Assembly: GCA_018829205.1 (NCBI GenBank) | Contig: JAHJUE010000019.1 | Location: forward strand, 124,001 to 188,000 | Length of the DNA: 64,000 nucleotides | Origin: Bacteroidota bacterium | GTDB taxonomy: Bacteria > Bacteroidota > Ignavibacteria > Ignavibacteriales > Melioribacteraceae | Direction: 5' to 3' | Shown here: positions 1 to 64,000 of the stretch, piece after piece | Position numbering within the stretch: the first letter of the stretch is position 1 | How the letters are laid out: the number at the start of each line of letters is the position of its first letter | Position numbers and translations under genes: made by a program | Notes under the pieces: generated by a model | What the model was told of the DNA's origin: nothing | The model's input: the letters and a program-made list of their open reading frames with translations, nothing else | The model's database searches: none

Positions 1-378
1 AGTAGTGAAAATAAATATCAGGCAGGAGTTTGTAATATCGGCATCGATGAAAAAAGAAAAAGAATGAATGCAGGATATACAGGCTCTATTGCAACAATTT
101 TACTGTGGATATTTTTTATAGTTTCAGGTGTTCCACGCGGGTATAGATTATTAACTGCAATTCCGGCAATGATAGCTGCCGTTGGCTTTATTCAGGCGTC
201 AATGAATTTTTGCGCTTACTTTGGTTTGGCTTCAGTTTTTAATTTTGATAAGATTAGCAGGCAAACTAAAGTTGAAGATGAACATTTTCGGTCGCTTGAT
301 AAAAGCAAGGCATATCAAATTATTGCTTACTCTATTCTGAGCGGTTTATTAGTTGGAATATTGGCATTTATTGTATAA
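1..378 (+). CDS. Small membrane protein, 5' end outside window
   Basis: The reading frame is open from the first base of the window and runs without a stop to 378, so the gene starts upstream and the Met at 64 is probably internal. The visible 125 residues begin with a soluble stretch containing a Cys and a basic KRKR patch. Three hydrophobic segments follow, roughly encoded at 85-130, 150-240 and 325-375, with a charged loop between the second and third. This resembles small integral membrane proteins with a conserved Cys before the first helix. I do not recognise the family. It lies 15 bp before the nucleotidyltransferase and is probably the first visible member of the same operon. Confidence 0.7.
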   Translation, partial: SSENKYQAGVCNIGIDEKRKRMNAGYTGSIATILLWIFFIVSGVPRGYRLLTAIPAMIAAVGFIQASMNFCAYFGLASVFNFDKISRQTKVEDEHFRSLDKSKAYQIIAYSILSGLLVGILAFIV

Positions 379-393
379 TAATAGGATGATGAA

Positions 394-1113
394 ATGAATC
401 TGGCAATTATCGGTGCGGGAGAAAGTTCCCGTTTGAAAGAAGAAGGACTCAATGTTCCTAAACATCTTGTAACTATAAATGACGAGTATCTTATCGACAG
501 AATTATAAGAATAGGTTATGAGAACGGATTTCAAAAAGTATATTGTATTATTAATACAAAGGAAAAGGAACTTAAAAAACATCTCTTAGAAGATAACTTC
601 AAAATTCCGGTAAAGCTGATTGTAAAAGATACAGAAAGCTCGATGCACAGCTTATTTGTGTTATCCCCTTTTCTAAGTTCGGAACCTTTTTGCCTCGCAA
701 CAACCGATTCCGTTTTTTTAGAAAATGAGTTTACTCACTTTCTAAAATTTTCATCTGAAGAAAATGAAGACGGCGTATTAGCTGTTACTCAATATATAGA
801 CGATGAAAAACCGCTTTGTGCTGCAATGGATGAAAATGGTACTATTTTGAAATTCAGTGATTCCAAAGAAGGTTATAACTGGGCAACCGGCGGAATCTAT
901 TATTTCTCTCCCAGAATTTTTGAAGAAATGCCTTTCGCTTTAGAAACCGCAGTAACAAGATTAAGAAATTTTTTGCGTTTACTGATAGATAATGATTACA
1001 AACTAAAAGCATTCCCCTTTTCAAAAATTATAGATGTTGATCATATAAGTGATATAAAAATTGCTGAAGAATTTTTATCTGATCACGCAGCTAAAAATCA
1101 GGAGAGAAAATAA
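394..1113 (+). CDS. Nucleotidyltransferase (NTP_transferase family)
   Basis: 239 aa. The N-terminus has the sugar-nucleotidyltransferase signature (IIGAGESSRL, residues 4-13) followed by the VPKHL lysine motif near residue 22, a TTDS acidic motif near residue 104 and an IDVD motif near residue 213. This is the Rossmann-like fold that couples a phosphorylated head group to an NTP. The length fits stand-alone enzymes, including CTP:phosphocholine and CTP:inositol-1-phosphate cytidylyltransferases. Because a CDP-alcohol phosphatidyltransferase and inositol-1-phosphate synthase sit in the same cluster, CDP-inositol or a CDP-modified inositol is the attractive product. The substrate is inferred from context, not from residues I can read. 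Confidence 0.8.
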   Translation: MNLAIIGAGESSRLKEEGLNVPKHLVTINDEYLIDRIIRIGYENGFQKVYCIINTKEKELKKHLLEDNFKIPVKLIVKDTESSMHSLFVLSPFLSSEPFCLATTDSVFLENEFTHFLKFSSEENEDGVLAVTQYIDDEKPLCAAMDENGTILKFSDSKEGYNWATGGIYYFSPRIFEEMPFALETAVTRLRNFLRLLIDNDYKLKAFPFSKIIDVDHISDIKIAEEFLSDHAAKNQERK

Positions 1114-1114
1114 A

Positions 1115-1870
1115 TTGACCCGGTTTCAAAAAATGATATTTGGGTTGCAGGAGTTTTCGCTTTTAATTAAAGATATTTTTGCTCACCTCGGATCTGTTAA
1201 GGATAATTGGACTGAGACTATCCAGGAAATGTACTTGATAGGTACTAAATCTTTTTTCCTGATTTTCCTTGGCGGATTATTTATAGGAATTATTCTTGCT
1301 ATCGAAACAGGTCATCAACTTGAAACTTTTGGAGCAACTGCCTGGATCGCTAAAACTGTTTCTTTAGGTATGGTTCGTGAGCTTGGACCTGTAATTGCGG
1401 GATTATTACTTGCTGCACGCACAGGTGCCAAGAACACTTCCGAATTAGGCGCTATGCAATTAAGCGAACAAATTGATGCTTTAAGAGCTTTCGGTGCAAG
1501 CCCCGTAGAAAAATTGGTTATTCCCAGAACAATAGCGGCGCTTGTAATGTTTTTACCTCTTACATTAATCGCTGATATTGTTGGAATTTTAGGAGGGATG
1601 TTAGTTTCCAACCAAACATTTCATAGTGATATTTCCGTTTTCTGGAATACTGCAGTTACATCATTGAAAATGAAAGATCTTTTTGTCGGATTTTTAAAAC
1701 CGATTTTCTTTGGATTCTTTATTGCTACAATCAGCTGCTATTTTGGATTGACAACAAAGGGCGGCACAACCGGATTGGGTAAAAACACAATTAACGCAGT
1801 GGTTTATTCTTCAGCTTTGATTTTAGTTATTGATTTTATTTTTACAAAAGTTGTTTGGGAGTTGTTATAA
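1115..1870 (+). CDS. mlaE: MlaE-family ABC permease of phospholipid transport
   Basis: About 251 aa from a TTG at 1115, which follows the previous stop by one base and has an AGGAGAG ribosome site at 1100-1106; the ATG at 1061 would overlap the preceding gene and is less likely. The family signature is visible: an amphipathic N-terminus, then helices bearing LGMVRELGPVIAGLLLAAR and the ELGAMQLSEQIDALRAFG cytoplasmic motif, which is the most diagnostic part of MlaE/TGD1 permeases. The protein is the inner-membrane core of an MCE lipid transporter and works with the ATPase and MCE protein encoded next. Neither MlaB nor MlaC is adjacent, as is usual outside Proteobacteria. Confidence 0.92.
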   Translation: MTRFQKMIFGLQEFSLLIKDIFAHLGSVKDNWTETIQEMYLIGTKSFFLIFLGGLFIGIILAIETGHQLETFGATAWIAKTVSLGMVRELGPVIAGLLLAARTGAKNTSELGAMQLSEQIDALRAFGASPVEKLVIPRTIAALVMFLPLTLIADIVGILGGMLVSNQTFHSDISVFWNTAVTSLKMKDLFVGFLKPIFFGFFIATISCYFGLTTKGGTTGLGKNTINAVVYSSALILVIDFIFTKVVWELL

Positions 1871-1876
1871 TTATTT

Positions 1877-2647
1877 ATGATTGAATTAAAAAACATATCA
1901 ATTACATTAAACGATAACGTAATTCTTGATGATGTTACGCTTAATATTGAAATGGGAATGAATACAATTGTTTTAGGACCAAGCGGCGCGGGTAAAAGTT
2001 CAATCCTTAAAATTATTTTAGGACTTTGGAAACCAGACAATGGAGAAATCATTTTCGAAGGGAAAAATGTTTGTAAAATGACAGATGATGAAATTTTACA
2101 ACTAAGAAAAAAAGTAGGAATAGTTTTTCAGGGTAATGCACTGTTTGATTCTCTAACTGTTGCAGAAAACATTCTTTACTTTTTGCCTGGTAAGAAAAAA
2201 TTATCAGAAAATGAACTTAAATATAAAATTGAAGAGCTTCTCTCTTTTGTAAACCTTTCAGGAACAGAAAATTTATATCCCGAAGAACTTAGCGGTGGGA
2301 TGAAAAAAAGGGTTGCCATCGCTCGTGCACTTGCCTTCAATCCTCAGGTCGTTCTCTTTGATGAACCAACAACAGGACTTGATCCTATCAACACCGAATC
2401 CATTTTAGAACTAATTGAAAAATTAAAACAAAATGGAACTACTTCGGTTGTAGTTACCCACATTTTAGATGATGCAATTGAAGTTGGTGATAATTTTATT
2501 GTTATCAATGAAGGTAAGATTGTTGAAGCTGGCAGTTTGGAAAAAATACTTAGATCAAAAAATCCATTTGTAAATGAGTTTTTTAAAAGATTTATTGAAG
2601 AAAATCACAATCCATTTATTAGGATATCAAAAGAGGTTAATAAATGA
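1877..2647 (+). CDS. mlaF: MlaF-family ABC ATPase
   Basis: 256 aa ABC ATPase that powers the MlaE permease. Walker A is GPSGAGKSS (residues 34-42), the Q-loop VGIVFQGNALFDSLT is typical of MlaF/TGD3, the signature is LSGGMKKR and Walker B is VVLFDEPTTGLDP, followed by a switch His in VVTHILDD. The C-terminal tail (PFVNEFF) matches MlaF-type proteins. The gene follows mlaE by 6 bp and its last codon overlaps the start of mlaD by 4 bp, indicating translational coupling. Confidence 0.93.
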   Translation: MIELKNISITLNDNVILDDVTLNIEMGMNTIVLGPSGAGKSSILKIILGLWKPDNGEIIFEGKNVCKMTDDEILQLRKKVGIVFQGNALFDSLTVAENILYFLPGKKKLSENELKYKIEELLSFVNLSGTENLYPEELSGGMKKRVAIARALAFNPQVVLFDEPTTGLDPINTESILELIEKLKQNGTTSVVVTHILDDAIEVGDNFIVINEGKIVEAGSLEKILRSKNPFVNEFFKRFIEENHNPFIRISKEVNK

Positions 2648-3606
2648 CGAATAAGGATACTAAGAAGTTTAAATTAAAAGTTGGATATACAGTTTTTGTT
2701 GGTTTAGTTATATTTTTTCTTTTCATCATAATGGTAGGTACCGAAGGATATTATTTTTCAAAAACTTATAATCTTAACTTGTTAGTAAAATCAACTGAAG
2801 GATTAATTGAAGGCGGTAAAGTATCACTTGGCGGATTAAAAATCGGACAGATTGATAAAATAGAATTTACAACTGTTAATGATCAAAACCTCGTAAAAAT
2901 AAAACTCGCATTACTTAAAAAATATTCCTCACAAATAACAGTTAATTCTTTTGCAAAGATCGAAACCAGTGGCTTGCTTGGCGATAAACTAATCAATATT
3001 TCGCTCGGTAATCCATCGGAAAGAGCTCTGAATGAAGGAGAATATTTACCCGTGAAAGAATCTCTTTCACTGGAAAGTTTATCAGAAAAAATTGAACCTC
3101 TTGTAAATAATATTAACGGCTTGACTTCTAATCTCAAAACAATTACTGATACGATTAAAAACGGAAATGGAAGCGTTGGAAAATTAATGTTCGGTTCGGA
3201 AGCCACAAAAAAACTAACTTCAATTTTAAGAAATCTGGAATCATTTACACAAAGTATAAATAAAGAAGACAATACTATTGGCAAGTTAGCCTATGATGAC
3301 GAATTATATAATAATCTATCATCTCTAACTGAAAATTTGAAAACTGTTGTTGATTCAATAAAATCCGGCACAGGAACACTTGGCAAGTTGGTTAGTAACG
3401 ATTCACTTTATACTAATCTAAATGAGCTTACTCATAAAATAAATAAAGCTTCAGAATCTTTAAATAGTGATTCAACATTGGTTGGGGGGCTTTTAAATGA
3501 TAAACAGGGGTATAAAAAATTATCATCACTTATAGATGAGTTGAATAAATTGATTAAGGATATTAAAGAGGATCCGGGAAAGTATATCAATCTTTCTATT
3601 TTCTGA
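2644..3606 (+). CDS. mlaD: MCE-domain lipid-binding protein (MlaD type)
   Basis: 320 aa. One transmembrane helix (about residues 15-35) anchors the protein. An MCE domain follows (about 40-118, with STEGLIEGGKVSLGGLKIG and ETSGLLGDKLINI). The C-terminal half is a periplasmic region of three or four imperfect repeats, each containing a Gly-rich turn (GNGSVGKLM, DNTIGKLAY, GTGTLGKLV, STLVGGLLN) separated by helical Asn/Leu stretches. MCE proteins form hexameric rings that pass lipids from MlaE towards the outer membrane. The repeat-bearing tail is longer than in E. coli MlaD (183 aa) and could form the longer bridge seen in needle-like MCE proteins; that part is inference. Confidence 0.9.
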   Translation: MTNKDTKKFKLKVGYTVFVGLVIFFLFIIMVGTEGYYFSKTYNLNLLVKSTEGLIEGGKVSLGGLKIGQIDKIEFTTVNDQNLVKIKLALLKKYSSQITVNSFAKIETSGLLGDKLINISLGNPSERALNEGEYLPVKESLSLESLSEKIEPLVNNINGLTSNLKTITDTIKNGNGSVGKLMFGSEATKKLTSILRNLESFTQSINKEDNTIGKLAYDDELYNNLSSLTENLKTVVDSIKSGTGTLGKLVSNDSLYTNLNELTHKINKASESLNSDSTLVGGLLNDKQGYKKLSSLIDELNKLIKDIKEDPGKYINLSIF

Positions 3607-3620
3607 TAAGGACTTTGAAT

Positions 3621-4442
3621 ATGATAAAAATAGCAGGTATAAAGAGGGAAAAAATATTTTCGCCTAATCACGTAATCAATGATGATTTAATTTTTTCTAA
3701 AACTGTTGAATGTCTTAATCAACTGGATGTTTCAGTTGAAATTTATGAAGAAGACGATGTGGAAAAAATCAATGAGAGACTGATATTTTCTATGGCTCGT
3801 GATAAAAAAACAATTAACCAGCTTTTGAAAACTGAAGGTGAGGATAAAATAATTATTAACTCTCCAATTGCCGTGTGGAATTGCCTCCGTGTTAATATGG
3901 TTGGACTGCTTACTAAAAACAATATCCCCTTTCCACTTACAGTAGCCGGAGAGATTGATTATCTTAAAAGCATTTCTTTCGAACAAATTGACAATAGAAA
4001 AGTTTGGATCAAAAGAGGAGATGTTCACGCCATTCATAGAGAAGATGTTATCCCCGTTTTTAGCGATGAAGAAAAAAATAATATACTCGATGAATTCAAA
4101 AGACGGGAAATAGATACTGCAATTTTACAAAAACATATTGAAGGTAAGGTGGTAAAGTTTTATGCAGTTTATGGAACAGATTTTTTTGAAACTTATTTCT
4201 CTGATAGAACCAATAATATTGATTTTGATAAAGACAAACTAAAACATTATGCCGCCGAATCGGCTGAAGCTGTTGGTTTGGATATTTACGGGGGCGACGC
4301 AATAATTTCTCCAAACGGAGATATTACAATTATAGATATTAACGACTGGCCTAGTTTTGCACCAGTTCGGGATGAAGCAAGTATTCATATAGCAAGCTTT
4401 ATCTACAATAAACTTAAAGAAAGTACTCAACTTCAAAATTAG
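3621..4442 (+). CDS. ATP-grasp enzyme A (RimK/ITPK-like)
   Basis: 273 aa from the ATG at 3621, preferred over the TTG at 3615 because the AAGGA site at 3608-3612 is correctly spaced. ATP-grasp hallmarks are visible: a nucleotide-binding lysine strand (KVWIKRGDVHAIHRED, about residue 129), a hinge strand (LQKHIEGKVVKFYAV) and a metal-binding C-terminal motif (GGDAIISP then IIDINDWPSFAP). The family includes RimK-like ligases and inositol trisphosphate 5/6-kinases. In an operon with inositol-1-phosphate synthase, either phosphorylation of an inositol or ligation of an amino acid to an amino-inositol is possible. It is paralogous to the next gene. Confidence 0.75.
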   Translation: MIKIAGIKREKIFSPNHVINDDLIFSKTVECLNQLDVSVEIYEEDDVEKINERLIFSMARDKKTINQLLKTEGEDKIIINSPIAVWNCLRVNMVGLLTKNNIPFPLTVAGEIDYLKSISFEQIDNRKVWIKRGDVHAIHREDVIPVFSDEEKNNILDEFKRREIDTAILQKHIEGKVVKFYAVYGTDFFETYFSDRTNNIDFDKDKLKHYAAESAEAVGLDIYGGDAIISPNGDITIIDINDWPSFAPVRDEASIHIASFIYNKLKESTQLQN

Positions 4443-4456
4443 AGGAGATAACACAA

Positions 4457-5293
4457 TTGATAACAATAGCTGGTATCAAAAGACATTCATTGTATTCGCC
4501 AAATCATATTAGCAATGACGCCTTAATTTTTAAGAAAACTGTAAAAAAACTTAACGAATCCGATATAATGGTTAATGTTTATGAAGAAGCTGATTTAGAT
4601 ACGACTGAAATAAAAGAATCTTTTATTTTTTCTATGGCTCAGGGAATTGAAGGCACTAAAAAATTATCGGAGCTGGAAGAGAAAGGTAAAAAAATTATTA
4701 ACTCACCAAAAGGTTCCATTAATAGCTACAGATATAATATGGTGAAAATCTTACCGCAAAAAGGAATACCATTCCCCAAGAGTTATGTAGTTTCAATTGA
4801 TGAAAAAGACAAAATTAAATTTGGAGATTTTAATACACGTAAAATCTGGATAAAACGCGGAGATGTGCACGCCGTTCACAGAGAAGATGTAACTTTGGTT
4901 TACTCCGAAGATGAAAGGAAAAATATTTTTCGTGAGTTTGAAAAAAGAGGCATTACAGAAGTTGTTCTTCAAGAGCATTTAGATGGAGATGTTATAAAGT
5001 TTTATGCAATAGTTGGTTCACCGTTATTCCATTGGTATTATTTAAATGGGGTTAATCACACTCCGTTTGATAAAGACAAGCTTGTTGAACTGGCTCAAAG
5101 CTCAGCAATGGCTTTGGGGCTGGATGTTTATGGTGGCGATGCTGTGGTTGCAGAAGATGGCTCAATATCAATCATAGATATAAATGATTGGCCAAGTTTT
5201 GCACCAATCAGAGATGAAGCAAGCGAACAGATTGCAAAGTTAATTTTTCAAAAGGTAAAAAATTTAAAACGCAGTTTATCACTTAAATCTTAA
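4457..5293 (+). CDS. ATP-grasp enzyme B, paralogue of the preceding gene
   Basis: 278 aa, starting at a TTG (4457) with a strong GAGGAGA ribosome site 8 bp upstream, 14 bp after the first ATP-grasp gene. It repeats the same motifs in the same order (KIWIKRGDVHAVHRED, LQEHLDGDVIKFYAI, GGDAVVAEDG, IIDINDWPSFAPIRDEAS) and aligns with its neighbour along the whole length, so the pair arose by tandem duplication. The two copies differ in the central lid (about residues 50-110) and around the FHWYY/FETYF stretch after the hinge, which suggests different acceptors. The reaction is not determined. Confidence 0.75.
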   Translation: MITIAGIKRHSLYSPNHISNDALIFKKTVKKLNESDIMVNVYEEADLDTTEIKESFIFSMAQGIEGTKKLSELEEKGKKIINSPKGSINSYRYNMVKILPQKGIPFPKSYVVSIDEKDKIKFGDFNTRKIWIKRGDVHAVHREDVTLVYSEDERKNIFREFEKRGITEVVLQEHLDGDVIKFYAIVGSPLFHWYYLNGVNHTPFDKDKLVELAQSSAMALGLDVYGGDAVVAEDGSISIIDINDWPSFAPIRDEASEQIAKLIFQKVKNLKRSLSLKS

Positions 5294-5325
5294 AAATAAT
5301 TTTAAATGAAAGAGAGCAGAAAAAT

Positions 5326-6678
5326 ATGGAAACCTCGACTATGAAGTTTGCAAAAATTAAAACCGATATTCCGGGACCAAAATCATTAGCATTGTTTAAT
5401 GAAGAACAAAACTACATTGCGCCTGGTATTCAAACAATAGCAACACGTTCTAAAATTGCAATTGAGCGCGGTGAAGGCAATTTTGTTTATGATGTTGACG
5501 GTAACAGATACATCGATTTCTTTGTAGGTGTTGGCGTTGCAAGTCTTGGATATAAGCATCCGGTTTACACTAAACTGATGAAAGAACAATTAAACAAGAT
5601 TCATGTTGGAAGTTTTACTTCTGAAAACAGAGTTAAGCTTACAAAGCTTCTTTCGGAAATTGCAATTGGTGATTTAAAGTGGAGCCAATTTTACAGCGGT
5701 GGTACAGAAGCAGTTGAGGCAGCTTTACGTATGGCAAAATCTTATACAAAAAAAACCGAGTTCATCGGGTTCTGGAATGGATTTCACGGCAAATCTGTTG
5801 GTGTGCTTGGATTGCTTGGAGATAATTTTAAGTTTGGTCTTGGACCATTACCTGCGGGGATTTACAATACTCCTTATGCAGATTGCAGACATTGCGAATT
5901 CAACAAAACATTTCCTGGTTGTAACTGGGAATGTGTAGACCACATCAGAAAAAAAATCAGATATGAAACAACAAATAATATTGCCGCTATTATTGTTGAA
6001 CCAATTCAAGGAACCGCAGGGAATGTTGTGCCTGCGCCAGGTTTTTTAAAAGAACTTAGAAAACTTGCAGATGAAATTGGTGCATTATTAATATGTGATG
6101 AGATGATAACCGGTTTTGGTAGAACCGGAAAAATGTTTGGGACACAACATGAAGATATTGTCCCCGATATCATCACTATCGGAAAAGGATTTGGTGGTGG
6201 TTTCCCAATGACTGGTGTAATGTCTCGTAAAGAAATAATATTTGCCAAACCATTTGGAAATCCAAGTGGTAGCTCCTCAAGTTATGGCGGAAATCCTTTA
6301 GCATCAACTGCTGCTTATGCAACGGTTAAAACAATTGTTGAGGAAGGATTAGTAGAAAATTCAGCAACCCTAGGCGCATTTATGCTGGAAAAGTTTAATG
6401 AAATGAAAGAAAGAATTCCCATCATCGGTGATGTTAGAGGCAAAGGTTTAATGATTGGGATCGAATTAGTGAAAGAATGCGGTTCAAAAGAAAAATTGGA
6501 AAAGAAATATACTGAGATGGTTTTCCAGGAATGCCTGAAGCGAGGATTAATTGTAATGGGATACAATGCAGATATCCGTGTCTATCCTCCGCTAATAATA
6601 AATAAGGAAATTGCTGAAGAAGGAATTAATATAATGAAGGAAGTTTTTAAATATGTTGCTGAACAAATCAAAAATTGA
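5326..6678 (+). CDS. Class III PLP-dependent aminotransferase
   Basis: 450 aa. It shows the acetylornithine/4-aminobutyrate aminotransferase fold: a DVDGNRYIDF N-terminal motif, SGGTEAVEAALR PLP-phosphate motif, GFHGKSVG, the CDEMITGFGRTGKMF aspartate motif and the TIGKGFGGGFP lysine that forms the Schiff base (about residue 286). A Cys-rich insert (four Cys within about residues 189-206) occurs in a subset of archaeal and bacterial class III enzymes and may bind a metal. In this operon the likely amino acceptor is a keto-inositol made by the nearby Gfo/Idh/MocA dehydrogenase; that pairing is known from aminocyclitol pathways, but the assignment here is inference. The 3' end overlaps the next gene by 26 bp. 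Confidence 0.9.
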   Translation: METSTMKFAKIKTDIPGPKSLALFNEEQNYIAPGIQTIATRSKIAIERGEGNFVYDVDGNRYIDFFVGVGVASLGYKHPVYTKLMKEQLNKIHVGSFTSENRVKLTKLLSEIAIGDLKWSQFYSGGTEAVEAALRMAKSYTKKTEFIGFWNGFHGKSVGVLGLLGDNFKFGLGPLPAGIYNTPYADCRHCEFNKTFPGCNWECVDHIRKKIRYETTNNIAAIIVEPIQGTAGNVVPAPGFLKELRKLADEIGALLICDEMITGFGRTGKMFGTQHEDIVPDIITIGKGFGGGFPMTGVMSRKEIIFAKPFGNPSGSSSSYGGNPLASTAAYATVKTIVEEGLVENSATLGAFMLEKFNEMKERIPIIGDVRGKGLMIGIELVKECGSKEKLEKKYTEMVFQECLKRGLIVMGYNADIRVYPPLIINKEIAEEGINIMKEVFKYVAEQIKN

Positions 6679-7567
6679 ATCAACATACAAATCATCTGAT
6701 ACTGAAGAATTTCTTGATCGTTTATTTTATCGCAAAGTTGGATATGGTATGGCAGTCGCTGCTAAGGCAACGGGCTTAACTCCAAACAATGTTACATTCA
6801 TTAGCGTAATATTTGGTGTCGTTGCAGGGCATTTGTTTTTCTATCAAAACACAATAATAAATTTAATTGGTGTTTTGATGTTGATAACCGCCGAAGCGAT
6901 GGATGGCGCCGATGGACAGCTAGCAAGGCTAACCAACACTTACTCACGTTACGGGAGAATATTTGATGGAGTTGCAGGTAATCTTTGGTTTATAAGTATT
7001 TACCTACATATGTCCGCCAGATTTGTTGTTGAAGGTGGAACCCCATTCATATTTCTTATTGCGATTATTGCCGGTATGAGTCATTCCTTCCAAAGCGCGA
7101 TGGCAGATTTTTACCGTATTTTTTATCTATACTTTGTACAAGGAAAGAATAAAGATATAGATGATCTATCTGAAGTAAAAGAGACTTATTCTAACCTAGT
7201 TTGGTTAAAAAATCCTTTTAAGAAATTTTTATTAAGAGTTTATATAAATTATCTTCACCAGCAATATTTGCTTGCCAAAAGTGTAAGGAAGCTATACGGT
7301 TTTGTAGAAGAAAATTTTAATGGTGTCACTCCTTCCTGGTTGAAAGTAGATTACCGATCGCTAAATAAGCCAATGATTAAGTATCAAAACATCCTTACAA
7401 CAAACACTAGGATGATCGTTCTATTTATAACCCTATTCTTGGGGAATATATTACACTATTTCTTATTTGAGATCATCGTTCTCAACATTTTACTAGTTTA
7501 TTTTGTGATGAAGGAAGAAAAAATTCATAAACACTTATTTGATCTTACAAAAAAGAAAAGGAATTAG
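6653..7567 (+). CDS. CDP-alcohol phosphatidyltransferase family protein
   Basis: 304 aa integral membrane enzyme with about six helices. The family signature D-x2-D-G-x2-A-R is clear (DGADGQLAR, about residue 83), followed by G-x3-D in YGRIFD. The last Asp of the usual D-x3-D pair is not at its position: the stretch reads DGVAGN, with Gly where the putative catalytic base normally lies and Asn next to it. Members transfer a phospho-head group between CDP-activated donor and an alcohol, making phosphatidylinositol-type lipids or di-inositol phosphates. A long cytosolic insert (about residues 165-230) separates two halves. It overlaps the aminotransferase and is followed by the dehydrogenase after 3 bp. 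Confidence 0.85.
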   Translation: MLLNKSKIESTYKSSDTEEFLDRLFYRKVGYGMAVAAKATGLTPNNVTFISVIFGVVAGHLFFYQNTIINLIGVLMLITAEAMDGADGQLARLTNTYSRYGRIFDGVAGNLWFISIYLHMSARFVVEGGTPFIFLIAIIAGMSHSFQSAMADFYRIFYLYFVQGKNKDIDDLSEVKETYSNLVWLKNPFKKFLLRVYINYLHQQYLLAKSVRKLYGFVEENFNGVTPSWLKVDYRSLNKPMIKYQNILTTNTRMIVLFITLFLGNILHYFLFEIIVLNILLVYFVMKEEKIHKHLFDLTKKKRN

Positions 7568-7570
7568 AAG

Positions 7571-8593
7571 ATGCTTAGAGGTGCAATAGTTGGCTTCGGG
7601 AAAATTGCTAGGACAAATCATTTACGTGCATTTTATGATATTAGATTAAACGATAAAGTGATTATAACCTCGGCTGTAGAGATTGATGATAATATTAGAG
7701 AAACTATAAAAAAAGAATACACTGGGATAAATTTTTATAAAACTCAAGACGAATTGTTTGAGAAAGAAAAGTTAGATTTTATTGATATTACGACCCCACC
7801 AAAATATCATAAAAGTATTATTGAAAATGCGCTTGCAAAAAACGTGCATATAATTTGCGAGAAACCTTTTACTTTATCTCTTGATGAAGCTGATAAACTG
7901 TATCATAAAATAAATAGTTCTAATATTTTGTTTGTTCCTTGTCATCAATATAAATACTCCAAAGTGTGGAGTGAGTTTAAAAAGTTTATTAATGAAATGC
8001 ATGATGATACGAAAGTATTTATACAATTTAATGTATTTAGAAGCGGAGCAGATCCAGGCTTAAAAACTAATGATGAGCCGTGGAGATTAAACAAAGAAAT
8101 AAGCGGTGGCGGAATATTATCAGATACAGGATTTCATTACCTCTACCTTTCAAACTGGTTATTACAAAGTCCGCTTAAGGTTACAACAATTAACAATAAC
8201 CTGTCCCACCCTAAAAATGAAATTGAAGATACATCACAAGTTATTTTAGAATATGAAAAAGGGACAGTTCAAATTAATCTTACCTGGTCTTTTCACTCAA
8301 GAAGAAATGAAGCCAAACTTATATCAAAAAATGGAAGTCTTTTTTACAATGGCGAAGATTTTTTAACAAAAAACTTTGACGGTTTTGAAGAGCAAATAGC
8401 TGTTCCAAACATATCGGATAAATCTCATTATACGGGTCTTTATGTTGATTTGTTCTCTGAATTTGTAGAGGCAATTGAGAAATCAAAAATATCAAAGGAA
8501 GGATTACTAGAAGCTTATAATACGATTAACTTACTATCAAAGTGCTATAAGTCGGCTGTAGAATTGAAAACAATTGTTCTAAATAATGAGTAA
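7571..8593 (+). CDS. Gfo/Idh/MocA-family NAD(P)-dependent dehydrogenase
   Basis: 340 aa. An N-terminal Rossmann domain carries VGFGKIARTNHL (residues 7-18) and the EKPFTLSLDEA motif (about residue 98) whose Lys is catalytic in this family. The C-terminal alpha/beta domain has GGGILSDTGFHYLYL, which contains the His expected at the active site. Members oxidise or reduce sugars and cyclitols, myo-inositol 2-dehydrogenase being the classic example. Next to an aminotransferase and an inositol-phosphate synthase, oxidation of an inositol ring to a keto form is a reasonable guess. The stop overlaps the next start by 8 bp. Confidence 0.88.
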   Translation: MLRGAIVGFGKIARTNHLRAFYDIRLNDKVIITSAVEIDDNIRETIKKEYTGINFYKTQDELFEKEKLDFIDITTPPKYHKSIIENALAKNVHIICEKPFTLSLDEADKLYHKINSSNILFVPCHQYKYSKVWSEFKKFINEMHDDTKVFIQFNVFRSGADPGLKTNDEPWRLNKEISGGGILSDTGFHYLYLSNWLLQSPLKVTTINNNLSHPKNEIEDTSQVILEYEKGTVQINLTWSFHSRRNEAKLISKNGSLFYNGEDFLTKNFDGFEEQIAVPNISDKSHYTGLYVDLFSEFVEAIEKSKISKEGLLEAYNTINLLSKCYKSAVELKTIVLNNE

Positions 8594-9608
8594 GAAATCT
8601 AAAATTATATTACTTCTTATTGGTATATCCGTATTCACTTATCTCGTGATGGATTTCGGCATAGATAATATTCTTACTAATTTACGAAAAACCGGATGGT
8701 ACTTTATTCCTGTAATTGGTGTATGGGGGTTTGTTTATCTATTTAATACATTTGCTTGGCGTTCGATTATCCATAATAGCAGTAAGATATCATTTGGTAA
8801 ACTTCTTTCAATTACAATTAGCGGATTTGCACTAAATTACATTACACCTTCAGTTGCCGTAGGAGGTGAACCTTACCGTATTGCAGAATTACAAAAACCG
8901 TTAGGCATGAGCAAAGCCGTATCTTCTACCTTTCTTTATACTATGATTCATTTTCTTTCATCATTTGTTTTCTGGATACTAATAATTTTACTAGCACTTA
9001 TATCTTTATCACTTACTTCTAGCTTGAGAATATTATTGATTGTTGCCCTCTTAGCTTTTCTAATTATTGTATACTTTTTTATAAATAGACATAAAAACGG
9101 CATCTTAGAATCATCACTTAACATTGCAATCAAAATTCCATTCATAAAAAAGATTGCAATAAAGTATTCTGATAAAACTGAGAAAATAAAACAAGTTGAC
9201 CACCAGATTAAAGAACTTTACTTAAACCGTAAATATGATTTTTTTTCTGCCCTTTTACTTGAGGTTGTAGCTAGAATCATTGCCTCGCTAGAGAATCTCT
9301 TTATTCTAAAAGCTATTGGGATTGATATAACCTTTTCCGAGGCGTTGTATATAAACGCTGTTTCATCTTTTGTAATAAATTTGTTTTTCTTTATGCCGCT
9401 GGAACTAGGATCCCGCGAAGGAGGACTTGTCTTGGTTCTAAAGGCTATTAAAATAAGTTCGCCACTTGGTATCTATATTGGACTGGTAAATAGAGTTAGA
9501 GAATTATTCTGGATTTTTGTAGGACTTGTTTTGATAGCATCAAGTGGAAAAACAATAGGAAAAAACTTAACAGAAAGTGTTGACTATGAAAAAAGTACTT
9601 TTGTTTGA
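8586..9608 (+). CDS. UPF0104 / lysylphosphatidylglycerol synthase-type membrane protein
   Basis: 340 aa with about eight hydrophobic helices. It carries the family motif FALNYITPSVAVGGEPYR (about residues 80-97) and the C-terminal ELGSREGGLVLVLKA stretch. This domain forms the flippase half of MprF and also occurs alone, where it is proposed to move lipids or lipid-linked intermediates across the membrane. In this operon it could flip the lipid made by the CDP-alcohol phosphatidyltransferase. It overlaps both neighbouring genes, supporting co-translation. Confidence 0.85.
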   Translation: MSKKSKIILLLIGISVFTYLVMDFGIDNILTNLRKTGWYFIPVIGVWGFVYLFNTFAWRSIIHNSSKISFGKLLSITISGFALNYITPSVAVGGEPYRIAELQKPLGMSKAVSSTFLYTMIHFLSSFVFWILIILLALISLSLTSSLRILLIVALLAFLIIVYFFINRHKNGILESSLNIAIKIPFIKKIAIKYSDKTEKIKQVDHQIKELYLNRKYDFFSALLLEVVARIIASLENLFILKAIGIDITFSEALYINAVSSFVINLFFFMPLELGSREGGLVLVLKAIKISSPLGIYIGLVNRVRELFWIFVGLVLIASSGKTIGKNLTESVDYEKSTFV

Positions 9609-10287
9609 TTTTGGAGGTACACTTGATACAAATGGTGTCCATTGGGGTGAAAAATACTGGGAAGCCTATAAAAAATTAGGACTCTCGATATCCAAGAAAC
9701 AATATGAAGAAGCATATGTTTATTCGGAAAGTTATATGGCAGGTGTTGTAAAACCTACAGATACTTTTAAAACTACACTAATCTATCAAATTCTATTTCA
9801 ATTACTTTACTTGAGAAACAAAAAGTACCTGCTTCCCGAGGAAGATAGTGATCTTCTTTACAAAATGTCGGATCTATGTTATGGAGATGTTCTTTTAGCT
9901 ACAGAAAAGAGTTCACAACTTATCAAAAAGCTAAATAGCAGTTTTGTATTAGGATTAGTATCCAACTTCTATGGAAATTTATCTACTGTACTAAACGAAT
10001 TGTCTTTTACAAATTATTTTGAAACGGTCATAGACTCCTCGGAAGTTGGAATAAGAAAACCAGATCCTAAAATATTTCAAATAGCCGTAGATAGACTTGG
10101 CGTATTGCCGGAAGAAGTTATTGTTATAGGGGATTCATACAGTAGAGATATTGTTCCTTCCAAAACAATTGGCTGCAGCACTATTTGGCTTGACGGCAAA
10201 AGTTGGACGAGACCAAGTGAAACTTCAAAAGCTGATTTTGTTATTCATTCAATAGAAGAAGTTAGTGACACCGTACTTGAAACGTGA
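9586..10287 (+). CDS. HAD-superfamily hydrolase
   Basis: About 233 aa starting at the ATG at 9586, inside the end of the upstream gene. Haloacid dehalogenase motifs are present: motif I FDFGGTLD (residues 6-13), motif II VSNFYG, motif III Lys in IRKPDPKIF and motif IV VIGDSYSRDI. In motif I the position two after the nucleophilic Asp is Gly instead of the usual Asp that acts as general acid/base; this occurs in some HAD subfamilies. The probable substrate is a phosphorylated small molecule; dephosphorylation of an inositol phosphate or phosphatidylinositol phosphate made in the operon is the contextual guess. Confidence 0.83.
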   Translation: MKKVLLFDFGGTLDTNGVHWGEKYWEAYKKLGLSISKKQYEEAYVYSESYMAGVVKPTDTFKTTLIYQILFQLLYLRNKKYLLPEEDSDLLYKMSDLCYGDVLLATEKSSQLIKKLNSSFVLGLVSNFYGNLSTVLNELSFTNYFETVIDSSEVGIRKPDPKIFQIAVDRLGVLPEEVIVIGDSYSRDIVPSKTIGCSTIWLDGKSWTRPSETSKADFVIHSIEEVSDTVLET

Positions 10288-10395
10288 AAGCAAAACACAG
10301 ATAAAAAATACACTGAGGAAAGCCGAATTAAAAATAGTATATAATTTTCAATTATTAATACAAAAAACAATGCAACACATAAATATGGAGAGACT

Positions 10396-11706
10396 ATGAA
10401 GAAAGTAACAGTTAAAAATCCAGAAGGTAAACTCGGAGTACTAATTGTAGGTCTAGGCGGAGCAGTATCAACCACATTTATAGCAGGTTTGCATAACATC
10501 CTGAAAGGATACGGAAAGCCTTTTGGTTCACTAACCCAAATGGCAACAATTAGGATTGGAGAGCGGACTGAAAATAATTTCCCTTTCATAAAAGATTATG
10601 TGTCGCTTTCAAAACCTGAAGATATAGTTATTGGCGGTTGGGAAATAAGAAACAATAATTGTTATGAAGCTGCAAAAGAAGCCAAGGTGCTTGAATCAAT
10701 AGACCTTGATTCAATTGTACGCGAAATGGAAAGAATAGAGCCTATGTCTGCTGTGTTCGACAAATATTATGTGAAACGTTTGGATGGAGATTTTGTTAAG
10801 AGAGGTAAAAATAAAAAAGAGTTGGCAGAGCAATTAAGAGACGATATTAAGAAATTCAAAGAGCTTAATAACCTGGAAAGGGTTGTAGTGATATGGTGTG
10901 CAAGTACAGAGATATTTATTTCTGAAAATGAGGTACATAAAAGTCTTGCAAATTTTGAAAAAGGAATGTTGGAAAATAATGAAGACATATCACCAAGTAT
11001 GTTGTATGCATACGCTGCCTTATCCGAAGGTGTTCCGTTTATAAACGGTGCTCCAAACTTATCGGTTGAAATACCAGCGCTTCTTGAGCTTGCAGAGAAA
11101 ACTTCTGTACCTGTTGCAGGCAAAGATTTCAAAACCGGACAAACATTAATAAAAACCGTTATTGCACCAATGCTTAAAGCGAGAATGCTGGGGTTGGAAG
11201 GATGGTTTTCAACAAATCTTCTTGGTAACAAAGACGGCGTTGTATTGGATGAACCAGGTTCATTTAAAACAAAAGAAGAAAGTAAATTATCCGTACTAAA
11301 TACAATTTTGCAACCTGAACTTTATCCGGATCTATATAAAGATTTTTACCACAAGGTCAGAATAAACTATTACCCGCCGCGAGGAGATAATAAAGAGGGA
11401 TGGGATAATATTGATATATTCGGCTGGCTTGGTTACCCGATGCAGCTTAAAGTTAATTTCTTGTGTAAAGATTCTATCCTTGCCGCGCCATTAGTATTAG
11501 ACCTCATCTTGTTTATGGATTTAGCTCAAAGAGCGGGAATGAAAGGAATTCAAGAGTGGCTTTCATTCTATTTCAAAAGTCCAAATCACTCTCCAAACAT
11601 TATACCGGAACATGATCTGTTTATTCAGCAGATGAAATTAAAAAATACTCTTAGAACTATAATGAATGAAGAACCCATTACTCATATTGATACAGACTTA
11701 GAATAG
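10396..11706 (+). CDS. ino1: myo-inositol-1-phosphate synthase
   Basis: 436 aa. The N-terminal NAD-binding motif VGLGGAVSTTFIAGL and the central active-site block (INGAPNLSVEIPALLELA followed by GKDFKTGQTLIKT, about residues 215-258) identify inositol-3-phosphate synthase, which cyclises glucose 6-phosphate to 1L-myo-inositol 1-phosphate. Its size agrees with the Bacteroidota-type enzymes. A 108-bp gap upstream contains a TATAAT-like box at 10340-10345, so it may have its own promoter within the cluster. It supplies the precursor that gives the whole cluster its inositol interpretation. A relic of a second copy lies about 1.2 kb downstream. Confidence 0.93.
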   Translation: MKKVTVKNPEGKLGVLIVGLGGAVSTTFIAGLHNILKGYGKPFGSLTQMATIRIGERTENNFPFIKDYVSLSKPEDIVIGGWEIRNNNCYEAAKEAKVLESIDLDSIVREMERIEPMSAVFDKYYVKRLDGDFVKRGKNKKELAEQLRDDIKKFKELNNLERVVVIWCASTEIFISENEVHKSLANFEKGMLENNEDISPSMLYAYAALSEGVPFINGAPNLSVEIPALLELAEKTSVPVAGKDFKTGQTLIKTVIAPMLKARMLGLEGWFSTNLLGNKDGVVLDEPGSFKTKEESKLSVLNTILQPELYPDLYKDFYHKVRINYYPPRGDNKEGWDNIDIFGWLGYPMQLKVNFLCKDSILAAPLVLDLILFMDLAQRAGMKGIQEWLSFYFKSPNHSPNIIPEHDLFIQQMKLKNTLRTIMNEEPITHIDTDLE

Positions 11707-11776
11707 AGTTAAAAGGAATATTAACTAATCATAACTTGTTTGAATAGGAAGCATCTTAACCTAGTGGAGACTGCCA

Positions 11777-12843
11777 ATGCTTCAACAGTTTAGAACACTT
11801 AAAATCATACATAGATTCCTAGTACTCTGCGCATCTATATTAACATTTTTACTTTGCTGTACTATGTTAGTAAGCACATTAGACTATTTCGATTTCTGGA
11901 ATGAGAACTCAATACTTTATGGAACGAGTTTACTTTCCCCTTTATGGTTACTGCTTCCTTTTCTTCTACTTTCAATTGTTTTGTTCTTTCTAAATAGGAA
12001 AAAACTTATACTAATTACCATTATTGTTTACCTAACATATTTTCTGTTGATCGGCGATGTTTCTTTCAAATCGCTATTCAGCAATAATAAAATTGGGAAT
12101 AGAGAAACTCAATTATCGGTTTTATCATTAAATGTAAGATACTACTCTTACGGTGAGGACAAGGTTTTTAATTTTATAGATTCAGTTAAAGCTGATATTG
12201 TTCTTTTATCGGAAAATACATTAACTGCAGACAGTATTGCTTCGCTTACTAGTCTAGAAGAAAAATGTTTTATTTTTGCCGGGAGAAAATATGAAACCGC
12301 AATCCTTTCGAAATTACCGGTAATATCCTATAAAGAAATTGATTTTCCAACTCACCAAGCATCATTAAGTGGTGGGAATGATATCGACACTCTTATAAAT
12401 AATCCTAACCGTTCCTTTTCACATATAAAATTTCGTTTTATGATGATGAAGTAAATGCTATTTCAGTTCGGTTGATTGCCGGTAGACCGAAGACAAACGA
12501 GTTAAAAGATCAAGTTGAGTGGGGCAAATACTTAGTAAAGAAACAAACTGAAGAAATTGAAACGCTTGTAAATTATTTAAAAGCTTTGGAGGGACCTATT
12601 GTACTTGGAGGTGATTTTAATGCGCCTCCCAATGCTAGAATTATGAAGCCGTAATACAATATTGCCGAAGACGCGGCTTATGTGAATAATTTTTTCCCTT
12701 CGCCAACATTTCGAACGGAATTTCCAGTTGTTAGACTTGATTATATTTTTTCGTTGAATGGCTTAAAACCTGTTGAGTATACTAAAATAAATGTAAAAGT
12801 ATCTGATCATTTTCCTGTGTTTGCAAAATTAGAGTTACGCTAA
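11777..12843 (+). pseudogene. Broken endonuclease/exonuclease/phosphatase (EEP) family membrane protein
   Basis: The original protein had three N-terminal transmembrane helices (encoded about 11800-12070) and a C-terminal EEP domain: LSLNVRYYS, LLSEN, GGDFNAPPN and a final VSDHFPVFAKL motif with the catalytic Asp-His. The frame is lost near 12437, where one base change in length moves reading from KFRF to the YDDEVNAISVRL frame. A TAA interrupts it again at 12652-12654, after which homology continues to the TAA at 12841-12843. Two independent lesions make this a pseudogene rather than a sequencing error. Members include phosphatases acting on phospholipids and inositol phosphates, which would have fitted the cluster. 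Confidence 0.85.
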
Positions 12844-12878
12844 AATGAAGAGTCTGTTTTATCTTCTTTGTATTATTT

Positions 12879-12969
12879 GTTTATCCAGCAGATGAAATTA
12901 AAAAATACTCTCAGAACATTATTGAACAAGGAAACTGTAACTCATATTAATGGTATATATTCTAACTAA
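12879..12969 (+). pseudogene. C-terminal relic of a second inositol-phosphate synthase
   Basis: The bases 12879-12952 match the 3' end of the intact synthase (11619-11692): both read FIQQMKLKNTLRT and then diverge conservatively, ending ETVTHIN here against EPITHID there, with a stop at 12967. The reading frame is kept while nucleotides and residues differ, so this is the tail of a diverged paralogue whose body was deleted, not a recent copy. It sits directly after the broken EEP gene. Confidence 0.75.
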
Positions 12970-12987
12970 ATTTTTATTTAGAAAATT

Positions 12988-13782
12988 ATGGGGTTAAAGA
13001 TGAAGAAAAACTTAACCATGGAATTTGATTACGAAGATGTAAGGAGTTTCAGAATTGGAACGCTAATAGTGCTTGAACCTAAGACTGATGCTATCAAAAC
13101 GCTTTTTAATTTTGAGGAGAGTTTTGGCTTAATGGATTGGATGGATATGATAGCGAAAGATAATTCAATTAAAGGAATTCTTTTTATAGGTAATGAGGAG
13201 TGCTTTTCGAATAATGTTTATTCAAAATATATGTCCTCTATAACAGAACAATATATTGATCCTCAGCAGCCGAGATTTGTAACAGAATTTGTTGACAAAA
13301 GAAAACGGGAAATTCAGATTAATATGCTTAATAACTACATACGAAAAATAATCGAATTCCCTAAAATGGTTTTTATAGCATTAACGGGCTGCGTTGTTTC
13401 TCCCTTTTTTGGTATAAGCTTAGTTTCTGACTTTAGAATTGCGAGCCCCAATTTAGTAATACATAAGAACTCCAAAGAATACGGACTTCATCCTTCCGGC
13501 GGCGTACCACTTTTTTTAATGAAACATATTGGGCTTTCTAAAGCACAGGAAATATTGTACAGTCAAAGATTTATAAAAGTGAACGATGCCAAAGAGATGG
13601 GCTTACTCAATTATTTGACTTCTGTTGATAATTATAGAAACGATGTACTTTCAATTGCAATTGAGATTATAAATTCCACTAACGTAGAATATTTCTTTTA
13701 CACAAAAAAATTAGTAAACCATATATTATTGAATGAATTCAATGCCTATGTTGATATTGAATCTAATATGGCTTTGCATTAG
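12988..13782 (+). CDS. Crotonase-fold (enoyl-CoA hydratase/isomerase-like) protein
   Basis: 264 aa. The crotonase pattern is visible in the central block: FPKMVFIALTGCVVSPFFG followed by LVSDFRIASPN, then a GLHPSGGVPLFL stretch and a segment similar to the usual LTGxxxxAxEAxxxGLV (SQRFIKVNDAKEMGLLNYL). The N-terminal oxyanion segment and acid pair normally used for hydration are only weakly conserved, so the reaction is uncertain. The start could be the ATG at 12988 or at 13000. It is the last gene in the + strand cluster, with no terminator obvious to me just after it. Confidence 0.7.
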   Translation: MGLKMKKNLTMEFDYEDVRSFRIGTLIVLEPKTDAIKTLFNFEESFGLMDWMDMIAKDNSIKGILFIGNEECFSNNVYSKYMSSITEQYIDPQQPRFVTEFVDKRKREIQINMLNNYIRKIIEFPKMVFIALTGCVVSPFFGISLVSDFRIASPNLVIHKNSKEYGLHPSGGVPLFLMKHIGLSKAQEILYSQRFIKVNDAKEMGLLNYLTSVDNYRNDVLSIAIEIINSTNVEYFFYTKKLVNHILLNEFNAYVDIESNMALH

Positions 13783-13991
13783 AAAAAATAAAAACAGGGA
13801 ACTACTCTATTAAAATATTCACAATTAAAATCTTGTTTCGTCAATCAGGTAATCGGGTTTGAAGAAATTTGTTTTAATGATTGCAAAATATCCTTATAAA
13901 AGATTCACGGATTCTGTCAAGATCTTATTTTGTTCAGTTCTTTTTTATTTACACTATATTTGAATAAAGAAAATCCGCACCCGTAACTTCC

Positions 13992-14014
13992 TCCTTCGTC
14001 CGTCTAAAGAAGGA
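13992..14014. repeat. Short hairpin repeat abutting the tRNA relic
   Basis: TCCTTC (13992-13997) pairs with GAAGGA (14009-14014) across an 11-base loop, and the following ACTACGGCGGA continues a GC-rich block. The base composition differs sharply from its surroundings. It resembles the short palindromic intergenic elements found in many copies in draft genomes of this group. It directly replaces what should be the 5' acceptor stem of the tRNA-Arg-like sequence that follows. Confidence 0.45.
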
Positions 14015-14021
14015 CTACGGC

Positions 14022-14111
14022 GGATAGGCAATTGGATAGAGTATCTGACTTCGGATCAGAGGTTTGGGGGTTCTGCCAAAGGCATTTCTTCGAAAGAATC
14101 CTTCTGGCGTA
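14022..14111 (+). pseudogene. Disrupted tRNA-Arg (anticodon TCG) relic
   Basis: The D-arm (GGCAATTGGATAGAG) and a full anticodon arm (14043-14060, TCTGA-CTTCGGA-TCAGA, anticodon TCG) are nearly identical to a bacterial tRNA-Arg. The T-arm is split: TGGGGGTTC (14065-14073) is followed by about 22 foreign bases containing the small hairpin TGCCAAAGGCA, then GAATCCTTCTGGCG. The 5' acceptor strand is missing and cannot pair with the 3' strand. The gene is therefore dead, apparently interrupted at two points by short palindromic sequences. Confidence 0.55.
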
Positions 14112-14196
14112 CTGAGTTAGTTGTATATAATATAAGTTACAAAGGCATAAGTGAAAATAAAAAGTTTTTGGGTTGAGATTTCAAGTTCTTTGTTTT

Positions 14197-15249
14197 TTAT
14201 AGTAGATTTACTGCATCCAACAAATTATCTTTCTGAAGATGTGAATAAATTTGCGTTGTTTTAATATTACCGTGGCCTAACAATTCTTTAACAGCATAAA
14301 GAGAAATTCCACGTTGAAGAAGAGCAGAAGCAAAAGAATGCCGTAGAGAATGAAAATGAATTTTATCATTGAGTGCTGCCGCTCTTACAGCTTTCTTAAA
14401 TTGCTTACTAACGAAATCCTCATTTAGTTTTATACTTTCGAATCTATAAAATACAAGACTGTTAGGAAGTTTACCCAGTTGAAAACGATTTTGTAAAATT
14501 GTTTTAACTTTTTGATGAATAGGAATTATTCTTTCCCGTTTGTTTTTAGAATTAAATTCGCTTGAGTTTTTTACAGTGATAATGTTTTGAGTGAAGTCAA
14601 TCCAGTCCCATTTCATATTAACTAATTCACCAAGACGCATACCGGTATAAAAGGCAGTTGTAAAAATATCTTTCATAAGCTGCATATCTGTTTTGTTAAT
14701 GATTTCAATCAATTCACTTTCCGAAATGAAAACAGGAAAAGATTTAGGAACCTTGGGAGTTTTAATTTTATCAAAAGGATTAATATCAATGTAATTCCAA
14801 ACAAGAGCTTTATTAAAAGCTGCCTTCAGGGTTCTGTAATAAAGAGACGCTGAATGTTTAGAACTTGCTGAGGCTGAAGATATAAATTGATCAATGATTC
14901 TAGCGGAGATCATTTCAAGCGACATATCCGGGATATTCTTTTGTAAAGCTGCAAAAGATGGTTTAACTGCTTTCTTAAGATATTTTTCTGAATAGGTATT
15001 GCGTATATATGTTTTATATTCCTCAATGAAGATACTGAGTTTTATGGTAACTTTTTTCTCCTTCGCTTCTTCCGGTTCAATTTTCCCGAAGGATTGTTCC
15101 GGCTTTACTTTTGGTTTAGGTACAAAGGATTTTAGAAATTTTTTTGCTTCCTTTTTGTCGGTTGTTTTAGTAGAGATTTTTGTTCTCTTACCATTTACAA
15201 AATAGATTACTTGGTAATACGGCGACTTGGAATCCCTTGAAAGAAACAT
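14197..15249 (-). CDS. Tyrosine recombinase / integrase 1
   Basis: 350 aa. An N-terminal AP2-like arm-binding segment (residues 1-45, KSPYYQVIYFVNGKRTKIST), a SAM-like core-binding domain and a C-terminal catalytic domain are visible. The catalytic set is complete: Arg in TAFYTGMRLGELVNM, His-x-x-Arg in FHSLRHSF, His in LLGHGNIKTTQ and the nucleophilic Tyr in IYSHLQ. Its start is 88 bp from a tRNA-Asp 3' half and a tandem 11-bp repeat lies between, a classic arrangement for integrase plus attachment site. No other gene separates it from the degraded tRNA-Arg on its left, so it may be the last functional gene of an eroded element. Confidence 0.93.
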   Translation of the reverse strand: MFLSRDSKSPYYQVIYFVNGKRTKISTKTTDKKEAKKFLKSFVPKPKVKPEQSFGKIEPEEAKEKKVTIKLSIFIEEYKTYIRNTYSEKYLKKAVKPSFAALQKNIPDMSLEMISARIIDQFISSASASSKHSASLYYRTLKAAFNKALVWNYIDINPFDKIKTPKVPKSFPVFISESELIEIINKTDMQLMKDIFTTAFYTGMRLGELVNMKWDWIDFTQNIITVKNSSEFNSKNKRERIIPIHQKVKTILQNRFQLGKLPNSLVFYRFESIKLNEDFVSKQFKKAVRAAALNDKIHFHSLRHSFASALLQRGISLYAVKELLGHGNIKTTQIYSHLQKDNLLDAVNLL

Positions 15250-15268
15250 AAATTATACTCCTTCAAGG

Positions 15269-15290
15269 ATGTACCGACTATGTACCGACT
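15269..15290. repeat. Tandem 11-bp direct repeat between integrase and att site
   Basis: ATGTACCGACT occurs twice head to tail without a mismatch (15269-15279 and 15280-15290). It lies between the integrase start and the tRNA-Asp 3' half, where arm-type integrase or excisionase sites are usually found. Confidence 0.6.
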
Positions 15291-15336
15291 GCCTAAAAGC
15301 TGGGAATTGACAGCAGGATTGCAGAAATCCCACTGT

Positions 15337-15379
15337 CTGTCACGCAGGAGGTCGCGAGTTCGAGTCTCGTCGGCCCCGC
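15337..15379 (+). other. tRNA-Asp (GTC) 3' half: integration (att) site
   Basis: These 43 bases read CTGTCAC (anticodon loop with GTC), the 3' anticodon strand GCAGG, variable loop, a complete T-arm (CGCGAGTTCGAGTCTCG) and the 3' acceptor strand plus discriminator (GGCCCCG). The 5' half is absent: upstream bases do not pair with the anticodon stem and no D-arm exists. Three-prime tRNA fragments are left when an element integrates into a tRNA gene, marking the end distal to the reconstituted gene. By orientation, the element should lie on the left with integrase 1, but no intact tRNA-Asp is found in the window. Confidence 0.75.
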
Positions 15380-15383
15380 TCTT

Positions 15384-15420
15384 AAAGCCTTGTAAGACAA
15401 TAACTTGCAAGGCTTTTTTA
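15384..15420 (+). terminator. Rho-independent terminator after the tRNA-Asp fragment
   Basis: AAAGCCTTGTAAG (15384-15396) pairs with CTTGCAAGGCTTT (15404-15416) with one G-U pair and a 7-base loop, followed by a T run. It is the expected tRNA terminator, so sequence from 15380 rightwards is probably the natural 3' flank of the tRNA gene. Confidence 0.8.
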
Positions 15421-15564
15421 TTTTAAACAAAATTGCTGCAGTAGAAATTGCAGTAGAACTTTTCTTTTACCTTCAATACTTCTGTTTTTAGAATTTATTA
15501 ATTCCCGTTTCAGATGAATAAAATGTATGTTATTTTTATATAATACATAATTGATAGGTTTTTG

Positions 15565-16071
15565 ATGAGTAGAGTTGAGCGTACTTTATCAATCATATCT
15601 TCAATAGTAACAATAGGTAATTTTGTATTAGCGTTAACAAATATTGTTGACATAAAAATATTTGATGACTCTCTTTATTTGCTACCAAACTTAAGTATAG
15701 TTTTAAAGATTATAATTACAATTATATTTGAGCTATCTCTGGCTTATGTATTTGCCAAACTCTTTTCAGTAGTTGCAAAATTTAACAATGAGGCTATAAT
15801 TTTTGTATTGGGTTTTGTTGTTGGTCTTGTTTCGGCGATGGCTTCGATTTTCAATTTAGAGATCATCTTATTGGGGCAAAACATTTATTTGAATGGAACT
15901 CTCACAAATATTTTAAAATATCTTATGCTAATTGTATTTTTTGCAACATTACGTATAGTTGTTATTTTAGCAATATTTGAGAGTGATAATTATTCAAGGA
16001 ATACTTCAGTTTATATACAGATTATTTGTTACATAATAATTATTATATCATTATTTTTTCAAAACTCATAA
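15565..16071 (+). CDS. Hypothetical four-helix membrane protein
   Basis: 168 aa from the ATG at 15565. Four hydrophobic stretches (about residues 8-28, 44-70, 78-100 and 115-160) suggest an integral membrane protein with short loops and a single acidic loop. I do not recognise the family. It is one of the few + strand genes in this accessory region and ends at a bidirectional hairpin terminator shared with the gene converging from the right. A short direct repeat (TTGCAGTAGAA) lies in the 140 bp upstream. Confidence 0.55.
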   Translation: MSRVERTLSIISSIVTIGNFVLALTNIVDIKIFDDSLYLLPNLSIVLKIIITIIFELSLAYVFAKLFSVVAKFNNEAIIFVLGFVVGLVSAMASIFNLEIILLGQNIYLNGTLTNILKYLMLIVFFATLRIVVILAIFESDNYSRNTSVYIQIICYIIIIISLFFQNS

Positions 16072-16080
16072 AGAAATAAA

Positions 16081-16110
16081 CCCCACAGTCGTTATGACTG
16101 TAGGGCTTTT
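16081..16110. terminator. Bidirectional terminator 1
   Basis: CCC-ACAGTC (to 16090), GTTAT loop, GACTGT-AGGG (16096-16105) and a T run. It lies between convergent genes ending at 16071 and 16122. It is very similar in sequence to the hairpin at 16513-16546. Confidence 0.75.
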
Positions 16111-16121
16111 AAGAGGTATTT

Positions 16122-16385
16122 TTAATTATATATTGTTGGCGGGAAATTTATATTTGACTCCATCGAATTAAGAAATTCAATTACATCCTTTTCAAGTTCT
16201 GCCATTACTTCAATTTTACTACCGTCCCAACTGACATTGCTACTTTTTAGTTTCCTAATTAAGAGAATTGAAATTTCATCCCAATCGCTTTCGTTAAAAA
16301 ATATTAATAAGTATTTCATTAACACTTCAAAAAACAATTTTTCAGCGAATTCATTTTCAAAAACTCCAGTGTTTTGATGTAACAT
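16122..16385 (-). CDS. Small acidic protein, paralogue 1
   Basis: 87 aa, acidic, no membrane segment. The block LLIFFNESDWDEISILLIRKLKSSNVSW (about residues 28-55, here shown in parts) aligns with LLIFFDQEDWEEIGEFLNAKLDKSKVTF in the next gene, and both end in FPPxxxN. I do not recognise the family; the even helical pattern suggests a compact alpha-helical protein. With its paralogue and their matching terminators it forms a duplicated gene-plus-terminator unit. Confidence 0.6.
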   Translation of the reverse strand: MLHQNTGVFENEFAEKLFFEVLMKYLLIFFNESDWDEISILLIRKLKSSNVSWDGSKIEVMAELEKDVIEFLNSMESNINFPPTIYN

Positions 16386-16512
16386 TTTTTTGTTCTCCTA
16401 TTTTATGATGTTTACTTTTATATAAATGTTTATGCTTATTTAAAATTCATTAGTTGTAATATTTCTTTTTTGTCGTTCTATTTTAATGTCAAACAGGTTT
16501 GTGGTTATATAA

Positions 16513-16546
16513 TAAACCCCGCAATCGTTATGATTACAGGGTTTAT
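16513..16546. terminator. Terminator 2, a copy of terminator 1
   Basis: ATAAACCC...GCAATC, GTTA, TGATTACAGGGTTTAT forms a near-perfect palindrome just downstream of the gene ending at 16557. It matches the first terminator at about three quarters of positions (AATAAACCCC..C..TCGTTATGA), so the hairpin was duplicated together with the gene. Confidence 0.7.
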
Positions 16547-16556
16547 CAGAGTACTA

Positions 16557-16832
16557 TCAATTAAAGTTTATAGGTGGGAATTCTAAATCGGTCTTATCAG
16601 ATTCATCAAATTTTTCAAAGTCTTCCCAAAGAGTATCTAATAAAAACATTAAGTAAACAAATGTAATGCTTCTGAATGTTACTTTGCTCTTATCCAACTT
16701 CGCGTTAAGAAACTCGCCAATTTCTTCCCAATCCTCTTGATCAAAAAAAATGAGAAGAAGATTTAATAGATCAGTTGGAAGAGATTTGTCAATTACTTCA
16801 TTGTCTAAGATTTCGTCGATTGTAAGGTACAT
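16557..16832 (-). CDS. Small acidic protein, paralogue 2
   Basis: 91 aa, strongly acidic, no membrane segment. It shares the IFF-xx-(D/E)W-(D/E)EI-xx-L core and the FPPI-x-FN C-terminus with the 87-aa protein at 16122-16385. It ends one base before the second integrase begins, so the two may be co-transcribed from the integrase side. No known family recognised. Confidence 0.6.
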   Translation of the reverse strand: MYLTIDEILDNEVIDKSLPTDLLNLLLIFFDQEDWEEIGEFLNAKLDKSKVTFRSITFVYLMFLLDTLWEDFEKFDESDKTDLEFPPINFN

Positions 16833-16833
16833 T

Positions 16834-17877
16834 TTAATTCTCCTTTTTGATTAGTTTAATTTTGTTTAGTTCGTGTGCTTGTTTGTTTACACTTAGTTTA
16901 TTGTAATACTTTGCTGTCGTAGAAATATTATGATGTCCTACAAGTTTTGAGACAGTCGCTAAGTCCATACCGCTCGCATGCGCTGCCGTAATAAATGTCT
17001 TTCTAAACGTTCGAAGAGTATATCCTTTGCCGGTTAATTCTATATCATCAAGGTATCGCCGGAATGCTCTTCCTATACTATCTATTCTGTCATAATTCAG
17101 TAACTTCCCTTCCTTAATTTCGGAGCACCTCTTTTCAAGGATTGGAATTAAATCATCATGAAAAGGAACAATGAAGTGTTCATCAGTCTTTTGCGAATAG
17201 TAATGCATAAGCTTGTTCTTGAAGTCTAAGTCCTTCACTGTAACATTATAAATATCGCTTGGTCTAAGTCCGGTATAGAACATTAACGACATTGTTGTTA
17301 TGAAATTGCTATTCTTATCTTTCATTCCGTCAAAGAATTTAATTAAGTCCTCATTGCTGAAGGTTATTATTGACTTTATCTCTGGTTTAATTAGCACATC
17401 ACGATTTATTTTAAATACCGATGTGTAGTTATATTCAAACAGGAAGCCCAGAAATTTCTTAAGCACCTTCGATAAACAATGAATCGTATTCCTTTGATAT
17501 GGGAGCTTTCTAATTTCAGTTAGCCATTCCTCAGTCCTTAACTTAGTAATTATCGTACACGGTAAATCCGGCGGGAATTCCTTTTTGAACCTATCATAAA
17601 ACCAATCATACTCGTATAGTGTCCTTGAGTGTTTGTCTGCGTTCACACGTTTGAAATGGTCAAACGCAGTTTGGATAGTGACTCTTTCAATACCTAATGT
17701 TTTCAATTCCTCACCTTTTTTATCAAGCTCGTCTTGTAATTGAACAGCCATTTGCTTGGCTATCTTAAGGTTATGTTTGTTGAAGGTAAGTCCAGTACTT
17801 CTATCTTTACTTTTTCCAAGTGATTGATCATAATACGAGATATAGATTCGATTATTTTTCTTATAAACCGATGCCAT
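16834..17877 (-). CDS. Tyrosine recombinase / integrase 2
   Basis: 347 aa. An N-terminal arm-binding segment, a SAM-like domain (about residues 60-150) and the catalytic domain are present. Catalytic residues seen: Arg in MFYTGLRPSDIYN, Arg in RTFRKTF, His in LVGHHNISTTA and Tyr in KYYNKL. In the usual His-x-x-Arg box the first residue is Arg (RTFR), a known substitution in some phage integrases but worth noting. It starts inside the preceding excisionase-like gene (17 bp overlap), indicating translational coupling. It is not closely related to integrase 1. Confidence 0.9.
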   Translation of the reverse strand: MASVYKKNNRIYISYYDQSLGKSKDRSTGLTFNKHNLKIAKQMAVQLQDELDKKGEELKTLGIERVTIQTAFDHFKRVNADKHSRTLYEYDWFYDRFKKEFPPDLPCTIITKLRTEEWLTEIRKLPYQRNTIHCLSKVLKKFLGFLFEYNYTSVFKINRDVLIKPEIKSIITFSNEDLIKFFDGMKDKNSNFITTMSLMFYTGLRPSDIYNVTVKDLDFKNKLMHYYSQKTDEHFIVPFHDDLIPILEKRCSEIKEGKLLNYDRIDSIGRAFRRYLDDIELTGKGYTLRTFRKTFITAAHASGMDLATVSKLVGHHNISTTAKYYNKLSVNKQAHELNKIKLIKKEN

Positions 17878-18205
17878 TAGCTACCTCTTGTTTTAGTTTA
17901 TTGAATATTAAATCGGAATTAAATTTCCCTCTTATTTTATGCGACTCTTTATTTGAGGGTAAAATTTGCTTAAGTCTAAAACGGGGGTCTCGATTCAATT
18001 CTTCCTCTATTTCAGGAAGTGGTCGAGTATTTTCGTCAAGGAAGCGTGTTAGTTCTTTAACGGAGATTTTAATTTTTCCGTTTATATAAGTAACTCTTAA
18101 TGCCCCTTGCTCAATCAACTTGGCAAAAGTGGTCTTTCCTATGCCAAGTTTTTCTGCGGCTGCTGATCGTGACAGCAACCGGAAGTTATTGTCATGTTCT
18201 TTCAT
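17861..18205 (-). CDS. Excisionase-like helix-turn-helix protein
   Basis: 114 aa. Residues 10-60 form a winged-helix pattern of the MerR/excisionase type: LLSRSAAAEKLGIGKTTFAKLI, then GALRVTYINGKIKISVKELTRFL with the typical basic wing. The C-terminal 45 residues are charged and helical. Direct overlap with the integrase supports a role in controlling the direction of recombination or in repressing the module. Confidence 0.8.
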   Translation of the reverse strand: MKEHDNNFRLLSRSAAAEKLGIGKTTFAKLIEQGALRVTYINGKIKISVKELTRFLDENTRPLPEIEEELNRDPRFRLKQILPSNKESHKIRGKFNSDLIFNKLKQEVANGIGL

Positions 18206-18403
18206 TCATAAATGATTCCTTTAGTTTATGTATAGATTATATTATTAAAATGATGGAAGCCTCCTATTCAAGGAAGAATACCTCCATTCTCAAAAAGGTG
18301 ACTACCATAATTGTTCTATGAGCTTTACATCTAAACAGCTTTATAAGACAAGCCAGATTTATCTTGCCTCCCAAATTCCAAGACAATACTTGTTTGGTGA
18401 CAG

Positions 18404-18633
18404 CCTCCATTTCAAAAGTAACCGGTTCTTAAAACCGGTTACTTAAGGAGGTCTCCGCAAACGAGCATATTCATGCTCTTGTAAGTGGTCGGTTAAGTGA
18501 GGTGTTTGATAAACTATGGTATTACTGGTAATTTGGATACGCCAGTTACTCAGTTTTCATATCAGTCTATATATGAAAGTCCCAAATCTGAGTAGCTAAG
18601 TGTATAAATAGAAAGGAGAATTTCTCTCCTTGG
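18404..18633. other. Stem-loop-rich intergenic region, origin-like or regulatory
   Basis: This gene-free stretch (18206-18666) carries four separate inverted repeats: a 12-bp palindrome at 18416-18444, GAGCAT/ATGCTC at 18463-18478, a nested pair TACTCAG/CTGAGTA (18547-18553 with 18588-18594) enclosing TTTCATAT/ATATGAAA (18555-18562 with 18571-18578), and AAGGAGA/TCTCCTT at 18613-18631. An outer CCTCC/GGAGG pair brackets the first palindrome. The last hairpin could terminate the helicase transcript. The rest looks like a replication or transfer origin, or protein-binding sites, but no iterons or nick-site consensus are recognisable. Confidence 0.5.
18416..18444. repeat. Perfect 12-bp palindrome
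   Basis: AAGTAACCGGTT (18416-18427) and its exact complement AACCGGTTACTT (18433-18444) are separated by five bases. This is the strongest inverted repeat in the intergenic region between the excisionase and helicase genes. No T run follows on either side, so a simple terminator is unlikely. Confidence 0.7.
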
Positions 18634-18666
18634 TATAACTGATGTGCTCCGGCAGTGCGAATTCTA

Positions 18667-20808
18667 CTAAGCTGCTTTCGAATGACCGCCCGAAACTTTT
18701 ACTTGTGACAAGAACTCAGAGTAGTATGCCTCATATTTTCGTAGCAACATTTGCTCATCTCCAGGTTCTGTTTCAATAGTCCGAAGCGTTATTTCTGGGA
18801 AACATACTAAACTAACTTCATAATAGTTATGAGAACTGCCGTCGATTTGTCTTTTCTTTCTTTTTAGTTCTAATACTTTTTGAAGAGATTTTCTACTTCC
18901 AAAAACAGATTTAAACCCATTTTCTCTACAAAACAATTTTAACTGGTTATTGAACGAATCGACATTCTCTATTTCAAAATTTAATCGCTCAAGTTTGTTA
19001 TAAATATAAAGTAGTTCCTTCTTTATGTTATCAAGCCTTGTATCAAAACCAGATGTCTCAATTATATATCTCGCGGATAAAATGATGTATAGAAGTCCCC
19101 CGTAGATTACTCTATCCATGAATAAAGAAAATTCCTTCTCTTGTAGTTTGAGAATTGATTTTACAGCTCTATCGCTGAAATTAAGATCCTCCAAGAATTT
19201 CAATCGCTTCTTAAACAATTTCACGGAAAGATCATTAAACTCAGCTGTGAAAAAATCATAAGCTTCTTTGTCAATTTCATCTTCTTTACCCATATTAAGT
19301 ATCCCTCTTGTATATGAATCACCGTATGATAAAGCGAGTTTTATATACCTATTATACTCAGGATCAAATAACATATCAGCCATTAATTTCATGTCCTCCA
19401 TAATGTCATTATTTATTTTCCTTTGTAAGTTTGTGATAGATTCGTTGACTATTAACTCATTTCTTTCAATAACAATATTTTCTTCAGACCAACCTTCCAA
19501 ATCTATCAACAGCTCTCTTCTAATTGTTGGATCATTGGAAGTAGAATCGTGGAATTCCTCAAATACCATTCTTATTATCTCTGATTCATACAGAACCGGA
19601 TCATTCCAATTGTTGAAGTATAATCCCGGCATTTTACACTCCGTCATTAAATAATCCAATGTATATGGATTGTTTCGTTTTATTTGTTTCGCAAAATCTA
19701 ATATTGACGTTATCGAAAGACGTTTTTTCCCATGACAATCAATAATGTTCGGTATAGTGCCTTTAACTGTTCCGCTTACAAAATCATAGATATATCCTAC
19801 TTGTTTCCTTGGTCTTTTGATTATTTGCCTAAGCAAGGTCAAATCCATTGTATCAAACAAATAGAAGTTTTCTATATCATCATTGTTAATATTTACCCCA
19901 TCGGAAATCACTGATGTGGTTAGAAAATATCGTATGTCGGGATGAATCATTTCATGTTCAACCAAGTACCTAAAGTATCCGCTCTTTTTAGAACCAGAAT
20001 GAGCAACAAATATATGTTCCGTTGGCACTCCAGCTTCTATCAAAAATTCTTTCACTAACAACAAGTGTTTTAGATTATTTATAAAGACTATGTTCTTACC
20101 GTTTGTCTCATTATCCATCATATGTCTTAGCATTTTACGCATACCTGCTTTTTGATATGGAATGATTTTATAATTGTACTTTGCTGCCGGAGAATTCACA
20201 ATGTCTCCAAATTTCAAAATCTTAGCCCCTCTTATTAGTGGATGCAAATACAATACTTCAGGTGTTCCCGTTAGAAATATTACCTTTCTGAATTTCGGGA
20301 GGCTTTCTTCCAAGAACCTAAGTGACTTACTTCTAAAGCCTGAGCTTGTAACTAAATGATGAGCTTCATCGACAATTAGTATTTTGTTTCCAGCTTCACT
20401 GTTGTCTATTATAATCTTCAGCTTATCGAATACTGCCGTACATTGCGATGAGTATTCTTCGATATACTCACCTAATGTCATCCCCAAACGATTTGCTTCC
20501 TCCTTGCTTATACCCGGAATTTCAATATTCTGTGCTGTTTGTTCGGCTAAGGCTATTAGCGGAGAGACAGAAACATATTCCAAACCCATTTCCTTGGCAA
20601 TACCTATAAGATTTGAAGTTTTTCCACTACCGGTCGGCGCCACAATAAGATTATACTTATTATCATCAGTTAATAATTGTCGTATCCGATCAGAATTTCT
20701 ACAAGTATGATCCTCACTTGTTATGTATTTTCCTACCAGTCCAAGGACTTCTTTTGGTACATTCAATTGTTCCGATAACTTTAATTTTTCGAGTACTTTT
20801 GATTTCAT
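18667..20808 (-). CDS. SF2 helicase-like ATPase A
   Basis: 713 aa. Superfamily 2 motifs are seen: motif I APTGSGKTSN (about residue 58), motif II VDEAHH (DEAH type, about 146), motif III FLTGTPE, motif IV region IVFINNLKHLL, motif V TTSVISDGVNINN and motif VI QIIKRPRKQ. In motif VI the usual Gly of Q-x-x-G-R-x-x-R is Lys. The C-terminal 350 residues are helical, without a family I recognise. It is paralogous to the next large gene. Context with integrase and excisionase suggests replication or processing of the mobile element. Confidence 0.8.
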   Translation of the reverse strand: MKSKVLEKLKLSEQLNVPKEVLGLVGKYITSEDHTCRNSDRIRQLLTDDNKYNLIVAPTGSGKTSNLIGIAKEMGLEYVSVSPLIALAEQTAQNIEIPGISKEEANRLGMTLGEYIEEYSSQCTAVFDKLKIIIDNSEAGNKILIVDEAHHLVTSSGFRSKSLRFLEESLPKFRKVIFLTGTPEVLYLHPLIRGAKILKFGDIVNSPAAKYNYKIIPYQKAGMRKMLRHMMDNETNGKNIVFINNLKHLLLVKEFLIEAGVPTEHIFVAHSGSKKSGYFRYLVEHEMIHPDIRYFLTTSVISDGVNINNDDIENFYLFDTMDLTLLRQIIKRPRKQVGYIYDFVSGTVKGTIPNIIDCHGKKRLSITSILDFAKQIKRNNPYTLDYLMTECKMPGLYFNNWNDPVLYESEIIRMVFEEFHDSTSNDPTIRRELLIDLEGWSEENIVIERNELIVNESITNLQRKINNDIMEDMKLMADMLFDPEYNRYIKLALSYGDSYTRGILNMGKEDEIDKEAYDFFTAEFNDLSVKLFKKRLKFLEDLNFSDRAVKSILKLQEKEFSLFMDRVIYGGLLYIILSARYIIETSGFDTRLDNIKKELLYIYNKLERLNFEIENVDSFNNQLKLFCRENGFKSVFGSRKSLQKVLELKRKKRQIDGSSHNYYEVSLVCFPEITLRTIETEPGDEQMLLRKYEAYYSEFLSQVKVSGGHSKAA

Positions 20809-21360
20809 TTTAGTTCCTTATTTTATTTTGATTATGAATTGAGTTATATAAAATTAGTTTCATTAATGAGAGTATGTCTCCTTTTCAGAATTTAAATCCC
20901 TTTAAATAATGGCAAAGCTATTATCCAGGAAGACAATTTCTAATTAGTCTTATTCATCTATTTTGTTTCACAAAACAATTTGAGTTTTCTAATGAAGTTG
21001 GGACTATTTGGGATTGTTTGGGAGAATTTCTACAAATGATGTAATTATTCGTAATGTCTAACTATTTTCACCTGTCTTCACGAAGTGAAAAGCGAAGCTA
21101 TTTCTGCTTTATCTTCATCTGTCATTCCGAAGGAATTTAATGCGAAGTTAAATGTCATTCCATAAATTTATTATAATATTTATATAAAATATATTTTTTC
21201 ATCTTCCTTTCATCTGTCTGCTATTATTTTAGGAACAAAATAATAGTACGTAGTATTAATATAAACCCATATGCGTAAAATGAGAGATAAAACATCTAAG
21301 ATTTGAGTCTATTTTTCTGGGGAAATCATGTTTATACTTTATATTCCTTAATTCCAAAAT
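20809..21360. other. Intergenic region between the two helicase genes
   Basis: About 550 bp without a credible gene. It includes a TTCAC-gaa-GTGAA hairpin near 21078-21090 and a GTCATTCCGAAGGAATTT segment followed by a second GTCATTCC (about 21121-21168), which resembles dispersed intergenic repeats. The right half (21170-21360) is very AT-rich. The promoter of the helicase at 20808 must lie here, but no consensus is obvious. Confidence 0.5.
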
Positions 21361-23565
21361 CTAATTTGTTTTAATTAACAGATTATCCAAACATCTATGT
21401 AACAATTCTTTGAGCATTAAATTGTAACGAAATTTATCCATCTCAGTGATGGAATAGAGATTATCAAATATTTTAGGGGCTCCAATTGGTTTTACGTAAT
21501 AATCCTCTCCCTTTTCACCTGTAATCCTGTTCTTACTCCCTTTTCGATATTGAATTTTCCCGGAATCAAATAATGAATTAATTATCTCATAAGCTTCATC
21601 TAATTTCCAGTTTTGTTTATCGTACTTCATACAAATGTTATGAAATTCTTCATTTAATATTTTAGTTTCTATATAATCTACATTTTTCAAATAGTCATTC
21701 AAATCCCATATAATGTTAAACTTTGGGTACAACTGGCTGCGTAAAAGTAGTTTGCCTTCTTCTTCATCTATAACTTTCAAATCCCTTATCATCATATTTT
21801 TAAATGCAATGGTCTCATTTTTCAAATCAATATTAGGTTTATCAAGTTTCAAATTGTAAAGGTATTTTAAGTATCCAGTCGGGTATCCTTTTGTAGAAAG
21901 CTTCATTAAATAATTAAGAAGGCTTTCAATAAAATTACCGGATTTAAGTAATTGATAGTATTGAGATTTAAAACTGTTAGGCTCCTCGCTATTAGTAATT
22001 ATATCTCTATCAAAAGTTTTAGAAGCATAAAGACTTGGTTCTGTAAAATAGATATGTGTATTAAGCATGCTAAAAAAATTATTCACTAATTCTTTATCAG
22101 CAATTGAATTTACCTGTTGATAAGATTTTGAATTGTATAAATCATCTCTAAATTCATCAGAATAATTAACTACAGTGACATCGTTGAATCCAGCTATATA
22201 TCTATAATATTCAATAGCCCTGTTTGAGTCCAGTGCCATAATCCTATTAAGCTTCTCAATAATATTTATAAATACCATTAGTTTATTTACTTTAAATTCA
22301 CCGTTGCTCCACTTTTCAAGATTATTTTCTTTGTCTAACCTTATGATTTGGTCTGATTCTGAGGGGAGAATATTTCCAAATCCCATTTTATTAATAGTGT
22401 TCTTTGCTTCAGCAATTTTCTCTGCGCATTCAACTAATTCCTTGCGGGCTTTACTTGGAAGGAACCATTTTTGAGTATATTCGTATTTATAACTTAAGAA
22501 ATCGTATATTTTGTTAACGCCTAACCTAAACCTCCCGATAAATTGTCTTTTTAACCACCAATCATCAACGTCAAGCATATATAATGAGTCAATATCCTCA
22601 TTCAATATATTCATTCCTTCTGCTATTACACTTGTCGTGACTAAATATTTAACGTAGTCAGGTATCCGTTTTGATTTAGCAATTTCTAAGAATAAATCTC
22701 CCTGTTTATAATCGCTTGACAATTTATAAACACCTTGACCATCTGAGCACTCTGGCAAATACTTTTGAAGTGTAAGTGCAAACTTCTTAACAAGCTTTCT
22801 ATTATTAATAAGAATAATAACTTTACCATTCGGTTTTTTGCAAACTATGTGATGCAGCAGTTTTTTGATTCCGCCATCTTGATACTTAACAATAGATATC
22901 GTTGCTTTTTTGTAAGATTCTTTTTTTCTCCTTGCCAAAAACAAATATTTCTTAAAATCTAACTCGTCATCCATTGCTCCCTCAGGAGTTCCTGATAAGA
23001 AAATGTATTTTCTAAACTTAGGTAAATGCTTTATTATTCCTTCAATTGCCATTGTTCTATATTTATAACTTGTAACAATGTTGTGAGCTTCATCGACAAT
23101 AATATTAAACTGTTTAGAATCAAAATTAGAATTTTGACAAAAATGATGCAGATTATCATACACTGATAAATAAACAAAGGTATCATCAGATGATATCATC
23201 TTCTTAATATCGGAATTGCGCTGAATTTTTTGCTTTCTCGTTGCATCTTCTCCAAGGCTCCTTATAACACCTACTGAAATTTTATGCTGTTTACAATACT
23301 CCTCAAACTCAATTACGTTAGCATTTAATGGGAGTATGATACAGCTCTTGGTTTTAAACTTATTTGCTAATTGAATTGCGTTAGTTGTTTTTCCGTACCC
23401 TACTCTTGCAGCAATAAAGTAATTCTTTTCATCACTAAAAAGATTATATATTTTCCGGGCCGAATTGAAGTTCGATAGTAAGTTTTTAGGTGCGGATACA
23501 AACCTGTGATCATAATTAATATTTAAGAAGAACTTGATTTGCTTCGAAATATTACTTTGCAACAT
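21361..23565 (-). CDS. SF2 helicase-like ATPase B, diverged paralogue
   Basis: 734 aa. It repeats the architecture of the other helicase: motif I ARVGYGKTTN (about residue 56), motif II VDEAHN, HLPKFRKYIFLSGTPEG (compare SLPKFRKVIFLTGTPEV), motif IV region VIILINNRKL, motif V TTSVIAEGMNILNED and motif VI RQFIGRFRLG with the canonical Gly-Arg. The unusual Gly-Tyr-Gly in motif I still fits a P-loop. The long C-terminal region differs from copy A and ends in a helix-rich segment. No restriction methyltransferase or nuclease partner is adjacent, so a type III restriction role is unlikely. Confidence 0.8.
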   Translation of the reverse strand: MLQSNISKQIKFFLNINYDHRFVSAPKNLLSNFNSARKIYNLFSDEKNYFIAARVGYGKTTNAIQLANKFKTKSCIILPLNANVIEFEEYCKQHKISVGVIRSLGEDATRKQKIQRNSDIKKMISSDDTFVYLSVYDNLHHFCQNSNFDSKQFNIIVDEAHNIVTSYKYRTMAIEGIIKHLPKFRKYIFLSGTPEGAMDDELDFKKYLFLARRKKESYKKATISIVKYQDGGIKKLLHHIVCKKPNGKVIILINNRKLVKKFALTLQKYLPECSDGQGVYKLSSDYKQGDLFLEIAKSKRIPDYVKYLVTTSVIAEGMNILNEDIDSLYMLDVDDWWLKRQFIGRFRLGVNKIYDFLSYKYEYTQKWFLPSKARKELVECAEKIAEAKNTINKMGFGNILPSESDQIIRLDKENNLEKWSNGEFKVNKLMVFINIIEKLNRIMALDSNRAIEYYRYIAGFNDVTVVNYSDEFRDDLYNSKSYQQVNSIADKELVNNFFSMLNTHIYFTEPSLYASKTFDRDIITNSEEPNSFKSQYYQLLKSGNFIESLLNYLMKLSTKGYPTGYLKYLYNLKLDKPNIDLKNETIAFKNMMIRDLKVIDEEEGKLLLRSQLYPKFNIIWDLNDYLKNVDYIETKILNEEFHNICMKYDKQNWKLDEAYEIINSLFDSGKIQYRKGSKNRITGEKGEDYYVKPIGAPKIFDNLYSITEMDKFRYNLMLKELLHRCLDNLLIKTN

Positions 23566-23663
23566 AATCCCAAAATCACTCTTTCTAATTATTCTTAATT
23601 GTTAATTAAAAAGTTGTAAAAATAGTTATAAAAAGGATATTTTCATACAATATTAGTGATTTA

Positions 23664-23843
23664 CTAAGCATTTCCTTTTGCTATTATATGCATTTCAATC
23701 CGGCACGGACCATCAAACCTGTTTGCTATCTCAATCAATTCTCCGGACACGTACTCCCATATTTTCTTAACTTCACTCTGCGGAATAGGCTTATAATCAT
23801 AGGGCTTATTTACATTAAGAACGATCTTCTTATTGATTGTCAT
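23664..23843 (-). CDS. Small hypothetical protein
   Basis: 59 aa, not overlapping any larger gene. It starts at 23843 inside the last codons of the upstream zinc-ribbon gene (14-bp overlap) and ends with TAG at 23664. The sequence is soluble, with a helical stretch SEVKKIWEYVSGELIEIANRF split here by eye at residues 23-43, and one Cys. The start-stop overlap argues that it is a translated member of the same operon. Family not recognised. Confidence 0.55.
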   Translation of the reverse strand: MTINKKIVLNVNKPYDYKPIPQSEVKKIWEYVSGELIEIANRFDGPCRIEMHIIAKGNA

Positions 23844-24027
23844 AAATCAAGTCCCCATCATTTATTCTCTGTCTGCAGACTTCACATTTACAATCTTGTC
23901 CGTATATATAGGTCGTAAGTGAATAACAATAAGGACACGTTATTTCATCACTTTCAATTGATATATTCTCAGCGACAAAGCCTTGAATATGCTTATGCTG
24001 TTTTAAAATCTTTCTTGTAGTTTTCAC
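23830..24027 (-). CDS. Small zinc-ribbon protein
   Basis: 65 aa. Two CxxC knuckles (CPYC and CEVC, with an additional CKC between) fit a zinc-binding ribbon in the C-terminal half. The N-terminus is basic (KTTRKILKQHKH). Such small zinc ribbons are frequent in mobile elements and may bind DNA or RNA. It precedes and overlaps the 59-aa gene. Confidence 0.6.
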   Translation of the reverse strand: MKTTRKILKQHKHIQGFVAENISIESDEITCPYCYSLTTYIYGQDCKCEVCRQRINDGDLIYDNQ

Positions 24028-24085
24028 GTTTGTCTCCGTAATCGTTAGGAATGGTTTAGGATTTGGACTTAAGTAATGATGTTCG

Positions 24086-24537
24086 TTAAATCAATCGGCT
24101 TTCGATTAATGATGTGTATTTACCTTCAGCAAAGATGATATGATCAAATACAGTCACGTCGATTATCTTTCCGGCTTCGACTAACTTCTTTGTGATGTTA
24201 ATGTCTTCTCGCGAGGGCTCCGGATTTCCGGACGGATGATTATGTGCGATAATTATATTAGCGCAAGTGGCTACGATTGCGCCTCTGAAAACTTCTCGTG
24301 GATGAACAATACTGCTATTAAGATTACCTTCTGAGATTATCTCAAACCCAGTTACTATGTTTGCACTGCTTAACCAGAATACTACAAATCTTTCCCTTAC
24401 TTCTCCGTCAAACAAAAACGGAAGTTATCAAATACATCTGAAGGTGAGGTAATCTTGATACGCTTGTTCTTAAGCTGCGGATAGGCTTCTGTACTGTCTT
24501 TAAACTTCCAAGTGATTGTTTTGATGTAATGTTTCAT
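24086..24537 (-). pseudogene. RadC-like JAB-domain gene with a one-base frameshift
   Basis: The C-terminal part (open frame 24086-24415) has the JAB/MPN metal motif: a Glu-containing N-terminal strand, then AHNHPSGNPEPSREDI with the His-x-His and distal acid of RadC-like proteins. The N-terminal part starts at ATG 24537 (MKHYIKTITWKFK) and reads DVFDNFRF before running out of frame. Joining the two needs one extra base in a run of five T (on the coding strand, near 24416); the whole would then be 150 aa, the normal size of the short RadC-like proteins found on mobile elements. It is either a recent mutation or a homopolymer sequencing error. Confidence 0.8.
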
Positions 24538-24622
24538 AAGTCTTCCTCTTTAAGATTGATTTATATTGTCCCCAAAGAGTCCTTCAAAAACTCGTCGGGG
24601 ACAACTGAAATTCAGTGTTAAA

Positions 24623-25300
24623 TTAATATGGTTCTATAATAAAATTCTCACGTGTTCCGTCAGCGAACTTTAATATTCTCGGTATAAACTCAATGCTGAT
24701 TGAGCCTGGGGACTTACCCGCTATTGAATTATGATCAGTCAGCCATAACGAAAAGTCATCTGATTTCACAAGTGTTTTCTCGTTCGGATCAAGATCAACA
24801 ATGTAGGCGTCCGTATATTCCTTGAGATATTCTCCGTAATGGGAGAACCTCCAAATTCCTTCCATATGGTGAAGCCGCTTGTGATACAGATTTGTAACTT
24901 CAAATAAATTATAGTGTAATGAGCTGTGTTTGACCTTCTTTATACCAAGATACTTGATTTGTATAGAATCCGGCGCGGTTTTCAGTTTCTCTCTTTGTTC
25001 TTCGATATACAATTTAGATAGGTCGATTAACGTTCGGTATTCTATACCTTTTAATAAATTATATGAGCCGCCAACTATCGCAAATTCGGGAAGCAATGTA
25101 TTTGCTTCAATATATTTATCAAGATAAAATAGGTCTTCGTTCGAAATTTCCGGGAGCAGCCGAAGTTTACTTTTATCTTGCTCGTAAGTCTCCCAACTAT
25201 ATGTTAGGTCTAAAGGGATTGTTTCACATCCGATTATCAGCAAAGCTAATAACATTGTGAACACTATCTGTTTAAATGAAATACTTCTGTTTGAATACAT
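24623..25300 (-). CDS. Predicted lipoprotein, unknown function
   Basis: 225 aa. A signal sequence ends in a lipobox (LLIIGC, Cys at about residue 25), predicting export and lipid anchoring. The mature part has mixed alpha/beta character with several Tyr/His-rich stretches (LHYNLFEVTNLYHKR). No known family recognised. It sits within the mobile region between RadC-like and ArdC-type genes on the same strand; lipoproteins there are often exclusion or surface proteins, but that is only context. Confidence 0.6.
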   Translation of the reverse strand: MYSNRSISFKQIVFTMLLALLIIGCETIPLDLTYSWETYEQDKSKLRLLPEISNEDLFYLDKYIEANTLLPEFAIVGGSYNLLKGIEYRTLIDLSKLYIEEQREKLKTAPDSIQIKYLGIKKVKHSSLHYNLFEVTNLYHKRLHHMEGIWRFSHYGEYLKEYTDAYIVDLDPNEKTLVKSDDFSLWLTDHNSIAGKSPGSISIEFIPRILKFADGTRENFIIEPY

Positions 25301-25373
25301 TATGCCTCCATAATTTTGGTTGTTAGTTTTTATTTAATGATTTATAGAATGAAGCTGTTGGCGAGAGTTGTTA

Positions 25374-25739
25374 TTATTTCCAGAGTTTGCTTATAGATTT
25401 GATAGTTTCGATGAAAGCGCCTTTCTTACCGTAAGTAATTATCATTTTGTAATACGTGTAAAGTGATACAAGCAACGATACTGAGCCAGTGTAATATGGT
25501 GTATTGTTAAAATATAGGTTCGTAAAATATAGAAAGAACGTAAGTGTGAAATAAAATACAAAACATACAAGTGATGCTCTGAAAGCTATAACAAAACCTC
25601 TTTTGAGTTTTAAAGGGTTCTCAATTTTCTTATAGTGATCAAATACTGATTTTGATATAGACATTAAACTTAGCATTACAAATACCCAAAACGGGATATA
25701 AATAGAAGTTGCCCATATAACTATTGACGTAGCCGACAT
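25374..25739 (-). CDS. Hypothetical membrane protein
   Basis: 121 aa with three hydrophobic stretches (about residues 5-28, 48-70 and 80-98) separated by basic loops. The C-terminus is amphipathic and basic. No family is recognised. It is followed on the same strand by the lipoprotein gene. Confidence 0.55.
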   Translation of the reverse strand: MSATSIVIWATSIYIPFWVFVMLSLMSISKSVFDHYKKIENPLKLKRGFVIAFRASLVCFVFYFTLTFFLYFTNLYFNNTPYYTGSVSLLVSLYTYYKMIITYGKKGAFIETIKSISKLWK

Positions 25740-25791
25740 ATTAGTTTTCTCCTAAATGTGTTAAAAAATGTGATTTATTAATTAATGATTA

Positions 25792-26628
25792 TTATGCGGC
25801 ATTAGATTTACTGTTTGTATGTGGTGTGATAATGTAGTTAACCGCTCTCTGAGCTTCGACGGCGGCTTTCATAAATACGTCTTCATCTAACTCTGCTAAT
25901 TTAAGCCAGCCTTGTATATACGCTGCTTGGTTGTCGAGAGTCTTTGGAGCTATCCCGGTCAATGCGCAAAGATATGCACTTCCGATTTCGGCGATTAATT
26001 CCTCGAAGCTGTAAAGTTCTTCATCAGAAACGGAACTCTTTCTATTCAGTCTTGAAGTATGTCCACTCCAATGAATTAGTTCGTGCATAAGTGTTGAGTA
26101 ATACTCCGCTTCTGAATTAAAAGAGTGAACCGGCGGTAAGGATATATAATCCTCAACCGGAGAATAATAAGCCCGAAGTGTATTGTGCCTAATATCGGGG
26201 CGCAACTCCATACCTTTGATAACTTCCTCACATTGAATAATTTTCCGTTCTTCGTCATTATCATAAAACAATGAAGTTTGCGCGAGATTAAATACAATGC
26301 TCCTCTTTATAAAAGGTACACGTTTTACCTCTTCATCACTATTTGAAGGGACTTCCTTCAAATCCCAATATATAACCCAGCTTCCTTTCTCTCCCTTCTT
26401 AACATATCCGTCTCGTTCCTTGCATTGAAGAAAAGTAACGTAATACGGACTCGGATAATCGTTCATACAAAGGTTTATAAAGTTTATTCCGTTGTATGTA
26501 TGTTTGCTTTGCAGATTTGTAGGCAATCCAACTTCCCAAGATTTTCGCCATGGGATTGTGCCTTGAGAAAGTTTCTCTTTGAGTTGCTCCGTTATTTGAG
26601 CATAGATTTCTTTTTTTAGTGAACTCAT
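25792..26628 (-). CDS. ardC: ArdC-type antirestriction / zincin-like protein
   Basis: 278 aa. The N-terminal half shows the ArdC ssDNA-binding domain pattern (QGTIPWRKSW, NGINFINL, GEKGSWVIYW). The C-terminal half has the zincin motif HELIHWSGH (HExxH, about residue 187) with the downstream SFEELIAEIGSAYL motif that supplies the third ligand. ArdC proteins are carried by conjugative and integrative elements and protect incoming ssDNA from restriction. The length matches the usual 270-320 aa. It is followed by an operon of small genes on the same strand. Confidence 0.9.
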   Translation of the reverse strand: MSSLKKEIYAQITEQLKEKLSQGTIPWRKSWEVGLPTNLQSKHTYNGINFINLCMNDYPSPYYVTFLQCKERDGYVKKGEKGSWVIYWDLKEVPSNSDEEVKRVPFIKRSIVFNLAQTSLFYDNDEERKIIQCEEVIKGMELRPDIRHNTLRAYYSPVEDYISLPPVHSFNSEAEYYSTLMHELIHWSGHTSRLNRKSSVSDEELYSFEELIAEIGSAYLCALTGIAPKTLDNQAAYIQGWLKLAELDEDVFMKAAVEAQRAVNYIITPHTNSKSNAA

Positions 26629-26636
26629 GATGCCTC

Positions 26637-27095
26637 CTACTTACTTCTGGCGATAAAGAGAGTAATTGCTATCTTGTTCACATCGACAAGCCCGTTTAAC
26701 TTACCTTGTATCTTTAAAGCATCACGGTAGCTTTGCAGAATCACTTCATAGTAACGGTCAGTGTATTTGTCCTCGTTTGTATCATTTATATATTCGGGTT
26801 CAGCCGCCGCTGATACTGAGACTTTGTTATTTACTTGCACATCAAATGTTGTTACTATTTTATTCCCGCGTTGCGAAGCTAACTTTGTAATAACGGCTTT
26901 ATCTCCCCGGCGTAAAGTCTTCAATTGAAAGTGGACTTGTTCATTCGGAAAGAATGACCATTCCTTTCCATCTGATTTAACTGCGTATAAATAATAATCT
27001 CCGTATTGACTGTTTCCAGAAACACATTCGTCATAAAGCAACTCTATCTCCGTTGGCTTATTTAACTCAAGTTCAAGTTTAGTTCGTTGAGTCAT
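26637..27095 (-). CDS. Hypothetical protein, possible OB-fold ssDNA-binding protein
   Basis: 152 aa. The first 95 residues are beta-rich with aromatic residues (YGDYYLYAVKSDGKEWSFFP), consistent with an OB fold. The C-terminal 50 form helices ending DVNKIAITLFIARSK. Position between the Gam-like and ArdC-type genes, with a 17-bp overlap with the former, suggests a DNA-processing role. The family assignment is a guess from pattern only. Confidence 0.5.
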   Translation of the reverse strand: MTQRTKLELELNKPTEIELLYDECVSGNSQYGDYYLYAVKSDGKEWSFFPNEQVHFQLKTLRRGDKAVITKLASQRGNKIVTTFDVQVNNKVSVSAAAEPEYINDTNEDKYTDRYYEVILQSYRDALKIQGKLNGLVDVNKIAITLFIARSK

Positions 27096-27597
27096 TATTA
27101 ACCTCCTTTATTTTAAGTGAGAACTCTTCTGTACCTTCGATAACCTCCACACCTTTCGGCACTTTACCGGACATTTTCATAGCAGTTTTGATACCGTTAA
27201 GATTTGGTTTTACCGATTCCGGCACTACAGTCAGCATCATTTGAGTAGCCGACTTTAGAAATTCATCCATGTCTGTTATCTCAACTTTATCTGCTTTCTT
27301 CCTAATTTTAAGTGTGCCGTGCGGAAGGTTTATTGTCTTCTGATTCTGTGACCGAATAAACGCTTCGAGTTTCTTCTGCAGAAATTCAATCTTCTCTTGA
27401 TGTTTTACATTACGGTTTAAAGCCCAGTCATTTATAATCTCTATTTCAGACTCGGCTTCTTTAATTGTACGTGCTATTAAATTGTACAAATCAGAAATTT
27501 CTTTAATAATTAAATCAAAGTGAGCGAACGACAGCTCTGTTTCTTTCTGCTCTGCTTCAAGCAGAAGCTCGTTTATAAAATCATGTCCTTCTTGCAT
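27079..27597 (-). CDS. gam: Mu Gam-like host-nuclease inhibitor
   Basis: 172 aa. An N-terminal long coiled-coil (about residues 25-100) is followed by PHGTLKIRKKADKVEITD and a C-terminal beta-rich region, the layout of Mu Gam (PF07352). Gam binds double-strand DNA ends and protects them from RecBCD-type exonuclease, and is orthologous to Ku. Its presence indicates that the element passes through a linear or broken DNA stage. It overlaps the following gene by 17 bp. Confidence 0.85.
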   Translation of the reverse strand: MQEGHDFINELLLEAEQKETELSFAHFDLIIKEISDLYNLIARTIKEAESEIEIINDWALNRNVKHQEKIEFLQKKLEAFIRSQNQKTINLPHGTLKIRKKADKVEITDMDEFLKSATQMMLTVVPESVKPNLNGIKTAMKMSGKVPKGVEVIEGTEEFSLKIKEVNNDSTN

Positions 27598-27620
27598 ATA
27601 CTTCCTCCAGTTTGTTTTAG

Positions 27621-27818
27621 TTATTTAAATAAGAACAAATGTCTAATGACTAACATTATTCCGTTCCAAAAGCTTTTTTTCATTTCTTGTTTTTCTTCAA
27701 TAGATAGTTGGATTTCACCGTTGAGATATTTCTTAAGTACAACAACTATCCCGAAGAGTATTCGAAGTAACGCGAATATTATGAATAGAAAGAATATCAC
27801 TGCTAATAGTGTGAACAT
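27621..27818 (-). CDS. Small membrane protein
   Basis: 65 aa from the ATG at 27818, chosen because a strong AAGGAGG ribosome site lies 6-7 bp upstream; a longer frame to 27923 has no such site. Hydrophobic segments occupy residues 3-25 and about 50-62, separated by a charged SIEEKQEMKK loop. Function unknown. It is the first gene of the - strand run that leads into gam and ardC. Confidence 0.6.
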   Translation of the reverse strand: MFTLLAVIFFLFIIFALLRILFGIVVVLKKYLNGEIQLSIEEKQEMKKSFWNGIMLVIRHLFLFK

Positions 27819-27944
27819 GGAACACCTCCTTAATTTGTTATAATTGATTTTTATGTTTTGAGGGTAAAATTGTGATGGATTTTTCTTGATCTCTCGAAAT
27901 ACCCGAAGCTTATTTGTCTTCACAATTAAACTTCAGGAGATCAT

Positions 27945-28124
27945 ATGGGCTTACCGACCAAAATATTTTTAGTGATACTAATTATCATTTCGATACCGAT
28001 TATTATTTATTGCGCAATAATGATTCAAATAGCAAAAGACATTAAGAAAGGTCTTTCAAGACTTAGCGGAGCGTTTAAGAAACTTGGTGTAAAACTCAAA
28101 TCATTAATTATAGGTGTGTCTTAA
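27945..28124 (+). CDS. Small single-helix membrane protein
   Basis: 59 aa on the + strand, starting at ATG 27945 with CAGGAGA seven bases upstream. Residues 7-31 are a hydrophobic helix rich in Ile; the rest is a basic amphipathic helix (KDIKKGLSRLSGAFKKLG). It is divergent from the 65-aa gene and convergent with the 824-aa gene; the shared terminator at 28146-28178 follows. A membrane-active small protein, for example a toxin or holin-like regulator, is possible but not shown. Confidence 0.55.
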   Translation: MGLPTKIFLVILIIISIPIIIYCAIMIQIAKDIKKGLSRLSGAFKKLGVKLKSLIIGVS

Positions 28125-28145
28125 GCGGAGTTTATGGCAAGGAAA

Positions 28146-28178
28146 AAATCCCCACGGATATATACGTGCGGAGGATTT
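28146..28178. terminator. Bidirectional terminator
   Basis: AAATCC/GGATTT (28146-28151 with 28173-28178) and CACG/CGTG (28153-28156 with 28165-28168) form a hairpin between convergent genes, with AT-rich flanks on both sides. Confidence 0.65.
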
Positions 28179-28187
28179 ATTTTACTC

Positions 28188-30662
28188 TTAGTATTGTAGA
28201 TAAACCACGAGACTATTTTTGAGAGGTCTGTTGTTGCTGCGACTTACTGCTTGAACAACTGAATGAATTTTGTAAACACCCTCCGAAATGCGGCACTCTT
28301 CACCAACGTTTAGAATACTTCCCTTAATGAGAGCTTTGTTTGATTCAATCAATATTTCAGAAGCGCATTCATATTTGACACTTGATATTGAATCGCTCGA
28401 CCATATGCGAATGTTCTTTGTAGTTATCCTTTCGACTTTCTTTTCTCTTATTCTATTAAGGCTGCCATTGTTTTTTATATGGCATCCCAATTCTAAGTTT
28501 GCAAGCATTTGAATTGTATCATTAGCTGTTCCTCTTAAACCGTCAATATCCCTAATCCATAATATACTGTCATGTGGTGCTCTGTTAGTTTTATATATCT
28601 GGTAGGCAAAAACTTTCGCGAGCAGACTTCTTTCATCTATCGAATATCTACTAAGCTTCGACAAAAAAGCTTTCTGTATTTTGTCTATCCCTTCCTTGCG
28701 TATTATCTCTTTTTCAAATGCGGGTAGCTGGTCTGTTTTATCAAGCAGTATAGCTATGTTCTTATTATAGTAACCCAACAGTGATACACCAATCTCAAAA
28801 AGAGGATTGTCGAGATTTGATTTGCCTATCTCAATAAGCGGGATATCCAGATTATCAATTTTTCCTTTTACTCTGTTTCCTTTGCTTACAGAACCACTGC
28901 CTAAAATTTCTTTGTCGGCTTCATCTATAAAGTATTTGACCGCCTCCAATAATTCATCAAGCGGATGTTTATCAGCTAAACATACTCTATCTTGAACCTT
29001 TTGTGGAAATCTATAGAGCAATGATTTTGGCAATGGGATATTATTTTCGATTATAAACTCATACATATCTGAGACCGCCTTCATATCGTCATCTGCCGCA
29101 ATGCCGTCTTTAACTGTAGCGTCAATAATCCTTTCAAGATCCCAATAAAAATTATGTCTGATTTTATGGAAATAATCTTTTTGTGTTATTCTTATAGCCG
29201 ATCTTGCCATCTCTCCGTTTGCCGCGTAACCTATATTTGTTGAATTATCTTTTATAGTATTATAAGCACGAATAAGATTAGCTAAAGTATAATCCAGAAT
29301 AGATTTATTTGTGGGAATGTATTTCATTCTTTTCTTAAGCCATTCACTAAACAGTTTATTATCCCATAGAGCCCTTTGAAATTCTATGCGATCAATGACT
29401 GAGTTCTTACTTGGAAAACTGCCGGTGATTGTATGGCCGACTTCAACCTTAACACCGTTATAGATTATTTTAGTATGGATAAGTTCGCCGTATTGGTTTG
29501 GGTTACGATAGATAATTGCTTTGTTATCTTCAACCGGTATAATCCCAACGCTGTCATCAAAGTCAGCGCCTCCGAGTGTTAAAAGTGTATTATACGCGTC
29601 TTTAGGATTTATCCATAGATTACCGAAATTGTCAAGCTCAACTTTATATCGTTTAACCGTTGTAATGAAATTGCCATCTTTATTATGATTTCGTAAATCG
29701 ACTCTTAAGTATGCTCGCTTTCCATCCGGTACTGGAATTCTAAAGACCGGTTCGCCTTTACTATTTTCTGCGTACGTAAGTATAGAACTTCTGAACATTG
29801 TCCATGCCGCTCTCACAAGTCCGGGATATCTTCTGTAATCAACCCTGCTCCAGATTGCTTTTCTTAACGTCCAATTCTCGCTCTCAAACTTTTCATTATC
29901 TATCTCATCAAAGTTATCCAGCCAATTAACGAGTTTGCCTTTAAACAAATCTTCCTTGAATTTTTCGATCCCGTCGAATGCCCATTGAAGATACTGCTCA
30001 CCTTCGAATACTTCCCATAAATTGAGGAGTGATTGTATGTCGAGGCGTAAGGAATTACCTAACTTTACCGGCTCAAAGGCGATATAATTTAATCCGTTAA
30101 TTAGCGTGATCTCTTTCTTAATATTATCATCACCGTATATAACAACATCATGCTCTATCTTATCTGAAACAACGCAATGACCTTTTACTAATCCGTCTTT
30201 GTAGAATAACGTAAACTGAGCTGACATCTCTGGATGCGCTTCTTTCCATCCAAGTCTGTGAGCGAGTCGTAACGATATTAGCGATATACCGTCTGTCTCT
30301 TTTCCGTTATGACTTTGATTCATGTGGATATCCAAGTTATCAATGAACCCACCATACTTACTCGGTCTGAATACACGGCTTAGATATTTACCGGTCTTAA
30401 ACAGATTACTGCTATTGATTTGAATTCCAAACCTACCAAGGAAATCATTTGATTTAATAAGCACACCTTGAGAGTCGTAAACATCAATCGTTCTGAGTTT
30501 ATCTTCTCTCAAATACGCAAAGCTGAATTTACCTTCTAACAGTGTTCTTTCAATATCTGCCTCGCTGAAGAAGAGTGACTGGAATTCCACTTTTGAAATG
30601 TTATGGATTGCGGAATTGAAAAAGTGATACTCATACGAGTTGTTTGCTGTTTGGTTTTTCAT
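28188..30662 (-). CDS. Large protein of unknown family, possible double-psi-barrel RNA polymerase
   Basis: 824 aa, soluble, no signal or membrane segment. I do not recognise it with certainty. Two stretches recall the two-barrel RNA polymerases (bacterial beta', YonO, eukaryotic RdRP): FRIPVPDGKRAYL (about residue 310) followed 60 residues later by LGGADFDDSVGIIPV (about 373), compare the catalytic DFDGD in R-x-P...NADFDGDQMAVHVP; and further on TNIGYAANG (about 490), compare the I-G-x-x-x-N segment of the RdRP class. The third Asp of DxDxD is shifted or absent (DFDDS). It is the largest gene of the mobile region and has its own terminator upstream and downstream. Alternative: a structural or scaffold protein with an accidental match. 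Confidence 0.6.
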   Translation of the reverse strand: MKNQTANNSYEYHFFNSAIHNISKVEFQSLFFSEADIERTLLEGKFSFAYLREDKLRTIDVYDSQGVLIKSNDFLGRFGIQINSSNLFKTGKYLSRVFRPSKYGGFIDNLDIHMNQSHNGKETDGISLISLRLAHRLGWKEAHPEMSAQFTLFYKDGLVKGHCVVSDKIEHDVVIYGDDNIKKEITLINGLNYIAFEPVKLGNSLRLDIQSLLNLWEVFEGEQYLQWAFDGIEKFKEDLFKGKLVNWLDNFDEIDNEKFESENWTLRKAIWSRVDYRRYPGLVRAAWTMFRSSILTYAENSKGEPVFRIPVPDGKRAYLRVDLRNHNKDGNFITTVKRYKVELDNFGNLWINPKDAYNTLLTLGGADFDDSVGIIPVEDNKAIIYRNPNQYGELIHTKIIYNGVKVEVGHTITGSFPSKNSVIDRIEFQRALWDNKLFSEWLKKRMKYIPTNKSILDYTLANLIRAYNTIKDNSTNIGYAANGEMARSAIRITQKDYFHKIRHNFYWDLERIIDATVKDGIAADDDMKAVSDMYEFIIENNIPLPKSLLYRFPQKVQDRVCLADKHPLDELLEAVKYFIDEADKEILGSGSVSKGNRVKGKIDNLDIPLIEIGKSNLDNPLFEIGVSLLGYYNKNIAILLDKTDQLPAFEKEIIRKEGIDKIQKAFLSKLSRYSIDERSLLAKVFAYQIYKTNRAPHDSILWIRDIDGLRGTANDTIQMLANLELGCHIKNNGSLNRIREKKVERITTKNIRIWSSDSISSVKYECASEILIESNKALIKGSILNVGEECRISEGVYKIHSVVQAVSRSNNRPLKNSLVVYLQY

Positions 30663-30722
30663 GGTTGTTTCTCCATTATGTTAATTTAGTGAATTGTTTT
30701 TTTTATTCTATTAGCTTTAAAA

Positions 30723-30917
30723 CAAAAAAGCCCCTCACCGGATTAACCAATGAGAGGCTGTAAAGATTTGTTATGTATTTTTAGACCCCCGGTACCTCGC
30801 ATCGAAAAGCAAAAAGGTACCATGTCACTACTTTACTTATACCAGGTCAGATGTCCGCACAATAACAACCCCCGGGGGCTGTTTATTGATTTGGGGTTTT
30901 GGGAATAATTCGAGCTG
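30723..30917 (-). ncRNA. Candidate structured noncoding RNA or transcription attenuator
   Basis: On the - strand a promoter-like pair is followed by about 195 bases without a convincing gene and a strong terminator. Inside are a GC-rich palindrome (AGCCCCCGGGGGTT, complement at about 30868-30881), a GGTACCT/AGGTACC inverted repeat (about 30790-30820) and a GGGGGT that could pair with the 5' CCCCC. The GC content of these blocks stands out from the AT-rich region. Either it is a free small RNA of the element, or the terminator acts as an attenuator for the 824-aa gene that starts 60 bases further on. Confidence 0.45.
30729..30759 (-). terminator. Strong - strand terminator upstream of the 824-aa gene
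   Basis: AGCCTCTCA and TGAGGGGCT pair across a 13-base loop and are followed by TTTTTTG on the - strand. It lies 65 bp before the start codon of the large gene, so it must end or attenuate a transcript coming from the right. Confidence 0.8.
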
Positions 30918-30922
30918 AATAA

Positions 30923-30952
30923 ATTTTACAATAAAAATTTGCTAATGGACAA
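30923..30952 (-). promoter_or_regulatory. Promoter-like -35/-10 pair for the RNA candidate
   Basis: Reading the - strand, TTGTCC (complement of 30947-30952) and TAAAAT (complement of 30923-30928) are separated by 18 bases. The predicted start is near 30916. Confidence 0.4.
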
Positions 30953-31091
30953 CTTTATAATAAGACATAACATCGCTATATGCCTTTTTATAAATAACAA
31001 TTATATATGAGTATTCTATTTTAATGTGGGAAAGGTGATACAAAAACTTTAGAGATTTTAGTGGGAATACTTTTATATAATATCTGAAATT

Positions 31092-31119
31092 ATCAGAGCA
31101 GAATCTTTTCTGCCCTGAT
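31092..31119 (-). terminator. Terminator of the T9SS/beta-barrel/Met-rich operon
   Basis: ATCAGAGCAGAA (31092-31103) pairs with TTCTGCCCTGAT (31108-31119) with one mismatch and a four-base loop, 33 bp after the stop of the T9SS protein gene. Confidence 0.6.
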
Positions 31120-31151
31120 TTGATATTTTACATATATAAGTAAATAGAGGC

Positions 31152-32687
31152 TTATTTAACCAAAATCATTTTTCTACTAAGAAGTACATTATTACCTGAA
31201 AGTTGATAAATATAAATTCCTGAAGTTAATTTGCCAGCATCCCAGTTTACTTTATAGTTACCCGGTGCATATACTCTATTTGTTAAAGTTGCAACTTCCT
31301 GTCCAATAATATTAAATACTTTTACTGAATAGTTACCTTGAGTTTTAATACTAAATTCAATGTTGGTGCTCGGGTTAAAAGGGTTCGGGTAATTTTGATT
31401 CAGCGCAAAATTGTCTGGTATTATTTGCTGTTGATCAGTTATCGAAGTTACAGATTGATTATCAAATAATATTATATAGCTGCTCACTTCTTCATTAGAA
31501 AATGATATTGTATTACTTTCTGTGTTTATTGTTGCGTTTTGGATTTCGACCCAATTTTCTCCCTGGTTATCCCAATATTTTACGGCAATATTATTTTCAT
31601 CAACACCTGAAAACTCTAATTGTATATCAGTATAATGTAACATGAAATCAACATTTGAACCAAGACTCATATGGTTACCCATTCTACCGTTATCCCACAT
31701 TCCGTTACTACCGTTAGGAAAGTACATATTAACTTCATAACCGGCTAATACTTTGTGGTTATCCAAATTCGGAATGTTATTAGGATAAACTTCAAAAAAT
31801 TGACAGAAAAGAGAATCAGGCAAAGAACCTCCGCCATGCCCGTGCATACCTCCGTTCTTCCAACCTGAATGGAAAGTCAGTCTATCCATATTATCGAAAG
31901 GTGAATGAAAACTAATTGTATCATTTGTGTTATGCATCCATCCCCCACCGAAATGACTCCCTAAAGTTGAAGAATCTCTCCACTCAAGTCCATTTATTTC
32001 ATAAACTATTAACATTGGAGTAGCTTCATCATTTTCCAATAAACCGCCAATAATTGTAATACTTTCTCCGCTTGAAGGTCTTGTTGCTCCTGATTCCGGT
32101 TCATACCAATAGGGACCAAAGTTAAGAAAATAATCAGGCAGATTATCAGCATCAATATCAAGATAATAATGCCCAAAATAAAATGTAGTGTCAATAATAA
32201 CAGTTCCACTTAACTCAGTTGTCTTTAATGTATCATGGTCCCAGCCGAATCCATAACCTTGACCGCCATCGTGGTGATTCCCCATATTATGACTATGCCG
32301 CCCCATATTATTCCATTCGGCATAATAAGGATCTCTCCAAAATTCTCCATTAATTTCGTAAACAACTATAGTACTTTCATTCATTCCACCGTCAGCGTGA
32401 AGACCGCCGGTAATAGTAATCTGATCTCCGTTTAACGGTCTTGTTGCGTTTGAACTATCGGGTGTGTACCAAAAAGGACCGAAACTTAAATGATAATCCG
32501 CGTTTGTATCGCCGTCAACATCCAAATAGTAAATTGGATGAACTGAATTTTCATCAATAATAGCAGTGCCTGTAACCGTTACTGATTCTAAAGAATCCGG
32601 GTTCAAATAACCATGCCCTCCGAAATGTTGTCCGTATAAATTTGAAACTATAAACAGACCTAATATTGTAAATATTTGCTTAATCAT
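31152..32687 (-). CDS. Secreted T9SS-sorted protein with two internal repeats
   Basis: 511 aa. A signal peptide (residues 1-19, ending NLYGQ) is followed by two about 95-residue repeats, each with YYLDxDxDxxxDYxLxFGPxWY, a RP-x-G/S-x-x-ITIxGG block and VYEINGxxWRD. A His/Met/Gly-rich linker follows each repeat (HNMGNHHDGG, NGGMHGHGGG). The last 90 residues are a T9SS sorting domain beginning NQNYPNPFNPSTNIEFSI and ending SRKMILVK. The His-rich linkers and the operon with a Met-rich protein suggest metal binding outside the cell. It is the last gene of a three-gene operon starting at 34018. Confidence 0.85.
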   Translation of the reverse strand: MIKQIFTILGLFIVSNLYGQHFGGHGYLNPDSLESVTVTGTAIIDENSVHPIYYLDVDGDTNADYHLSFGPFWYTPDSSNATRPLNGDQITITGGLHADGGMNESTIVVYEINGEFWRDPYYAEWNNMGRHSHNMGNHHDGGQGYGFGWDHDTLKTTELSGTVIIDTTFYFGHYYLDIDADNLPDYFLNFGPYWYEPESGATRPSSGESITIIGGLLENDEATPMLIVYEINGLEWRDSSTLGSHFGGGWMHNTNDTISFHSPFDNMDRLTFHSGWKNGGMHGHGGGSLPDSLFCQFFEVYPNNIPNLDNHKVLAGYEVNMYFPNGSNGMWDNGRMGNHMSLGSNVDFMLHYTDIQLEFSGVDENNIAVKYWDNQGENWVEIQNATINTESNTISFSNEEVSSYIILFDNQSVTSITDQQQIIPDNFALNQNYPNPFNPSTNIEFSIKTQGNYSVKVFNIIGQEVATLTNRVYAPGNYKVNWDAGKLTSGIYIYQLSGNNVLLSRKMILVK

Positions 32688-32738
32688 TTATTTCACCTCT
32701 ATTTTTTAATTAAAAATTATTGTCATTTGTTAAATAAC

Positions 32739-33503
32739 TTAAAGCTCCAAATTAATGCCGCCTGAAAATGAATAATCTGAAGTCGAGTTGTTTAGACCTT
32801 TTGAAGTAATAAAGTTGAGGAACAATCCGCGTTTAATCATATAATTATATCCCACGGCAATTTGTTCCGGTGATTCTGAACCTCGAACAACTGTTGAATA
32901 AGAATCATATCCTAAAATAATTGAGTGTTCCCCGTTCATGAAAGCATAACCGATTCCGGAGCTGATTGTTAAAGGATTTAAAACATTTTCATCTTGAGTA
33001 CCTAAAAACAAGTAACCCACCTGTCCGTACAAAAAGAAACTGCCTATAATCTTCCTTATCCCTACTGCTGTTTGAAAATCAGCGCTTCCTGAACCGAAAT
33101 AATAATCAGCAGGGGCTGTGGGTAACTTCACATATCCTTCAAGTGAAAAAGACGGGAATGATCCGCTTTCCTGAATTAACTTATAACTTCCGTTTATATA
33201 AATATCTCCAAAATCAATGTTATTGAATGCACTCATTCCATTACTGCCCATCATTTCATTTGATGTATTTCCAGTATTGGAATTAGCTGTATTATCATGA
33301 TTAAATATTAATGGAATGCTCAGACTCAGATATAAATCTTGAGTCTGAAACCTAATCCCATTATATAACAAATAGTCATTCTGCTGGTCGTTGATCTGCA
33401 TTTGAAATGAAGTGTAATAATACCATTTATCTTGAGCAGCAATATTCGAAACAACCATAAAGGATACTAAAATACTAATGTATATATTAAACAACTTTTT
33501 CAT
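32739..33503 (-). CDS. Outer-membrane beta-barrel protein
   Basis: 254 aa with a signal peptide (cleavage near IAAQD) and alternating beta strands ending in an aromatic-poor but typical final strand (YSFSGGINLEL). The pattern, including ADYYFGSGSADFQTAVGIRK and SSGIGYAFMNGEHSIILGYD, resembles the transporter-like barrels (DUF3187 or phenol-pathway type). It lies between the Met-rich protein and the T9SS protein. Likely an outer-membrane channel linked to metal handling; the substrate is unknown. Confidence 0.65.
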   Translation of the reverse strand: MKKLFNIYISILVSFMVVSNIAAQDKWYYYTSFQMQINDQQNDYLLYNGIRFQTQDLYLSLSIPLIFNHDNTANSNTGNTSNEMMGSNGMSAFNNIDFGDIYINGSYKLIQESGSFPSFSLEGYVKLPTAPADYYFGSGSADFQTAVGIRKIIGSFFLYGQVGYLFLGTQDENVLNPLTISSGIGYAFMNGEHSIILGYDSYSTVVRGSESPEQIAVGYNYMIKRGLFLNFITSKGLNNSTSDYSFSGGINLEL

Positions 33504-33517
33504 TTTTACCCTTATAG

Positions 33518-34018
33518 TTATTCAGCTTTTTTATTGCCGTTATTATTCTGGTAATAATTTAACATGTTCTTATAATTCTTCATTACTTCATCCATATTAG
33601 ACATCATTTCATTCATGTTTTTCATCATATTTTCATCTCCCATCATCTCTTTGTTTTTCAGCAAATTATTCATCTGCTCCAACATACCTTCCATATGTCC
33701 AGACATTTTCTGCATGTCTTTCATCATGCTCATTGAACCTTCATTCATCATATTATTGGAGTGACCCTTGTTATTCATTTTATGATCATTGCCGGTCATG
33801 TTCTGATTCATATTTTGGTTCATATTCTGCATCATATCCTGCATTTGAGTTGTCATTTTGTTCATATGTTCCGTCATCTGCTGCATATTCTGCATATTAT
33901 GGTTCATCATTTGAGACGAATTGTTGTGCATGTTACCATGTTGCCCGAATAAAGAATTATTACTTGATACAAAAAGTAACATAATTATTACTGCTAAATA
34001 TTTCTTTAAGTTATTCAT
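33518..34018 (-). CDS. Exported Met/Asn/His-rich protein
   Basis: 166 aa. After a signal peptide (to about residue 25, FGQHG) the protein is extremely rich in Met (about 37 residues, over a fifth) with many Asn, Gln and His in heptad-like spacing (MxxMxxHM). This composition is found in periplasmic copper- or silver-binding proteins (CusF-like, ZraP/CnrX-type helical hairpins). A sigma-54-type promoter lies 50 bp upstream. A fused, frameshifted copy of its N-terminus is present at 34616-34733. The whole three-gene operon probably answers the same metal signal as the efflux genes to the right. Confidence 0.75.
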   Translation of the reverse strand: MNNLKKYLAVIIMLLFVSSNNSLFGQHGNMHNNSSQMMNHNMQNMQQMTEHMNKMTTQMQDMMQNMNQNMNQNMTGNDHKMNNKGHSNNMMNEGSMSMMKDMQKMSGHMEGMLEQMNNLLKNKEMMGDENMMKNMNEMMSNMDEVMKNYKNMLNYYQNNNGNKKAE

Positions 34019-34383
34019 ATTGATCCTTTATTTATTGTGATTATTAATTTATTTATGCATAAATAGAGACAATTATAATGCCAAAGTCAATTATTTAGTT
34101 TATGATCTAAAATAAACTCGGGAAATGCCTGGAATTTTATATTTCTTACCTGAAAGTCTCAAGTCAGGCGCATGATATGTTAAGGATTTACTCGGGATAA
34201 TCGATAATATCATTCAAATCTAAACTTACTATTCGAGTAGTATATTGGATGTTATGTATTATTTATTCAGGTTGGGCGCTTTTATTTTATACCATAAAAT
34301 ACTTTAAATAATTTTATAGTTTTAAATTACTTTAAAAATGCAGGAAGGTTAAAAGTCATACTCCATTACTGAAAATCATTTTT
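34019..34383. other. Promoter region without genes
   Basis: About 365 bp without a credible coding frame. It contains the sigma-54-type promoter at 34068-34083 and, at 34301-34340, a run with three TTTAAA-type blocks similar to the upstream elements of the other sigma-54 promoters but farther away. Confidence 0.5.
34068..34083 (-). promoter_or_regulatory. Sigma-54-type promoter of the Met-rich operon
   Basis: On the - strand TGGCATTATAATTGTC gives GG at -24 and GT (usually GC) at -12 with exactly ten bases between. It lies 50 bp before the start at 34018. The TTGT variant is shared with the promoter at 63558. Confidence 0.5.
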
Positions 34384-34733
34384 TCACAGTGCATGAACTT
34401 CAAAATTAGAAATCAACAGACTCCCTTTCCCAAAGAATCTGAATCCGACAGCACCAGAATCCGGTTCAGCTCCGTGCTCATGGACAACTAACTTATTATT
34501 TATATTTATCCTAAAATGTTTTCCTGAAATTATAGATTTCATATCTATCCATCCTTGAGTCAGAAGTTTTTCCTTTTCAAATATCTCTTCCCTATCGTCT
34601 GAAATTCATCCTATTTGAGAAGCATTGTTTTGCACATTATTGTGCATATTGTTGTGCTGGACAAATATTGAATTGTTGTTTGATACAAAAAGTATTAAAG
34701 TCATTATTATAAATAGTTTTTTAAGTTTTTCAT
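34384..34733 (-). pseudogene. Chimeric pseudogene: Met-rich protein head joined to DUF2231-protein tail
   Basis: The first part (34733 to about 34616) reads like the N-terminus of the Met-rich protein (compare LILFVSNNNSIF with MLLFVSSNNSLF) after a one-base frameshift. After a TGA it continues, at about 34612, as the last 75 codons of the DUF2231 gene at 37013: GWIDMKSIISGKHFR matches GWVDIKIIISGKHFR and both end SxFEV. The flanking TTATTCATAAGTAAGCA also recurs at about 34764 and 36929. So an imperfect duplication of this neighbourhood was fused by deletion and then decayed. Confidence 0.85.
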
Positions 34734-34896
34734 TTTAACTCCCTGTTTAGTATTGTTATTTCGTTATTCATAAGTAAGCAAACAAGACCCCGCGTTGCGG
34801 AAGTCCTGTTTGTGTTTATTTGTTTAATTCCCCGGCCAATCGAGTCAATTTGTGATAGCTCGTGAAATTTCCCGACGAATAGGGGCAAGCCGTATT
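34734..34896. other. Duplicated intergenic segment and hairpin
   Basis: Contains the duplicated TTATTCATAAGTAAGCA block and a CCGC-GTT-GCGG hairpin flanked by AAGAC/GTC, which may terminate the cytochrome gene transcript on the - strand. No gene. Confidence 0.45.
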
Positions 34897-36882
34897 TTAT
34901 TTTACAAGTATCATCTTCTTAACGCTTACAAAATTGTTTGTCTGCATTCTGTATAAATAGATACCCGAAGCATAGTTGGCTGCGTCCCATGTAGCGTTGA
35001 AAACGCCTGGATTCATATTTTTATCAACCAGTACTTCAATTTCATTTCCTATAGCATCGTAAACAGTAATCTTAACATTTCCTGCTTCTGGAATTGAGAA
35101 TCTAATAGTAGTAAAAGGGTTGAAGGGGTTGGGATAATTTTGTTCCAATATGTAACTAACAGGTAAACCTTCAATTTCTTCAACTGCTGTAGTGCCTTCT
35201 AATTGAGCGATGGTTTCCATTAAAATTCCTGTCACAAATTTAGCATTGTGAACACCAAAGCTTCCGTCCGCTTCAACCATTTCCCAAATATAAAATGCTT
35301 TAGCTTGAATAGGCGACCATGAAGAATCTATTGTAGAAATTTCAGTTGATCCAAGCGGAGGAAGCAATAATTCAATTTTTTCGAGAGACCCGTAAACTTC
35401 CGCCTGTAATCCTTCTTCAGTACCGTCACCGTCTAAGTCGGCAGAACCGTTAACTTTAACAGAAATTTTATCAAATGATTCAAAACTATGGCAAGGTGTA
35501 CATGCTGCAACGTTATCAACACCTTCAGGTGTGCTCATTCTAAATGAGTGGCCGCCGCTTAATAATACTTTACCTTCTTCATCAACAGCGCCTTGAGCAT
35601 TCATATGGCAGCTAACGCATGCATCAGTAGTATAGTTTATATGATTAGTAGATTGAAAAGCCGTTCCTAAATCAGGATAATTTTTAGCTAATAATATTTC
35701 CGACTGCGGACCGTAGTGTGGGCCGTAGTATGGACTTAGGTTATTTAAATAATTGGATGTATAATCTACAGCATCTCTACGTGTCTTGTGGCAGTTCATA
35801 CAAAGCTTGCCCATTCCCCCAACAGTAACATCTTCACCATTTGCAAGTGTTGCTTCAACTGTCCTTAATTGATGTTTATTTGTAGCATCGTGAGGATCGT
35901 GGCAAGTTGCACAAGTGATGTTAACATTTTCAGGTTCGTTTTCAGTTAAGCCTGCTTTTCCGCCTTTAATATATTTAACAAATCCTGCACCGTTATGGCA
36001 AGGCGCACATGAAGATCTTGTTTGCCCCGCACCTTCGCCTGTTAGTGTCGCGTGTTTTGAGACATCCCACTGTGATGGAAATACGTGATGCGTACCGGAG
36101 TCATGGCACTTGGCACAAGTTTCTTGTGAAATTGAGTTAACAATTTTGGAATCGGAAGTATTGCCCATGTGTGCGTTTCCGGGACCGTGACAAGATTCAC
36201 ACTGAACGTTTGCTAATTCCATTGCTGAAGGGGAGTTAGTTAGAACCTGGTTGTAAGCTTCTTCGCTTAATGTATCCGGGAAAACAAAATCTCTATCGTC
36301 AAAACCGTTGTTGTCTGCGTTTGCATCATAACCGGTTGAGTGACAGCGAACGCAGCTTTCTTTAAAATTGCTGCTGAGAGTCCCTTTTAAAGCTCGCTCT
36401 AAGGTAGTTGCGTGGTTTGTTTCAGCCCATTTTGAAGCCGTTTCTGTGTGGCATGTTGCACAGTTAAAACCTGTTGGTAAACCTAAATAGGTACCCGCAT
36501 TAAAGGTAATTTCATCATATCCGGCGCTGACAGAAAATTGAAAAGTGTATGTTCCGGTAACATCTAATACAATGGAGGTGATTTGTGTATTTGAATCGAG
36601 TTCCATTGAATTTCCATAAGAGGCTGATGAACCGTCAGGTAATTTAACAATTAACCATTGCCCTGCAGACGCATCTCCGTTTGCGGAAAATCCTTTTAGA
36701 TAAACCTTGGTACCTGTTCCAACATTTGTTAAACCGTTGTATGATAAATCAAAAATATCCTCTGCCGAAACCGCAGCTTTCCTGTCTGTTACCCCGTAGG
36801 TATCTATGGTAACATTTTGAGCTAATGCTAATGTGGCAAACACTAACATTATAAAAATAGAAGCAACTATTTTTTTGAGCAT
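34897..36882 (-). CDS. Nine-haem c-type cytochrome with T9SS sorting domain
   Basis: 661 aa. A signal peptide is followed by a beta-sandwich domain (about residues 22-140) and nine CxxCH haem sites: CATCH, CVRCH, CESCH, CAKCH, CAPCH, CATCH, CMNCH, CVSCH and CTPCH (about residues 143-468). Several additional His could act as distal ligands. The C-terminal 80 residues are a T9SS sorting domain (NYPNPFNPFTTIRFSI ... KKMILVK). Multihaem proteins sorted this way sit on the cell surface and can carry electrons to external acceptors. It is near a CcmF-type haem lyase and metal transport genes on the same strand. Confidence 0.92.
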   Translation of the reverse strand: MLKKIVASIFIMLVFATLALAQNVTIDTYGVTDRKAAVSAEDIFDLSYNGLTNVGTGTKVYLKGFSANGDASAGQWLIVKLPDGSSASYGNSMELDSNTQITSIVLDVTGTYTFQFSVSAGYDEITFNAGTYLGLPTGFNCATCHTETASKWAETNHATTLERALKGTLSSNFKESCVRCHSTGYDANADNNGFDDRDFVFPDTLSEEAYNQVLTNSPSAMELANVQCESCHGPGNAHMGNTSDSKIVNSISQETCAKCHDSGTHHVFPSQWDVSKHATLTGEGAGQTRSSCAPCHNGAGFVKYIKGGKAGLTENEPENVNITCATCHDPHDATNKHQLRTVEATLANGEDVTVGGMGKLCMNCHKTRRDAVDYTSNYLNNLSPYYGPHYGPQSEILLAKNYPDLGTAFQSTNHINYTTDACVSCHMNAQGAVDEEGKVLLSGGHSFRMSTPEGVDNVAACTPCHSFESFDKISVKVNGSADLDGDGTEEGLQAEVYGSLEKIELLLPPLGSTEISTIDSSWSPIQAKAFYIWEMVEADGSFGVHNAKFVTGILMETIAQLEGTTAVEEIEGLPVSYILEQNYPNPFNPFTTIRFSIPEAGNVKITVYDAIGNEIEVLVDKNMNPGVFNATWDAANYASGIYLYRMQTNNFVSVKKMILVK

Positions 36883-37012
36883 TTCTTCCTCCGCATTTTA
36901 ATAAGACTTTGTTTAATAATTATTATTTTGTTATTCATAAGTAAGCACTCCAATATTTCCCAAATGTTTAAGGTGTTTAAAAAGTACCTACATTATTTAC
37001 CACTTACTTTTC

Positions 37013-38101
37013 TTATAACACTTGAACTTCAAAATCAGAAATCAAAAAACTTCCTTTCCCAGATAATTTGAATCCGGTTGTACCCGAATCCGGTTCAGCT
37101 CCATGTCCATGAACGACCAATTTATTATTTATATTAGTCCTAAAATGTTTTCCCGAAATTATGATTTTAATATCTACCCATCCTTGAGCCAGAAAAGTTT
37201 CCTTCTCAAAAACTTCATCCATTCCATTAGAAATACGTCCCATAGAAATTTCATTCTCTTTGATCAGCACATAATCATAATTATTACTATCAATATAATG
37301 GTGAACTATTGAAAAAGAACCTTGCAATGAATCAAGGTTTGCGTTTAATTCGATCTGAACATTTTTTAACTTATTCCCATAACTGACAAGCATTGAATTG
37401 TTATTAGGATTTATTGTTGTAAATGTTTCGTTTTTATCATGATATAAATCTATCTCGATATTCGGGCTTTGTCCATTCAGCCATGTGAAGTCATTTTTTA
37501 ATGTTGATACAGCACCTACAGCAGAATAGAATTTCCATGAACCATTATCTGAAGTATTTATTGACGAGACAATTTCTTCTTTTGCTTTTTCTTGAATATT
37601 ATAGGTTTCATTCGAATTGTTAGTAATATTATTTAATTTGCCTGTACCTAATCCGTAACCATATACCATCTTAGCTCCGGCATCGGCGGTGAGATAAACA
37701 AGTATTAATCCGCCTAAGCCAAACAAAAAAATCACCGGCTTCATAAGGTTTGAAATTTTATTCAGCAACTTTTTTTCAAAGATTAAAAATACCGTATAAA
37801 CAACCGTAAATACTGTAAAATACAATACTGTTATTTCTGCCCAATCAGCATGGCTGGTAAGTGTACTCATTACTTTCACAGGAAGTTCAAGTGAATCGGC
37901 GGCAGCCCTGCCTGTAAAGAAAGCGGTTATTGCCGAGATCGTACCTAAAATGTATAGACTTATTGAGACTTTTGGCAGCCATTCAAATTTCTTTAAAACA
38001 AGACTGAAAAAGTTTGTAAAGACAGCTAAGATTAAAATGGCTATTGGAAAATGCACAATTAATGGATGTATGTTGGGTGTCCATTCTGGTATAATCTGCA
38101 T
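37013..38101 (-). CDS. DUF2231 membrane protein with C-terminal beta-jellyroll
   Basis: 362 aa. The N-terminal 160 residues have four transmembrane helices with the DUF2231 pattern HPLIVHFPIAILIL and HADWAEITVLYFTVF, in which paired His can bind haem or metal. The C-terminal 170 residues are a beta-rich domain resembling a LamG/3-keto-disaccharide hydrolase-type jellyroll (LAQGWVDIKIIISG, GTTGFKLSGKGSFLISDFEV). It is usually found with cytochromes or YHS proteins. The tail of this gene was copied into the pseudogene at 34384. Confidence 0.75.
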   Translation of the reverse strand: MQIIPEWTPNIHPLIVHFPIAILILAVFTNFFSLVLKKFEWLPKVSISLYILGTISAITAFFTGRAAADSLELPVKVMSTLTSHADWAEITVLYFTVFTVVYTVFLIFEKKLLNKISNLMKPVIFLFGLGGLILVYLTADAGAKMVYGYGLGTGKLNNITNNSNETYNIQEKAKEEIVSSINTSDNGSWKFYSAVGAVSTLKNDFTWLNGQSPNIEIDLYHDKNETFTTINPNNNSMLVSYGNKLKNVQIELNANLDSLQGSFSIVHHYIDSNNYDYVLIKENEISMGRISNGMDEVFEKETFLAQGWVDIKIIISGKHFRTNINNKLVVHGHGAEPDSGTTGFKLSGKGSFLISDFEVQVL

Positions 38102-38127
38102 AATTTTTCCTTTCGTGATACGTTAAA

Positions 38128-38520
38128 TTATTGTTTTAGTTTTTGAGGCAATCCTTTTTTTCCTATGAATTTTTTACCATCTTCGTGCAGGTTTAATGAA
38201 TACCCGACCGAATTTTTGGAAAACTTTCTTGGGCAATCTTTACAGCAGAAACCATATAATTTGTCTTCAAACAAAATCGTTTCTTGCTTCGGATCAACTT
38301 TAAATCCTAAAACAGGACATACCTCATTCCAAGATTTATTATTAGTCCCGGACTCATTAATAAATAATGAATCGTTATTATTCCGGTCAATTGTCTTATA
38401 TTTGGTTGAATCCGAATTATTATAAAATGAATCAGCTGATACTGTATTAAAAAAAGCAAGAATAAAACAGGAAATCATGATTGCAGATAACGTCAAAAAA
38501 TTATTTTTACTCAAACTCAT
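38128..38520 (-). CDS. Exported YHS-like metal-binding protein
   Basis: 130 aa with a signal peptide (residues 1-30). The core CPVLGFKVDP ... YGFCCKDCPRKFSKN follows the YHS/TRASH layout: one Cys, a beta hairpin, then CCxxC and an aromatic residue. Such domains bind copper or other soft metals. It lies 26 bp from the DUF2231 gene and 44 bp from ccmF. One of several YHS-family proteins in this window. Confidence 0.75.
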   Translation of the reverse strand: MSLSKNNFLTLSAIMISCFILAFFNTVSADSFYNNSDSTKYKTIDRNNNDSLFINESGTNNKSWNEVCPVLGFKVDPKQETILFEDKLYGFCCKDCPRKFSKNSVGYSLNLHEDGKKFIGKKGLPQKLKQ

Positions 38521-38563
38521 GTTAGCTCCAAGGTAAATTTTATAATATATCTTTTTTAATTTA

Positions 38564-40972
38564 TTAAACTTCTTTACTTCTTCTGAGTGTAACTATTACA
38601 ATCCCTACTGACATTATGAAAACACCAATCCACACAAGGCTAATAAAAGGTTTCACACTTATGTCAGCAGCCAAAACTTCATTGGGTGTAATTGGAGTGA
38701 CTGATTTATTTGATGCTGAACTCAGTATTAAATTTACAGACCCGGCAACATCTAACGAAGTAAGTTTTATTTTTAGGTCGGCTTCTTTAATTATCGATTC
38801 TCCAAATTCTTTTTTGTCGCCTATAACTTTCATTCTTGGTTCTACGCTATAGACTTTATTCTTGTAATAAACATTAATTTTTGTTCCTACTATAATTTCA
38901 TTGCCCTGTGTCATTCCGTCCGATGAATGATCCGGCAAATTGAAACCGACAAATTCTAATTCAGCATCTTTGAATTTGAATTTTTCCTCTTTTCTTAAAG
39001 TTGCAGAAACTGCACTTCCATTATTTCCACTCTCTTTATTATCTGTATAAGAAGTCGGCGACACATAAAAATCAGAAAGAAGTCCTTCAATTATATCAGG
39101 TTCCCTCATTAAGCTGTTATTAAAATCGGATATATACATTACCGGCGAAGACAGAAAAGACTTGTTTTCATTATTTATGGCTACATCAAATGCATACTTC
39201 TTTCCATTTTCAATTTGTTTCATACCTACAAAAGTAAGCTCATGAGAGAGGATATTTTGCTTAACACCTTTCGTTAACTCTACCTGGCGCGATTTACTGA
39301 AAACACCTGAGATTAGCACTCCAATTAGAAATACAGCAAATCCGATATGTGATAGGTGCCCTCCCCAAAAACGGTATCCGCTTTTAAGGACTTTTACCAA
39401 TAGTATAAAGTTTACAACAAGAGCAAAAATATTTGAGAATAAGAAAAGTATATAAAGAACATCATTTAATTTGGATAACAAAATAATGACGGATGTAAAT
39501 AATACTGAAATTATTACGGGAGTTAGAAGATTTTTAATGAATATTTTACTGTCATTGAATTTCCAGTTAAGAAATAAACTTATTCCAATTAATAAACTCA
39601 TCGCAAAGACAAGTGGTAAATTCATTTGGTTATAAAAATCAGTTTCTACTGATTGACCTATAAGCGGTGCCGATGTGCCTACAAATACAACTGTAGCTGA
39701 AGCAACAAGCAAAGCGGCTCCGTAAAACAGTACAGTTTCCCTTGATAAAATATTTTCTTCACCATCAGTGAAGTTTTTTAATGATTTCCTCCTGATGTAA
39801 ACTCCGCCAAACCCGATTAAAGAAAATGTAAGTATATATATCAACAACGCTGAATAAACGATTGTACCTGGGTCAGAAAATGAATGGACGGATGAATCAG
39901 AAAGAATTCCGCTTCTTGTTAAAAATGTGCTATAAATAACCAGTACAAACATAAGTACAGCAAGCACCAAATTAGTTTTTGCAAAGCGTCCTATTCTTTG
40001 ATTGACTTGGGTTTGTTTTTGTATAAGCATTGTATGGATAAGAGCTACGTTTATAATCCATGGAACAAGGCTTGCGTTTTCAACCGGGTCCCATGCCCAA
40101 TATCCGCCCCAGCCCAAAACGCCGTACGCCCAATAACCGCCAATCATTATGCCGAGTCCTAAAATTACGCAAGTGAATAATGTCCACGGCAACGCAAGCT
40201 TAATCCACTCGTCATACTTATTTTTTATTAAGGATGAAACTGCAAATGCGAAAGGAACAGTTGTAAGAGCAAAACCTAAAAACAAAATAGGCGGGTGAAT
40301 CTGCATCCAAAAATTTTGGAGCAAAGGATTTAACCCCTTCCCTTTGAATAGAAACTGACTAAATTCAATACCATTACTATTTAATACAGCTATAAGGTCA
40401 GTGCCCACCTTAACAAAATTTTCATTGGACTCTTTACTATCGAAAATAAAGTTCTTAAAGGCGGGCATTCCAAGAATGGATTGATTGAAGTATTTTATAT
40501 TAACGTAATTTGTTTCAGACCAGATTAAATTAAATGGACTCTTCAAAAGAGGATTAACCATTACTAACAAAAATACTGCTGCCAAAGTATAAACCATCAT
40601 TACACGCGCTTCCAAATCTCCTCTTTTAGATGTATAATTCTGAAGGAACAATCCAATCACTACTGTAAACAGAAGCCAAAGCAAAAAACTCCCTTCCTGC
40701 CCGGCAAAAAAGGTGGACAATAGAAGACCAAATGATAAATCACCGCTGCTGTATTCAAAAATATATTTGTATTGATATTGATGAGTGAGTATCAAATAGA
40801 GCAGATATGTACTTGCGATTATAACCAATACAGTCATAGCATGGTAAGCATACCTTGCATGAATTATATTTTTATATTCACCGTAATAAGCCTTGAAATA
40901 TTTGAATGTACTATACAGTCCCGCTAAAAGTGCCGCGACAACTAAAAAATTACCTAACATACTGCTCTCCAT
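38564..40972 (-). CDS. ccmF: CcmF-type cytochrome c haem lyase subunit
   Basis: 802 aa, about 15 transmembrane helices. The tryptophan-rich haem-binding motif WGGYWAWDPVENASLVPW (about residues 273-290) and the N-terminal GQEGSFLLW motif identify CcmF. The flanking periplasmic His residues for haem are present. It attaches haem to apocytochromes; the multihaem cytochrome in this window is an obvious client. Other ccm genes are not in the window. The C-terminal segment (about 560-780) is a periplasmic domain. Confidence 0.92.
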   Translation of the reverse strand: MESSMLGNFLVVAALLAGLYSTFKYFKAYYGEYKNIIHARYAYHAMTVLVIIASTYLLYLILTHQYQYKYIFEYSSGDLSFGLLLSTFFAGQEGSFLLWLLFTVVIGLFLQNYTSKRGDLEARVMMVYTLAAVFLLVMVNPLLKSPFNLIWSETNYVNIKYFNQSILGMPAFKNFIFDSKESNENFVKVGTDLIAVLNSNGIEFSQFLFKGKGLNPLLQNFWMQIHPPILFLGFALTTVPFAFAVSSLIKNKYDEWIKLALPWTLFTCVILGLGIMIGGYWAYGVLGWGGYWAWDPVENASLVPWIINVALIHTMLIQKQTQVNQRIGRFAKTNLVLAVLMFVLVIYSTFLTRSGILSDSSVHSFSDPGTIVYSALLIYILTFSLIGFGGVYIRRKSLKNFTDGEENILSRETVLFYGAALLVASATVVFVGTSAPLIGQSVETDFYNQMNLPLVFAMSLLIGISLFLNWKFNDSKIFIKNLLTPVIISVLFTSVIILLSKLNDVLYILFLFSNIFALVVNFILLVKVLKSGYRFWGGHLSHIGFAVFLIGVLISGVFSKSRQVELTKGVKQNILSHELTFVGMKQIENGKKYAFDVAINNENKSFLSSPVMYISDFNNSLMREPDIIEGLLSDFYVSPTSYTDNKESGNNGSAVSATLRKEEKFKFKDAELEFVGFNLPDHSSDGMTQGNEIIVGTKINVYYKNKVYSVEPRMKVIGDKKEFGESIIKEADLKIKLTSLDVAGSVNLILSSASNKSVTPITPNEVLAADISVKPFISLVWIGVFIMSVGIVIVTLRRSKEV

Positions 40973-41028
40973 AAATATTCTAAATCATGTTCTTTAAGTA
41001 TTATAGCCAATCTCTAAAAGTTTAAAGA

Positions 41029-42210
41029 CTATTTTCTGTTATTGTTTAAAAAGTTTGTTATTGTCTCATGAATTTCTTTTGTCATATTGTTACTTGATAA
41101 TGGTATTTTCTCTTTCACCTTTTCGTAAAGTTCATCATATTCCCTATCCAGCCCCATAAATTTGTACATGCCCAATAATGCTAAATATCCTTCAATTTTA
41201 TCCGGATATGAAGCTACCTGCATTTTTGAATATTTTAATGCCTCTTCTAAATTATTCTGTTTAAAATAGATATTAGAAACAGCGATATATAACTGAGGAT
41301 GGGACAAACCGAGTATCTGCATTTTTTCAAACGTCTTTATAGCTTTGTTATAATCTGATTGCTGTGCATATAACACTATTAAATTAAAATAAGCTTCACT
41401 ATCAAAAGGGTCCAGCTTAAGTACTTTATTGAAATTATTCTCAGCTTCAGCAAATATTGCATGATTAAGATATAGCACCCCTAACGCTCGATAAGGCTTT
41501 TTATTATTCGAATTTAACGAGATAGCTTTGTTAAGATTTATTACAGCTTCATTAAACTTATCTGTCATTCCATAAAAAACACCAAGATTTAAGTAAGAAT
41601 CAGAATCATTTGAAGAAAGATCAACTGCCTTTTTAAGAAACATTTCCGCCCTGGCATTCAATTCGAGCTGCTGATAAATTATACCCAAGTTTGTTATTGC
41701 ATCAATATTTACACTGTCAATTGAATAAGTTTTATTAAAATACTTTTCAGCTTCCGCCAAGTCGCCATTTAACAATTCAATTTTCCCCATAAAGTTATAA
41801 GAATCAATTAATCTGTAACCCGATCTTATAACTATGATGAATTGTTTTTTCGATTCATCCAAATCACCAATGAGGAAATTAACAATAGCTTCTCCAAAAA
41901 GTGCATGACTATTTGAATCAATTTTATAAGATTTTTCATATATGTTTATAGCCTCTTTATAAAGAGCCATGTAATTATATAAATCACCCAAAAGATTTAA
42001 TAATTCAGTGTTATTCGGTTCTGATTCAAGTTTTTCATTTAGTTTTACTATCGCTTCATTAAAGTTGCCGTCTTGTATTATCTTTTCAATACCGGGTGCA
42101 CCAATCTTATTGCTTCTTGTTTTAAATTCCTGTGCTAAAGCTTCATTTCTTGGAAACAATGAAATAGATAACAAAACAATAACTGTTGCAAAAATATTTA
42201 TTCTTTTCAT
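41029..42210 (-). CDS. Exported tetratricopeptide-repeat protein
   Basis: 393 aa. A signal peptide (FATVIVLLSISLFPR...LAQEF) is followed by nine to ten TPR motifs, for example LLNLLGDLYNYMALYKEA and SYLNLGVFYGMTDKFNEA, filling about residues 35-380. TPR proteins are adaptors; next to CcmF this could act like CcmI/CcmH2, which delivers apocytochrome, though similarity is only general. It is 6 bp from the ABC ATPase gene. Confidence 0.85.
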   Translation of the reverse strand: MKRINIFATVIVLLSISLFPRNEALAQEFKTRSNKIGAPGIEKIIQDGNFNEAIVKLNEKLESEPNNTELLNLLGDLYNYMALYKEAINIYEKSYKIDSNSHALFGEAIVNFLIGDLDESKKQFIIVIRSGYRLIDSYNFMGKIELLNGDLAEAEKYFNKTYSIDSVNIDAITNLGIIYQQLELNARAEMFLKKAVDLSSNDSDSYLNLGVFYGMTDKFNEAVINLNKAISLNSNNKKPYRALGVLYLNHAIFAEAENNFNKVLKLDPFDSEAYFNLIVLYAQQSDYNKAIKTFEKMQILGLSHPQLYIAVSNIYFKQNNLEEALKYSKMQVASYPDKIEGYLALLGMYKFMGLDREYDELYEKVKEKIPLSSNNMTKEIHETITNFLNNNRK

Positions 42211-42215
42211 TTCAA

Positions 42216-42884
42216 TTAGTTCACAATTTTACCGTCAAGAAAATATATGCTGCGTTGAGCATATCTTTCAATTTTATTATCATGTGTAACGACAATTACA
42301 CACTTACCTTCAGCGTTTAAATCTTTAAATAAGTTCATTATAGATTCCCCTGTTCTGGAATCCAAATTACCTGTAGGTTCGTCTGCCAGTAGTATCAGGG
42401 GATCATTTACAAGCGCTCTTGCGATAGCAACCCTCTGCTGCTCACCGCCGCTCAATTCGTCCACCATTCTTTTGGCTTTGGTCTCTAAACCGACTTTCGA
42501 AAGTATAGCATGGCACTTTTCTATTTTTTCTTTTTTCTTTAAATCACTTGAAACTAACGGCAATAAAACATTTTCCTGTACAGTTAGATACTTCAATAGA
42601 TGAAATGACTGGAAGATAAACCCTATATACTCCCTCCTATAGTTTGCAAGCGTATCTACATTCAAACCGAATATATTTATATCATCAATTTTAACAGTTC
42701 CATTTGACGGTTTGCTTAAGCCTCCGACTGTTGTAAGAAATGTGCTTTTTCCTGAACCGGAAGGTCCCATTACCGCAACAAATTCGTTTTTGTTTATTGC
42801 CGCGGATACATCATTAATTGCGAGAACACTTTCTTTGGAAGCTCTATACTCTTTTGTCAAATTATTTATTTCTATAAAACTCAT
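42216..42884 (-). CDS. ABC transporter ATPase (MacB/LolD-like)
   Basis: 222 aa. Walker A GPSGSGKST, Q-loop IGFIFQSFHLLKYLT, signature LSGGEQQR, Walker B LILLADEPTGNLD and H-loop VTHDN are all of the MacB/LolD class. It pairs with the FtsX-type permease encoded 30 bp upstream. In Campylobacter-type P19 loci an ATPase of this class and similar permeases accompany a DUF2318 protein in iron handling. Confidence 0.9.
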   Translation of the reverse strand: MSFIEINNLTKEYRASKESVLAINDVSAAINKNEFVAVMGPSGSGKSTFLTTVGGLSKPSNGTVKIDDINIFGLNVDTLANYRREYIGFIFQSFHLLKYLTVQENVLLPLVSSDLKKKEKIEKCHAILSKVGLETKAKRMVDELSGGEQQRVAIARALVNDPLILLADEPTGNLDSRTGESIMNLFKDLNAEGKCVIVVTHDNKIERYAQRSIYFLDGKIVN

Positions 42885-42914
42885 TTTTACTTTCCTTATA
42901 CCTACTCAATAATT

Positions 42915-44075
42915 TTAAAGTGATCTAAAAGCAACTGTCGGGTCTAACTTATTTGCCCGGTAAACAGGATAAAGGCTCGACAGCACGCCAATTATAAGAG
43001 ACAAGAACGTTGCGATTATAAGTGTATAAATATTTATCTCCACGTTTAAGGAGCTATTCATACTCAATATAGGTGCTATTACTCTTGAAGCATATATTCC
43101 TATCACATATCCTATAACGCCTGCAATTAAACTGCTTAGGAATACCTCAAATATTATTATTGTAGTAATATTATTACGGGTAAATCCAATTGCTTTAAAT
43201 ACACCTATTTCTGCCGTTCTTTCACTTACTGATGCATTAACATTCGTAAACACTATAAGCATGCTTATAATTAGTATAACCATTGAGAGACCAAATGAAA
43301 AATGTTCAAAACTATGTATTGCAGTCATCTTTGATTCAATTGTCTGCCTAATAGCGGTTACATCTGCAAGTGGTAATTGATTCGATGTTTGAGTAACTAT
43401 TTCTTCAATCGGACAATCATAACAAAGTGCAGCAACCTCAATTAGACTTAACTTTTCTTCCTGGTTAAAGACACTTTGTGCTTCATCAAGATTAATAAAA
43501 ATCATTGAATCATCTTGCGAACCTGTTTCTTCAATTATACCTACAACGGTGAATTCTCGGCTGTTAATTTTAATAATTTGATCTAATCTAATATTTAGTT
43601 TCTCTTTTATCTTCAAACCAACTAATGCTTCAGATTTTGATATAGATTTTTTACCTATTACCTTCCACCACTTTTTCAACTTTAGTTCTTCATTAACATT
43701 AATACCTGCTACCAAAGACTTCTTTCCTTCAATGTTTGTTGTATTCAACAACTTTGGCGCTATGATGCTAATATTATCTTTATTCTTTATTTTTTTTATA
43801 GATAGAATATCTTCATTTTTTAATTGGTTATTGGATATAGACACCCCTCCTACTGTTAGACCTCCGTAGTTCAAAGAAAGCTCATCACTTTTAGGCGAAA
43901 TAACTATATTGGCCCCAAACTCATCGAGATTTGTGGCAACACTTCTATTTACTATTTCTGAAACCGTAATAAGTGTAACTACCGATGATACGGCTAAGAC
44001 TAATCCAATAATTAAAAATGCTGTTTTCGATTTTTTTCTTTTAAGACTGTGTATAGCAATATTATATAGATTCAT
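42915..44075 (-). CDS. FtsX-type ABC permease (MacB-PCD)
   Basis: 386 aa. One N-terminal helix (about 20-42), a large periplasmic domain (about 45-260) and three C-terminal helices ending in LYPVYRANKLDPTVAFRSL, the classical FtsX/MacB layout. The periplasmic domain contains CYDCPIEEIV, a Cys pair that also occurs in the Campylobacter P19-locus permeases as far as I recall. A role in moving metal or an extracytoplasmic ligand is inferred. Confidence 0.85.
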   Translation of the reverse strand: MNLYNIAIHSLKRKKSKTAFLIIGLVLAVSSVVTLITVSEIVNRSVATNLDEFGANIVISPKSDELSLNYGGLTVGGVSISNNQLKNEDILSIKKIKNKDNISIIAPKLLNTTNIEGKKSLVAGINVNEELKLKKWWKVIGKKSISKSEALVGLKIKEKLNIRLDQIIKINSREFTVVGIIEETGSQDDSMIFINLDEAQSVFNQEEKLSLIEVAALCYDCPIEEIVTQTSNQLPLADVTAIRQTIESKMTAIHSFEHFSFGLSMVILIISMLIVFTNVNASVSERTAEIGVFKAIGFTRNNITTIIIFEVFLSSLIAGVIGYVIGIYASRVIAPILSMNSSLNVEINIYTLIIATFLSLIIGVLSSLYPVYRANKLDPTVAFRSL

Positions 44076-44084
44076 AACTAATCC

Positions 44085-44756
44085 TTAAACCCTTCTTTGC
44101 CAATTAGCTACACTTGATACATTTATTTGAATGTCATTACCAACTACAACACTTGGGATAGGATCAGGCGGATATTTACCGCATGAACCGCTGATAGCTT
44201 CAAGATTATCAACTTCCCATGTTGTACCGCAAGAGTTGCAGACTAACTCATTTCCTTTTATATGAAAGGAAGTTGAATTACATGGTTCGCACATGCTAAT
44301 TGCCGTAATTACTTTCCCTTCTTCCGAAATATAGGCGAGCAGCGGAACAGTAATACCGGAACCGTTATATGAAAAGGATACAAATTTCTTATCCTTAACA
44401 ATATCTAAAGGAATAATAATTTTACCGTTTTCAACTTTAGCTGTTATTGGTACCATACCCATGGGGAATAAGGGGTAATTAACTTCATTGGCTACTGTTG
44501 GCTGTGCGTCTATTATTTTATTTGTACCGGTTGATGAGTTAAAAATAAAGAAAAACAAAACACCTATAAAAGTAAGCATTAATAATACGTTGGCGGATTT
44601 CATCTTTGATTTCTTAGGTGTTAAAACTTTTTCTCTCTTCTTGTTATTTTGTTGTTTATTGTTTTTTTGTGAAACTTCCATTCCACAATTGTGACAGAAT
44701 TTCACATTGCTTTCAAACTCGGTTCCACAATTCTTACAGAATTTATTTGACGACAT
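44085..44756 (-). CDS. Zinc-ribbon plus DUF2318 membrane-anchored protein
   Basis: 223 aa. An N-terminal zinc ribbon (FCKNCG ... FCHNCG), a transmembrane helix (about residues 53-72) and a C-terminal DUF2318 domain with CEPCNS, CNSCGTTW and a final GSCGKYPPDPIPS motif are visible. DUF2318 proteins partner with FTR1 and P19 systems for iron, or copper-dependent iron, uptake. The gene is directly upstream of the permease (10 bp) and next to the TonB receptor. Confidence 0.85.
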   Translation of the reverse strand: MSSNKFCKNCGTEFESNVKFCHNCGMEVSQKNNKQQNNKKREKVLTPKKSKMKSANVLLMLTFIGVLFFFIFNSSTGTNKIIDAQPTVANEVNYPLFPMGMVPITAKVENGKIIIPLDIVKDKKFVSFSYNGSGITVPLLAYISEEGKVITAISMCEPCNSTSFHIKGNELVCNSCGTTWEVDNLEAISGSCGKYPPDPIPSVVVGNDIQINVSSVANWQRRV

Positions 44757-44796
44757 TTTATGACTCCGTTAATCTATAATTGATTAGTTTTTTATA

Positions 44797-47004
44797 TCAA
44801 AATTTCATATTAATACCAAGCACAGGTATAGTTGGGAATACAGTCATCGAACTTCTCCTCGAATAATCGTTACTGTACATCCAGTGAATTATATTTTTGT
44901 TATTAAATAAGTTCAGTATTTCGAGATAAAGTTCGACGGGATAATTCCCAATTGCTAATTGGCGAGTTATACGTAAATCAAATCTATTGTATGCCGGGTA
45001 TCTTGCTGAGTTTTGTCCTCCGAGTATGGGATAATAATCAGAAGTAGAATTGTCGTAATAAGTTCCGGTTACAGGGGTATATGGAGTTCCGTCACCAAAT
45101 CTATATTTCGCTCCAAATGCCCAAACATCTTCAAACTTATAATTTATTACTGCACTTATTAAGTTTGTTCTGTCAAATGAAAACAATTCTTCGCTTTTTA
45201 TAATCCCTTCTTTTCTTTTTGATACCGAATATGAGTAAGACACCCATCCGGCGAAATTATCAGACGGCTTAAATTGTATGTACAGTTCAGCCCCCCTTGA
45301 ATGACCGTATCCTTCACTTGAATATCGCCAATTCATATTATTAAGAGACACTAAATCAATCATTCTTTTACTGTATAGTTCAAAGTTTACAATCAACTGC
45401 TCATTGAATTGATGTTTAATGCCTATACCGATACTTTCAGCCTTCTTAAAATCTAACTTTGAATTCTGCCCGACTTCAGACGCTGATGGTGATTGATAAT
45501 ACCAGCCGTAATCAAACGACAAACTCATGTGTTCGTTTAATGAATAAGCAATATTAAATCGAGGTGAAAAAACAGCCTTGCGTGTTTTGTCGAGGTAGTC
45601 AAACCTAATTCCGCCATTCATCTCAATATTTTTAAATGGCGCAAATTTATCTTCCACATAAAGTGAGAATAGATTATAGTTGCCTTGTGAGTTTATCTTG
45701 TAGTCTTCAAGTGTGTAAAAATTTATTTCACCTGGAATTTTAACAAATACATTATCGCTTTTGTGAACAAGCCAACCTCCCACGTGAATGTCGTGACCTG
45801 AAATTAGAATAGACATATCATTCTTTACAGCTATCTCTTTTAGATCATAATTTTCCGAAGAACTTTGGGGATAGGATGCCTGTTTATCCGAATGAGAATA
45901 GTAAACATTTGTCTCATTCAAAAGATTATCGGATAAAATAAGATTTAACCGCGCACCGTATAACTGATTATATCCATCTGATAACATCTCACCGTTAAAA
46001 TTGTCGAAATCAAAATCTCCTTTTAAGTCCTCTTTTGATGAAAGTCCAGTTAACGTAAGTTTGACTGATTCCGATAAATCAAAGTCCAGTTTACCGAAAC
46101 TGTCAATAAAATAAGGGACCGCATCATTATCGTTTTTTAAATCGGGGATCAAGCTATAAACTACATCAAAATAACTTCTTCTTAATGAAATAAATCCTGA
46201 AGCGTTTAACTGCTTAATAGGAAATTCAACTATACCGTTGAAATCCGTTAAACTAAGATTAAGTTCACCTGAAAATTTATCTTTGTTTGCTTGTTTATTA
46301 TTTATAACGAGCACCGATGATAAGCGGTCACCGTACCGTGCTGGATAACCGCCTGTATAAAACTTCACATCTTCAACCAATCTTGAATTAAAGATGCTGA
46401 ACAATCCACCACCCATAAATTCGAAATGATACGGATTTGAAAAAACAGCCCCGTCAAATAAAACTAAGTTTTCAGATGCACTTCCACCTCTCACATAGAG
46501 TTTTGAATCATCGCTCCCACTTGAAACCCCGGGAAGAGTTTGAAGTGTCCAGAAAATATCCTGAGCAGAACCTGGCGAATGCTTTATCATATTACGATCA
46601 AGTTTCGCTGTTAATCCAGAAGCATCATATTTTTCAGGTTTTGGAGTTACAATAACAGATTCTAAGCCTATAGCTTTTGTATGTAAAGAGACATTTATCT
46701 TTTTTTGAATGTTTTTATCGATTTCAAAGTTTGTCAAATACAAATCTTCATAGCCAACCATTGATACTTTTATATCATATCGTCCTGATTCTATATATAG
46801 CTCAAACTTCCCATCTATATCGGTTGATGCGCCGAGATAAGTATTAACAATAACAATATTTGCTCCAATTAAAGGCTCATTCGATTCAGCATCTTTTACC
46901 ATTCCAGTGAGAATTATCTTTTTATTAACTCCTTGAGCAGCCATATAATCGATAGCTGATAACAGCAGTAAAGAAAGAACCGCTATTTTTACTTTTGATA
47001 ACAT
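44797..47004 (-). CDS. TonB-dependent outer-membrane receptor
   Basis: 735 aa. A signal peptide, a carboxypeptidase-like beta-sandwich (GMVKDAESNEPLIGANIVI, about residues 34-52), a plug domain (about 118-235) and the beta barrel are present. The barrel ends in a short strand (TVFPTIPVLGINMKF). Such CarboxypepD-plug receptors import metal chelates or glycans. Adjacent DUF2318 and ABC genes suggest a metal-linked substrate. Its start codon shares a base with the stop of the preceding gene. Confidence 0.9.
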   Translation of the reverse strand: MLSKVKIAVLSLLLLSAIDYMAAQGVNKKIILTGMVKDAESNEPLIGANIVIVNTYLGASTDIDGKFELYIESGRYDIKVSMVGYEDLYLTNFEIDKNIQKKINVSLHTKAIGLESVIVTPKPEKYDASGLTAKLDRNMIKHSPGSAQDIFWTLQTLPGVSSGSDDSKLYVRGGSASENLVLFDGAVFSNPYHFEFMGGGLFSIFNSRLVEDVKFYTGGYPARYGDRLSSVLVINNKQANKDKFSGELNLSLTDFNGIVEFPIKQLNASGFISLRRSYFDVVYSLIPDLKNDNDAVPYFIDSFGKLDFDLSESVKLTLTGLSSKEDLKGDFDFDNFNGEMLSDGYNQLYGARLNLILSDNLLNETNVYYSHSDKQASYPQSSSENYDLKEIAVKNDMSILISGHDIHVGGWLVHKSDNVFVKIPGEINFYTLEDYKINSQGNYNLFSLYVEDKFAPFKNIEMNGGIRFDYLDKTRKAVFSPRFNIAYSLNEHMSLSFDYGWYYQSPSASEVGQNSKLDFKKAESIGIGIKHQFNEQLIVNFELYSKRMIDLVSLNNMNWRYSSEGYGHSRGAELYIQFKPSDNFAGWVSYSYSVSKRKEGIIKSEELFSFDRTNLISAVINYKFEDVWAFGAKYRFGDGTPYTPVTGTYYDNSTSDYYPILGGQNSARYPAYNRFDLRITRQLAIGNYPVELYLEILNLFNNKNIIHWMYSNDYSRRSSMTVFPTIPVLGINMKF

Positions 47005-47795
47005 TACTTCTTCCCGCCGTAAGTTTTATCAACTACATCTATTATCTGCTCTACACTGAATCTATTTTCAGCAATTTTAGTATCTATAAACTTCTTAACA
47101 TCTGTAGCCCCATTTCTATGATTGCATGTACAGTCCGTTAATTCATCAATATTACATTGACCGCAAGGACATTTAAAGGCAGAGTAAATTGCACTTCGAT
47201 CACTAAAAGTTGCAATACCGCTTTGAGTTGCTTGAGCTGCAGACTTATTCGTTTCTTCATATTTCATTAAAGAAACACCCGGCTTTAATCCGCCGTATTT
47301 GGTAATCATTGCTGTGATTATATCTGAGGTGTTCTTATTTTGTTCTAAATAATCTCTAATAAACTGTCGTTCATCCACGGCAAAATTACATTTGCAAATA
47401 TCGAGAGATTCTTCATTACAGCTCCCACAACCGCATGCAAAATTAGAAGCAATTTCAAATACTTTTGCCTCTATTACTGGGTTATCACTTCGTTCATCAA
47501 TAAATCTGTCATTATCTTGATTATATCTATTACTATTTGATGAATATATTCCCACCAGTAATAAGGCAAACAAAAATACAGAAGTGAATATCCATATTGA
47601 TTTCAATGATAACATTGCAGTTATAACAGGTTTCAATGATTTATTATTGGATGTATTTCTATTTTCATTCTCTCTTTTCTTATTCCTAATTTTCCTATTA
47701 TACGACTTGTTTGAATTGTCTAAGAGATAATTACCACATTGCTCACAATATTTTGCGTCGGCATCGTTTTGATTACCACACTTTTGACATTTCAT
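47004..47795 (-). CDS. Zinc-ribbon membrane protein with two Cys-rich repeats
   Basis: 263 aa. N-terminal zinc ribbon (CQKCGN ... CEQCGN), a basic linker, a helix (about residues 70-90), then two extracytoplasmic repeats: CGCGSCNEESLDICKCN (about 121-137) and CPCGQCNIDELTDCTCN (about 208-224), each followed by a 35-residue helical segment ending YGG. The Cys pattern resembles CcmH/NrfF or PCYCGC proteins that hold thiols for metal or haem. The architecture (zinc ribbon, helix, redox domain) copies that of the DUF2318 protein. Family uncertain. Confidence 0.75.
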   Translation of the reverse strand: MKCQKCGNQNDADAKYCEQCGNYLLDNSNKSYNRKIRNKKRENENRNTSNNKSLKPVITAMLSLKSIWIFTSVFLFALLLVGIYSSNSNRYNQDNDRFIDERSDNPVIEAKVFEIASNFACGCGSCNEESLDICKCNFAVDERQFIRDYLEQNKNTSDIITAMITKYGGLKPGVSLMKYEETNKSAAQATQSGIATFSDRSAIYSAFKCPCGQCNIDELTDCTCNHRNGATDVKKFIDTKIAENRFSVEQIIDVVDKTYGGKK

Positions 47796-47822
47796 CTTTT
47801 GAACTCCATTTTCTTAAATCGA

Positions 47823-47843
47823 GCCGCCCAAATTTCGGGCGGC
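47823..47843 (-). terminator. Terminator-like hairpin after the efflux operon
   Basis: GCCGCCC (47823-47829) and GGGCGGC (47837-47843) form a perfect 7-bp GC stem with a 7-base loop, 48 bp after the stop of the 152-aa gene. The following T run is weak. Confidence 0.55.
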
Positions 47844-47890
47844 ATTATTTATTCAAACGGTAAGGAATAATTATTCCTACACCGGCATGA

Positions 47891-48349
47891 TTATTCTTTA
47901 ACTTTAAACCCATTTTTAATCAGATTCATTTTTGCTTCTTCAACAGAAACTTCTTTTAATTTCATTTCACATAGAGGGCAGCTTCCTGCTTCATCTGAAA
48001 TTACATTCCAATCCATCATATCTTGGAAAACTTTTCCGTCTTTATTTTTGTCAATCGCCTGTAAATCAATTAGACCGTCATGTATAATTGAATCAGTCAT
48101 ATGTCCGTGCATACTTTCCTTATGCATAGATTCTTTTTTCATATCATGCATTTTATGATTTTTGTCTTTCATCATTTTATGCATCGATGTTGAGTCTTTC
48201 ATATCCATCATATGTTTATGGTCTTTACCCATCATTTTATGTTTATGTGTTGTTGAATCGGGTTTATCCTGTGCAATAGATTGCGAAGTGTTTAAGATAA
48301 ATACTAAAGCAAATGTCATTAACAAGATGGAAAGATTTCTTAACTTCAT
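47891..48349 (-). CDS. Exported His/Met-rich protein with EF-hand-like, Cys-pair domain
   Basis: 152 aa. A signal peptide (to about IAQDK) is followed by a His/Met/Lys-rich middle (HKHKMMGKDHKHMMDMKD pattern). The C-terminal 60 residues form a domain with an EF-hand-like loop (DKNKDGKVFQD) and CPLCEMKL. The same domain ends the CusB-type protein of this operon. A metal chaperone or sensor in the periplasm is likely. It is the last gene of the efflux operon. Confidence 0.8.
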   Translation of the reverse strand: MKLRNLSILLMTFALVFILNTSQSIAQDKPDSTTHKHKMMGKDHKHMMDMKDSTSMHKMMKDKNHKMHDMKKESMHKESMHGHMTDSIIHDGLIDLQAIDKNKDGKVFQDMMDWNVISDEAGSCPLCEMKLKEVSVEEAKMNLIKNGFKVKE

Positions 48350-48376
48350 TTTTAATTCTCCTTTTTTAATTATTAT

Positions 48377-48742
48377 TTAAGATTTACAAATTGGACAAAA
48401 CTTTGATACCAGAGAGCTTGTATTCCAACATTTTAAATCAGTTAATTTTAGTGAACTCGATACTTCAATAATTTGGATTTCGGTTAAAATAGTATCTGCA
48501 GAAGAAACTGATTTTGTATTGATTAAACTTCTATGCACGGAATTATCAACTTCAATAGTTTGGTTATTAAAACAGCAATCCGGATTATCCGGACAATTAT
48601 AATCATCCATTTTAGCATCAAACATTTTTACATTTATTGTTCTTTCGCCTTCAAACGACTGAGCATAAAGTGCTGCTTGAGTCGATGAGATGATGATTAT
48701 AATTACTATTGCCGACCATATTATATTATTATACTTTTTCAT
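48377..48742 (-). CDS. Exported Cys-containing protein
   Basis: 121 aa with a signal peptide (residues 1-27) and a mature part carrying CPDNPDCCFN, CWN and a terminal CPICKS. The closing CPxC recalls the CPxC(E)MK motif of its neighbours. No known family recognised; position in the efflux operon suggests metal binding. Spacing to both neighbours is about 20-30 bp. Confidence 0.6.
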   Translation of the reverse strand: MKKYNNIIWSAIVIIIIISSTQAALYAQSFEGERTINVKMFDAKMDDYNCPDNPDCCFNNQTIEVDNSVHRSLINTKSVSSADTILTEIQIIEVSSSLKLTDLKCWNTSSLVSKFCPICKS

Positions 48743-48762
48743 ACTTTCTCCAGTACTTTTTG

Positions 48763-49104
48763 CTAAACAACATTAACTGCACCGTTTTTAATTTTCACCG
48801 ACTTCTCAATAGTTGATACGAAAATCATTCCATCACCTGAAGAACCGGTTTTTCCATATTTTGCAATAACATCAATAAGCTTATCTGTCTCTGAATCTTC
48901 ACAAACAATTTCCAATTTAACAACTGTTGAATATTTTTGAACATATTCAATAGAGAAGCTGAAGGCTTTTTTATCAGCCCATTCAGCCAAGGCATTGGCA
49001 TCTAAAACTGTCATACCTTTAACACCCGCATTTTCCAACTTCTCAATTATTATGTCGGCTCTTTCTTTTCTTACGTAAGCTTTTATTTCTTTCATATTAT
49101 TCAC
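48763..49104 (-). CDS. P-II-like protein of a metal efflux operon
   Basis: 113 aa, possibly starting at the Met three residues in. The ferredoxin-like fold pattern of P-II family proteins is visible: KEIKAYVRKERADIIIEKLENAGVKGMTVLD, a T-loop region, and VVKLEIVCEDSETDKLIDVI, then GDGMIFVSTIEKSVKIK. The classical uridylylated Tyr of GlnB is not evident. P-II-like proteins next to RND metal pumps (CutA/P-II-like) are known and are thought to sense metal or nucleotide rather than nitrogen. Confidence 0.85.
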   Translation of the reverse strand: MNNMKEIKAYVRKERADIIIEKLENAGVKGMTVLDANALAEWADKKAFSFSIEYVQKYSTVVKLEIVCEDSETDKLIDVIAKYGKTGSSGDGMIFVSTIEKSVKIKNGAVNVV

Positions 49105-49126
49105 CTCTTATAGTTTCTAAAGATTT

Positions 49127-52100
49127 TTATGATTCGAGTGATAAGTTAGAATTTTGTTTTGCTATCATTTTATTAACTTCTCTTCGTTTAAGAGCATAAA
49201 ATATTGCGGGATATACAGTGAGTTCCATTATAAAGCTTGTTATAATTCCACCGACCATCGGAGCGGCGATTCTTTTCATAACATCGGAACCTATGCCTGT
49301 GCCAATTAGAATTGGGAAGAGTCCGAGCATGGTTGTCATAACCGTCATCATTTTGGGTCTAATTCTTTTAACTGCACCTTCAAAAATTGCTTCACGGAGT
49401 GAGGCGAAAGAATTCATTAAACCTTTTTTCTTAACTTTCTCATATGCTATATCAAGATAAAGCAGCATGATAACACCTGTTTCCGCATCAACTCCAACTA
49501 AGGCGATTATTCCTACCCATACCGCAACACTCATGTTAAACCCGGCAAGGTATAAAAACCAAATTGCGCCAACCATTGAAAACGGTACCGCGAGAAGTAC
49601 AATTCCAGTTTTTACAAGCGATTTAGTATTTATATATAAGAGCAAAATAACTATCAGCAAGGTTATTGGAATAACGAGAGCTAATTTTTCACTCGCCCTT
49701 TCCATATATTCGTATTGCCCGCTCCAAATAATTGAATAACCTGCAGGTAGTGTAATTTCCCTATTAATTGTTTCTTGTGCTGTTTTAACATATGTGCCCA
49801 CATCAATATTTTTTAAATCAATATAAACCCAGGCGTTAGGACGAGCATTTTCCGATTTAATAGCAGGGGGACCCTTTTTAATTTGCAAATCAGCAAGTTC
49901 AACTAAAGGAACATTCCCGCCTCCCGGAATAGGAACCAATACTCTTTTCAGTGATTCTATGTTATCCCTGTAATCTCTTTGGTAACGGAGATTGACAGGG
50001 TATCTTTCCAATCCTTCTACTGTTTTAGTAATATTCATGCCACCGACTGCAGACATTATGACATCTTGAACATCATTGATAGAAAGACCATATCTGGCAA
50101 TTGCATCCCTGTTAATTTCGAAATCTACATAATTACCGCCGACAGATCTTTCTGCGTATGCCGATCTTGTACCCGGTATTGTCTTTGCAACTTGTTCTAT
50201 TTCTTTACCTATTTTTTGAAGAACTTCAAGATCAGGTCCCGCTATTTTTATCCCGACAGGCGTTTTAATTCCTGTGGATAACATATCAATCCTTGTTTTT
50301 ATCGGCATCGTCCATGCGTTTGTTAAACCGGGAATTTGTATTGCCGAATTTAGTTCTTCAACAAGTTTATCAACCGTCATTCCCTCGCGCCATTCTTCTT
50401 TTGGTTTTAATTGAATTGTTGTTTCAATCATTGAAAGCGGAGCCGGGTCTGTTGCTGTTTCCGCCCTGCCTATTTTTCCAAACACGGTCTCTACTTCAGG
50501 AAATGTTTTGATTATTCTGTCGGTCTGCTGAATTAATTCTTTTGCCTTTGTTACTGAAATTCCGGGTAAGGTAGTAGGCATGTATAATAAATCACCTTCA
50601 TACAGGGGAGGCATAAATTCAGAGCCTAATTTTTTATAAGGATAAATCGTAAGAAGTATAAGAATAACCGCTGTCCCAATAACATACCATCTCTTATTCA
50701 TTACAAAATCAACAACCGGGTGATAAACTTTCGCTAATATTCTTGTTAATGGGTTTTCATCTTCGTGTCTCATTTTACCGCGCACGAAGAAGCCGATAAG
50801 TATCGGGACTATAGTTACTGCTAAAATGGCAGCCATACCCATAGAATAAGTCTTTGTAAATGCGAGCGGTTTAAATAATCTGCCCTCTTGCTGCTCCAAT
50901 GTAAATACCGGTAAGAAAGACACAGTAATAACTAATAGTGAATAGAATATTGAGGGACCTACTTCTTTCGCGGATTCTAAAATAACAGCCCAATGCGGCC
51001 GCTTTTGCCCGTCGGGTTTTTCCTGCTCATGAACCATGTGAGAGTGGGCGTTTTCAACCATAACAATCGCGGCATCCACCATAGCTCCTATTGCAATTGC
51101 AATACCTCCAAGTGACATTATATTAGCGTTGATTCCTTGATATTTCATAATTACGTAAGCTGCGAGCACTGCTGTCGGCAATGTAAATATTGCAACCAGA
51201 GAGCTGCGCACATGCAGAAGAAAAATAATTATGATGATCGCTACTATTACACTTTCCTCAATTAAAGTAGTTTTTAGATTATCAATTGCCGCGTCAATTA
51301 ATTCCGAGCGGTCGTATGAAGTTATTATTTTTACGTCATCAGGCAACGAGGTTTTTAATTCATCTAACCTTTGTTTAACCCTGTTAATTACATCAATCGC
51401 GTTTTCTCCAAAACGCATTACAATAATGCCGCCTACTGTTTCACCTTCGCCATTCCAATCGGCAATTCCTCTTCTTAATTCCGGTCCAATATCAATTGTT
51501 GCTACATTTTCCAAATAAACAGGCGAACCGGTTGTTGGTGAATGCCCGATTGAAACTTTTTTAAGGTCATCAATACTTTTTATATAACCAAGACCCCTAA
51601 CCATAAACTCCATTTCACTAATTTCCAGCAGCCTTCCGCCAACATCATTGTTGCTCTGCTTAATTGCCGTTTTTACTTTGCTTAACGGAATACCGTATGA
51701 AGCAAGTTTGTTAGGATCGAGATTAACCTGATATTGTTTTACGAAACCGCCTATGCTTGCTACTTCGGAAACACCCGGCAAAGCGGATAATTCATATCGT
51801 AAAAACCAATCTTGTATCGACCTTAATTCCTGCAAATCACGTTTATCGGATTGCAATACATATTGATAAACCCAGCCAAGCCCGGTTGCATCGGGGCCTA
51901 ATTGAGGAGACACACCCGCAGGGAGTTCCTTCTGCATTGAACTTAGGTATTCAAGCACACGGCTCCTTGCCCAGTAAATATCCGTACCGTCTTCAAAGAT
52001 TATGTAGACCATTGAAAAACCGAAAAAAGAATAACCCCTTACAACCGACGCAAACGGGACAGACAACATTTTTGTAGTCATCGGGTAAGTAACCTGGTCC

Positions 52101-52315
52101 TCAACAATCCTTGGACCCTGACCCGCGTATTCGGTATATATTATAACTTGAACATCACTTAGGTCAGGCAATGCGTCAACCGCTGTATTTTGTATTGACC
52201 AGATGCCGCCGCCTATAAGCGCAAGCGTTAATATTATCACCATGAATTTATTGTTTATTGACCATTCTATTAGCTTTGATATAAAACTATCTTTTTGTGT
52301 ATCGCCAGCAACCAT
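49127..52315 (-). CDS. cusA: RND heavy-metal efflux pump (CusA/CzcA family)
   Basis: 1062 aa, full length. Twelve helices in two repeats with large periplasmic loops. The N-terminal ALPDLSDVQVIIYTEY and the TM4 segment GAMVDAAIVMVENAH, and the second-half VGVDAETGVIMLLYLD, are hallmarks of the heavy-metal (HME) branch of RND pumps. The Met residues of the periplasmic cleft are compatible with copper/silver, but I cannot decide between Cu/Ag and Zn/Co/Cd from the sequence. It is encoded after cusB and cusC on the same strand. Confidence 0.95.
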   Translation of the reverse strand: MVAGDTQKDSFISKLIEWSINNKFMVIILTLALIGGGIWSIQNTAVDALPDLSDVQVIIYTEYAGQGPRIVEDQVTYPMTTKMLSVPFASVVRGYSFFGFSMVYIIFEDGTDIYWARSRVLEYLSSMQKELPAGVSPQLGPDATGLGWVYQYVLQSDKRDLQELRSIQDWFLRYELSALPGVSEVASIGGFVKQYQVNLDPNKLASYGIPLSKVKTAIKQSNNDVGGRLLEISEMEFMVRGLGYIKSIDDLKKVSIGHSPTTGSPVYLENVATIDIGPELRRGIADWNGEGETVGGIIVMRFGENAIDVINRVKQRLDELKTSLPDDVKIITSYDRSELIDAAIDNLKTTLIEESVIVAIIIIIFLLHVRSSLVAIFTLPTAVLAAYVIMKYQGINANIMSLGGIAIAIGAMVDAAIVMVENAHSHMVHEQEKPDGQKRPHWAVILESAKEVGPSIFYSLLVITVSFLPVFTLEQQEGRLFKPLAFTKTYSMGMAAILAVTIVPILIGFFVRGKMRHEDENPLTRILAKVYHPVVDFVMNKRWYVIGTAVILILLTIYPYKKLGSEFMPPLYEGDLLYMPTTLPGISVTKAKELIQQTDRIIKTFPEVETVFGKIGRAETATDPAPLSMIETTIQLKPKEEWREGMTVDKLVEELNSAIQIPGLTNAWTMPIKTRIDMLSTGIKTPVGIKIAGPDLEVLQKIGKEIEQVAKTIPGTRSAYAERSVGGNYVDFEINRDAIARYGLSINDVQDVIMSAVGGMNITKTVEGLERYPVNLRYQRDYRDNIESLKRVLVPIPGGGNVPLVELADLQIKKGPPAIKSENARPNAWVYIDLKNIDVGTYVKTAQETINREITLPAGYSIIWSGQYEYMERASEKLALVIPITLLIVILLLYINTKSLVKTGIVLLAVPFSMVGAIWFLYLAGFNMSVAVWVGIIALVGVDAETGVIMLLYLDIAYEKVKKKGLMNSFASLREAIFEGAVKRIRPKMMTVMTTMLGLFPILIGTGIGSDVMKRIAAPMVGGIITSFIMELTVYPAIFYALKRREVNKMIAKQNSNLSLES

Positions 52316-52351
52316 TTATTTATTCCTCATGAATTTTAGCGTATGCTAATT

Positions 52352-54025
52352 TTACTTAACTTTAAAACCGTTACTTATTAAATTTTCTTTTGCTTCGGAT
52401 AATGTTACTTCCTGAAGTTTCATTTCACAGATGGGGCATTTACCAGGTTTATCCGAAACAACATTCCAATCCATAAAATCCTGGAATACTTTTCCGTCCT
52501 TGTTTTTATCTATTTCCGATAAATCAATCACACCTTTTCTAATTATACTTTCGGATTCCATCTCAGCGTGTTGATGATTTTCATCAGACATTTCCATTTT
52601 TTCCATTTCGGAATGATTATGTTCCATTTCATTATTCATTTCATCTTTTTTTGAATCGCTTTTATCGGAAGTGTATAAACTAACCGCCGCTCTTAAGCTG
52701 CTTTCTGAATCAATCATAAATTGCGCTGATGTAACAATTTTATCTCCTGGGTTTAATCCGTTGATAACCTGGTAATAACCATCTGAATACCCACCCAGCT
52801 TCACTTCAATTGGTTTAAATTTTCCTTCGCCTAAAGCTAAGATTACAATATTGTTCTTCCCGCTTCTTATTACAGATGTTTCAGAGACTACTGGTTGTTC
52901 TTCATAAGTCTTTCCTTGAATCTCAACATTAGCGAACATAGCCGGCTTTAATTCATCATTCGCGTTCTGAACATCAATTCTTAATTGGATTATTCTTGTT
53001 TTGGGGTCAACGGTTGGATAAATAAATGTTACCTTTCCTTCATAAGTTTTAGCAGGCAGATAGCTAAAATTAATCTTAACCTTAGAACCGATACTCACTT
53101 TTGCTAATTCACTTTCGTAAATATCTGCTTTTAACCATAAGTTGGATAAATCAGCGATATGCAGAATCTGCTTCCCGGCCATAATTTTTTCACCTTCAAT
53201 AACATATTTCATTAAAACAGTGCCATTCATTGGTGCATATAGAGTCATATATTTATTAATTTGTTTTGTTTTAATAAGTTTTTGTATATCCGATTCAGAA
53301 ATATCAAGCAACTCGAGTTTTTTTATAGTATTGTTTATTAGCTCATCACCACTTTTAAGAATGTCATGATCTTCAGTATTTCCTGTCGCTTGTTTATATT
53401 CTATCGCCGTAAGAAGTTCTTGCTGTGCGGCAACAAGTTCAGGTGAATATATATCAACCAATTTTTGACCTTTCTTAACAACTTGTCCGGTATAATTAAC
53501 ATAAAGTTTTTCAATCCATCCGTTAACCTTTGTTGTTACTATATATTCATTTCTTTCATCAGTAGATAAAACCCCGTTTGTAGTTATTTTATTAGATAGT
53601 TTCTTAAGGCTTACTGTAGCTATTTTAACATTCATACTTTGTTGAACCGCACCGTCAATTGTAACAACTCCGCTCGCTCCACCTTCATCTTCATAAACAG
53701 GCACTAAATCCATTCCCATCTTCGATTTACCGGGTTCATCATAAATTTCATTTGGGTCCATCGGAGCACGCCAGTATAGAATTTTCTTTTCGCCGGTTTC
53801 ATTTCCGCTTGAGCCTTTTTTGGGCACTAATTTCATTCCGCATATTGGGCAGTTGCCAGGTTCTTTCAATATTATTTCAGGGTGCATTCCGCACGTATAT
53901 AATTGTTTTTCTTCAGCCACATTTTCAGAATTGCTTGATTTACCGGAATTAAAAAATAATAGATAGCTTGATCCTGCCAATACAATTATGACTAAAGATA
54001 CTATTACAATAATTTTCTTATTCAT
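52352..54025 (-). CDS. cusB: CusB-type periplasmic adaptor with extra metal-binding domains
   Basis: 557 aa, longer than E. coli CusB (407). After an N-terminal anchor there are two heavy-metal-binding (YHS-like) segments: YTCGMHPEI...CPICGMKLVP and the APMDPNEIYDEPGKSKMGMDLVPV repeat (about residues 40-112). The adaptor body follows (barrel-sandwich and beta-barrel, GWIEKLYVNYTG, IYSPELVAAQQELL). A His/Met-rich linker leads to a C-terminal domain with an EF-hand-like loop and CPICEMKL, shared with the 152-aa exported protein. It links the inner pump to the outer channel. Confidence 0.93.
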   Translation of the reverse strand: MNKKIIVIVSLVIIVLAGSSYLLFFNSGKSSNSENVAEEKQLYTCGMHPEIILKEPGNCPICGMKLVPKKGSSGNETGEKKILYWRAPMDPNEIYDEPGKSKMGMDLVPVYEDEGGASGVVTIDGAVQQSMNVKIATVSLKKLSNKITTNGVLSTDERNEYIVTTKVNGWIEKLYVNYTGQVVKKGQKLVDIYSPELVAAQQELLTAIEYKQATGNTEDHDILKSGDELINNTIKKLELLDISESDIQKLIKTKQINKYMTLYAPMNGTVLMKYVIEGEKIMAGKQILHIADLSNLWLKADIYESELAKVSIGSKVKINFSYLPAKTYEGKVTFIYPTVDPKTRIIQLRIDVQNANDELKPAMFANVEIQGKTYEEQPVVSETSVIRSGKNNIVILALGEGKFKPIEVKLGGYSDGYYQVINGLNPGDKIVTSAQFMIDSESSLRAAVSLYTSDKSDSKKDEMNNEMEHNHSEMEKMEMSDENHQHAEMESESIIRKGVIDLSEIDKNKDGKVFQDFMDWNVVSDKPGKCPICEMKLQEVTLSEAKENLISNGFKVK

Positions 54026-54074
54026 TACTACTACTCCGATTGATTTCTTTTCAATAATTAAAATTTATTTACAA

Positions 54075-55349
54075 TTAATAATTTGAATTACCAGTTAAGA
54101 ATTCTAACTGCGATAACTCTTTAAGGTACGCGGTTCTTATTCTATAAAGATTTGTTTCTACTTCATAAACCTTGTTCTGAGCATCTAACACATTAATAAA
54201 ATCTATATTTCCTACTTGATAGTTGGCAATAGTTGCTTTTAGAGACTGTTCAGCTTGCGGCAGCAACCCTTCTCTAATAAGTTTTTCTCTTTCAACTAAT
54301 TCATTTAATTTTGAAACAGATATTCCAAAATTCTTGTTCAACAACTGCAAAGCTGTTTCATACTGATCGGCATACATTTTTTGCATGAGTTGAGCTTCTT
54401 CGACCTTCGCTGATTTTTTACCGCCGTAATCAAATGGTAAATTGAAACCCACCGTTACTGAGACCAAATCATTTAAAGAGGTATTTGTTCTCGATATTTC
54501 ATCTCTCTGCGAGTACTGGAGTGAAAAATTGAAATTTGGATAAAATTCGTAATCGGCAAGACTTTCCATCAACTGTGATTTTTGTTTCGCTAAAGTAATT
54601 CCTTTTAAAAAAGGTCTATTTTGTTTTGCTGACTGAACGAGGTTATCTATAATATAATGCTCTGAAATAATAGAAGGGACTTGAGCAGTCTTTATATCTA
54701 CATCCGATGCTTGAAGAAGGTATGAATTTAGCGCAGCAAGATTTGATTGTTCATTCCCTCGCAACTCCTCAATTCTATCTTTTATTTTAGTTAGCTCAAC
54801 TTCGATCTGTATTAAATTTTGCTGACTTGCGTTTGAAACTGTGTATTTGGTTTTTACTACTTGAGAAATTTGTTCAAGATTCTTTTTACTTTTTTCGGCA
54901 ATTCTTATTGCTTCTCTGGTAAACCTTAAATCGTAATAAATTTTTCTAACATCGTTAGCTATTTCATTCCTTGCATCATCTATTTCCTGCTGTACAATTT
55001 CTCCGTCTTTACTTAATACATCAGCGGCAGCACTCAATTTACCCGGAAATGGGACTGCCTGGCTTAGACCGAGTATCTTTCCCGTCATCGGTTCTTGTGT
55101 AAAAGAAAAACTATTAGTCGGCAAATTCATTAACCCGAAAGTCAACATTGGATCCGGTAAATTTGAGAACTGAGCAATCTTCGAATTAGCAACTCCTTGC
55201 TTGTTTTCGAGGGTTTTTAGTTTAGGACTTAGTTCGATTGCTTTCTTAATAAGGCTTTCTAAATAAACATCGCTTTGTTGCGGGTAAACATTTGTAATTG
55301 ATACAAAAAAGAGAAAAATCAAAAAAAGTGATAAGCTTAAGTGTTTCAT
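54075..55349 (-). CDS. cusC: TolC-family outer-membrane channel
   Basis: 424 aa. A signal peptide (to about VYPQQ) precedes two repeats of long coiled-coil helices, the OEP fold, e.g. KKNLEQISQVVKTKYTVSN and SLKATIANYQVGNIDFINVLDAQNKVYE, which is the characteristic end of the second repeat. It provides the outer-membrane exit for the CusBA complex. It is the first large gene of the efflux operon; a sigma-54-type promoter and a 32-codon gene lie directly upstream. Confidence 0.9.
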   Translation of the reverse strand: MKHLSLSLFLIFLFFVSITNVYPQQSDVYLESLIKKAIELSPKLKTLENKQGVANSKIAQFSNLPDPMLTFGLMNLPTNSFSFTQEPMTGKILGLSQAVPFPGKLSAAADVLSKDGEIVQQEIDDARNEIANDVRKIYYDLRFTREAIRIAEKSKKNLEQISQVVKTKYTVSNASQQNLIQIEVELTKIKDRIEELRGNEQSNLAALNSYLLQASDVDIKTAQVPSIISEHYIIDNLVQSAKQNRPFLKGITLAKQKSQLMESLADYEFYPNFNFSLQYSQRDEISRTNTSLNDLVSVTVGFNLPFDYGGKKSAKVEEAQLMQKMYADQYETALQLLNKNFGISVSKLNELVEREKLIREGLLPQAEQSLKATIANYQVGNIDFINVLDAQNKVYEVETNLYRIRTAYLKELSQLEFLTGNSNY

Positions 55350-55373
55350 GTAATATCCTTACGTGTTCAATAA

Positions 55374-55472
55374 TTATTTGTGTTTGGCTATTCTATTGAT
55401 TGAAATTATAATTACAATCGTTAGAGTTATATAAAGCAATATCCATAATATGTGATGCATGGTTTTCTTCAT
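55374..55472 (-). CDS. 32-residue membrane micropeptide
   Basis: An ATG (55472) to TAA (55374) frame lies between the sigma-54-type promoter and cusC. The product is a single hydrophobic helix (residues 7-26, ILWILLYITLTIVIIISI) with a HH pair before it and a basic RIAKHK end. The start would be only about 11 bases from the predicted transcription start and no SD-like sequence is seen, so translation is uncertain. Similar short single-helix frames follow the other sigma-54 promoters in the window. Confidence 0.4.
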   Translation of the reverse strand: MKKTMHHILWILLYITLTIVIIISINRIAKHK

Positions 55473-55493
55473 TTTATAATTTGATTACACTTA

Positions 55494-55509
55494 TCCAAGT
55501 AATGTGCCA
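55494..55509 (-). promoter_or_regulatory. Sigma-54-type promoter of the efflux operon
   Basis: On the - strand TGGCACATTACTTGGA matches the -24 element exactly (TGGCAC) and has TTGG at -12, one base from TTGC, with ten bases between GG and the -12 pair. It precedes the micropeptide and cusCBA. Confidence 0.6.
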
Positions 55510-55558
55510 TTTTAGAATTTGCGTTTTTTAAGAATTTATACAAGAAATCTCAGCGGAC

Positions 55559-55590
55559 TTTTTAAAGATTTTTAATTCTTTTAAAATTCT
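55559..55590. promoter_or_regulatory. Candidate activator site (UAS) of the efflux promoter
   Basis: TTTTAAAGA, then TTCTTTTAAAA, form an inverted pair 50-80 bp upstream of the -24 box. The same half-site recurs upstream of the other sigma-54-type promoters. A related TTTTTTAAGAATTTA lies at 55524-55538. Confidence 0.5.
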
Positions 55591-55733
55591 ATAAATGGAG
55601 GGTTTGTTTATTTGTGAGTGCTCTTAATTAAAAGGTTTGGAGTTGATAATTTTCAATCAACAAATTGAATGAATGCGATTCATAATCTTAAATGATTCGA
55701 AGATGATTATAATTAATATATCAATTACATAGT

Positions 55734-57083
55734 CTATTTCTTGCTAATTGAATATGATTCAATCTTAGTATAGAGTGTGGGTAATGAAATACCTAAATTC
55801 TTAGCAGCTTTTGGCTTATCCCAGTTAACTGCTTTCAACATCTCCTCAATATGCTTCTTTTCAATATCTGCAAGCGAGAATTTTTTAATATCATCGAACT
55901 CTGAATGAATTCTGTCGGTTTTACGTAATAGAATATTCCCCTCCTCTAACACATCTCCCGTTGAGAGGACAACAGCCTGCATTAAAGTGTTTTCCAGTTC
56001 TCTTACATTACCAACCCATTCGTGGTTAATCAGCAGGTTCATAACTTGCTTAGATACTTTGGTTACATTTTTATGCAACTCAAGGTTAATCTTATTCAAG
56101 AAATGATTTATTAATAAAGGTATATCTTCCCTTCGGTCTCTTAAAGGCGGTACTTCAATTGTTATAACATTCAGTCTGTAAAACAAATCTTCTCTGAATT
56201 TACCCTCTTCCACTAATTTTTGAAGATTTCTATTCGTTGCCGCTATTACCCTTGCCTTCATTGGAATTACGTATTCACCGCCGACCCTTTCAAATTCCTT
56301 TTCCTGTATTATTCTCAGGAGTTTAATTTGAAGATTTGGTGATATTTCCGAAATTTCATCAAGGAACAATGTCCCTTCACCAGCTATTTCAAATTTACCT
56401 TTTTTATCTCTTATTGAGCCGGTAAATGATCCTTTTACATGTCCGAATAACTCACTTTCTAAAAGCGTCTCAGTAAGGGCAGTACAATTCACTGCCACAA
56501 ACGGAAAATCTTTTGTGATTCCACTATAATGAATTGCTTTAGCGACCAGTTCCTTGCCAGTCCCACTTTCTCCCTGAATAAGGGTTGTGATTCTATTATC
56601 AGCTACCTGACCAATCTTTTTGTAAACTGTTTTCATAACACCGGTTTTACCGACAATTGTATTTTTGTTTACAACTACTTCCGAGCTGTTTTCTACAACC
56701 GCGTCAAGTTTATCGCTTAATCTTTTGTTTTCAATCGCTCTTTCAATTGTCAATTTTAATTTGTCGATCTCTAAGGGCTTTTCTATATAATCATAAGCTC
56801 CCTTTTGCATTGCTTCAACGGTTGTCTGCATTTCATCATATGCTGTCATCAAAATAAAATGAATATTAGGATTCATTTCTTTAACTTCTTTTAATAATTC
56901 CAAACCAGTCATCCCTGGCATTTTAATATCACTAATAATTAAATCGGGCTGATGCTTTCTTATAACTTCTTTCCCGCTTATTGCGTCACAGGCGCTAAGA
57001 ACTTCATACTTTTCTCTCTTCAAAAAATTACTCAGTGTTTCCCGGATTGATTCGTCATCATCTATTACTAAAATCTTCGCCAT
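55734..57083 (-). CDS. NtrC-family sigma-54 response regulator (ZraR-like)
   Basis: 449 aa. Receiver domain (residues 1-115) with the phosphoacceptor in LIISDIKMPGMTG; AAA+ domain (about 140-375) with Walker A GESGTGKE, the sigma-54 contact loop GSFTGS (usually GAFTGA), Walker B LFLDEISEI and the arginine-finger region; and a Fis-type HTH at the end (KPKAAKNLGISLPTLYTKI). The loop differs at two positions, of which Ser at the second is common. It is co-transcribed with the kinase encoded 12 bp upstream. It is the obvious activator of the six sigma-54-type promoters. Confidence 0.95.
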   Translation of the reverse strand: MAKILVIDDDESIRETLSNFLKREKYEVLSACDAISGKEVIRKHQPDLIISDIKMPGMTGLELLKEVKEMNPNIHFILMTAYDEMQTTVEAMQKGAYDYIEKPLEIDKLKLTIERAIENKRLSDKLDAVVENSSEVVVNKNTIVGKTGVMKTVYKKIGQVADNRITTLIQGESGTGKELVAKAIHYSGITKDFPFVAVNCTALTETLLESELFGHVKGSFTGSIRDKKGKFEIAGEGTLFLDEISEISPNLQIKLLRIIQEKEFERVGGEYVIPMKARVIAATNRNLQKLVEEGKFREDLFYRLNVITIEVPPLRDRREDIPLLINHFLNKINLELHKNVTKVSKQVMNLLINHEWVGNVRELENTLMQAVVLSTGDVLEEGNILLRKTDRIHSEFDDIKKFSLADIEKKHIEEMLKAVNWDKPKAAKNLGISLPTLYTKIESYSISKK

Positions 57084-57095
57084 AATTAATTCCTT

Positions 57096-59210
57096 TTACT
57101 TATTATCTACGCTATTAATAGGCAGATCGATTTCAAATATTGTGCTACCCGGCTCGGAGTCGATTAACTTAATTGAACCTTTATGCTGCTCAATAATTTT
57201 TTTACAAATTGATAATCCCAGCCCAGTTCCCGATGATTTTGTTGTATAAAACGGTTCAAATATTCTTGGTTTAATTTCGACCGGGATTCCTCTTCCATTA
57301 TCTGTAAGCTTGATCTTTGAAATACCAGTCTTAATAATATTTTCTATAATTATATAACCATTATCACGTGACGCTTCAAACGCGTTTTCAATTAAATTCA
57401 AAAACACTTGATATAATTTTTCTCTATCCCCATTGATCTGAAAGTTTATAATTTTATTGTCAATTTCAAAACCTCTGGATTCATATCTTGACTTTGTATT
57501 TTTATATATCGTTTGAATAATCTCATTAAAATCAAATACATCAAAATCTAATTCGGACTGTCTCGAAAACTGCAACACTTCTTTAACAAGATTATTCAAT
57601 CTGTTGATCTCTTTGTTTATTATACCAAATGATTGTTTGTCTTCGCTATTAAGGGCAAGAGAATTTGAGAGAATATCCGCATTCATTTTTATGGATGTTA
57701 AAGGTGTTTTTACCTCATGAGCAAGAACAGCAGCCATTTTACCAATTGTTGCCAACTTTTCAGATTGAACCAATTGCAGCTCCAATTGTTTTATTTTAGT
57801 AATATCAACTTCAACAAAAAGGTATCCTTGATTCCCTTCCCCAATTTCAAAAGGCGTAACCGTAATAAGAAAAGTCTTTTCACTATTCGCAGTTTTAAAT
57901 ACTACTTCGCCCTCAAATCTATCCTTACGTCCTAATTCCTCTACTATTCTTGCAAATGATTCCTCGTTCTCATGTTTAAAGTGTACGTCTTTTATGTCTT
58001 TATTTAATATAGACTTTCTATCAATTCCATTTAAATCACAAAATATTCTGTTTACTAAAATAATCTTAAATGAATTATTTACTAAAGCAATCGATGTGTA
58101 AGATTTATCAAATGCGTTCAGTAGCATAGAAATATGATTTTCTTTTTCCTTCAGTTCTTCCGAATCCTTTTTAAGTGTAAGAGACATATCATTGAAAGTA
58201 TATGCAAGTTCTCCTATTTCGTCATTCGAACCAATGTCAACTAATGTACCGTAAACACCCTTTTGTATCTCAATAGCCTGACTTTTTAACTTTTCAATAG
58301 GTTGCGCAATAACTCTTAATGTTATGAAAGAAATTGTTATAGAGACAATGGTGCCGCCCAATAAAGAAATTACAAAATACTTCGTCCACTCCGCAGGTGT
58401 TGTTATTCCAAACAATACCCTACCCAAAGGTATCTGAACCATTACTATTACAATCGGAACCGCAATAAAAGCAATCAGAAACATTTTTTTATTAATACTA
58501 AATGAGTGAACTCGTTCCATAACATTAGGAAACATATTGTACTTGCCTACGCCAAATGTAGTGAAGAGAATTAATCCAGCTAAAAAAGCAAGCGGACTCA
58601 TTTCGACAAGATAATAAAAACCCAGCACCCAAGGTAAGAGCATACCAAAAGCAAATGATGTTAAGTTTGTAATCATAAGACCAAAAAATAAAACTAAAAT
58701 TTGGTTTCTAATTTGGGTATTAGATTCTTGGTTGTATTTTTTAATAAGTTCATATAAGGCATATAGAATTAATATAATATACCAAATTAAAAAGAGTGGA
58801 TATTTGTAATCATAATGAGCTTCAAATTTTGCGGTGTGAACATGAGACTCCTGAACTAAATTTCCTGTCCATAGTAAGTATAGAAGTGCTATAGATGGAA
58901 TTAAAATTATAGACGATTTTAATAATCCTAATTTTTGATGATAAGGATAACTAATTGAGAAGAAAGTTAATGATATTGCGATTAGTAATAGTAGAGAATG
59001 GCAAGATTGATCCAATATTGTCACATCCTCGGCAGCAAGCATATAAAAATGCAGTCCATGGGATATTACATAAGCAATAACAAGTAACAGGGTTAGTATA
59101 AAAAGATTGCTTGAATATTTATCAGCATTCCTTGAGGAAATTATAATAATCAACCCAACTGCGGCCAAAATTGTAGTAACCATAAAAACATACGATACTA
59201 TTTCATGCAT
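57096..59210 (-). CDS. Membrane sensor histidine kinase
   Basis: 704 aa. Seven or eight N-terminal helices (about residues 5-235) form a 7TM-type input domain, with a further pair around 245-305. HAMP (about 305-355), PAS (about 365-470) and the kinase core follow: HisKA His in AHEVKTPL, N-box LIENAFEAS, G1 DNGRGIP and G2 TGLGLSI. The loop near residue 120 (ESHVHTAKFEAHYDYKYP) is His-rich and may sense metal. It is transcribed away from the YHS-HydE operon and partners the regulator downstream. Confidence 0.93.
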   Translation of the reverse strand: MHEIVSYVFMVTTILAAVGLIIIISSRNADKYSSNLFILTLLLVIAYVISHGLHFYMLAAEDVTILDQSCHSLLLLIAISLTFFSISYPYHQKLGLLKSSIILIPSIALLYLLWTGNLVQESHVHTAKFEAHYDYKYPLFLIWYIILILYALYELIKKYNQESNTQIRNQILVLFFGLMITNLTSFAFGMLLPWVLGFYYLVEMSPLAFLAGLILFTTFGVGKYNMFPNVMERVHSFSINKKMFLIAFIAVPIVIVMVQIPLGRVLFGITTPAEWTKYFVISLLGGTIVSITISFITLRVIAQPIEKLKSQAIEIQKGVYGTLVDIGSNDEIGELAYTFNDMSLTLKKDSEELKEKENHISMLLNAFDKSYTSIALVNNSFKIILVNRIFCDLNGIDRKSILNKDIKDVHFKHENEESFARIVEELGRKDRFEGEVVFKTANSEKTFLITVTPFEIGEGNQGYLFVEVDITKIKQLELQLVQSEKLATIGKMAAVLAHEVKTPLTSIKMNADILSNSLALNSEDKQSFGIINKEINRLNNLVKEVLQFSRQSELDFDVFDFNEIIQTIYKNTKSRYESRGFEIDNKIINFQINGDREKLYQVFLNLIENAFEASRDNGYIIIENIIKTGISKIKLTDNGRGIPVEIKPRIFEPFYTTKSSGTGLGLSICKKIIEQHKGSIKLIDSEPGSTIFEIDLPINSVDNK

Positions 59211-59461
59211 TCAATAATCCTTATTTCTTTTATGAGGCTACAAAATTTAATATCATTACTCTTGAATCTCCACAAATAGCTTAATTGTCAATTAATATGC
59301 CGGAATACTCATTATATAAAATCTTGAGTTGTAACTCATATATTAGATTTTTCAATTTATTATATTCAAAAGATATTTAAAGAATTTAAATGATCTTAAG
59401 TTTTTTAAAATGAGCTGTATTAGTTTGTCTCAAAATAACAAATATTTCTAACATTTTGGCA
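59211..59461. other. Divergent regulatory region kinase / YHS operon
   Basis: 250 bp without a gene. It contains the activator-site candidate at 59373-59410 and the upstream flank of the sigma-54-type promoter at 59462. No promoter consensus for the kinase gene is obvious. Confidence 0.5.
59373..59410. promoter_or_regulatory. Candidate activator site (UAS) of the YHS-HydE promoter
   Basis: TATTTAAAGAATTTAAA followed by GATCTTAAG and TTTTTTAAAA, 50-90 bp upstream of the -24 box; it repeats the TTTAAAGA / TCTTAA half-sites of the other promoters. Confidence 0.45.
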
Positions 59462-59477
59462 TGGCATCTAAATTGCA
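59462..59477 (+). promoter_or_regulatory. Sigma-54 promoter of the YHS-HydE operon
   Basis: TGGCATCTAAATTGCA gives -24 GG and -12 GC exactly ten bases apart, with a consensus TTGCA. It is the best match among the six promoters. The start codon of the YHS gene follows 45 bp downstream. Confidence 0.75.
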
Positions 59478-59522
59478 CTTAAAAATCCGAATTATCTGAA
59501 AGTAATTGATATCGGAGTAAAA

Positions 59523-59711
59523 ATGAATATTGACCCGGTCTGTGGAATGGAAATCACCAACAAGGAAAATGCTGAAACGTTTGAGTACAACGGCAAGACT
59601 TACTATTTCTGTTCATCACATTGCTTGAATCAATTTTTAAGTGTGCTGATAACACTAACCAGCGAAATTAACAAAAGCGAAAATGATTATTACTTAAGGT
59701 TAATGAAATGA
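59523..59711 (+). CDS. YHS-domain protein 1
   Basis: 62 aa. MNIDPVCGMEI, then YNGKTYYFCSSHCLNQF: the single Cys of CGM and the CxxxC pair of the YHS/TRASH fold are intact. YHS domains bind copper or silver and occur in P-type ATPases and as free chaperones. The four-base overlap with the next gene (59708) couples translation. Confidence 0.85.
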   Translation: MNIDPVCGMEITNKENAETFEYNGKTYYFCSSHCLNQFLSVLITLTSEINKSENDYYLRLMK

Positions 59712-59950
59712 TAAAAGACCTTATTCGTGGAATAGCTATACCCAAAAACGATAACTCTGAAGAAGCAATATTCAATAACAAAGTATTTTACATTTGCCCA
59801 TCACAATTTAGAGCTCTATTCGAAGAATCTCCGAATCAATATCTTGAAGTGTATGTCGAAGAACTAATAATTAATCATGACCATAATCATAATCTAACGA
59901 ATAACCATCAAATTAAGCAGGTGAATAATGTCTCCAACTTTCAAATCTGA
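59708..59950 (+). CDS. Degenerate YHS-like protein 2
   Basis: 80 aa. It keeps the spacing of a YHS domain (IRGIAIPK in place of VCGMEI, FNNKVFYICPSQFRALF in place of YNGKTYYFC..HC), but the first Cys is Arg and only one Cys of the pair remains. A His-rich tail (HDHNHNLTNNHQ) follows and could replace the lost ligands. It overlaps both neighbours, so it is translated, and it was probably recruited for a different ligand. Confidence 0.7.
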   Translation: MIKDLIRGIAIPKNDNSEEAIFNNKVFYICPSQFRALFEESPNQYLEVYVEELIINHDHNHNLTNNHQIKQVNNVSNFQI

Positions 59951-60989
59951 AATAATCGACTTGCTAAGTTTAAATGATACTCCATCAATAAATCTTCTCT
60001 TGCAAAACGCATATCAAGTAAAGAATTCAGTATTAGGTAAAACTGTTTTCTTAAGGGGATTAATTGAGTTTAGCAATATCTGTGTGAAAGAATGCTATTA
60101 TTGCGGAATAAGGAAATCAAATTCTAAAGTTGACAGATATTTGATGTCTGAGGAGGAAATCCTTAATTCTGCAATGTGGGCTTTTGAGAACGGTTATGGT
60201 TCAATTGTACTTCAAAGCGGCGAAAGAAATGATAAGAAATTTGTTTCGTTTGTTGAAAACATACTATTAAAAATATCTGAAGCAACCTCAAATAAACTTC
60301 GCATAACATTATCATGCGGTGAACAATCTAAAGAGACTTACAAACGATGGTTCGAAGCCGGCGCAAGAAGATTTCTTCTTAGAATTGAATCATCGAATAA
60401 AATAATTTACGAAAACATCCATCCTTCAGACCATAACTTTAACAGAAGAGTAAAATGCTTGTTGACCTTAAAAGAAATTGGGTATCAACTTGGAACCGGT
60501 GTAATGATTGGGCTTCCCAATCAAACAATAGAAGATTTGGCAAATGATATAATCTTCTTTAGATCATTAGATGCTGATATGATTGGGATGGGTCCTTTTA
60601 TACCTCACGCGGACACTCCCCTTTTTGAACAGGACATCAAGATAGTCGGAAATAAAAATGAGTTATACAACCTTTCTTTAAAAATGGTTGCTGTAACAAG
60701 GATAATGCTGCCTAAAATTAACATTGCCGCGGCAACTGCTTTTCAAGCTCTCTACCCCTTTGGCCGAGAAAAAGCATTATTAGCAGGTGCAAATGTATTC
60801 ATGCCGAATATTTCTGAAGTTAAATATAGAAAGGACTATAGGCTATATGAGACTAAACCGTGTGTTGATGAAAATTCAATTGATTGCTTACAATGTGTGG
60901 AAAAGAGAATTGAAGGAATTGGTGAGTCAATCGCTTACTTTGAGTGGGGCGATTCCCAACATTTTGAAGAAAGGATTTACAATAATTAA
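59928..60989 (+). CDS. hydE: HydE-like radical SAM enzyme
   Basis: 353 aa. The CxxxCxxC cluster motif (CVKECYYC, about residues 53-60) sits in EFSNICVKECYYCGIRK, followed by QSGER, GTGVMIGLPNQT and GMGPFIPHADTP, all typical of HydE of [FeFe]-hydrogenase maturation (related to PylB and biotin synthase). The C-terminus (ECESIAYFEWGDSQH type, ending GESIAYFEWGDS) also fits HydE. No hydF, hydG or hydrogenase is in the window, and the gene is transcribed with YHS proteins from a sigma-54 promoter, so the substrate may not be hydrogenase-related. Confidence 0.85.
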   Translation: MSPTFKSEIIDLLSLNDTPSINLLLQNAYQVKNSVLGKTVFLRGLIEFSNICVKECYYCGIRKSNSKVDRYLMSEEEILNSAMWAFENGYGSIVLQSGERNDKKFVSFVENILLKISEATSNKLRITLSCGEQSKETYKRWFEAGARRFLLRIESSNKIIYENIHPSDHNFNRRVKCLLTLKEIGYQLGTGVMIGLPNQTIEDLANDIIFFRSLDADMIGMGPFIPHADTPLFEQDIKIVGNKNELYNLSLKMVAVTRIMLPKINIAAATAFQALYPFGREKALLAGANVFMPNISEVKYRKDYRLYETKPCVDENSIDCLQCVEKRIEGIGESIAYFEWGDSQHFEERIYNN

Positions 60990-61022
60990 AATACTTCCAT
61001 GAATTAATAATTGAAACAACTT

Positions 61023-61382
61023 ATGGAAATTACATTAAAAGACAGAGGCGAATTCCTAAGAGGATTTCTTGTGCTCGTTAAGAAAAATAAAGAAATATCT
61101 GAGTTCGACAAAAATATGACGATGGTTGTAGGAAAATATTTTGGTTTTGCAGAGGACTTTTGCAAAGAGGCATTAAAGAATTTGATGGAGAATGAATACA
61201 TTTCAGAAGAGCCTCCTAAGTTTTCAAACCCTTGTATCGCTGAATATTTTTTGATAGAAACATACAGAATACTAAAGCAATTACATCCCCTTGAGCATAA
61301 TGAAGAGCAGTGGTTTATTGCAACAGCGGAAAGAAATCAGGTTAATCATGCGTTAATAAAAATGAGATCTGTTGTTACATAA
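61023..61382 (+). CDS. Conserved-looking helical protein of unknown function
   Basis: 119 aa from the ATG at 61023 (a TTG at 61011 would add four residues). All-helical pattern with FLRGFLVLVKKNKEIS, FGFAEDFCKEALKNLMENEY and IAEYFLIETYRILKQLHP; resembles small TerB-like or regulatory helical proteins. Two Cys are present (AEDFCKEA and NPCIAEY). It is the last gene of the YHS-HydE operon. I do not recognise the family. Confidence 0.6.
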   Translation: MEITLKDRGEFLRGFLVLVKKNKEISEFDKNMTMVVGKYFGFAEDFCKEALKNLMENEYISEEPPKFSNPCIAEYFLIETYRILKQLHPLEHNEEQWFIATAERNQVNHALIKMRSVVT

Positions 61383-61411
61383 TAACAAACGGACTAATAA
61401 ATATTACATTA

Positions 61412-61440
61412 TTTAAAAAGTTTTTAATTTCTTTAAAAGG
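61412..61440. promoter_or_regulatory. Candidate activator site (UAS), 61487 promoter
   Basis: TTTAAAAAG, then TTTTTAATTTCTTTAAAA: two half-sites of the shared TTTTAAAGA/TCTTTAAAA type 47-75 bp upstream of the -24 box. Confidence 0.45.
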
Positions 61441-61486
61441 AATAAACCAATAAGGCATTTCTTCTCAAATAAATAAACAAATATTC

Positions 61487-61502
61487 TGGTATGTAGTTTG
61501 CT
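61487..61502 (+). promoter_or_regulatory. Sigma-54 promoter of the 66-aa gene
   Basis: TGGTATGTAGTTTGCT has GG and GC ten bases apart with TTGCT at -12. The gene starts 35 bp downstream after a CGGAGGA ribosome site. Confidence 0.7.
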
Positions 61503-61537
61503 CCTCTTAGGTTGAAATATAACGATCGGAGGAAAAA

Positions 61538-61738
61538 ATGCTTAGCTTAATATTAATAACCTTTTCGGTACTTATTGTGTCTATGGTTTTAACTGCAAAA
61601 GGCGTAGAGAGAAAAGAAAAAGCGTCAGTTGAATGTGAATTAATTAAGTATTGCGATCTGGAAAAACAAAAATCCAAAGTATGCTCTTCTGTGAAAGAAT
61701 CTTCGTATAACTATTTAACAATAGCAAAATCTAAATAA
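61538..61738 (+). CDS. 66-residue membrane peptide
   Basis: One N-terminal hydrophobic helix (residues 2-20) and a charged tail with three Cys (ECELIKYC...VC). A CGGAGGA ribosome site lies about 8 bp upstream. It is preceded by its own sigma-54 promoter and is monocistronic. Family not recognised; the Cys spacing suggests metal binding or a disulfide. Confidence 0.65.
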   Translation: MLSLILITFSVLIVSMVLTAKGVERKEKASVECELIKYCDLEKQKSKVCSSVKESSYNYLTIAKSK

Positions 61739-61993
61739 TGCATCAACAAGTAAATTTCATTAACGCCCAAACAAAATTATTAAATCGTAAGGAAACATTC
61801 TTCTCCATACCTTAATAAAATTAACACTGCTGTTAACTCATTTTCATATCATTATTTAAGACTAAACGCCTCCCTTTGTCAAAAGTTCTAAATATAAAAT
61901 ACAATTGAATTCAAAATCCTTTATCAATTTTAAATATTCTTAAAACTTAATAACAAAATAGTCCCATTTTAGTTCGTTCTCTTAATCAATAAA
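61739..61993. other. Intergenic region between two small-peptide genes
   Basis: 255 bp without a gene, AT-rich; it contains the activator-site candidate at 61922-61952. No clear terminator was seen. Confidence 0.5.
61922..61952. promoter_or_regulatory. Candidate activator site (UAS), 61994 promoter
   Basis: CAATTTTAAATATTCTTAAAAC lies 42-72 bp upstream of the -24 box: a TTTTAAA half-site opposed to TTCTTAAAA, as at the other promoters. Confidence 0.4.
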
Positions 61994-62009
61994 TGGCACA
62001 TGCTTTGAA
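61994..62009 (+). promoter_or_regulatory. Sigma-54-type promoter of the 48-aa gene
   Basis: TGGCACATGCTTTGAA has a perfect -24 element and TTGA where TTGC is expected at -12, ten bases from GG. The gene starts 33 bp downstream. Confidence 0.55.
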
Positions 62010-62042
62010 AGTTAATATATGAAAATCTCAATGGAGGATAAA

Positions 62043-62189
62043 ATGTTAGACATAATATTAACAATCGGATTTTTTGCCTTTCTATTTGGTTCTTTAGGAT
62101 ACCTTATTTACTGGTGGGCAAATAAAACAAAAAAGAAAGAAGTAGGAAATTTTGGGTTGAAAGGCCCCGACCATTTCGGCTGTCATTAA
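62043..62189 (+). CDS. 48-residue membrane peptide
   Basis: ATG 62043, with GGAGG six bases upstream, to TAA 62187-62189. A hydrophobic helix (residues 3-26, ending WW) is followed by KTKKKE and a tail GLKGPDHFGCH with His and Cys at the end. It is co-transcribed with the YHS gene 17 bp downstream. Confidence 0.65.
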   Translation: MLDIILTIGFFAFLFGSLGYLIYWWANKTKKKEVGNFGLKGPDHFGCH

Positions 62190-62206
62190 ATTTAACGGAG
62201 GATAAA

Positions 62207-62383
62207 ATGGAACGAGATATAGTTTGCGGTATGGAAATTAAGAATACTCTTAAAGCACCTTCTACTGAATATAAAGGTAAAACATACTTTTTCTGTTCGG
62301 ATTTGTGTAAAGTTCAATTTAAGCAAGACCCCGAAAAGTATCTTAATAAAGATGGCAGAATCGAGTACGAACATCATCATTAA
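62207..62383 (+). CDS. YHS-domain protein 3
   Basis: 58 aa. IVCGMEIKN, YKGKTYFFCSDLCKVQF: intact YHS/TRASH ligands (one Cys, then CxxxC). The C-terminus is EYEHHH. A GGAGG site precedes the ATG. It is encoded with the 48-aa membrane peptide under the sigma-54-type promoter at 61994. Role: soft-metal binding, possibly delivering metal to the pump or to a partner. Confidence 0.85.
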   Translation: MERDIVCGMEIKNTLKAPSTEYKGKTYFFCSDLCKVQFKQDPEKYLNKDGRIEYEHHH

Positions 62384-62540
62384 ATGAAATGATTTATTAT
62401 AATCTCATTTATATATTCTTTATGGTTAGTATTTAGAACAACAATTATGCGTGTTACATCTATTTATATTATAGACTATGTGCTCAGCCATCTTTACCCA
62501 ATGCAATAAAGAATATATTTAACACAAAAGGGAGTATAAA

Positions 62541-63446
62541 ATTAAACAAAGATTTTTTCATACAAACAGAAAACTCTCATCTTACACTTTATTGATGTTG
62601 ATGCTATTCTTTACATTTACAGCATCATTATGTTATACTGCAATTAAAACAGGATTGGAGTATTCTCCTCCCCTTCTCTTTGCAGGTTTAAGAACTTTTC
62701 TTGGAGGCATTTCACTAATCTTATTACTCATCATTCTGAAAAAGCCTATCTTGCCTCGACCTGATTTAATTAAATGGATTTTCCCTGTAGCTGTTGTATC
62801 AACAACGATAACCTTTGGGTTTATGTTTTCAAGTCCTGAATTTACCGGAGCTGGAATTGCCTCGGTTCTTGGGAACACACAACCACTAATTATAATTTTA
62901 TTAGCAGCCATGTTTCTTAAAGAAAAAATCACACATGTAAAAATAATAACTTTAATTTTAGGAATAACTGGAATCGTTTTCATATCTGCACAAGCATTTT
63001 TAGCCGAAAATCCGAATGCATTCCTTGGAGCTTTGTTTGCTACAGGTACCTCCCTGGGAGCTGCAATTACTGCAATCGTATTAAAACGTCTCAACCCTGA
63101 GAACAATCTTATTTCATTTACAGGATGGCAACTCATTGTAGGAAGCCTCCCACTCTTAGCAATTTCTTTCTTCTACGAACCAGTCAGTAACATTTCATTG
63201 ACAGGTATCTTTATAAGTTTATTAATATTTTTAGGCTTAGTTGGCACTGCCCTTAACACTATTATCTGGTTCTGGCTTCTCCAAAGATATGATGCTGGCA
63301 AATTATCATTGTATCTATTTCTGATTCCCGTATTCGGATTGCTCTTTGCTTTTATTTCGTTTGGTGAAACTTTACAGACTTTTGAAATTATTGGAATAAT
63401 AATAGTTTTATCTGCAATTGGGTTATCTATTATCAAGGAATATTAA
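62541..63446 (+). CDS. DMT-superfamily transporter (EamA type)
   Basis: About 302 aa with ten predicted helices in two EamA repeats (first: ALCYTAIKTGLEYSPPLLFAGLRTF; second: LGAAITAIVLKRLN...FTGWQLIVG). The only well-spaced ribosome site (GGGAG at 62530-62534) points to an ATT start at 62541 encoding a basic IKQRFFHTNRK leader; the alternative is the TTG at 62592, which would cut into the first helix. EamA proteins export small metabolites. The substrate is unknown; it is flanked by metal-related small genes. Confidence 0.85.
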   Translation: MKQRFFHTNRKLSSYTLLMLMLFFTFTASLCYTAIKTGLEYSPPLLFAGLRTFLGGISLILLLIILKKPILPRPDLIKWIFPVAVVSTTITFGFMFSSPEFTGAGIASVLGNTQPLIIILLAAMFLKEKITHVKIITLILGITGIVFISAQAFLAENPNAFLGALFATGTSLGAAITAIVLKRLNPENNLISFTGWQLIVGSLPLLAISFFYEPVSNISLTGIFISLLIFLGLVGTALNTIIWFWLLQRYDAGKLSLYLFLIPVFGLLFAFISFGETLQTFEIIGIIIVLSAIGLSIIKEY

Positions 63447-63477
63447 TCAGAAGTATAATTTGATTCAGAAATTTTTA

Positions 63478-63505
63478 GTGTTCTTAAAAATCTTTAAAAT
63501 AATTT
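63478..63505. promoter_or_regulatory. Candidate activator site (UAS), 63558 promoter
   Basis: TTCTTAAAAATCTTTAAAAT contains two directly repeated half-sites (TTCTTAAAAA, TCTTTAAAA) 53-80 bp upstream of the -24 box. Confidence 0.5.
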
Positions 63506-63557
63506 ACTCTTATTCTGATTTACTTGCCTATTTTGTTCAATAAATCATAGTTATTGC

Positions 63558-63573
63558 TGGTATGAAAATTGTT
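63558..63573 (+). promoter_or_regulatory. Sigma-54-type promoter of the 41-aa gene
   Basis: TGGTATGAAAATTGTT has GG and GT ten bases apart, the same -12 variant as at 34068. The gene starts 46 bp downstream. Confidence 0.5.
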
Positions 63574-63619
63574 TTATTCAAATACAGTATATGTGTAATA
63601 CTCAAAAACAGAAGATGAG

Positions 63620-63745
63620 ATGATGTGGGATACGATCATTTATATAATAATCTTTGCTGCAATAATGTTCTTAATGCACAGAGGTAATGGACACGGGATG
63701 GGAGGTTGCCATGGAAGTCATTCCCACAGTAAAAAGAAGCATTAG
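63620..63745 (+). CDS. 41-residue His-rich membrane peptide
   Basis: ATG 63620 (or 63623) to TAG 63743-63745. A hydrophobic helix (residues 5-19) is followed by HRGNGHGMGGCHGSHSHSK, a tail with six His and one Cys, clearly suited to binding metal. Similar short proteins with a helix and a His/Gly-rich end are known near copper genes (DUF2933-like). It has its own sigma-54-type promoter. Confidence 0.7.
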   Translation: MMWDTIIYIIIFAAIMFLMHRGNGHGMGGCHGSHSHSKKKH

Positions 63746-63791
63746 TATTAGCCTGTATTCAGAGAGCGCATTTAACAAATAGTTCTAAGAG

Positions 63792-64000
63792 ATGCTTAAG
63801 ATGTCAAGAATTAAAGAGATTGCAATTATATTAATTTCAGCAGGCATTTATGGTTTAACTTGGGGAGCTATCTACCTATTTCTTTCTGCCTTACATGGGA
63901 TGCAGGTAATGTTCAATAATGAATTTATCTTTTTTACCGCGTCATTACTAAATATCGAAATAAAAACCAATATTTCTGCATTCCTATTTTCGTTTATTGA
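63792..64000 (+). CDS. Membrane protein, 3' end outside window
   Basis: The frame is open from ATG 63792 (alternative ATG 63801) to the end of the window, at least 69 residues. Hydrophobic segments are seen at about residues 8-30 (IAIILISAGIYGLTWGAIYLF) and 38-60. Too little is visible for a family. Confidence 0.55.
   Translation, partial: MLKMSRIKEIAIILISAGIYGLTWGAIYLFLSALHGMQVMFNNEFIFFTASLLNIEIKTNISAFLFSFI

Follow-up and report, generated by a model that had tools for sequence, protein, structure and literature searches.

The 64-kb stretch of DNA analysed here (the window) lies on contig C12 of a 4.6-Mb genome (G000) whose named near relatives are Ignavibacteria. Its minus strand carries the genes of a mobile element, beginning with that of an 824-aa protein and ending with an integrase gene (Table 1), and directly before the first of these genes is a short leader that combines GC-rich sequence blocks with an intrinsic terminator. 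Upstream of the leader is a host-type secreted-protein gene that runs in the same direction (31152-32687), and the terminator is placed between host DNA and the first operon of the element, the arrangement of a Tn916-type insulator. One of the two helicase-like proteins (18667-20808) is weakly similar to the plasmid replication protein CyRepA1, and the element may replicate after excision. Neither a relaxase or transfer gene nor an RHH gene was recognised in the window element. A small Zn-ribbon-like ORF at 23833-23949 (minus strand) resembles a leader-adjacent one in genome G009 (46% over 39 aa, E 3e-10).

Table 1. Coordinates in the window of the leader, its parts and the element genes that follow it.
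Feature	Position	Strand	Basis
s0, upstream GC-rich block CAGCCCCCGGGGGTT, in which the GAGnnnCCGGGGGTCT block recurs in part	30867..30881	-	sequence
Conserved leader core, ~80 nt	30773..30856	-	sequence-only models R1/R2; 18 related leaders, 14 genomes
s1, ACCTGGTA (family ACCnGGTA)	30840..30847	-	alignment A4, coordinates
s2, ATGGTACCTTTT (family ATGGGACCCTTTT)	30812..30823	-	alignment A4, coordinates
s3, CGATGCGAGGTACCGGGGGTCTAAAA; CGAG invariant in the family	30779..30804	-	alignment A4, coordinates
Intrinsic terminator, 13-bp stem (30759-30729) and T-rich tail	30719..30759	-	covariation over 11 leaders
RBS and start codon (GGAGAAACAACCATG) of the 824-aa gene	30660..30674	-	sequence
First gene behind the leader, for the 824-aa protein (two-barrel RNA polymerase by predicted fold)	28188..30662	-	structure models, fold searches; no family match
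Mu-Gam-like DNA-end protection protein	27079..27597	-	Pfam PF07352, PHROG 2205
152-aa protein (p152), conserved in the element family	26637..27095	-	tblastn in related elements
ArdC-type antirestriction protein	25792..26628	-	Pfam ArdcN and MPTase-PolyVal; PHROG 7245
RadC/JAB-domain protein	24086..24415	-	Pfam PF04002
Two DEAD-box helicase-like proteins (18667-20808 and 21361-23565)	18667..23565	-	
AlpA-like HTH protein and tyrosine integrase, distal element end	16834..18205	-	

The GC-rich inverted repeats and the strong terminator that a first-pass annotation had described on this strand are present, with GGTACCT/AGGTACC located inside 30792-30821 and the terminator tail ending 57 nt before the start codon of the large gene, close to the 60 bp originally given. 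The blocks do stand out by composition, as the only run of at least 11 G/C in the window (0.7 expected) is located at the leader. The promoter-like pair TTGTCC-18-TAAAAT (30952-30923) is a different matter, with 3 matches against 3.2 expected by chance, and upstream of related leaders there was no clear enrichment of the consensus host promoter, so that the proposed transcript length of 195 nt must be regarded as a guess. The minus strand folds better than its shuffled versions (z -2.4; opposite strand -0.6), but much of this excess is due to the terminator, the core of ~84 nt alone being near chance (z -0.84). The s0 region gave a weak model match at 30868-30880.

Searching with patterns and two sequence-only models (R1/R2) uncovered 18 related leaders, spread over 14 genomes of the same class, with per-genome E-values down to 1e-17; a DNA search of relatives had returned one true relative (L005) among chance matches, and a second was reached via homologues of the 824-aa gene. 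Each contains a conserved block of ~80 nt, written as ACCnGGTA … ATGGGACCCTTTT … GATGCGAGnnnCCGGGGGTCT. The weakest members (G361, G046, G461 and G382) are assigned on the basis of partial matches and position. As a phylum-wide draw of 395 genomes gave matches only in already known close relatives, the family looks narrow. Rfam held no match to the leader at the gathering threshold, and at relaxed thresholds only sub-threshold matches, none of them convincing. The leader is thus real, conserved and undescribed in Rfam. Several further matches were discarded: those of 23-24 letters in rpoB (L002, L006, L008) and another gene (L004) correspond to 30902-30925, outside the block, and are a coincidence with coding sequence, and most pattern matches in other phyla (L027-L034, L037-L039), together with one viral contig (L026), occur without the rest of the block.

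The order of parts from 5' to 3' is an optional s0 (GAGnnnCCGGGGGTCT-like), s1 (ACCnGGTA), s2 (ATGGGACCCTTTT), s3 (GATGCGAGnnnCCGGGGGTCTnAAAA), terminator, RBS and start codon, with about 22-28 nt between s1 and s2, about 20 nt between s2 and s3, and 25-80 nt between s3 and the terminator. Fuller copies of s0 than the partial one in the window are found in G057, G388a, G382 and G388b. The genes that follow the leaders belong to one mobile-element family (824-aa protein, RHH, Gam, p152, ArdC, RadC, helicase, AlpA, integrase), with the RHH gene present in most operons. The first gene is a member of the 824-aa family in eight leaders, while in G360 an internally deleted remnant of this gene (MPFKTKQPNQSAQFTMFYKDGIE*; L035 1311-1380, plus strand) comes directly after leader and terminator. 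In G172 a small membrane protein is encoded first, followed by RHH, Zn-ribbon, Gam, p152 and ArdC, and in G009 the leader is followed by RHH, Zn-ribbon, helicase, AlpA and integrase. The window's own genome has a second copy (G000:C3:216163-216246, locus L081) before a RadC gene. Within about 1-10800 of that locus (G000:C3:206001-226000), near a tRNA-Thr gene, genes resembling by eye those of a SIR2-like protein and of a HerA-like ATPase, possibly with a role in defence, accompany RadC and the leader.

Leader and large gene do not always occur together. Relatives of the 824-aa gene without the conserved block were seen at L012 and L013, and the leader occurs in genomes devoid of any 824-aa homologue, including G172, a single contig that is 99% complete. 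In G038, G022, G388b and G046 the terminator or the operon is missing, and the leaders without a recognisable operon, from five genomes, are probably the remains of lost elements. G052 has two near-identical leaders with terminators (L083, L084) and no element genes nearby, perhaps likewise remains of lost elements or else stand-alone units. In two elements a tRNA gene, oriented like the leader, lies a few hundred bases away from it.

An attachment-site reading of the leader was rejected, as tRNA distance and orientation vary and the opposite end of the window element has no second copy. Elsewhere in the window (15336-15460, plus strand) an inverted repeat (CCTTGTAA...TTGCAAGG) and a set of short repeats come after a 3' fragment of a tRNA-Asp gene, much as in related elements (L090, L094), whose edges have such repeats behind an intact tRNA gene; this may be an attachment-site remnant, hinting at two tandem elements.

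An intrinsic terminator, consisting of a GC-rich hairpin and a T-tract between leader and RBS, follows the block in 12 of the 18 leaders, and in nearly all of those that still have an operon. Its helix is kept though the sequences differ: among 11 terminators, 82.8% of cells are paired (66.4% in shuffles) and 19 cells show double changes (9.0 in shuffles), values which none of 500 shuffles reached. Such terminators are otherwise rare in this position: of 142 long ORFs in these loci, just 7 start within 150 nt downstream of a strong terminator on the same strand, and four of these seven belong to the 824-aa family. Both results speak for a terminator kept by selection and not by chance. Apart from this helix, the sequence downstream of the block varies freely.

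The 824-aa protein, which has homologues in about a dozen genomes of the class, matched nothing in Pfam, NCBIfam, PHROGs or the PDB sequences, and no relative was found in phage collections, plasmid collections or IMG/VR. AlphaFold models of the whole protein and of its core are of moderate confidence (mean pLDDT about 71) and contain two double-psi beta-barrels in one chain. Their top 17-18 structural matches are all two-barrel RNA polymerases (Z to 10.8 for the whole protein, 8.7 for the core), including plant RDR2, QDE-1, and the phage proteins P32 gp64, P74 gp62 and P23-45 gp96, and Foldseek returned QDE-1 (E 2e-4) and an uncultured phage protein (5e-22). Two motifs are common to nine homologues, GLVKG (GLIKG in one) and an invariant GGxDxDD; compared with the metal-binding triad DxDxD, two aspartates fit and the third is shifted by one. 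On these predicted models the protein looks like a two-barrel (QDE-1/RDR/YonO-like) RNA polymerase, a kind known from phages and fungi.

The interpretation that we favour, and hold to be modestly probable, is that of a cis-acting, terminator-gated leader of the element's first operon, in which the block is the site where termination is overridden. Transcripts would enter from upstream host genes or from a promoter at the element edge, cross the block of ~80 nt and meet the intrinsic terminator just before the RBS, so that the operon (RNA polymerase-like protein, Gam, ArdC, RadC, helicases) would stay off for as long as the element remains integrated. The stop would then be overridden at the block, most likely by an antitermination factor or a modified polymerase that recognises the block by sequence. 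In support of such a leader are the conserved block, the covarying terminator, the fixed order of block, terminator, RBS and gene, and the occurrence in one element family; that the terminator acts in vivo, that the operon is silent when integrated, and that the block controls read-through is what we infer from this arrangement. Spacing adds a further argument. In the leaders scored, 11-54 nt separate the terminator tail from the RBS, so that a promoter for the operon could hardly be accommodated in between, and the operon must be transcribed through the terminator unless a promoter overlaps the hairpin. Read-through from outside is to be expected in the two elements where the leader is near and co-directional with a tRNA gene. 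It tells against this reading that a few leaders are without terminator or operon (G038, G022, G388b, G046), that the block is missing at two relatives of the 824-aa gene (L012, L013), and that the core does not covary.

The block could in principle act through its own folding, as in a classical attenuator or riboswitch where ligand-dependent alternative folds of the block form or disrupt the terminator. In several members s1, s2 and s3 are able to pair with one another, and the sense strand folds slightly better than the antisense (mean z -0.78 vs +0.32). Against this, segments of the same leader pair no better than segments taken from different leaders (p 0.88, 0.32 and 0.14; p 0.22 in a further test), the helices s1:s3, s2:s3 and s1:s2 and a hairpin around s2 show no covariation and have pair counts equal to shuffles, and RNAalifold found no consensus pair in the block; these tests covered nested helices, and pseudoknots as single helices. 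A conserved, covarying structure such as an aptamer part should have was not found, nor was a match to a described family. Block and terminator likewise showed no conserved pairing with each other, so that an alternative fold is no obvious means of the override. We rate the attenuator or riboswitch explanation as quite unlikely. The structured RNA of the first-pass annotation is hence borne out for the terminator, with its covarying helix, and not for the GC-rich blocks, where the letters are conserved without covarying pairs, an outcome that corresponds in part to what it had named as a refutation. Letters that are conserved while no helix is supported speak against a riboswitch-like fold and favour a block that is recognised by its sequence, be it as RNA or as DNA. 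If as double-stranded DNA, the block would be a repressor operator (e.g. of an RHH protein) or a promoter for the element's polymerase, with the terminator merely insulating against host read-through. The conservation of sequence in the absence of conserved pairing fits this, as do the form of s1 and s2, which in most members are each a short palindrome, the upstream repeat of the s3 block in several, and the RHH gene in most operons; plasmid p576 sets an RHH repressor on its establishment genes (PMC8708921). It speaks against this that the spacing among the three sub-blocks is variable, that no consensus host promoter is near the block, that the RHH gene was not found in the window element, and that the leader occurs where the 824-aa gene does not, so that a DNA site appears possible but rather doubtful.

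A related idea is that the block serves the predicted two-barrel polymerase of the element as promoter or as loading or antitermination site, the enzyme being blind to the terminator that stops the host polymerase, which would amount to a private, insulated circuit. The protein gp64 of phage P23-45, which has a related fold, transcribes from GC-rich promoters (PMC10770324), and for YonO the promoter has been left open (PMC5467207), so that the block could be the promoter of the 824-aa enzyme. This is kept as a lesser and unlikely case because the leader is found also in genomes without the enzyme. A free sRNA of ~195 nt, with its own promoter and terminator and unrelated to the adjacent gene, was the other option of the first-pass annotation, and a GC-rich, terminator-ended unit in intergenic space would suit it. 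However, the unit stays before element operons with the RBS a short distance past the terminator tail, almost no room is left after the terminator for a promoter of the gene itself, the promoter match is at chance level, and what follows the block is conserved in the terminator helix only, which makes an sRNA very unlikely. Least probable of all is a promoter of the Frpo/ssi type, active in single-stranded DNA and serving early expression while the element is transferred. Such promoters are usually found as inverted repeats ahead of antirestriction genes (PMC11541004), but the element has no recognised relaxase or transfer gene, and a terminator comes directly after the repeats. No hairpin that would pair -35 with -10 elements was noticed, in a region where the promoter scan is at chance level. 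A leader peptide translated from GATGCGAG was dismissed, since its ATG is replaced by TTG, TTC or TCC in other members and the frame lengths differ. The best reading therefore remains the terminator-controlled leader, which the first-pass annotation had offered beside the sRNA.

A leader of this kind offers a testable handle on how integrated elements of a little-studied class silence their antirestriction and replication genes while keeping them available for use. It also links leader control to a new family of predicted, phage-like RNA polymerases outside phages. Should the block indeed answer to the element polymerase, a mobile element would be carrying its own insulated transcription system.

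Several known systems invite comparison. The PyrG leader (RF02371) likewise has a G-run followed by an intrinsic terminator, but the weak Rfam match to it (32 bits, gathering score 65) is mainly to the terminator, conservation here does not extend to the pyrimidine run in the terminator arm, and PyrG-type slippage was rejected as the G run is absent in G461 and G052. The STAXI and radC RNA motifs (PMC2864571) are also candidate RNAs associated with antirestriction, integrase or radC genes; they are known from Enterobacteriales and Proteobacteria, and neither was among the Rfam matches up to E = 10. EGeRS2/Reg of p576 similarly involves control of ardC-type establishment genes and an element-encoded RHH protein, but has a strong sigma-A promoter with TTATCCC dual motifs, neither of which is seen at the leader (PMC8708921).

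Closest in logic are two insulators. In the integrated Tn916, a terminator at the element's edge shields its genes from host read-through (T1), and a cis-acting antiterminator, probably an RNA (canT), lets element transcription pass (PMC11658703). The present leader has a terminator near the element end and, as we propose, a cis sequence that passes wanted transcription; canT is about 400-450 nt long, from Gram-positive bacteria and experimentally tested, whereas the leader is ~80 nt, is located directly before the terminator, and its antitermination is inferred. In plasmids of the pLS20 family, ardC and other establishment operons are protected from read-through by sequences with GC-rich inverted repeats (EGeRS1) that lie just ahead of the RBS (PMC8708921). 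Position, ardC-type setting and occurrence at several operons are alike, but EGeRS1 is 420-750 bp in length with a stable predicted structure and belongs to Bacillus plasmids, while the leader is much shorter and has a plain intrinsic terminator. By analogy, the leader described here appears to share the logic and the gene setting of the Tn916 and pLS20 insulators, at a much smaller size.

Follow-up and report, generated by a model that had tools for sequence, protein, structure and literature searches.

Copper resistance in Caulobacter depends on a disordered Met/His-rich tail of the outer-membrane barrel PcoB (PMC12509749), and SilE is described as a disordered silver sponge (PMC5008109). 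FapF exports unfolded polypeptide substrates (PMC5557850). The passage of metal over the outer membrane after CusCBA and P-type ATPases, and the role of Met-rich tails, are only partly understood. The window, the whole stretch of 64,000 nucleotides that was analysed, includes three neighbouring genes, designated METRICH, BARREL and HISRICH (Table 1), which look like a predicted outer-envelope copper or silver handling unit. METRICH and BARREL may form a dedicated two-gene outer-envelope Cu/Ag module with HISRICH as an accessory, a putative function for which the odds are about even (probability approximately 0.5).

The first-pass annotation had described three genes in one transcription unit, and three minus-strand open reading frames (ORFs) were indeed found, separated by 14 bp (METRICH-BARREL) and 51 bp (BARREL-HISRICH) and each preceded by a plausible ribosome-binding site. 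The next gene upstream of METRICH, 878 bp away (34897-36882), encodes a multihaem protein that carries a T9SS tail. The 878-bp gap contains a remnant that joins the N-terminus of METRICH to the C-terminal end of a DUF2231 protein, indicating that an extra METRICH...DUF2231 copy was probably once present here. The genes had been placed beside CusCBA, and they do share a strand and an island with it, but the efflux genes are 15 kb upstream, across other genes and the 878-bp gap, and no recognised metal gene was labelled by BLAST within 9 kb of the window's own METRICH-BARREL pair. The island also includes a TonB-type receptor and FtrD/FtsX/ABC and cytochrome-maturation genes.

Table 1. Features of the METRICH-BARREL-HISRICH locus and its surroundings (positions in the window)
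Feature	Coordinates	Strand	Description
METRICH	33518..34018	-	Secreted Met-rich protein, 166 aa; no Pfam/NCBIfam family above cut-off
BARREL	32739..33503	-	PF13557-family outer-membrane protein, 254 aa; modelled 12-stranded barrel, nearest fold FapF
BARREL disordered Asn/Met/Gly loop, strands 3-4	33222..33296	-	Predicted extracellular by strand order; more Met+His in metal-linked lineages
HISRICH	31152..32687	-	T9SS-secreted, 511 aa: OB-like 1, His/Gly linker, OB-like 2, Gly/His/Met linker, ZU5-like, T9SS tail
DxDxDGxxD-type loop, HISRICH OB-like domain 1	32496..32522	-	First D in 56/56 homologues
His-rich linker 1 of HISRICH	32229..32336	-	His+Met 19%
Equivalent DxDxDGxxD-type loop, HISRICH OB-like domain 2	32133..32159	-	First Asp in 54/56
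His/Met/Gly linker 2 of HISRICH	31827..31973	-	His+Met 18%
T9SS type A sorting tail of HISRICH	31164..31391	-	PF18962 / TIGR04183
12-bp hairpin 3' of HISRICH	31092..31119	-	Strong, z -3.4; no T tract; terminator-like
Weak sigma-54-like site (TTGGCATTATAATTGTC)	34068..34084	-	Score 15.4 of 20.8; no more than expected by chance
Decayed remnant	34387..34725	-	METRICH N-terminus then DUF2231 C-terminus, 68% identical to intact copy 37013-38101
DUF2231 membrane protein (context)	37013..38101	-	Relative directly 3' of BARREL in several genomes
Met/His-rich protein with heavy-metal-binding domain (PF19335) (context)	47891..48349	-	Pfam
CusA, CusB (with heavy-metal-binding domains), CusC (context)	49127..55349	-	Island shared with METRICH

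A sigma-54-type promoter had also been proposed upstream of METRICH. This was unsupported, as the site (TTGGCATTATAATTGTC) scored 15.4 of 20.8 without the -12 GC, sites scoring at least 15 numbered 78 per window against about 58 in shuffled sequence, a level not judged to stand above the shuffles, and no conserved sigma-54-type site was seen upstream of METRICH in relatives. A repeated sequence (TTGGAATGTAATTTCCG) found 5' of several METRICH genes seems, judging from its letters, to encode WNVIS, a motif of the heavy-metal-binding gene located further 5'. The host genome contains 30 matches to sigma-54 activators, which is compatible with general sigma-54 use. The proposed terminator was borne out in so far as a strong hairpin is present 3' of HISRICH, but this has no T tract and was not listed by the terminator scan.

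The composition of METRICH (37 Met, 36 Asn, 13 Gln, 7 His and no Cys) and its signal-peptide-like N-terminus agree with the previous description of a periplasmic protein with 22% Met. An alignment of 28 METRICH sequences revealed a conserved AQ-type site at the end of the signal-peptide-like segment, spaced Met residues and a C-terminal region of Met heptads, which are helix-like. Weak Pfam/NCBIfam matches to DUF948, DinG and others were far under the cut-offs and were dismissed as probable low-complexity chance, and no PHROG match was found for METRICH, BARREL or HISRICH.

METRICH and BARREL were found in an identical set of 30 of the 79 family genomes, and they are separate ORFs in every pair locus seen. 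Of the 33 barrels in the fetched loci, 28 have METRICH immediately 5' of them, frequently with a 4-bp overlap. Three of the five exceptions (L091, L098 and L117) are at contig ends or truncated, with METRICH at the contig edge next to the L091 barrel, and the other two are extra barrels (L106 and L112) that flank METRICH on its opposite side. Beyond the family, the pair is present at 18 of 20 loci, defined there by a gene with at least 10% Met directly upstream of the barrel, the exceptions being L277 and L278. Profile comparison found METRICH to be related to the Gln-rich METRICH of the outgroup (97.8%, E 8e-13), with the caveat that both are low-complexity, and the outgroup profile gave only weak matches in the PDB (E 0.04 to 0.09).

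HISRICH is present in 28 of the 79 family genomes and in 14 of 395 sampled genomes of the phylum, and it occurs together with BARREL in 18 family genomes against 10.6 expected (Fisher p 4e-4). Six of the 33 barrels have HISRICH no more than 1 kb away (the window, L033, L095, L099, L102 and L113), and the trio is also together in L138 and L145, giving about eight genomes in total. Two gene orders occur, METRICH-BARREL-(DUF2231-like)-HISRICH and HISRICH-METRICH-BARREL. HISRICH is also present in Stygiobacter electus, a culturable relative. In a wider contig collection, relatives of HISRICH were found in 83 stretches; 80 were retained, and 10 of these 80 contain METRICH and BARREL. The titles of these stretches include Ignavibacteria, Calditrichota, KSB1, Neomarinimicrobiota, Zixibacteria, Cloacimonetes and Rhodothermales. 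The trio had been annotated as a single operon, and its conservation holds to the extent that HISRICH co-occurs with the other two, but the conserved element is the pair and HISRICH is separable from it. The unit is an obligate METRICH-BARREL pair with an optional, frequent T9SS partner.

The description of BARREL as an outer-membrane barrel was confirmed by a match to PF13557 (Phenol_MetA_deg; 27.8 bits, cut-off 22) and by a 12-stranded model (pLDDT 82, pTM 0.74) built from 11 aligned sequences. PcoB was the first candidate for a Met-rich part combined with a barrel, and membership of that group was demoted when the fold search ranked FapF far ahead. FapF is the nearest solved fold (Z 23.5, 2.3 Å over 212 residues, 16% identity) and the only clear relative of the BARREL sequence profile in the PDB (E 4e-5), and a COG4313 channel is also near (Z 20.8), whereas PcoB (7PGE) was at rank 50 (Z 12.7, 4.1 Å over 178 residues). 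No CopB family match was seen for BARREL, PF13557 standing alone in a Pfam scan at E up to 1, and no BARREL relatives were found in the plasmid collection. As the fold is far closer to FapF than to PcoB, polypeptide export is an equally natural reading of BARREL.

The main rival to a metal role for the pair is therefore that METRICH is secreted in unfolded form through BARREL, acting as a FapF-like exporter, and forms a surface metal-binding polymer or an amyloid-like matrix, given that FapF-type barrels export unfolded polypeptide (PMC5557850). METRICH has features expected of such a cargo, being small, low-complexity, rich in Met, Asn and Gln, and an obligate partner of the barrel. However, the modelled BARREL chain, which starts at aa 25, begins in strand 1, and it appears to be without two elements used by FapF, the helical plug and the coiled coil in the periplasm. 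The Met heptads of METRICH also look helical and not like amyloid repeats, and none of the fap partner genes (FapA-E) was noticed among the neighbours of the pair. Export of METRICH as cargo is considered unlikely.

A metal gene (CusCBA, copper P-type ATPase or heavy-metal-binding protein) was found within 9 kb at 30 of the 46 METRICH-BARREL pair loci, the labels resting on BLAST against about 40 reference proteins from the host genome and its relatives, by which remote metal genes are missed. The 16 other loci include the window's own and two more from the family. METRICH averages 23% Met at the 30 metal-linked loci versus 17% at the 16 others (p 5e-5), a comparison that excludes four Met-rich ORFs not located 5' of a barrel (two in L036, one in L099 and one in L108) and is confounded by phylogeny, the lineages not being independent. 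Met and His are similarly enriched in the BARREL loop between strands 3 and 4, at 10.3% in 34 barrels from metal lineages versus 3.8% in 13 barrels of the lineage that lacks metal genes (p 1.4e-4); lineage labels were assigned by locus beforehand (L264-L276 as having no metal genes), barrels of less than 240 aa and outgroup barrels with E >1e-25 (L277 and L278) were excluded, and the same confounding by phylogeny applies. The remainder of BARREL has 1.8% Met+His in the metal lineages versus 3.0% in the lineage without metal genes.

In that one outgroup lineage, all 13 loci carry the pair with stress-type or housekeeping neighbours and no recognised metal genes nearby, and both METRICH and BARREL contain less Met. 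The ancestral role of the pair therefore need not involve metal. The 13 loci would also fit a general envelope module, a porin accompanied by a helical gate or chaperone, which metal islands simply took up and in which the Met residues of METRICH reflect drift or oxidation sensing. However, the enrichment of Met and His in METRICH and BARREL follows the metal-linked loci, and a module of this general kind is judged distinctly improbable. The sequence is compatible with either direction of transport, and the receptor, FtrD/FtsX/ABC and cytochrome-maturation genes of the island could be in keeping with copper import by the pair, scavenging metal for cuproenzymes, as opposed to export. The commonest neighbours are nevertheless efflux systems, namely CusCBA and P-type ATPases, making import very doubtful.

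HISRICH had been annotated as a secreted T9SS protein with His-rich linkers and duplicated domains, all of which was recovered. The sorting tail is above both curated cut-offs (PF18962, 39.6 versus 27 bits; TIGR04183, 36.2 versus 23 bits), and the 4.6 Mb host genome, in which a HISRICH protein query gave 107 matches, nearly all to the T9SS tail, encodes an SprA-type translocon (SprA_N 132 bits in a 2375-aa frame). The model (pLDDT 84, pTM 0.83; 56 sequences) includes two repeated five-stranded OB-like domains, the first matching OB folds with moderate Z scores of about 6 to 7. A further domain, spanning residues 222-390, resembles ankyrin ZU5 domains (Z 10.8, 2.7 Å over 126 residues). These names are approximate, as no Foldseek match was below E 0.001, and no Pfam family was above cut-off for the body formed by these three domains. 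The 20 His residues are concentrated in the two linkers, where His+Met reaches 18-19% compared with 2-6% in the domains.

HISRICH may instead, though this is somewhat doubtful, be a surface or glycan-binding T9SS protein of an ordinary kind, stabilised by calcium, in which the linkers are flexible Gly/His spacers with no metal function. The DxDxDGxxDY-type loops, which by their pattern resemble calcium-binding loops, are conserved far better than any linker His, none of the single linker His positions being well conserved in 56 sequences, and folds of the OB-like and ZU5-like types serve as interaction modules in general. On the other side, the linkers exceed the domains in His+Met in 56/56 aligned homologues, and at least one recognised metal-type gene was found at 36 of 80 HISRICH loci compared with 2 of the 20 T9SS loci serving as controls (p 0.003), where METRICH and BARREL themselves count as metal-type and the controls are other T9SS proteins of the host genome only, nearly all with full 20-kb stretches compared with a 14-kb average for the test loci. 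A core efflux or heavy-metal-binding gene is present at 29 of the 80 loci, and 44 have no recognised metal gene. The neighbours vary, extending to arsenic, zinc-type and regulatory genes, and include CusCBA, copper/zinc-type ATPases and ArsR/ACR3-like, DUF302, CpxP/ZraP-like and ZraSR-like genes.

Under the preferred reading of a Cu/Ag module, METRICH would take up Cu(I)/Ag(I) in the periplasm as a sponge that passes from disordered to helical and may receive metal from CusCBA or P-type ATPases. It would act at the periplasmic opening of BARREL, and metal would exit across the outer membrane via this FapF-type 12-stranded channel. HISRICH, exported by T9SS, might then buffer extruded metal at the cell surface through its Met/His linkers, which is the least supported step, while its DxDxDGxxD loops would more probably bind calcium and give the OB-like domains their shape. 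The earlier prediction of an extracellular metal capture or storage chain is partly supported, metal-resistance genes being found around most pairs of the family and around many HISRICH genes. HISRICH is a possible extracellular metal buffer using type IX secretion.

More tentatively, and more probably wrong than right, METRICH may be a detached periplasmic gate or plug for the FapF-type barrel, taking the role of the FapF coiled coil or the PcoB tail. Met enrichment of both proteins would have made a Cu(I)/Ag(I) conduit from a polypeptide-type channel, with the T9SS protein as a metal sink outside, and the Gln-rich lineage would keep an ancestral job unrelated to metal. If so, METRICH-BARREL would represent a new class of outer-membrane gate. 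The pair connects polypeptide export by FapF with copper transport by PcoB, and the natural occurrence of metal-linked and non-metal-linked versions of an obligate pair makes the question addressable with two small genes. No description of the pair appeared in listings of literature on PF13557/FapF with copper or Met-rich proteins, on CopB/PcoB in Bacteroidetes, or on metal resistance in Ignavibacteria, drawn from a collection with few subscription journals.

Among known systems, HISRICH resembles T9SS type A cargo in its sorting tail and in the presence of an SprA-type translocon in the genome, but its body belongs to no Pfam family above cut-off. METRICH partly resembles SilE and PcoE in being small, secreted, Met-containing, probably disordered and linked by its island to a Cus/Sil-type efflux system (PMC5008109). 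Unlike these proteins, it has 22% Met with few His, is obligately coupled to a barrel and has no detected family match. BARREL shares with FapF a 12-stranded fold, with the structural and profile matches given above, but not the plug helix or periplasmic coiled coil, and it is paired, within a metal island, with a Met-rich helical protein. As in PcoB/CopB, a Met/His-rich disordered part is combined with an outer-membrane barrel within copper resistance clusters. However, PcoB/CopB is one chain whereas the tail-like part is here a separate, coupled gene, and BARREL matches PF13557 and not CopB, with a fold much nearer that of FapF (Z 23.5) than that of PcoB (Z 12.7). We infer that the pair is a copper/silver outer-membrane module, a putative functional analogue of PcoB and SilE on a FapF-type barrel.

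Parts of the cytochrome-maturation and ABC transporter block of the window were found again in five loci (L106, L112, L118, L259 and L262), next to the genes for METRICH, the secreted Met-rich protein, and BARREL, the modelled outer-membrane barrel. The P-II-like gene was also found directly after CusA in several related clusters. In L106 and L112, METRICH lies between two differing barrels, suggesting a duplicated or hetero-oligomeric channel. The METRICH-BARREL pair is Gln-rich in one other lineage (L264-L276), where stress-type genes, and no recognised metal genes, are located nearby.

The paralogue of HISRICH, the T9SS-secreted protein with His-rich linkers, shares 52% identity with it, and its neighbours include P-type ATPase, DUF302, CpxP/ZraP-like and two-component genes. 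Downstream of HISRICH in several genomes are genes for a small sigma-70-region-4 protein, a TPR protein, a large TPR-CHAT protein and a further T9SS protein; the Pfam scan of this set covered the L031 copies.

The integrase-like and accompanying ORFs of the window suggest a putative mobile island with its end near the metal island.

Coordinates of features in the window and in fetched loci
Feature	Location	Remark
METRICH flanked by two differing barrels	L106:8207-10340; L112:6591-8770	
Two tyrosine-integrase-like ORFs, antirestriction/RadC-like set, large helicase-like ORFs	window 14197-30662	translations judged by eye
Gene set following HISRICH	L031:11190-17692	similar in L030, L120, L121, L128
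Second full-length HISRICH paralogue	L009:9598-11190	8.6 kb beyond window end
CcmF, TPR, ABC, FtsX, FtrD-like, TonB-type receptor, CcmH block	window 38564-47795	
P-II-like gene	window 48763-49104	directly after CusA
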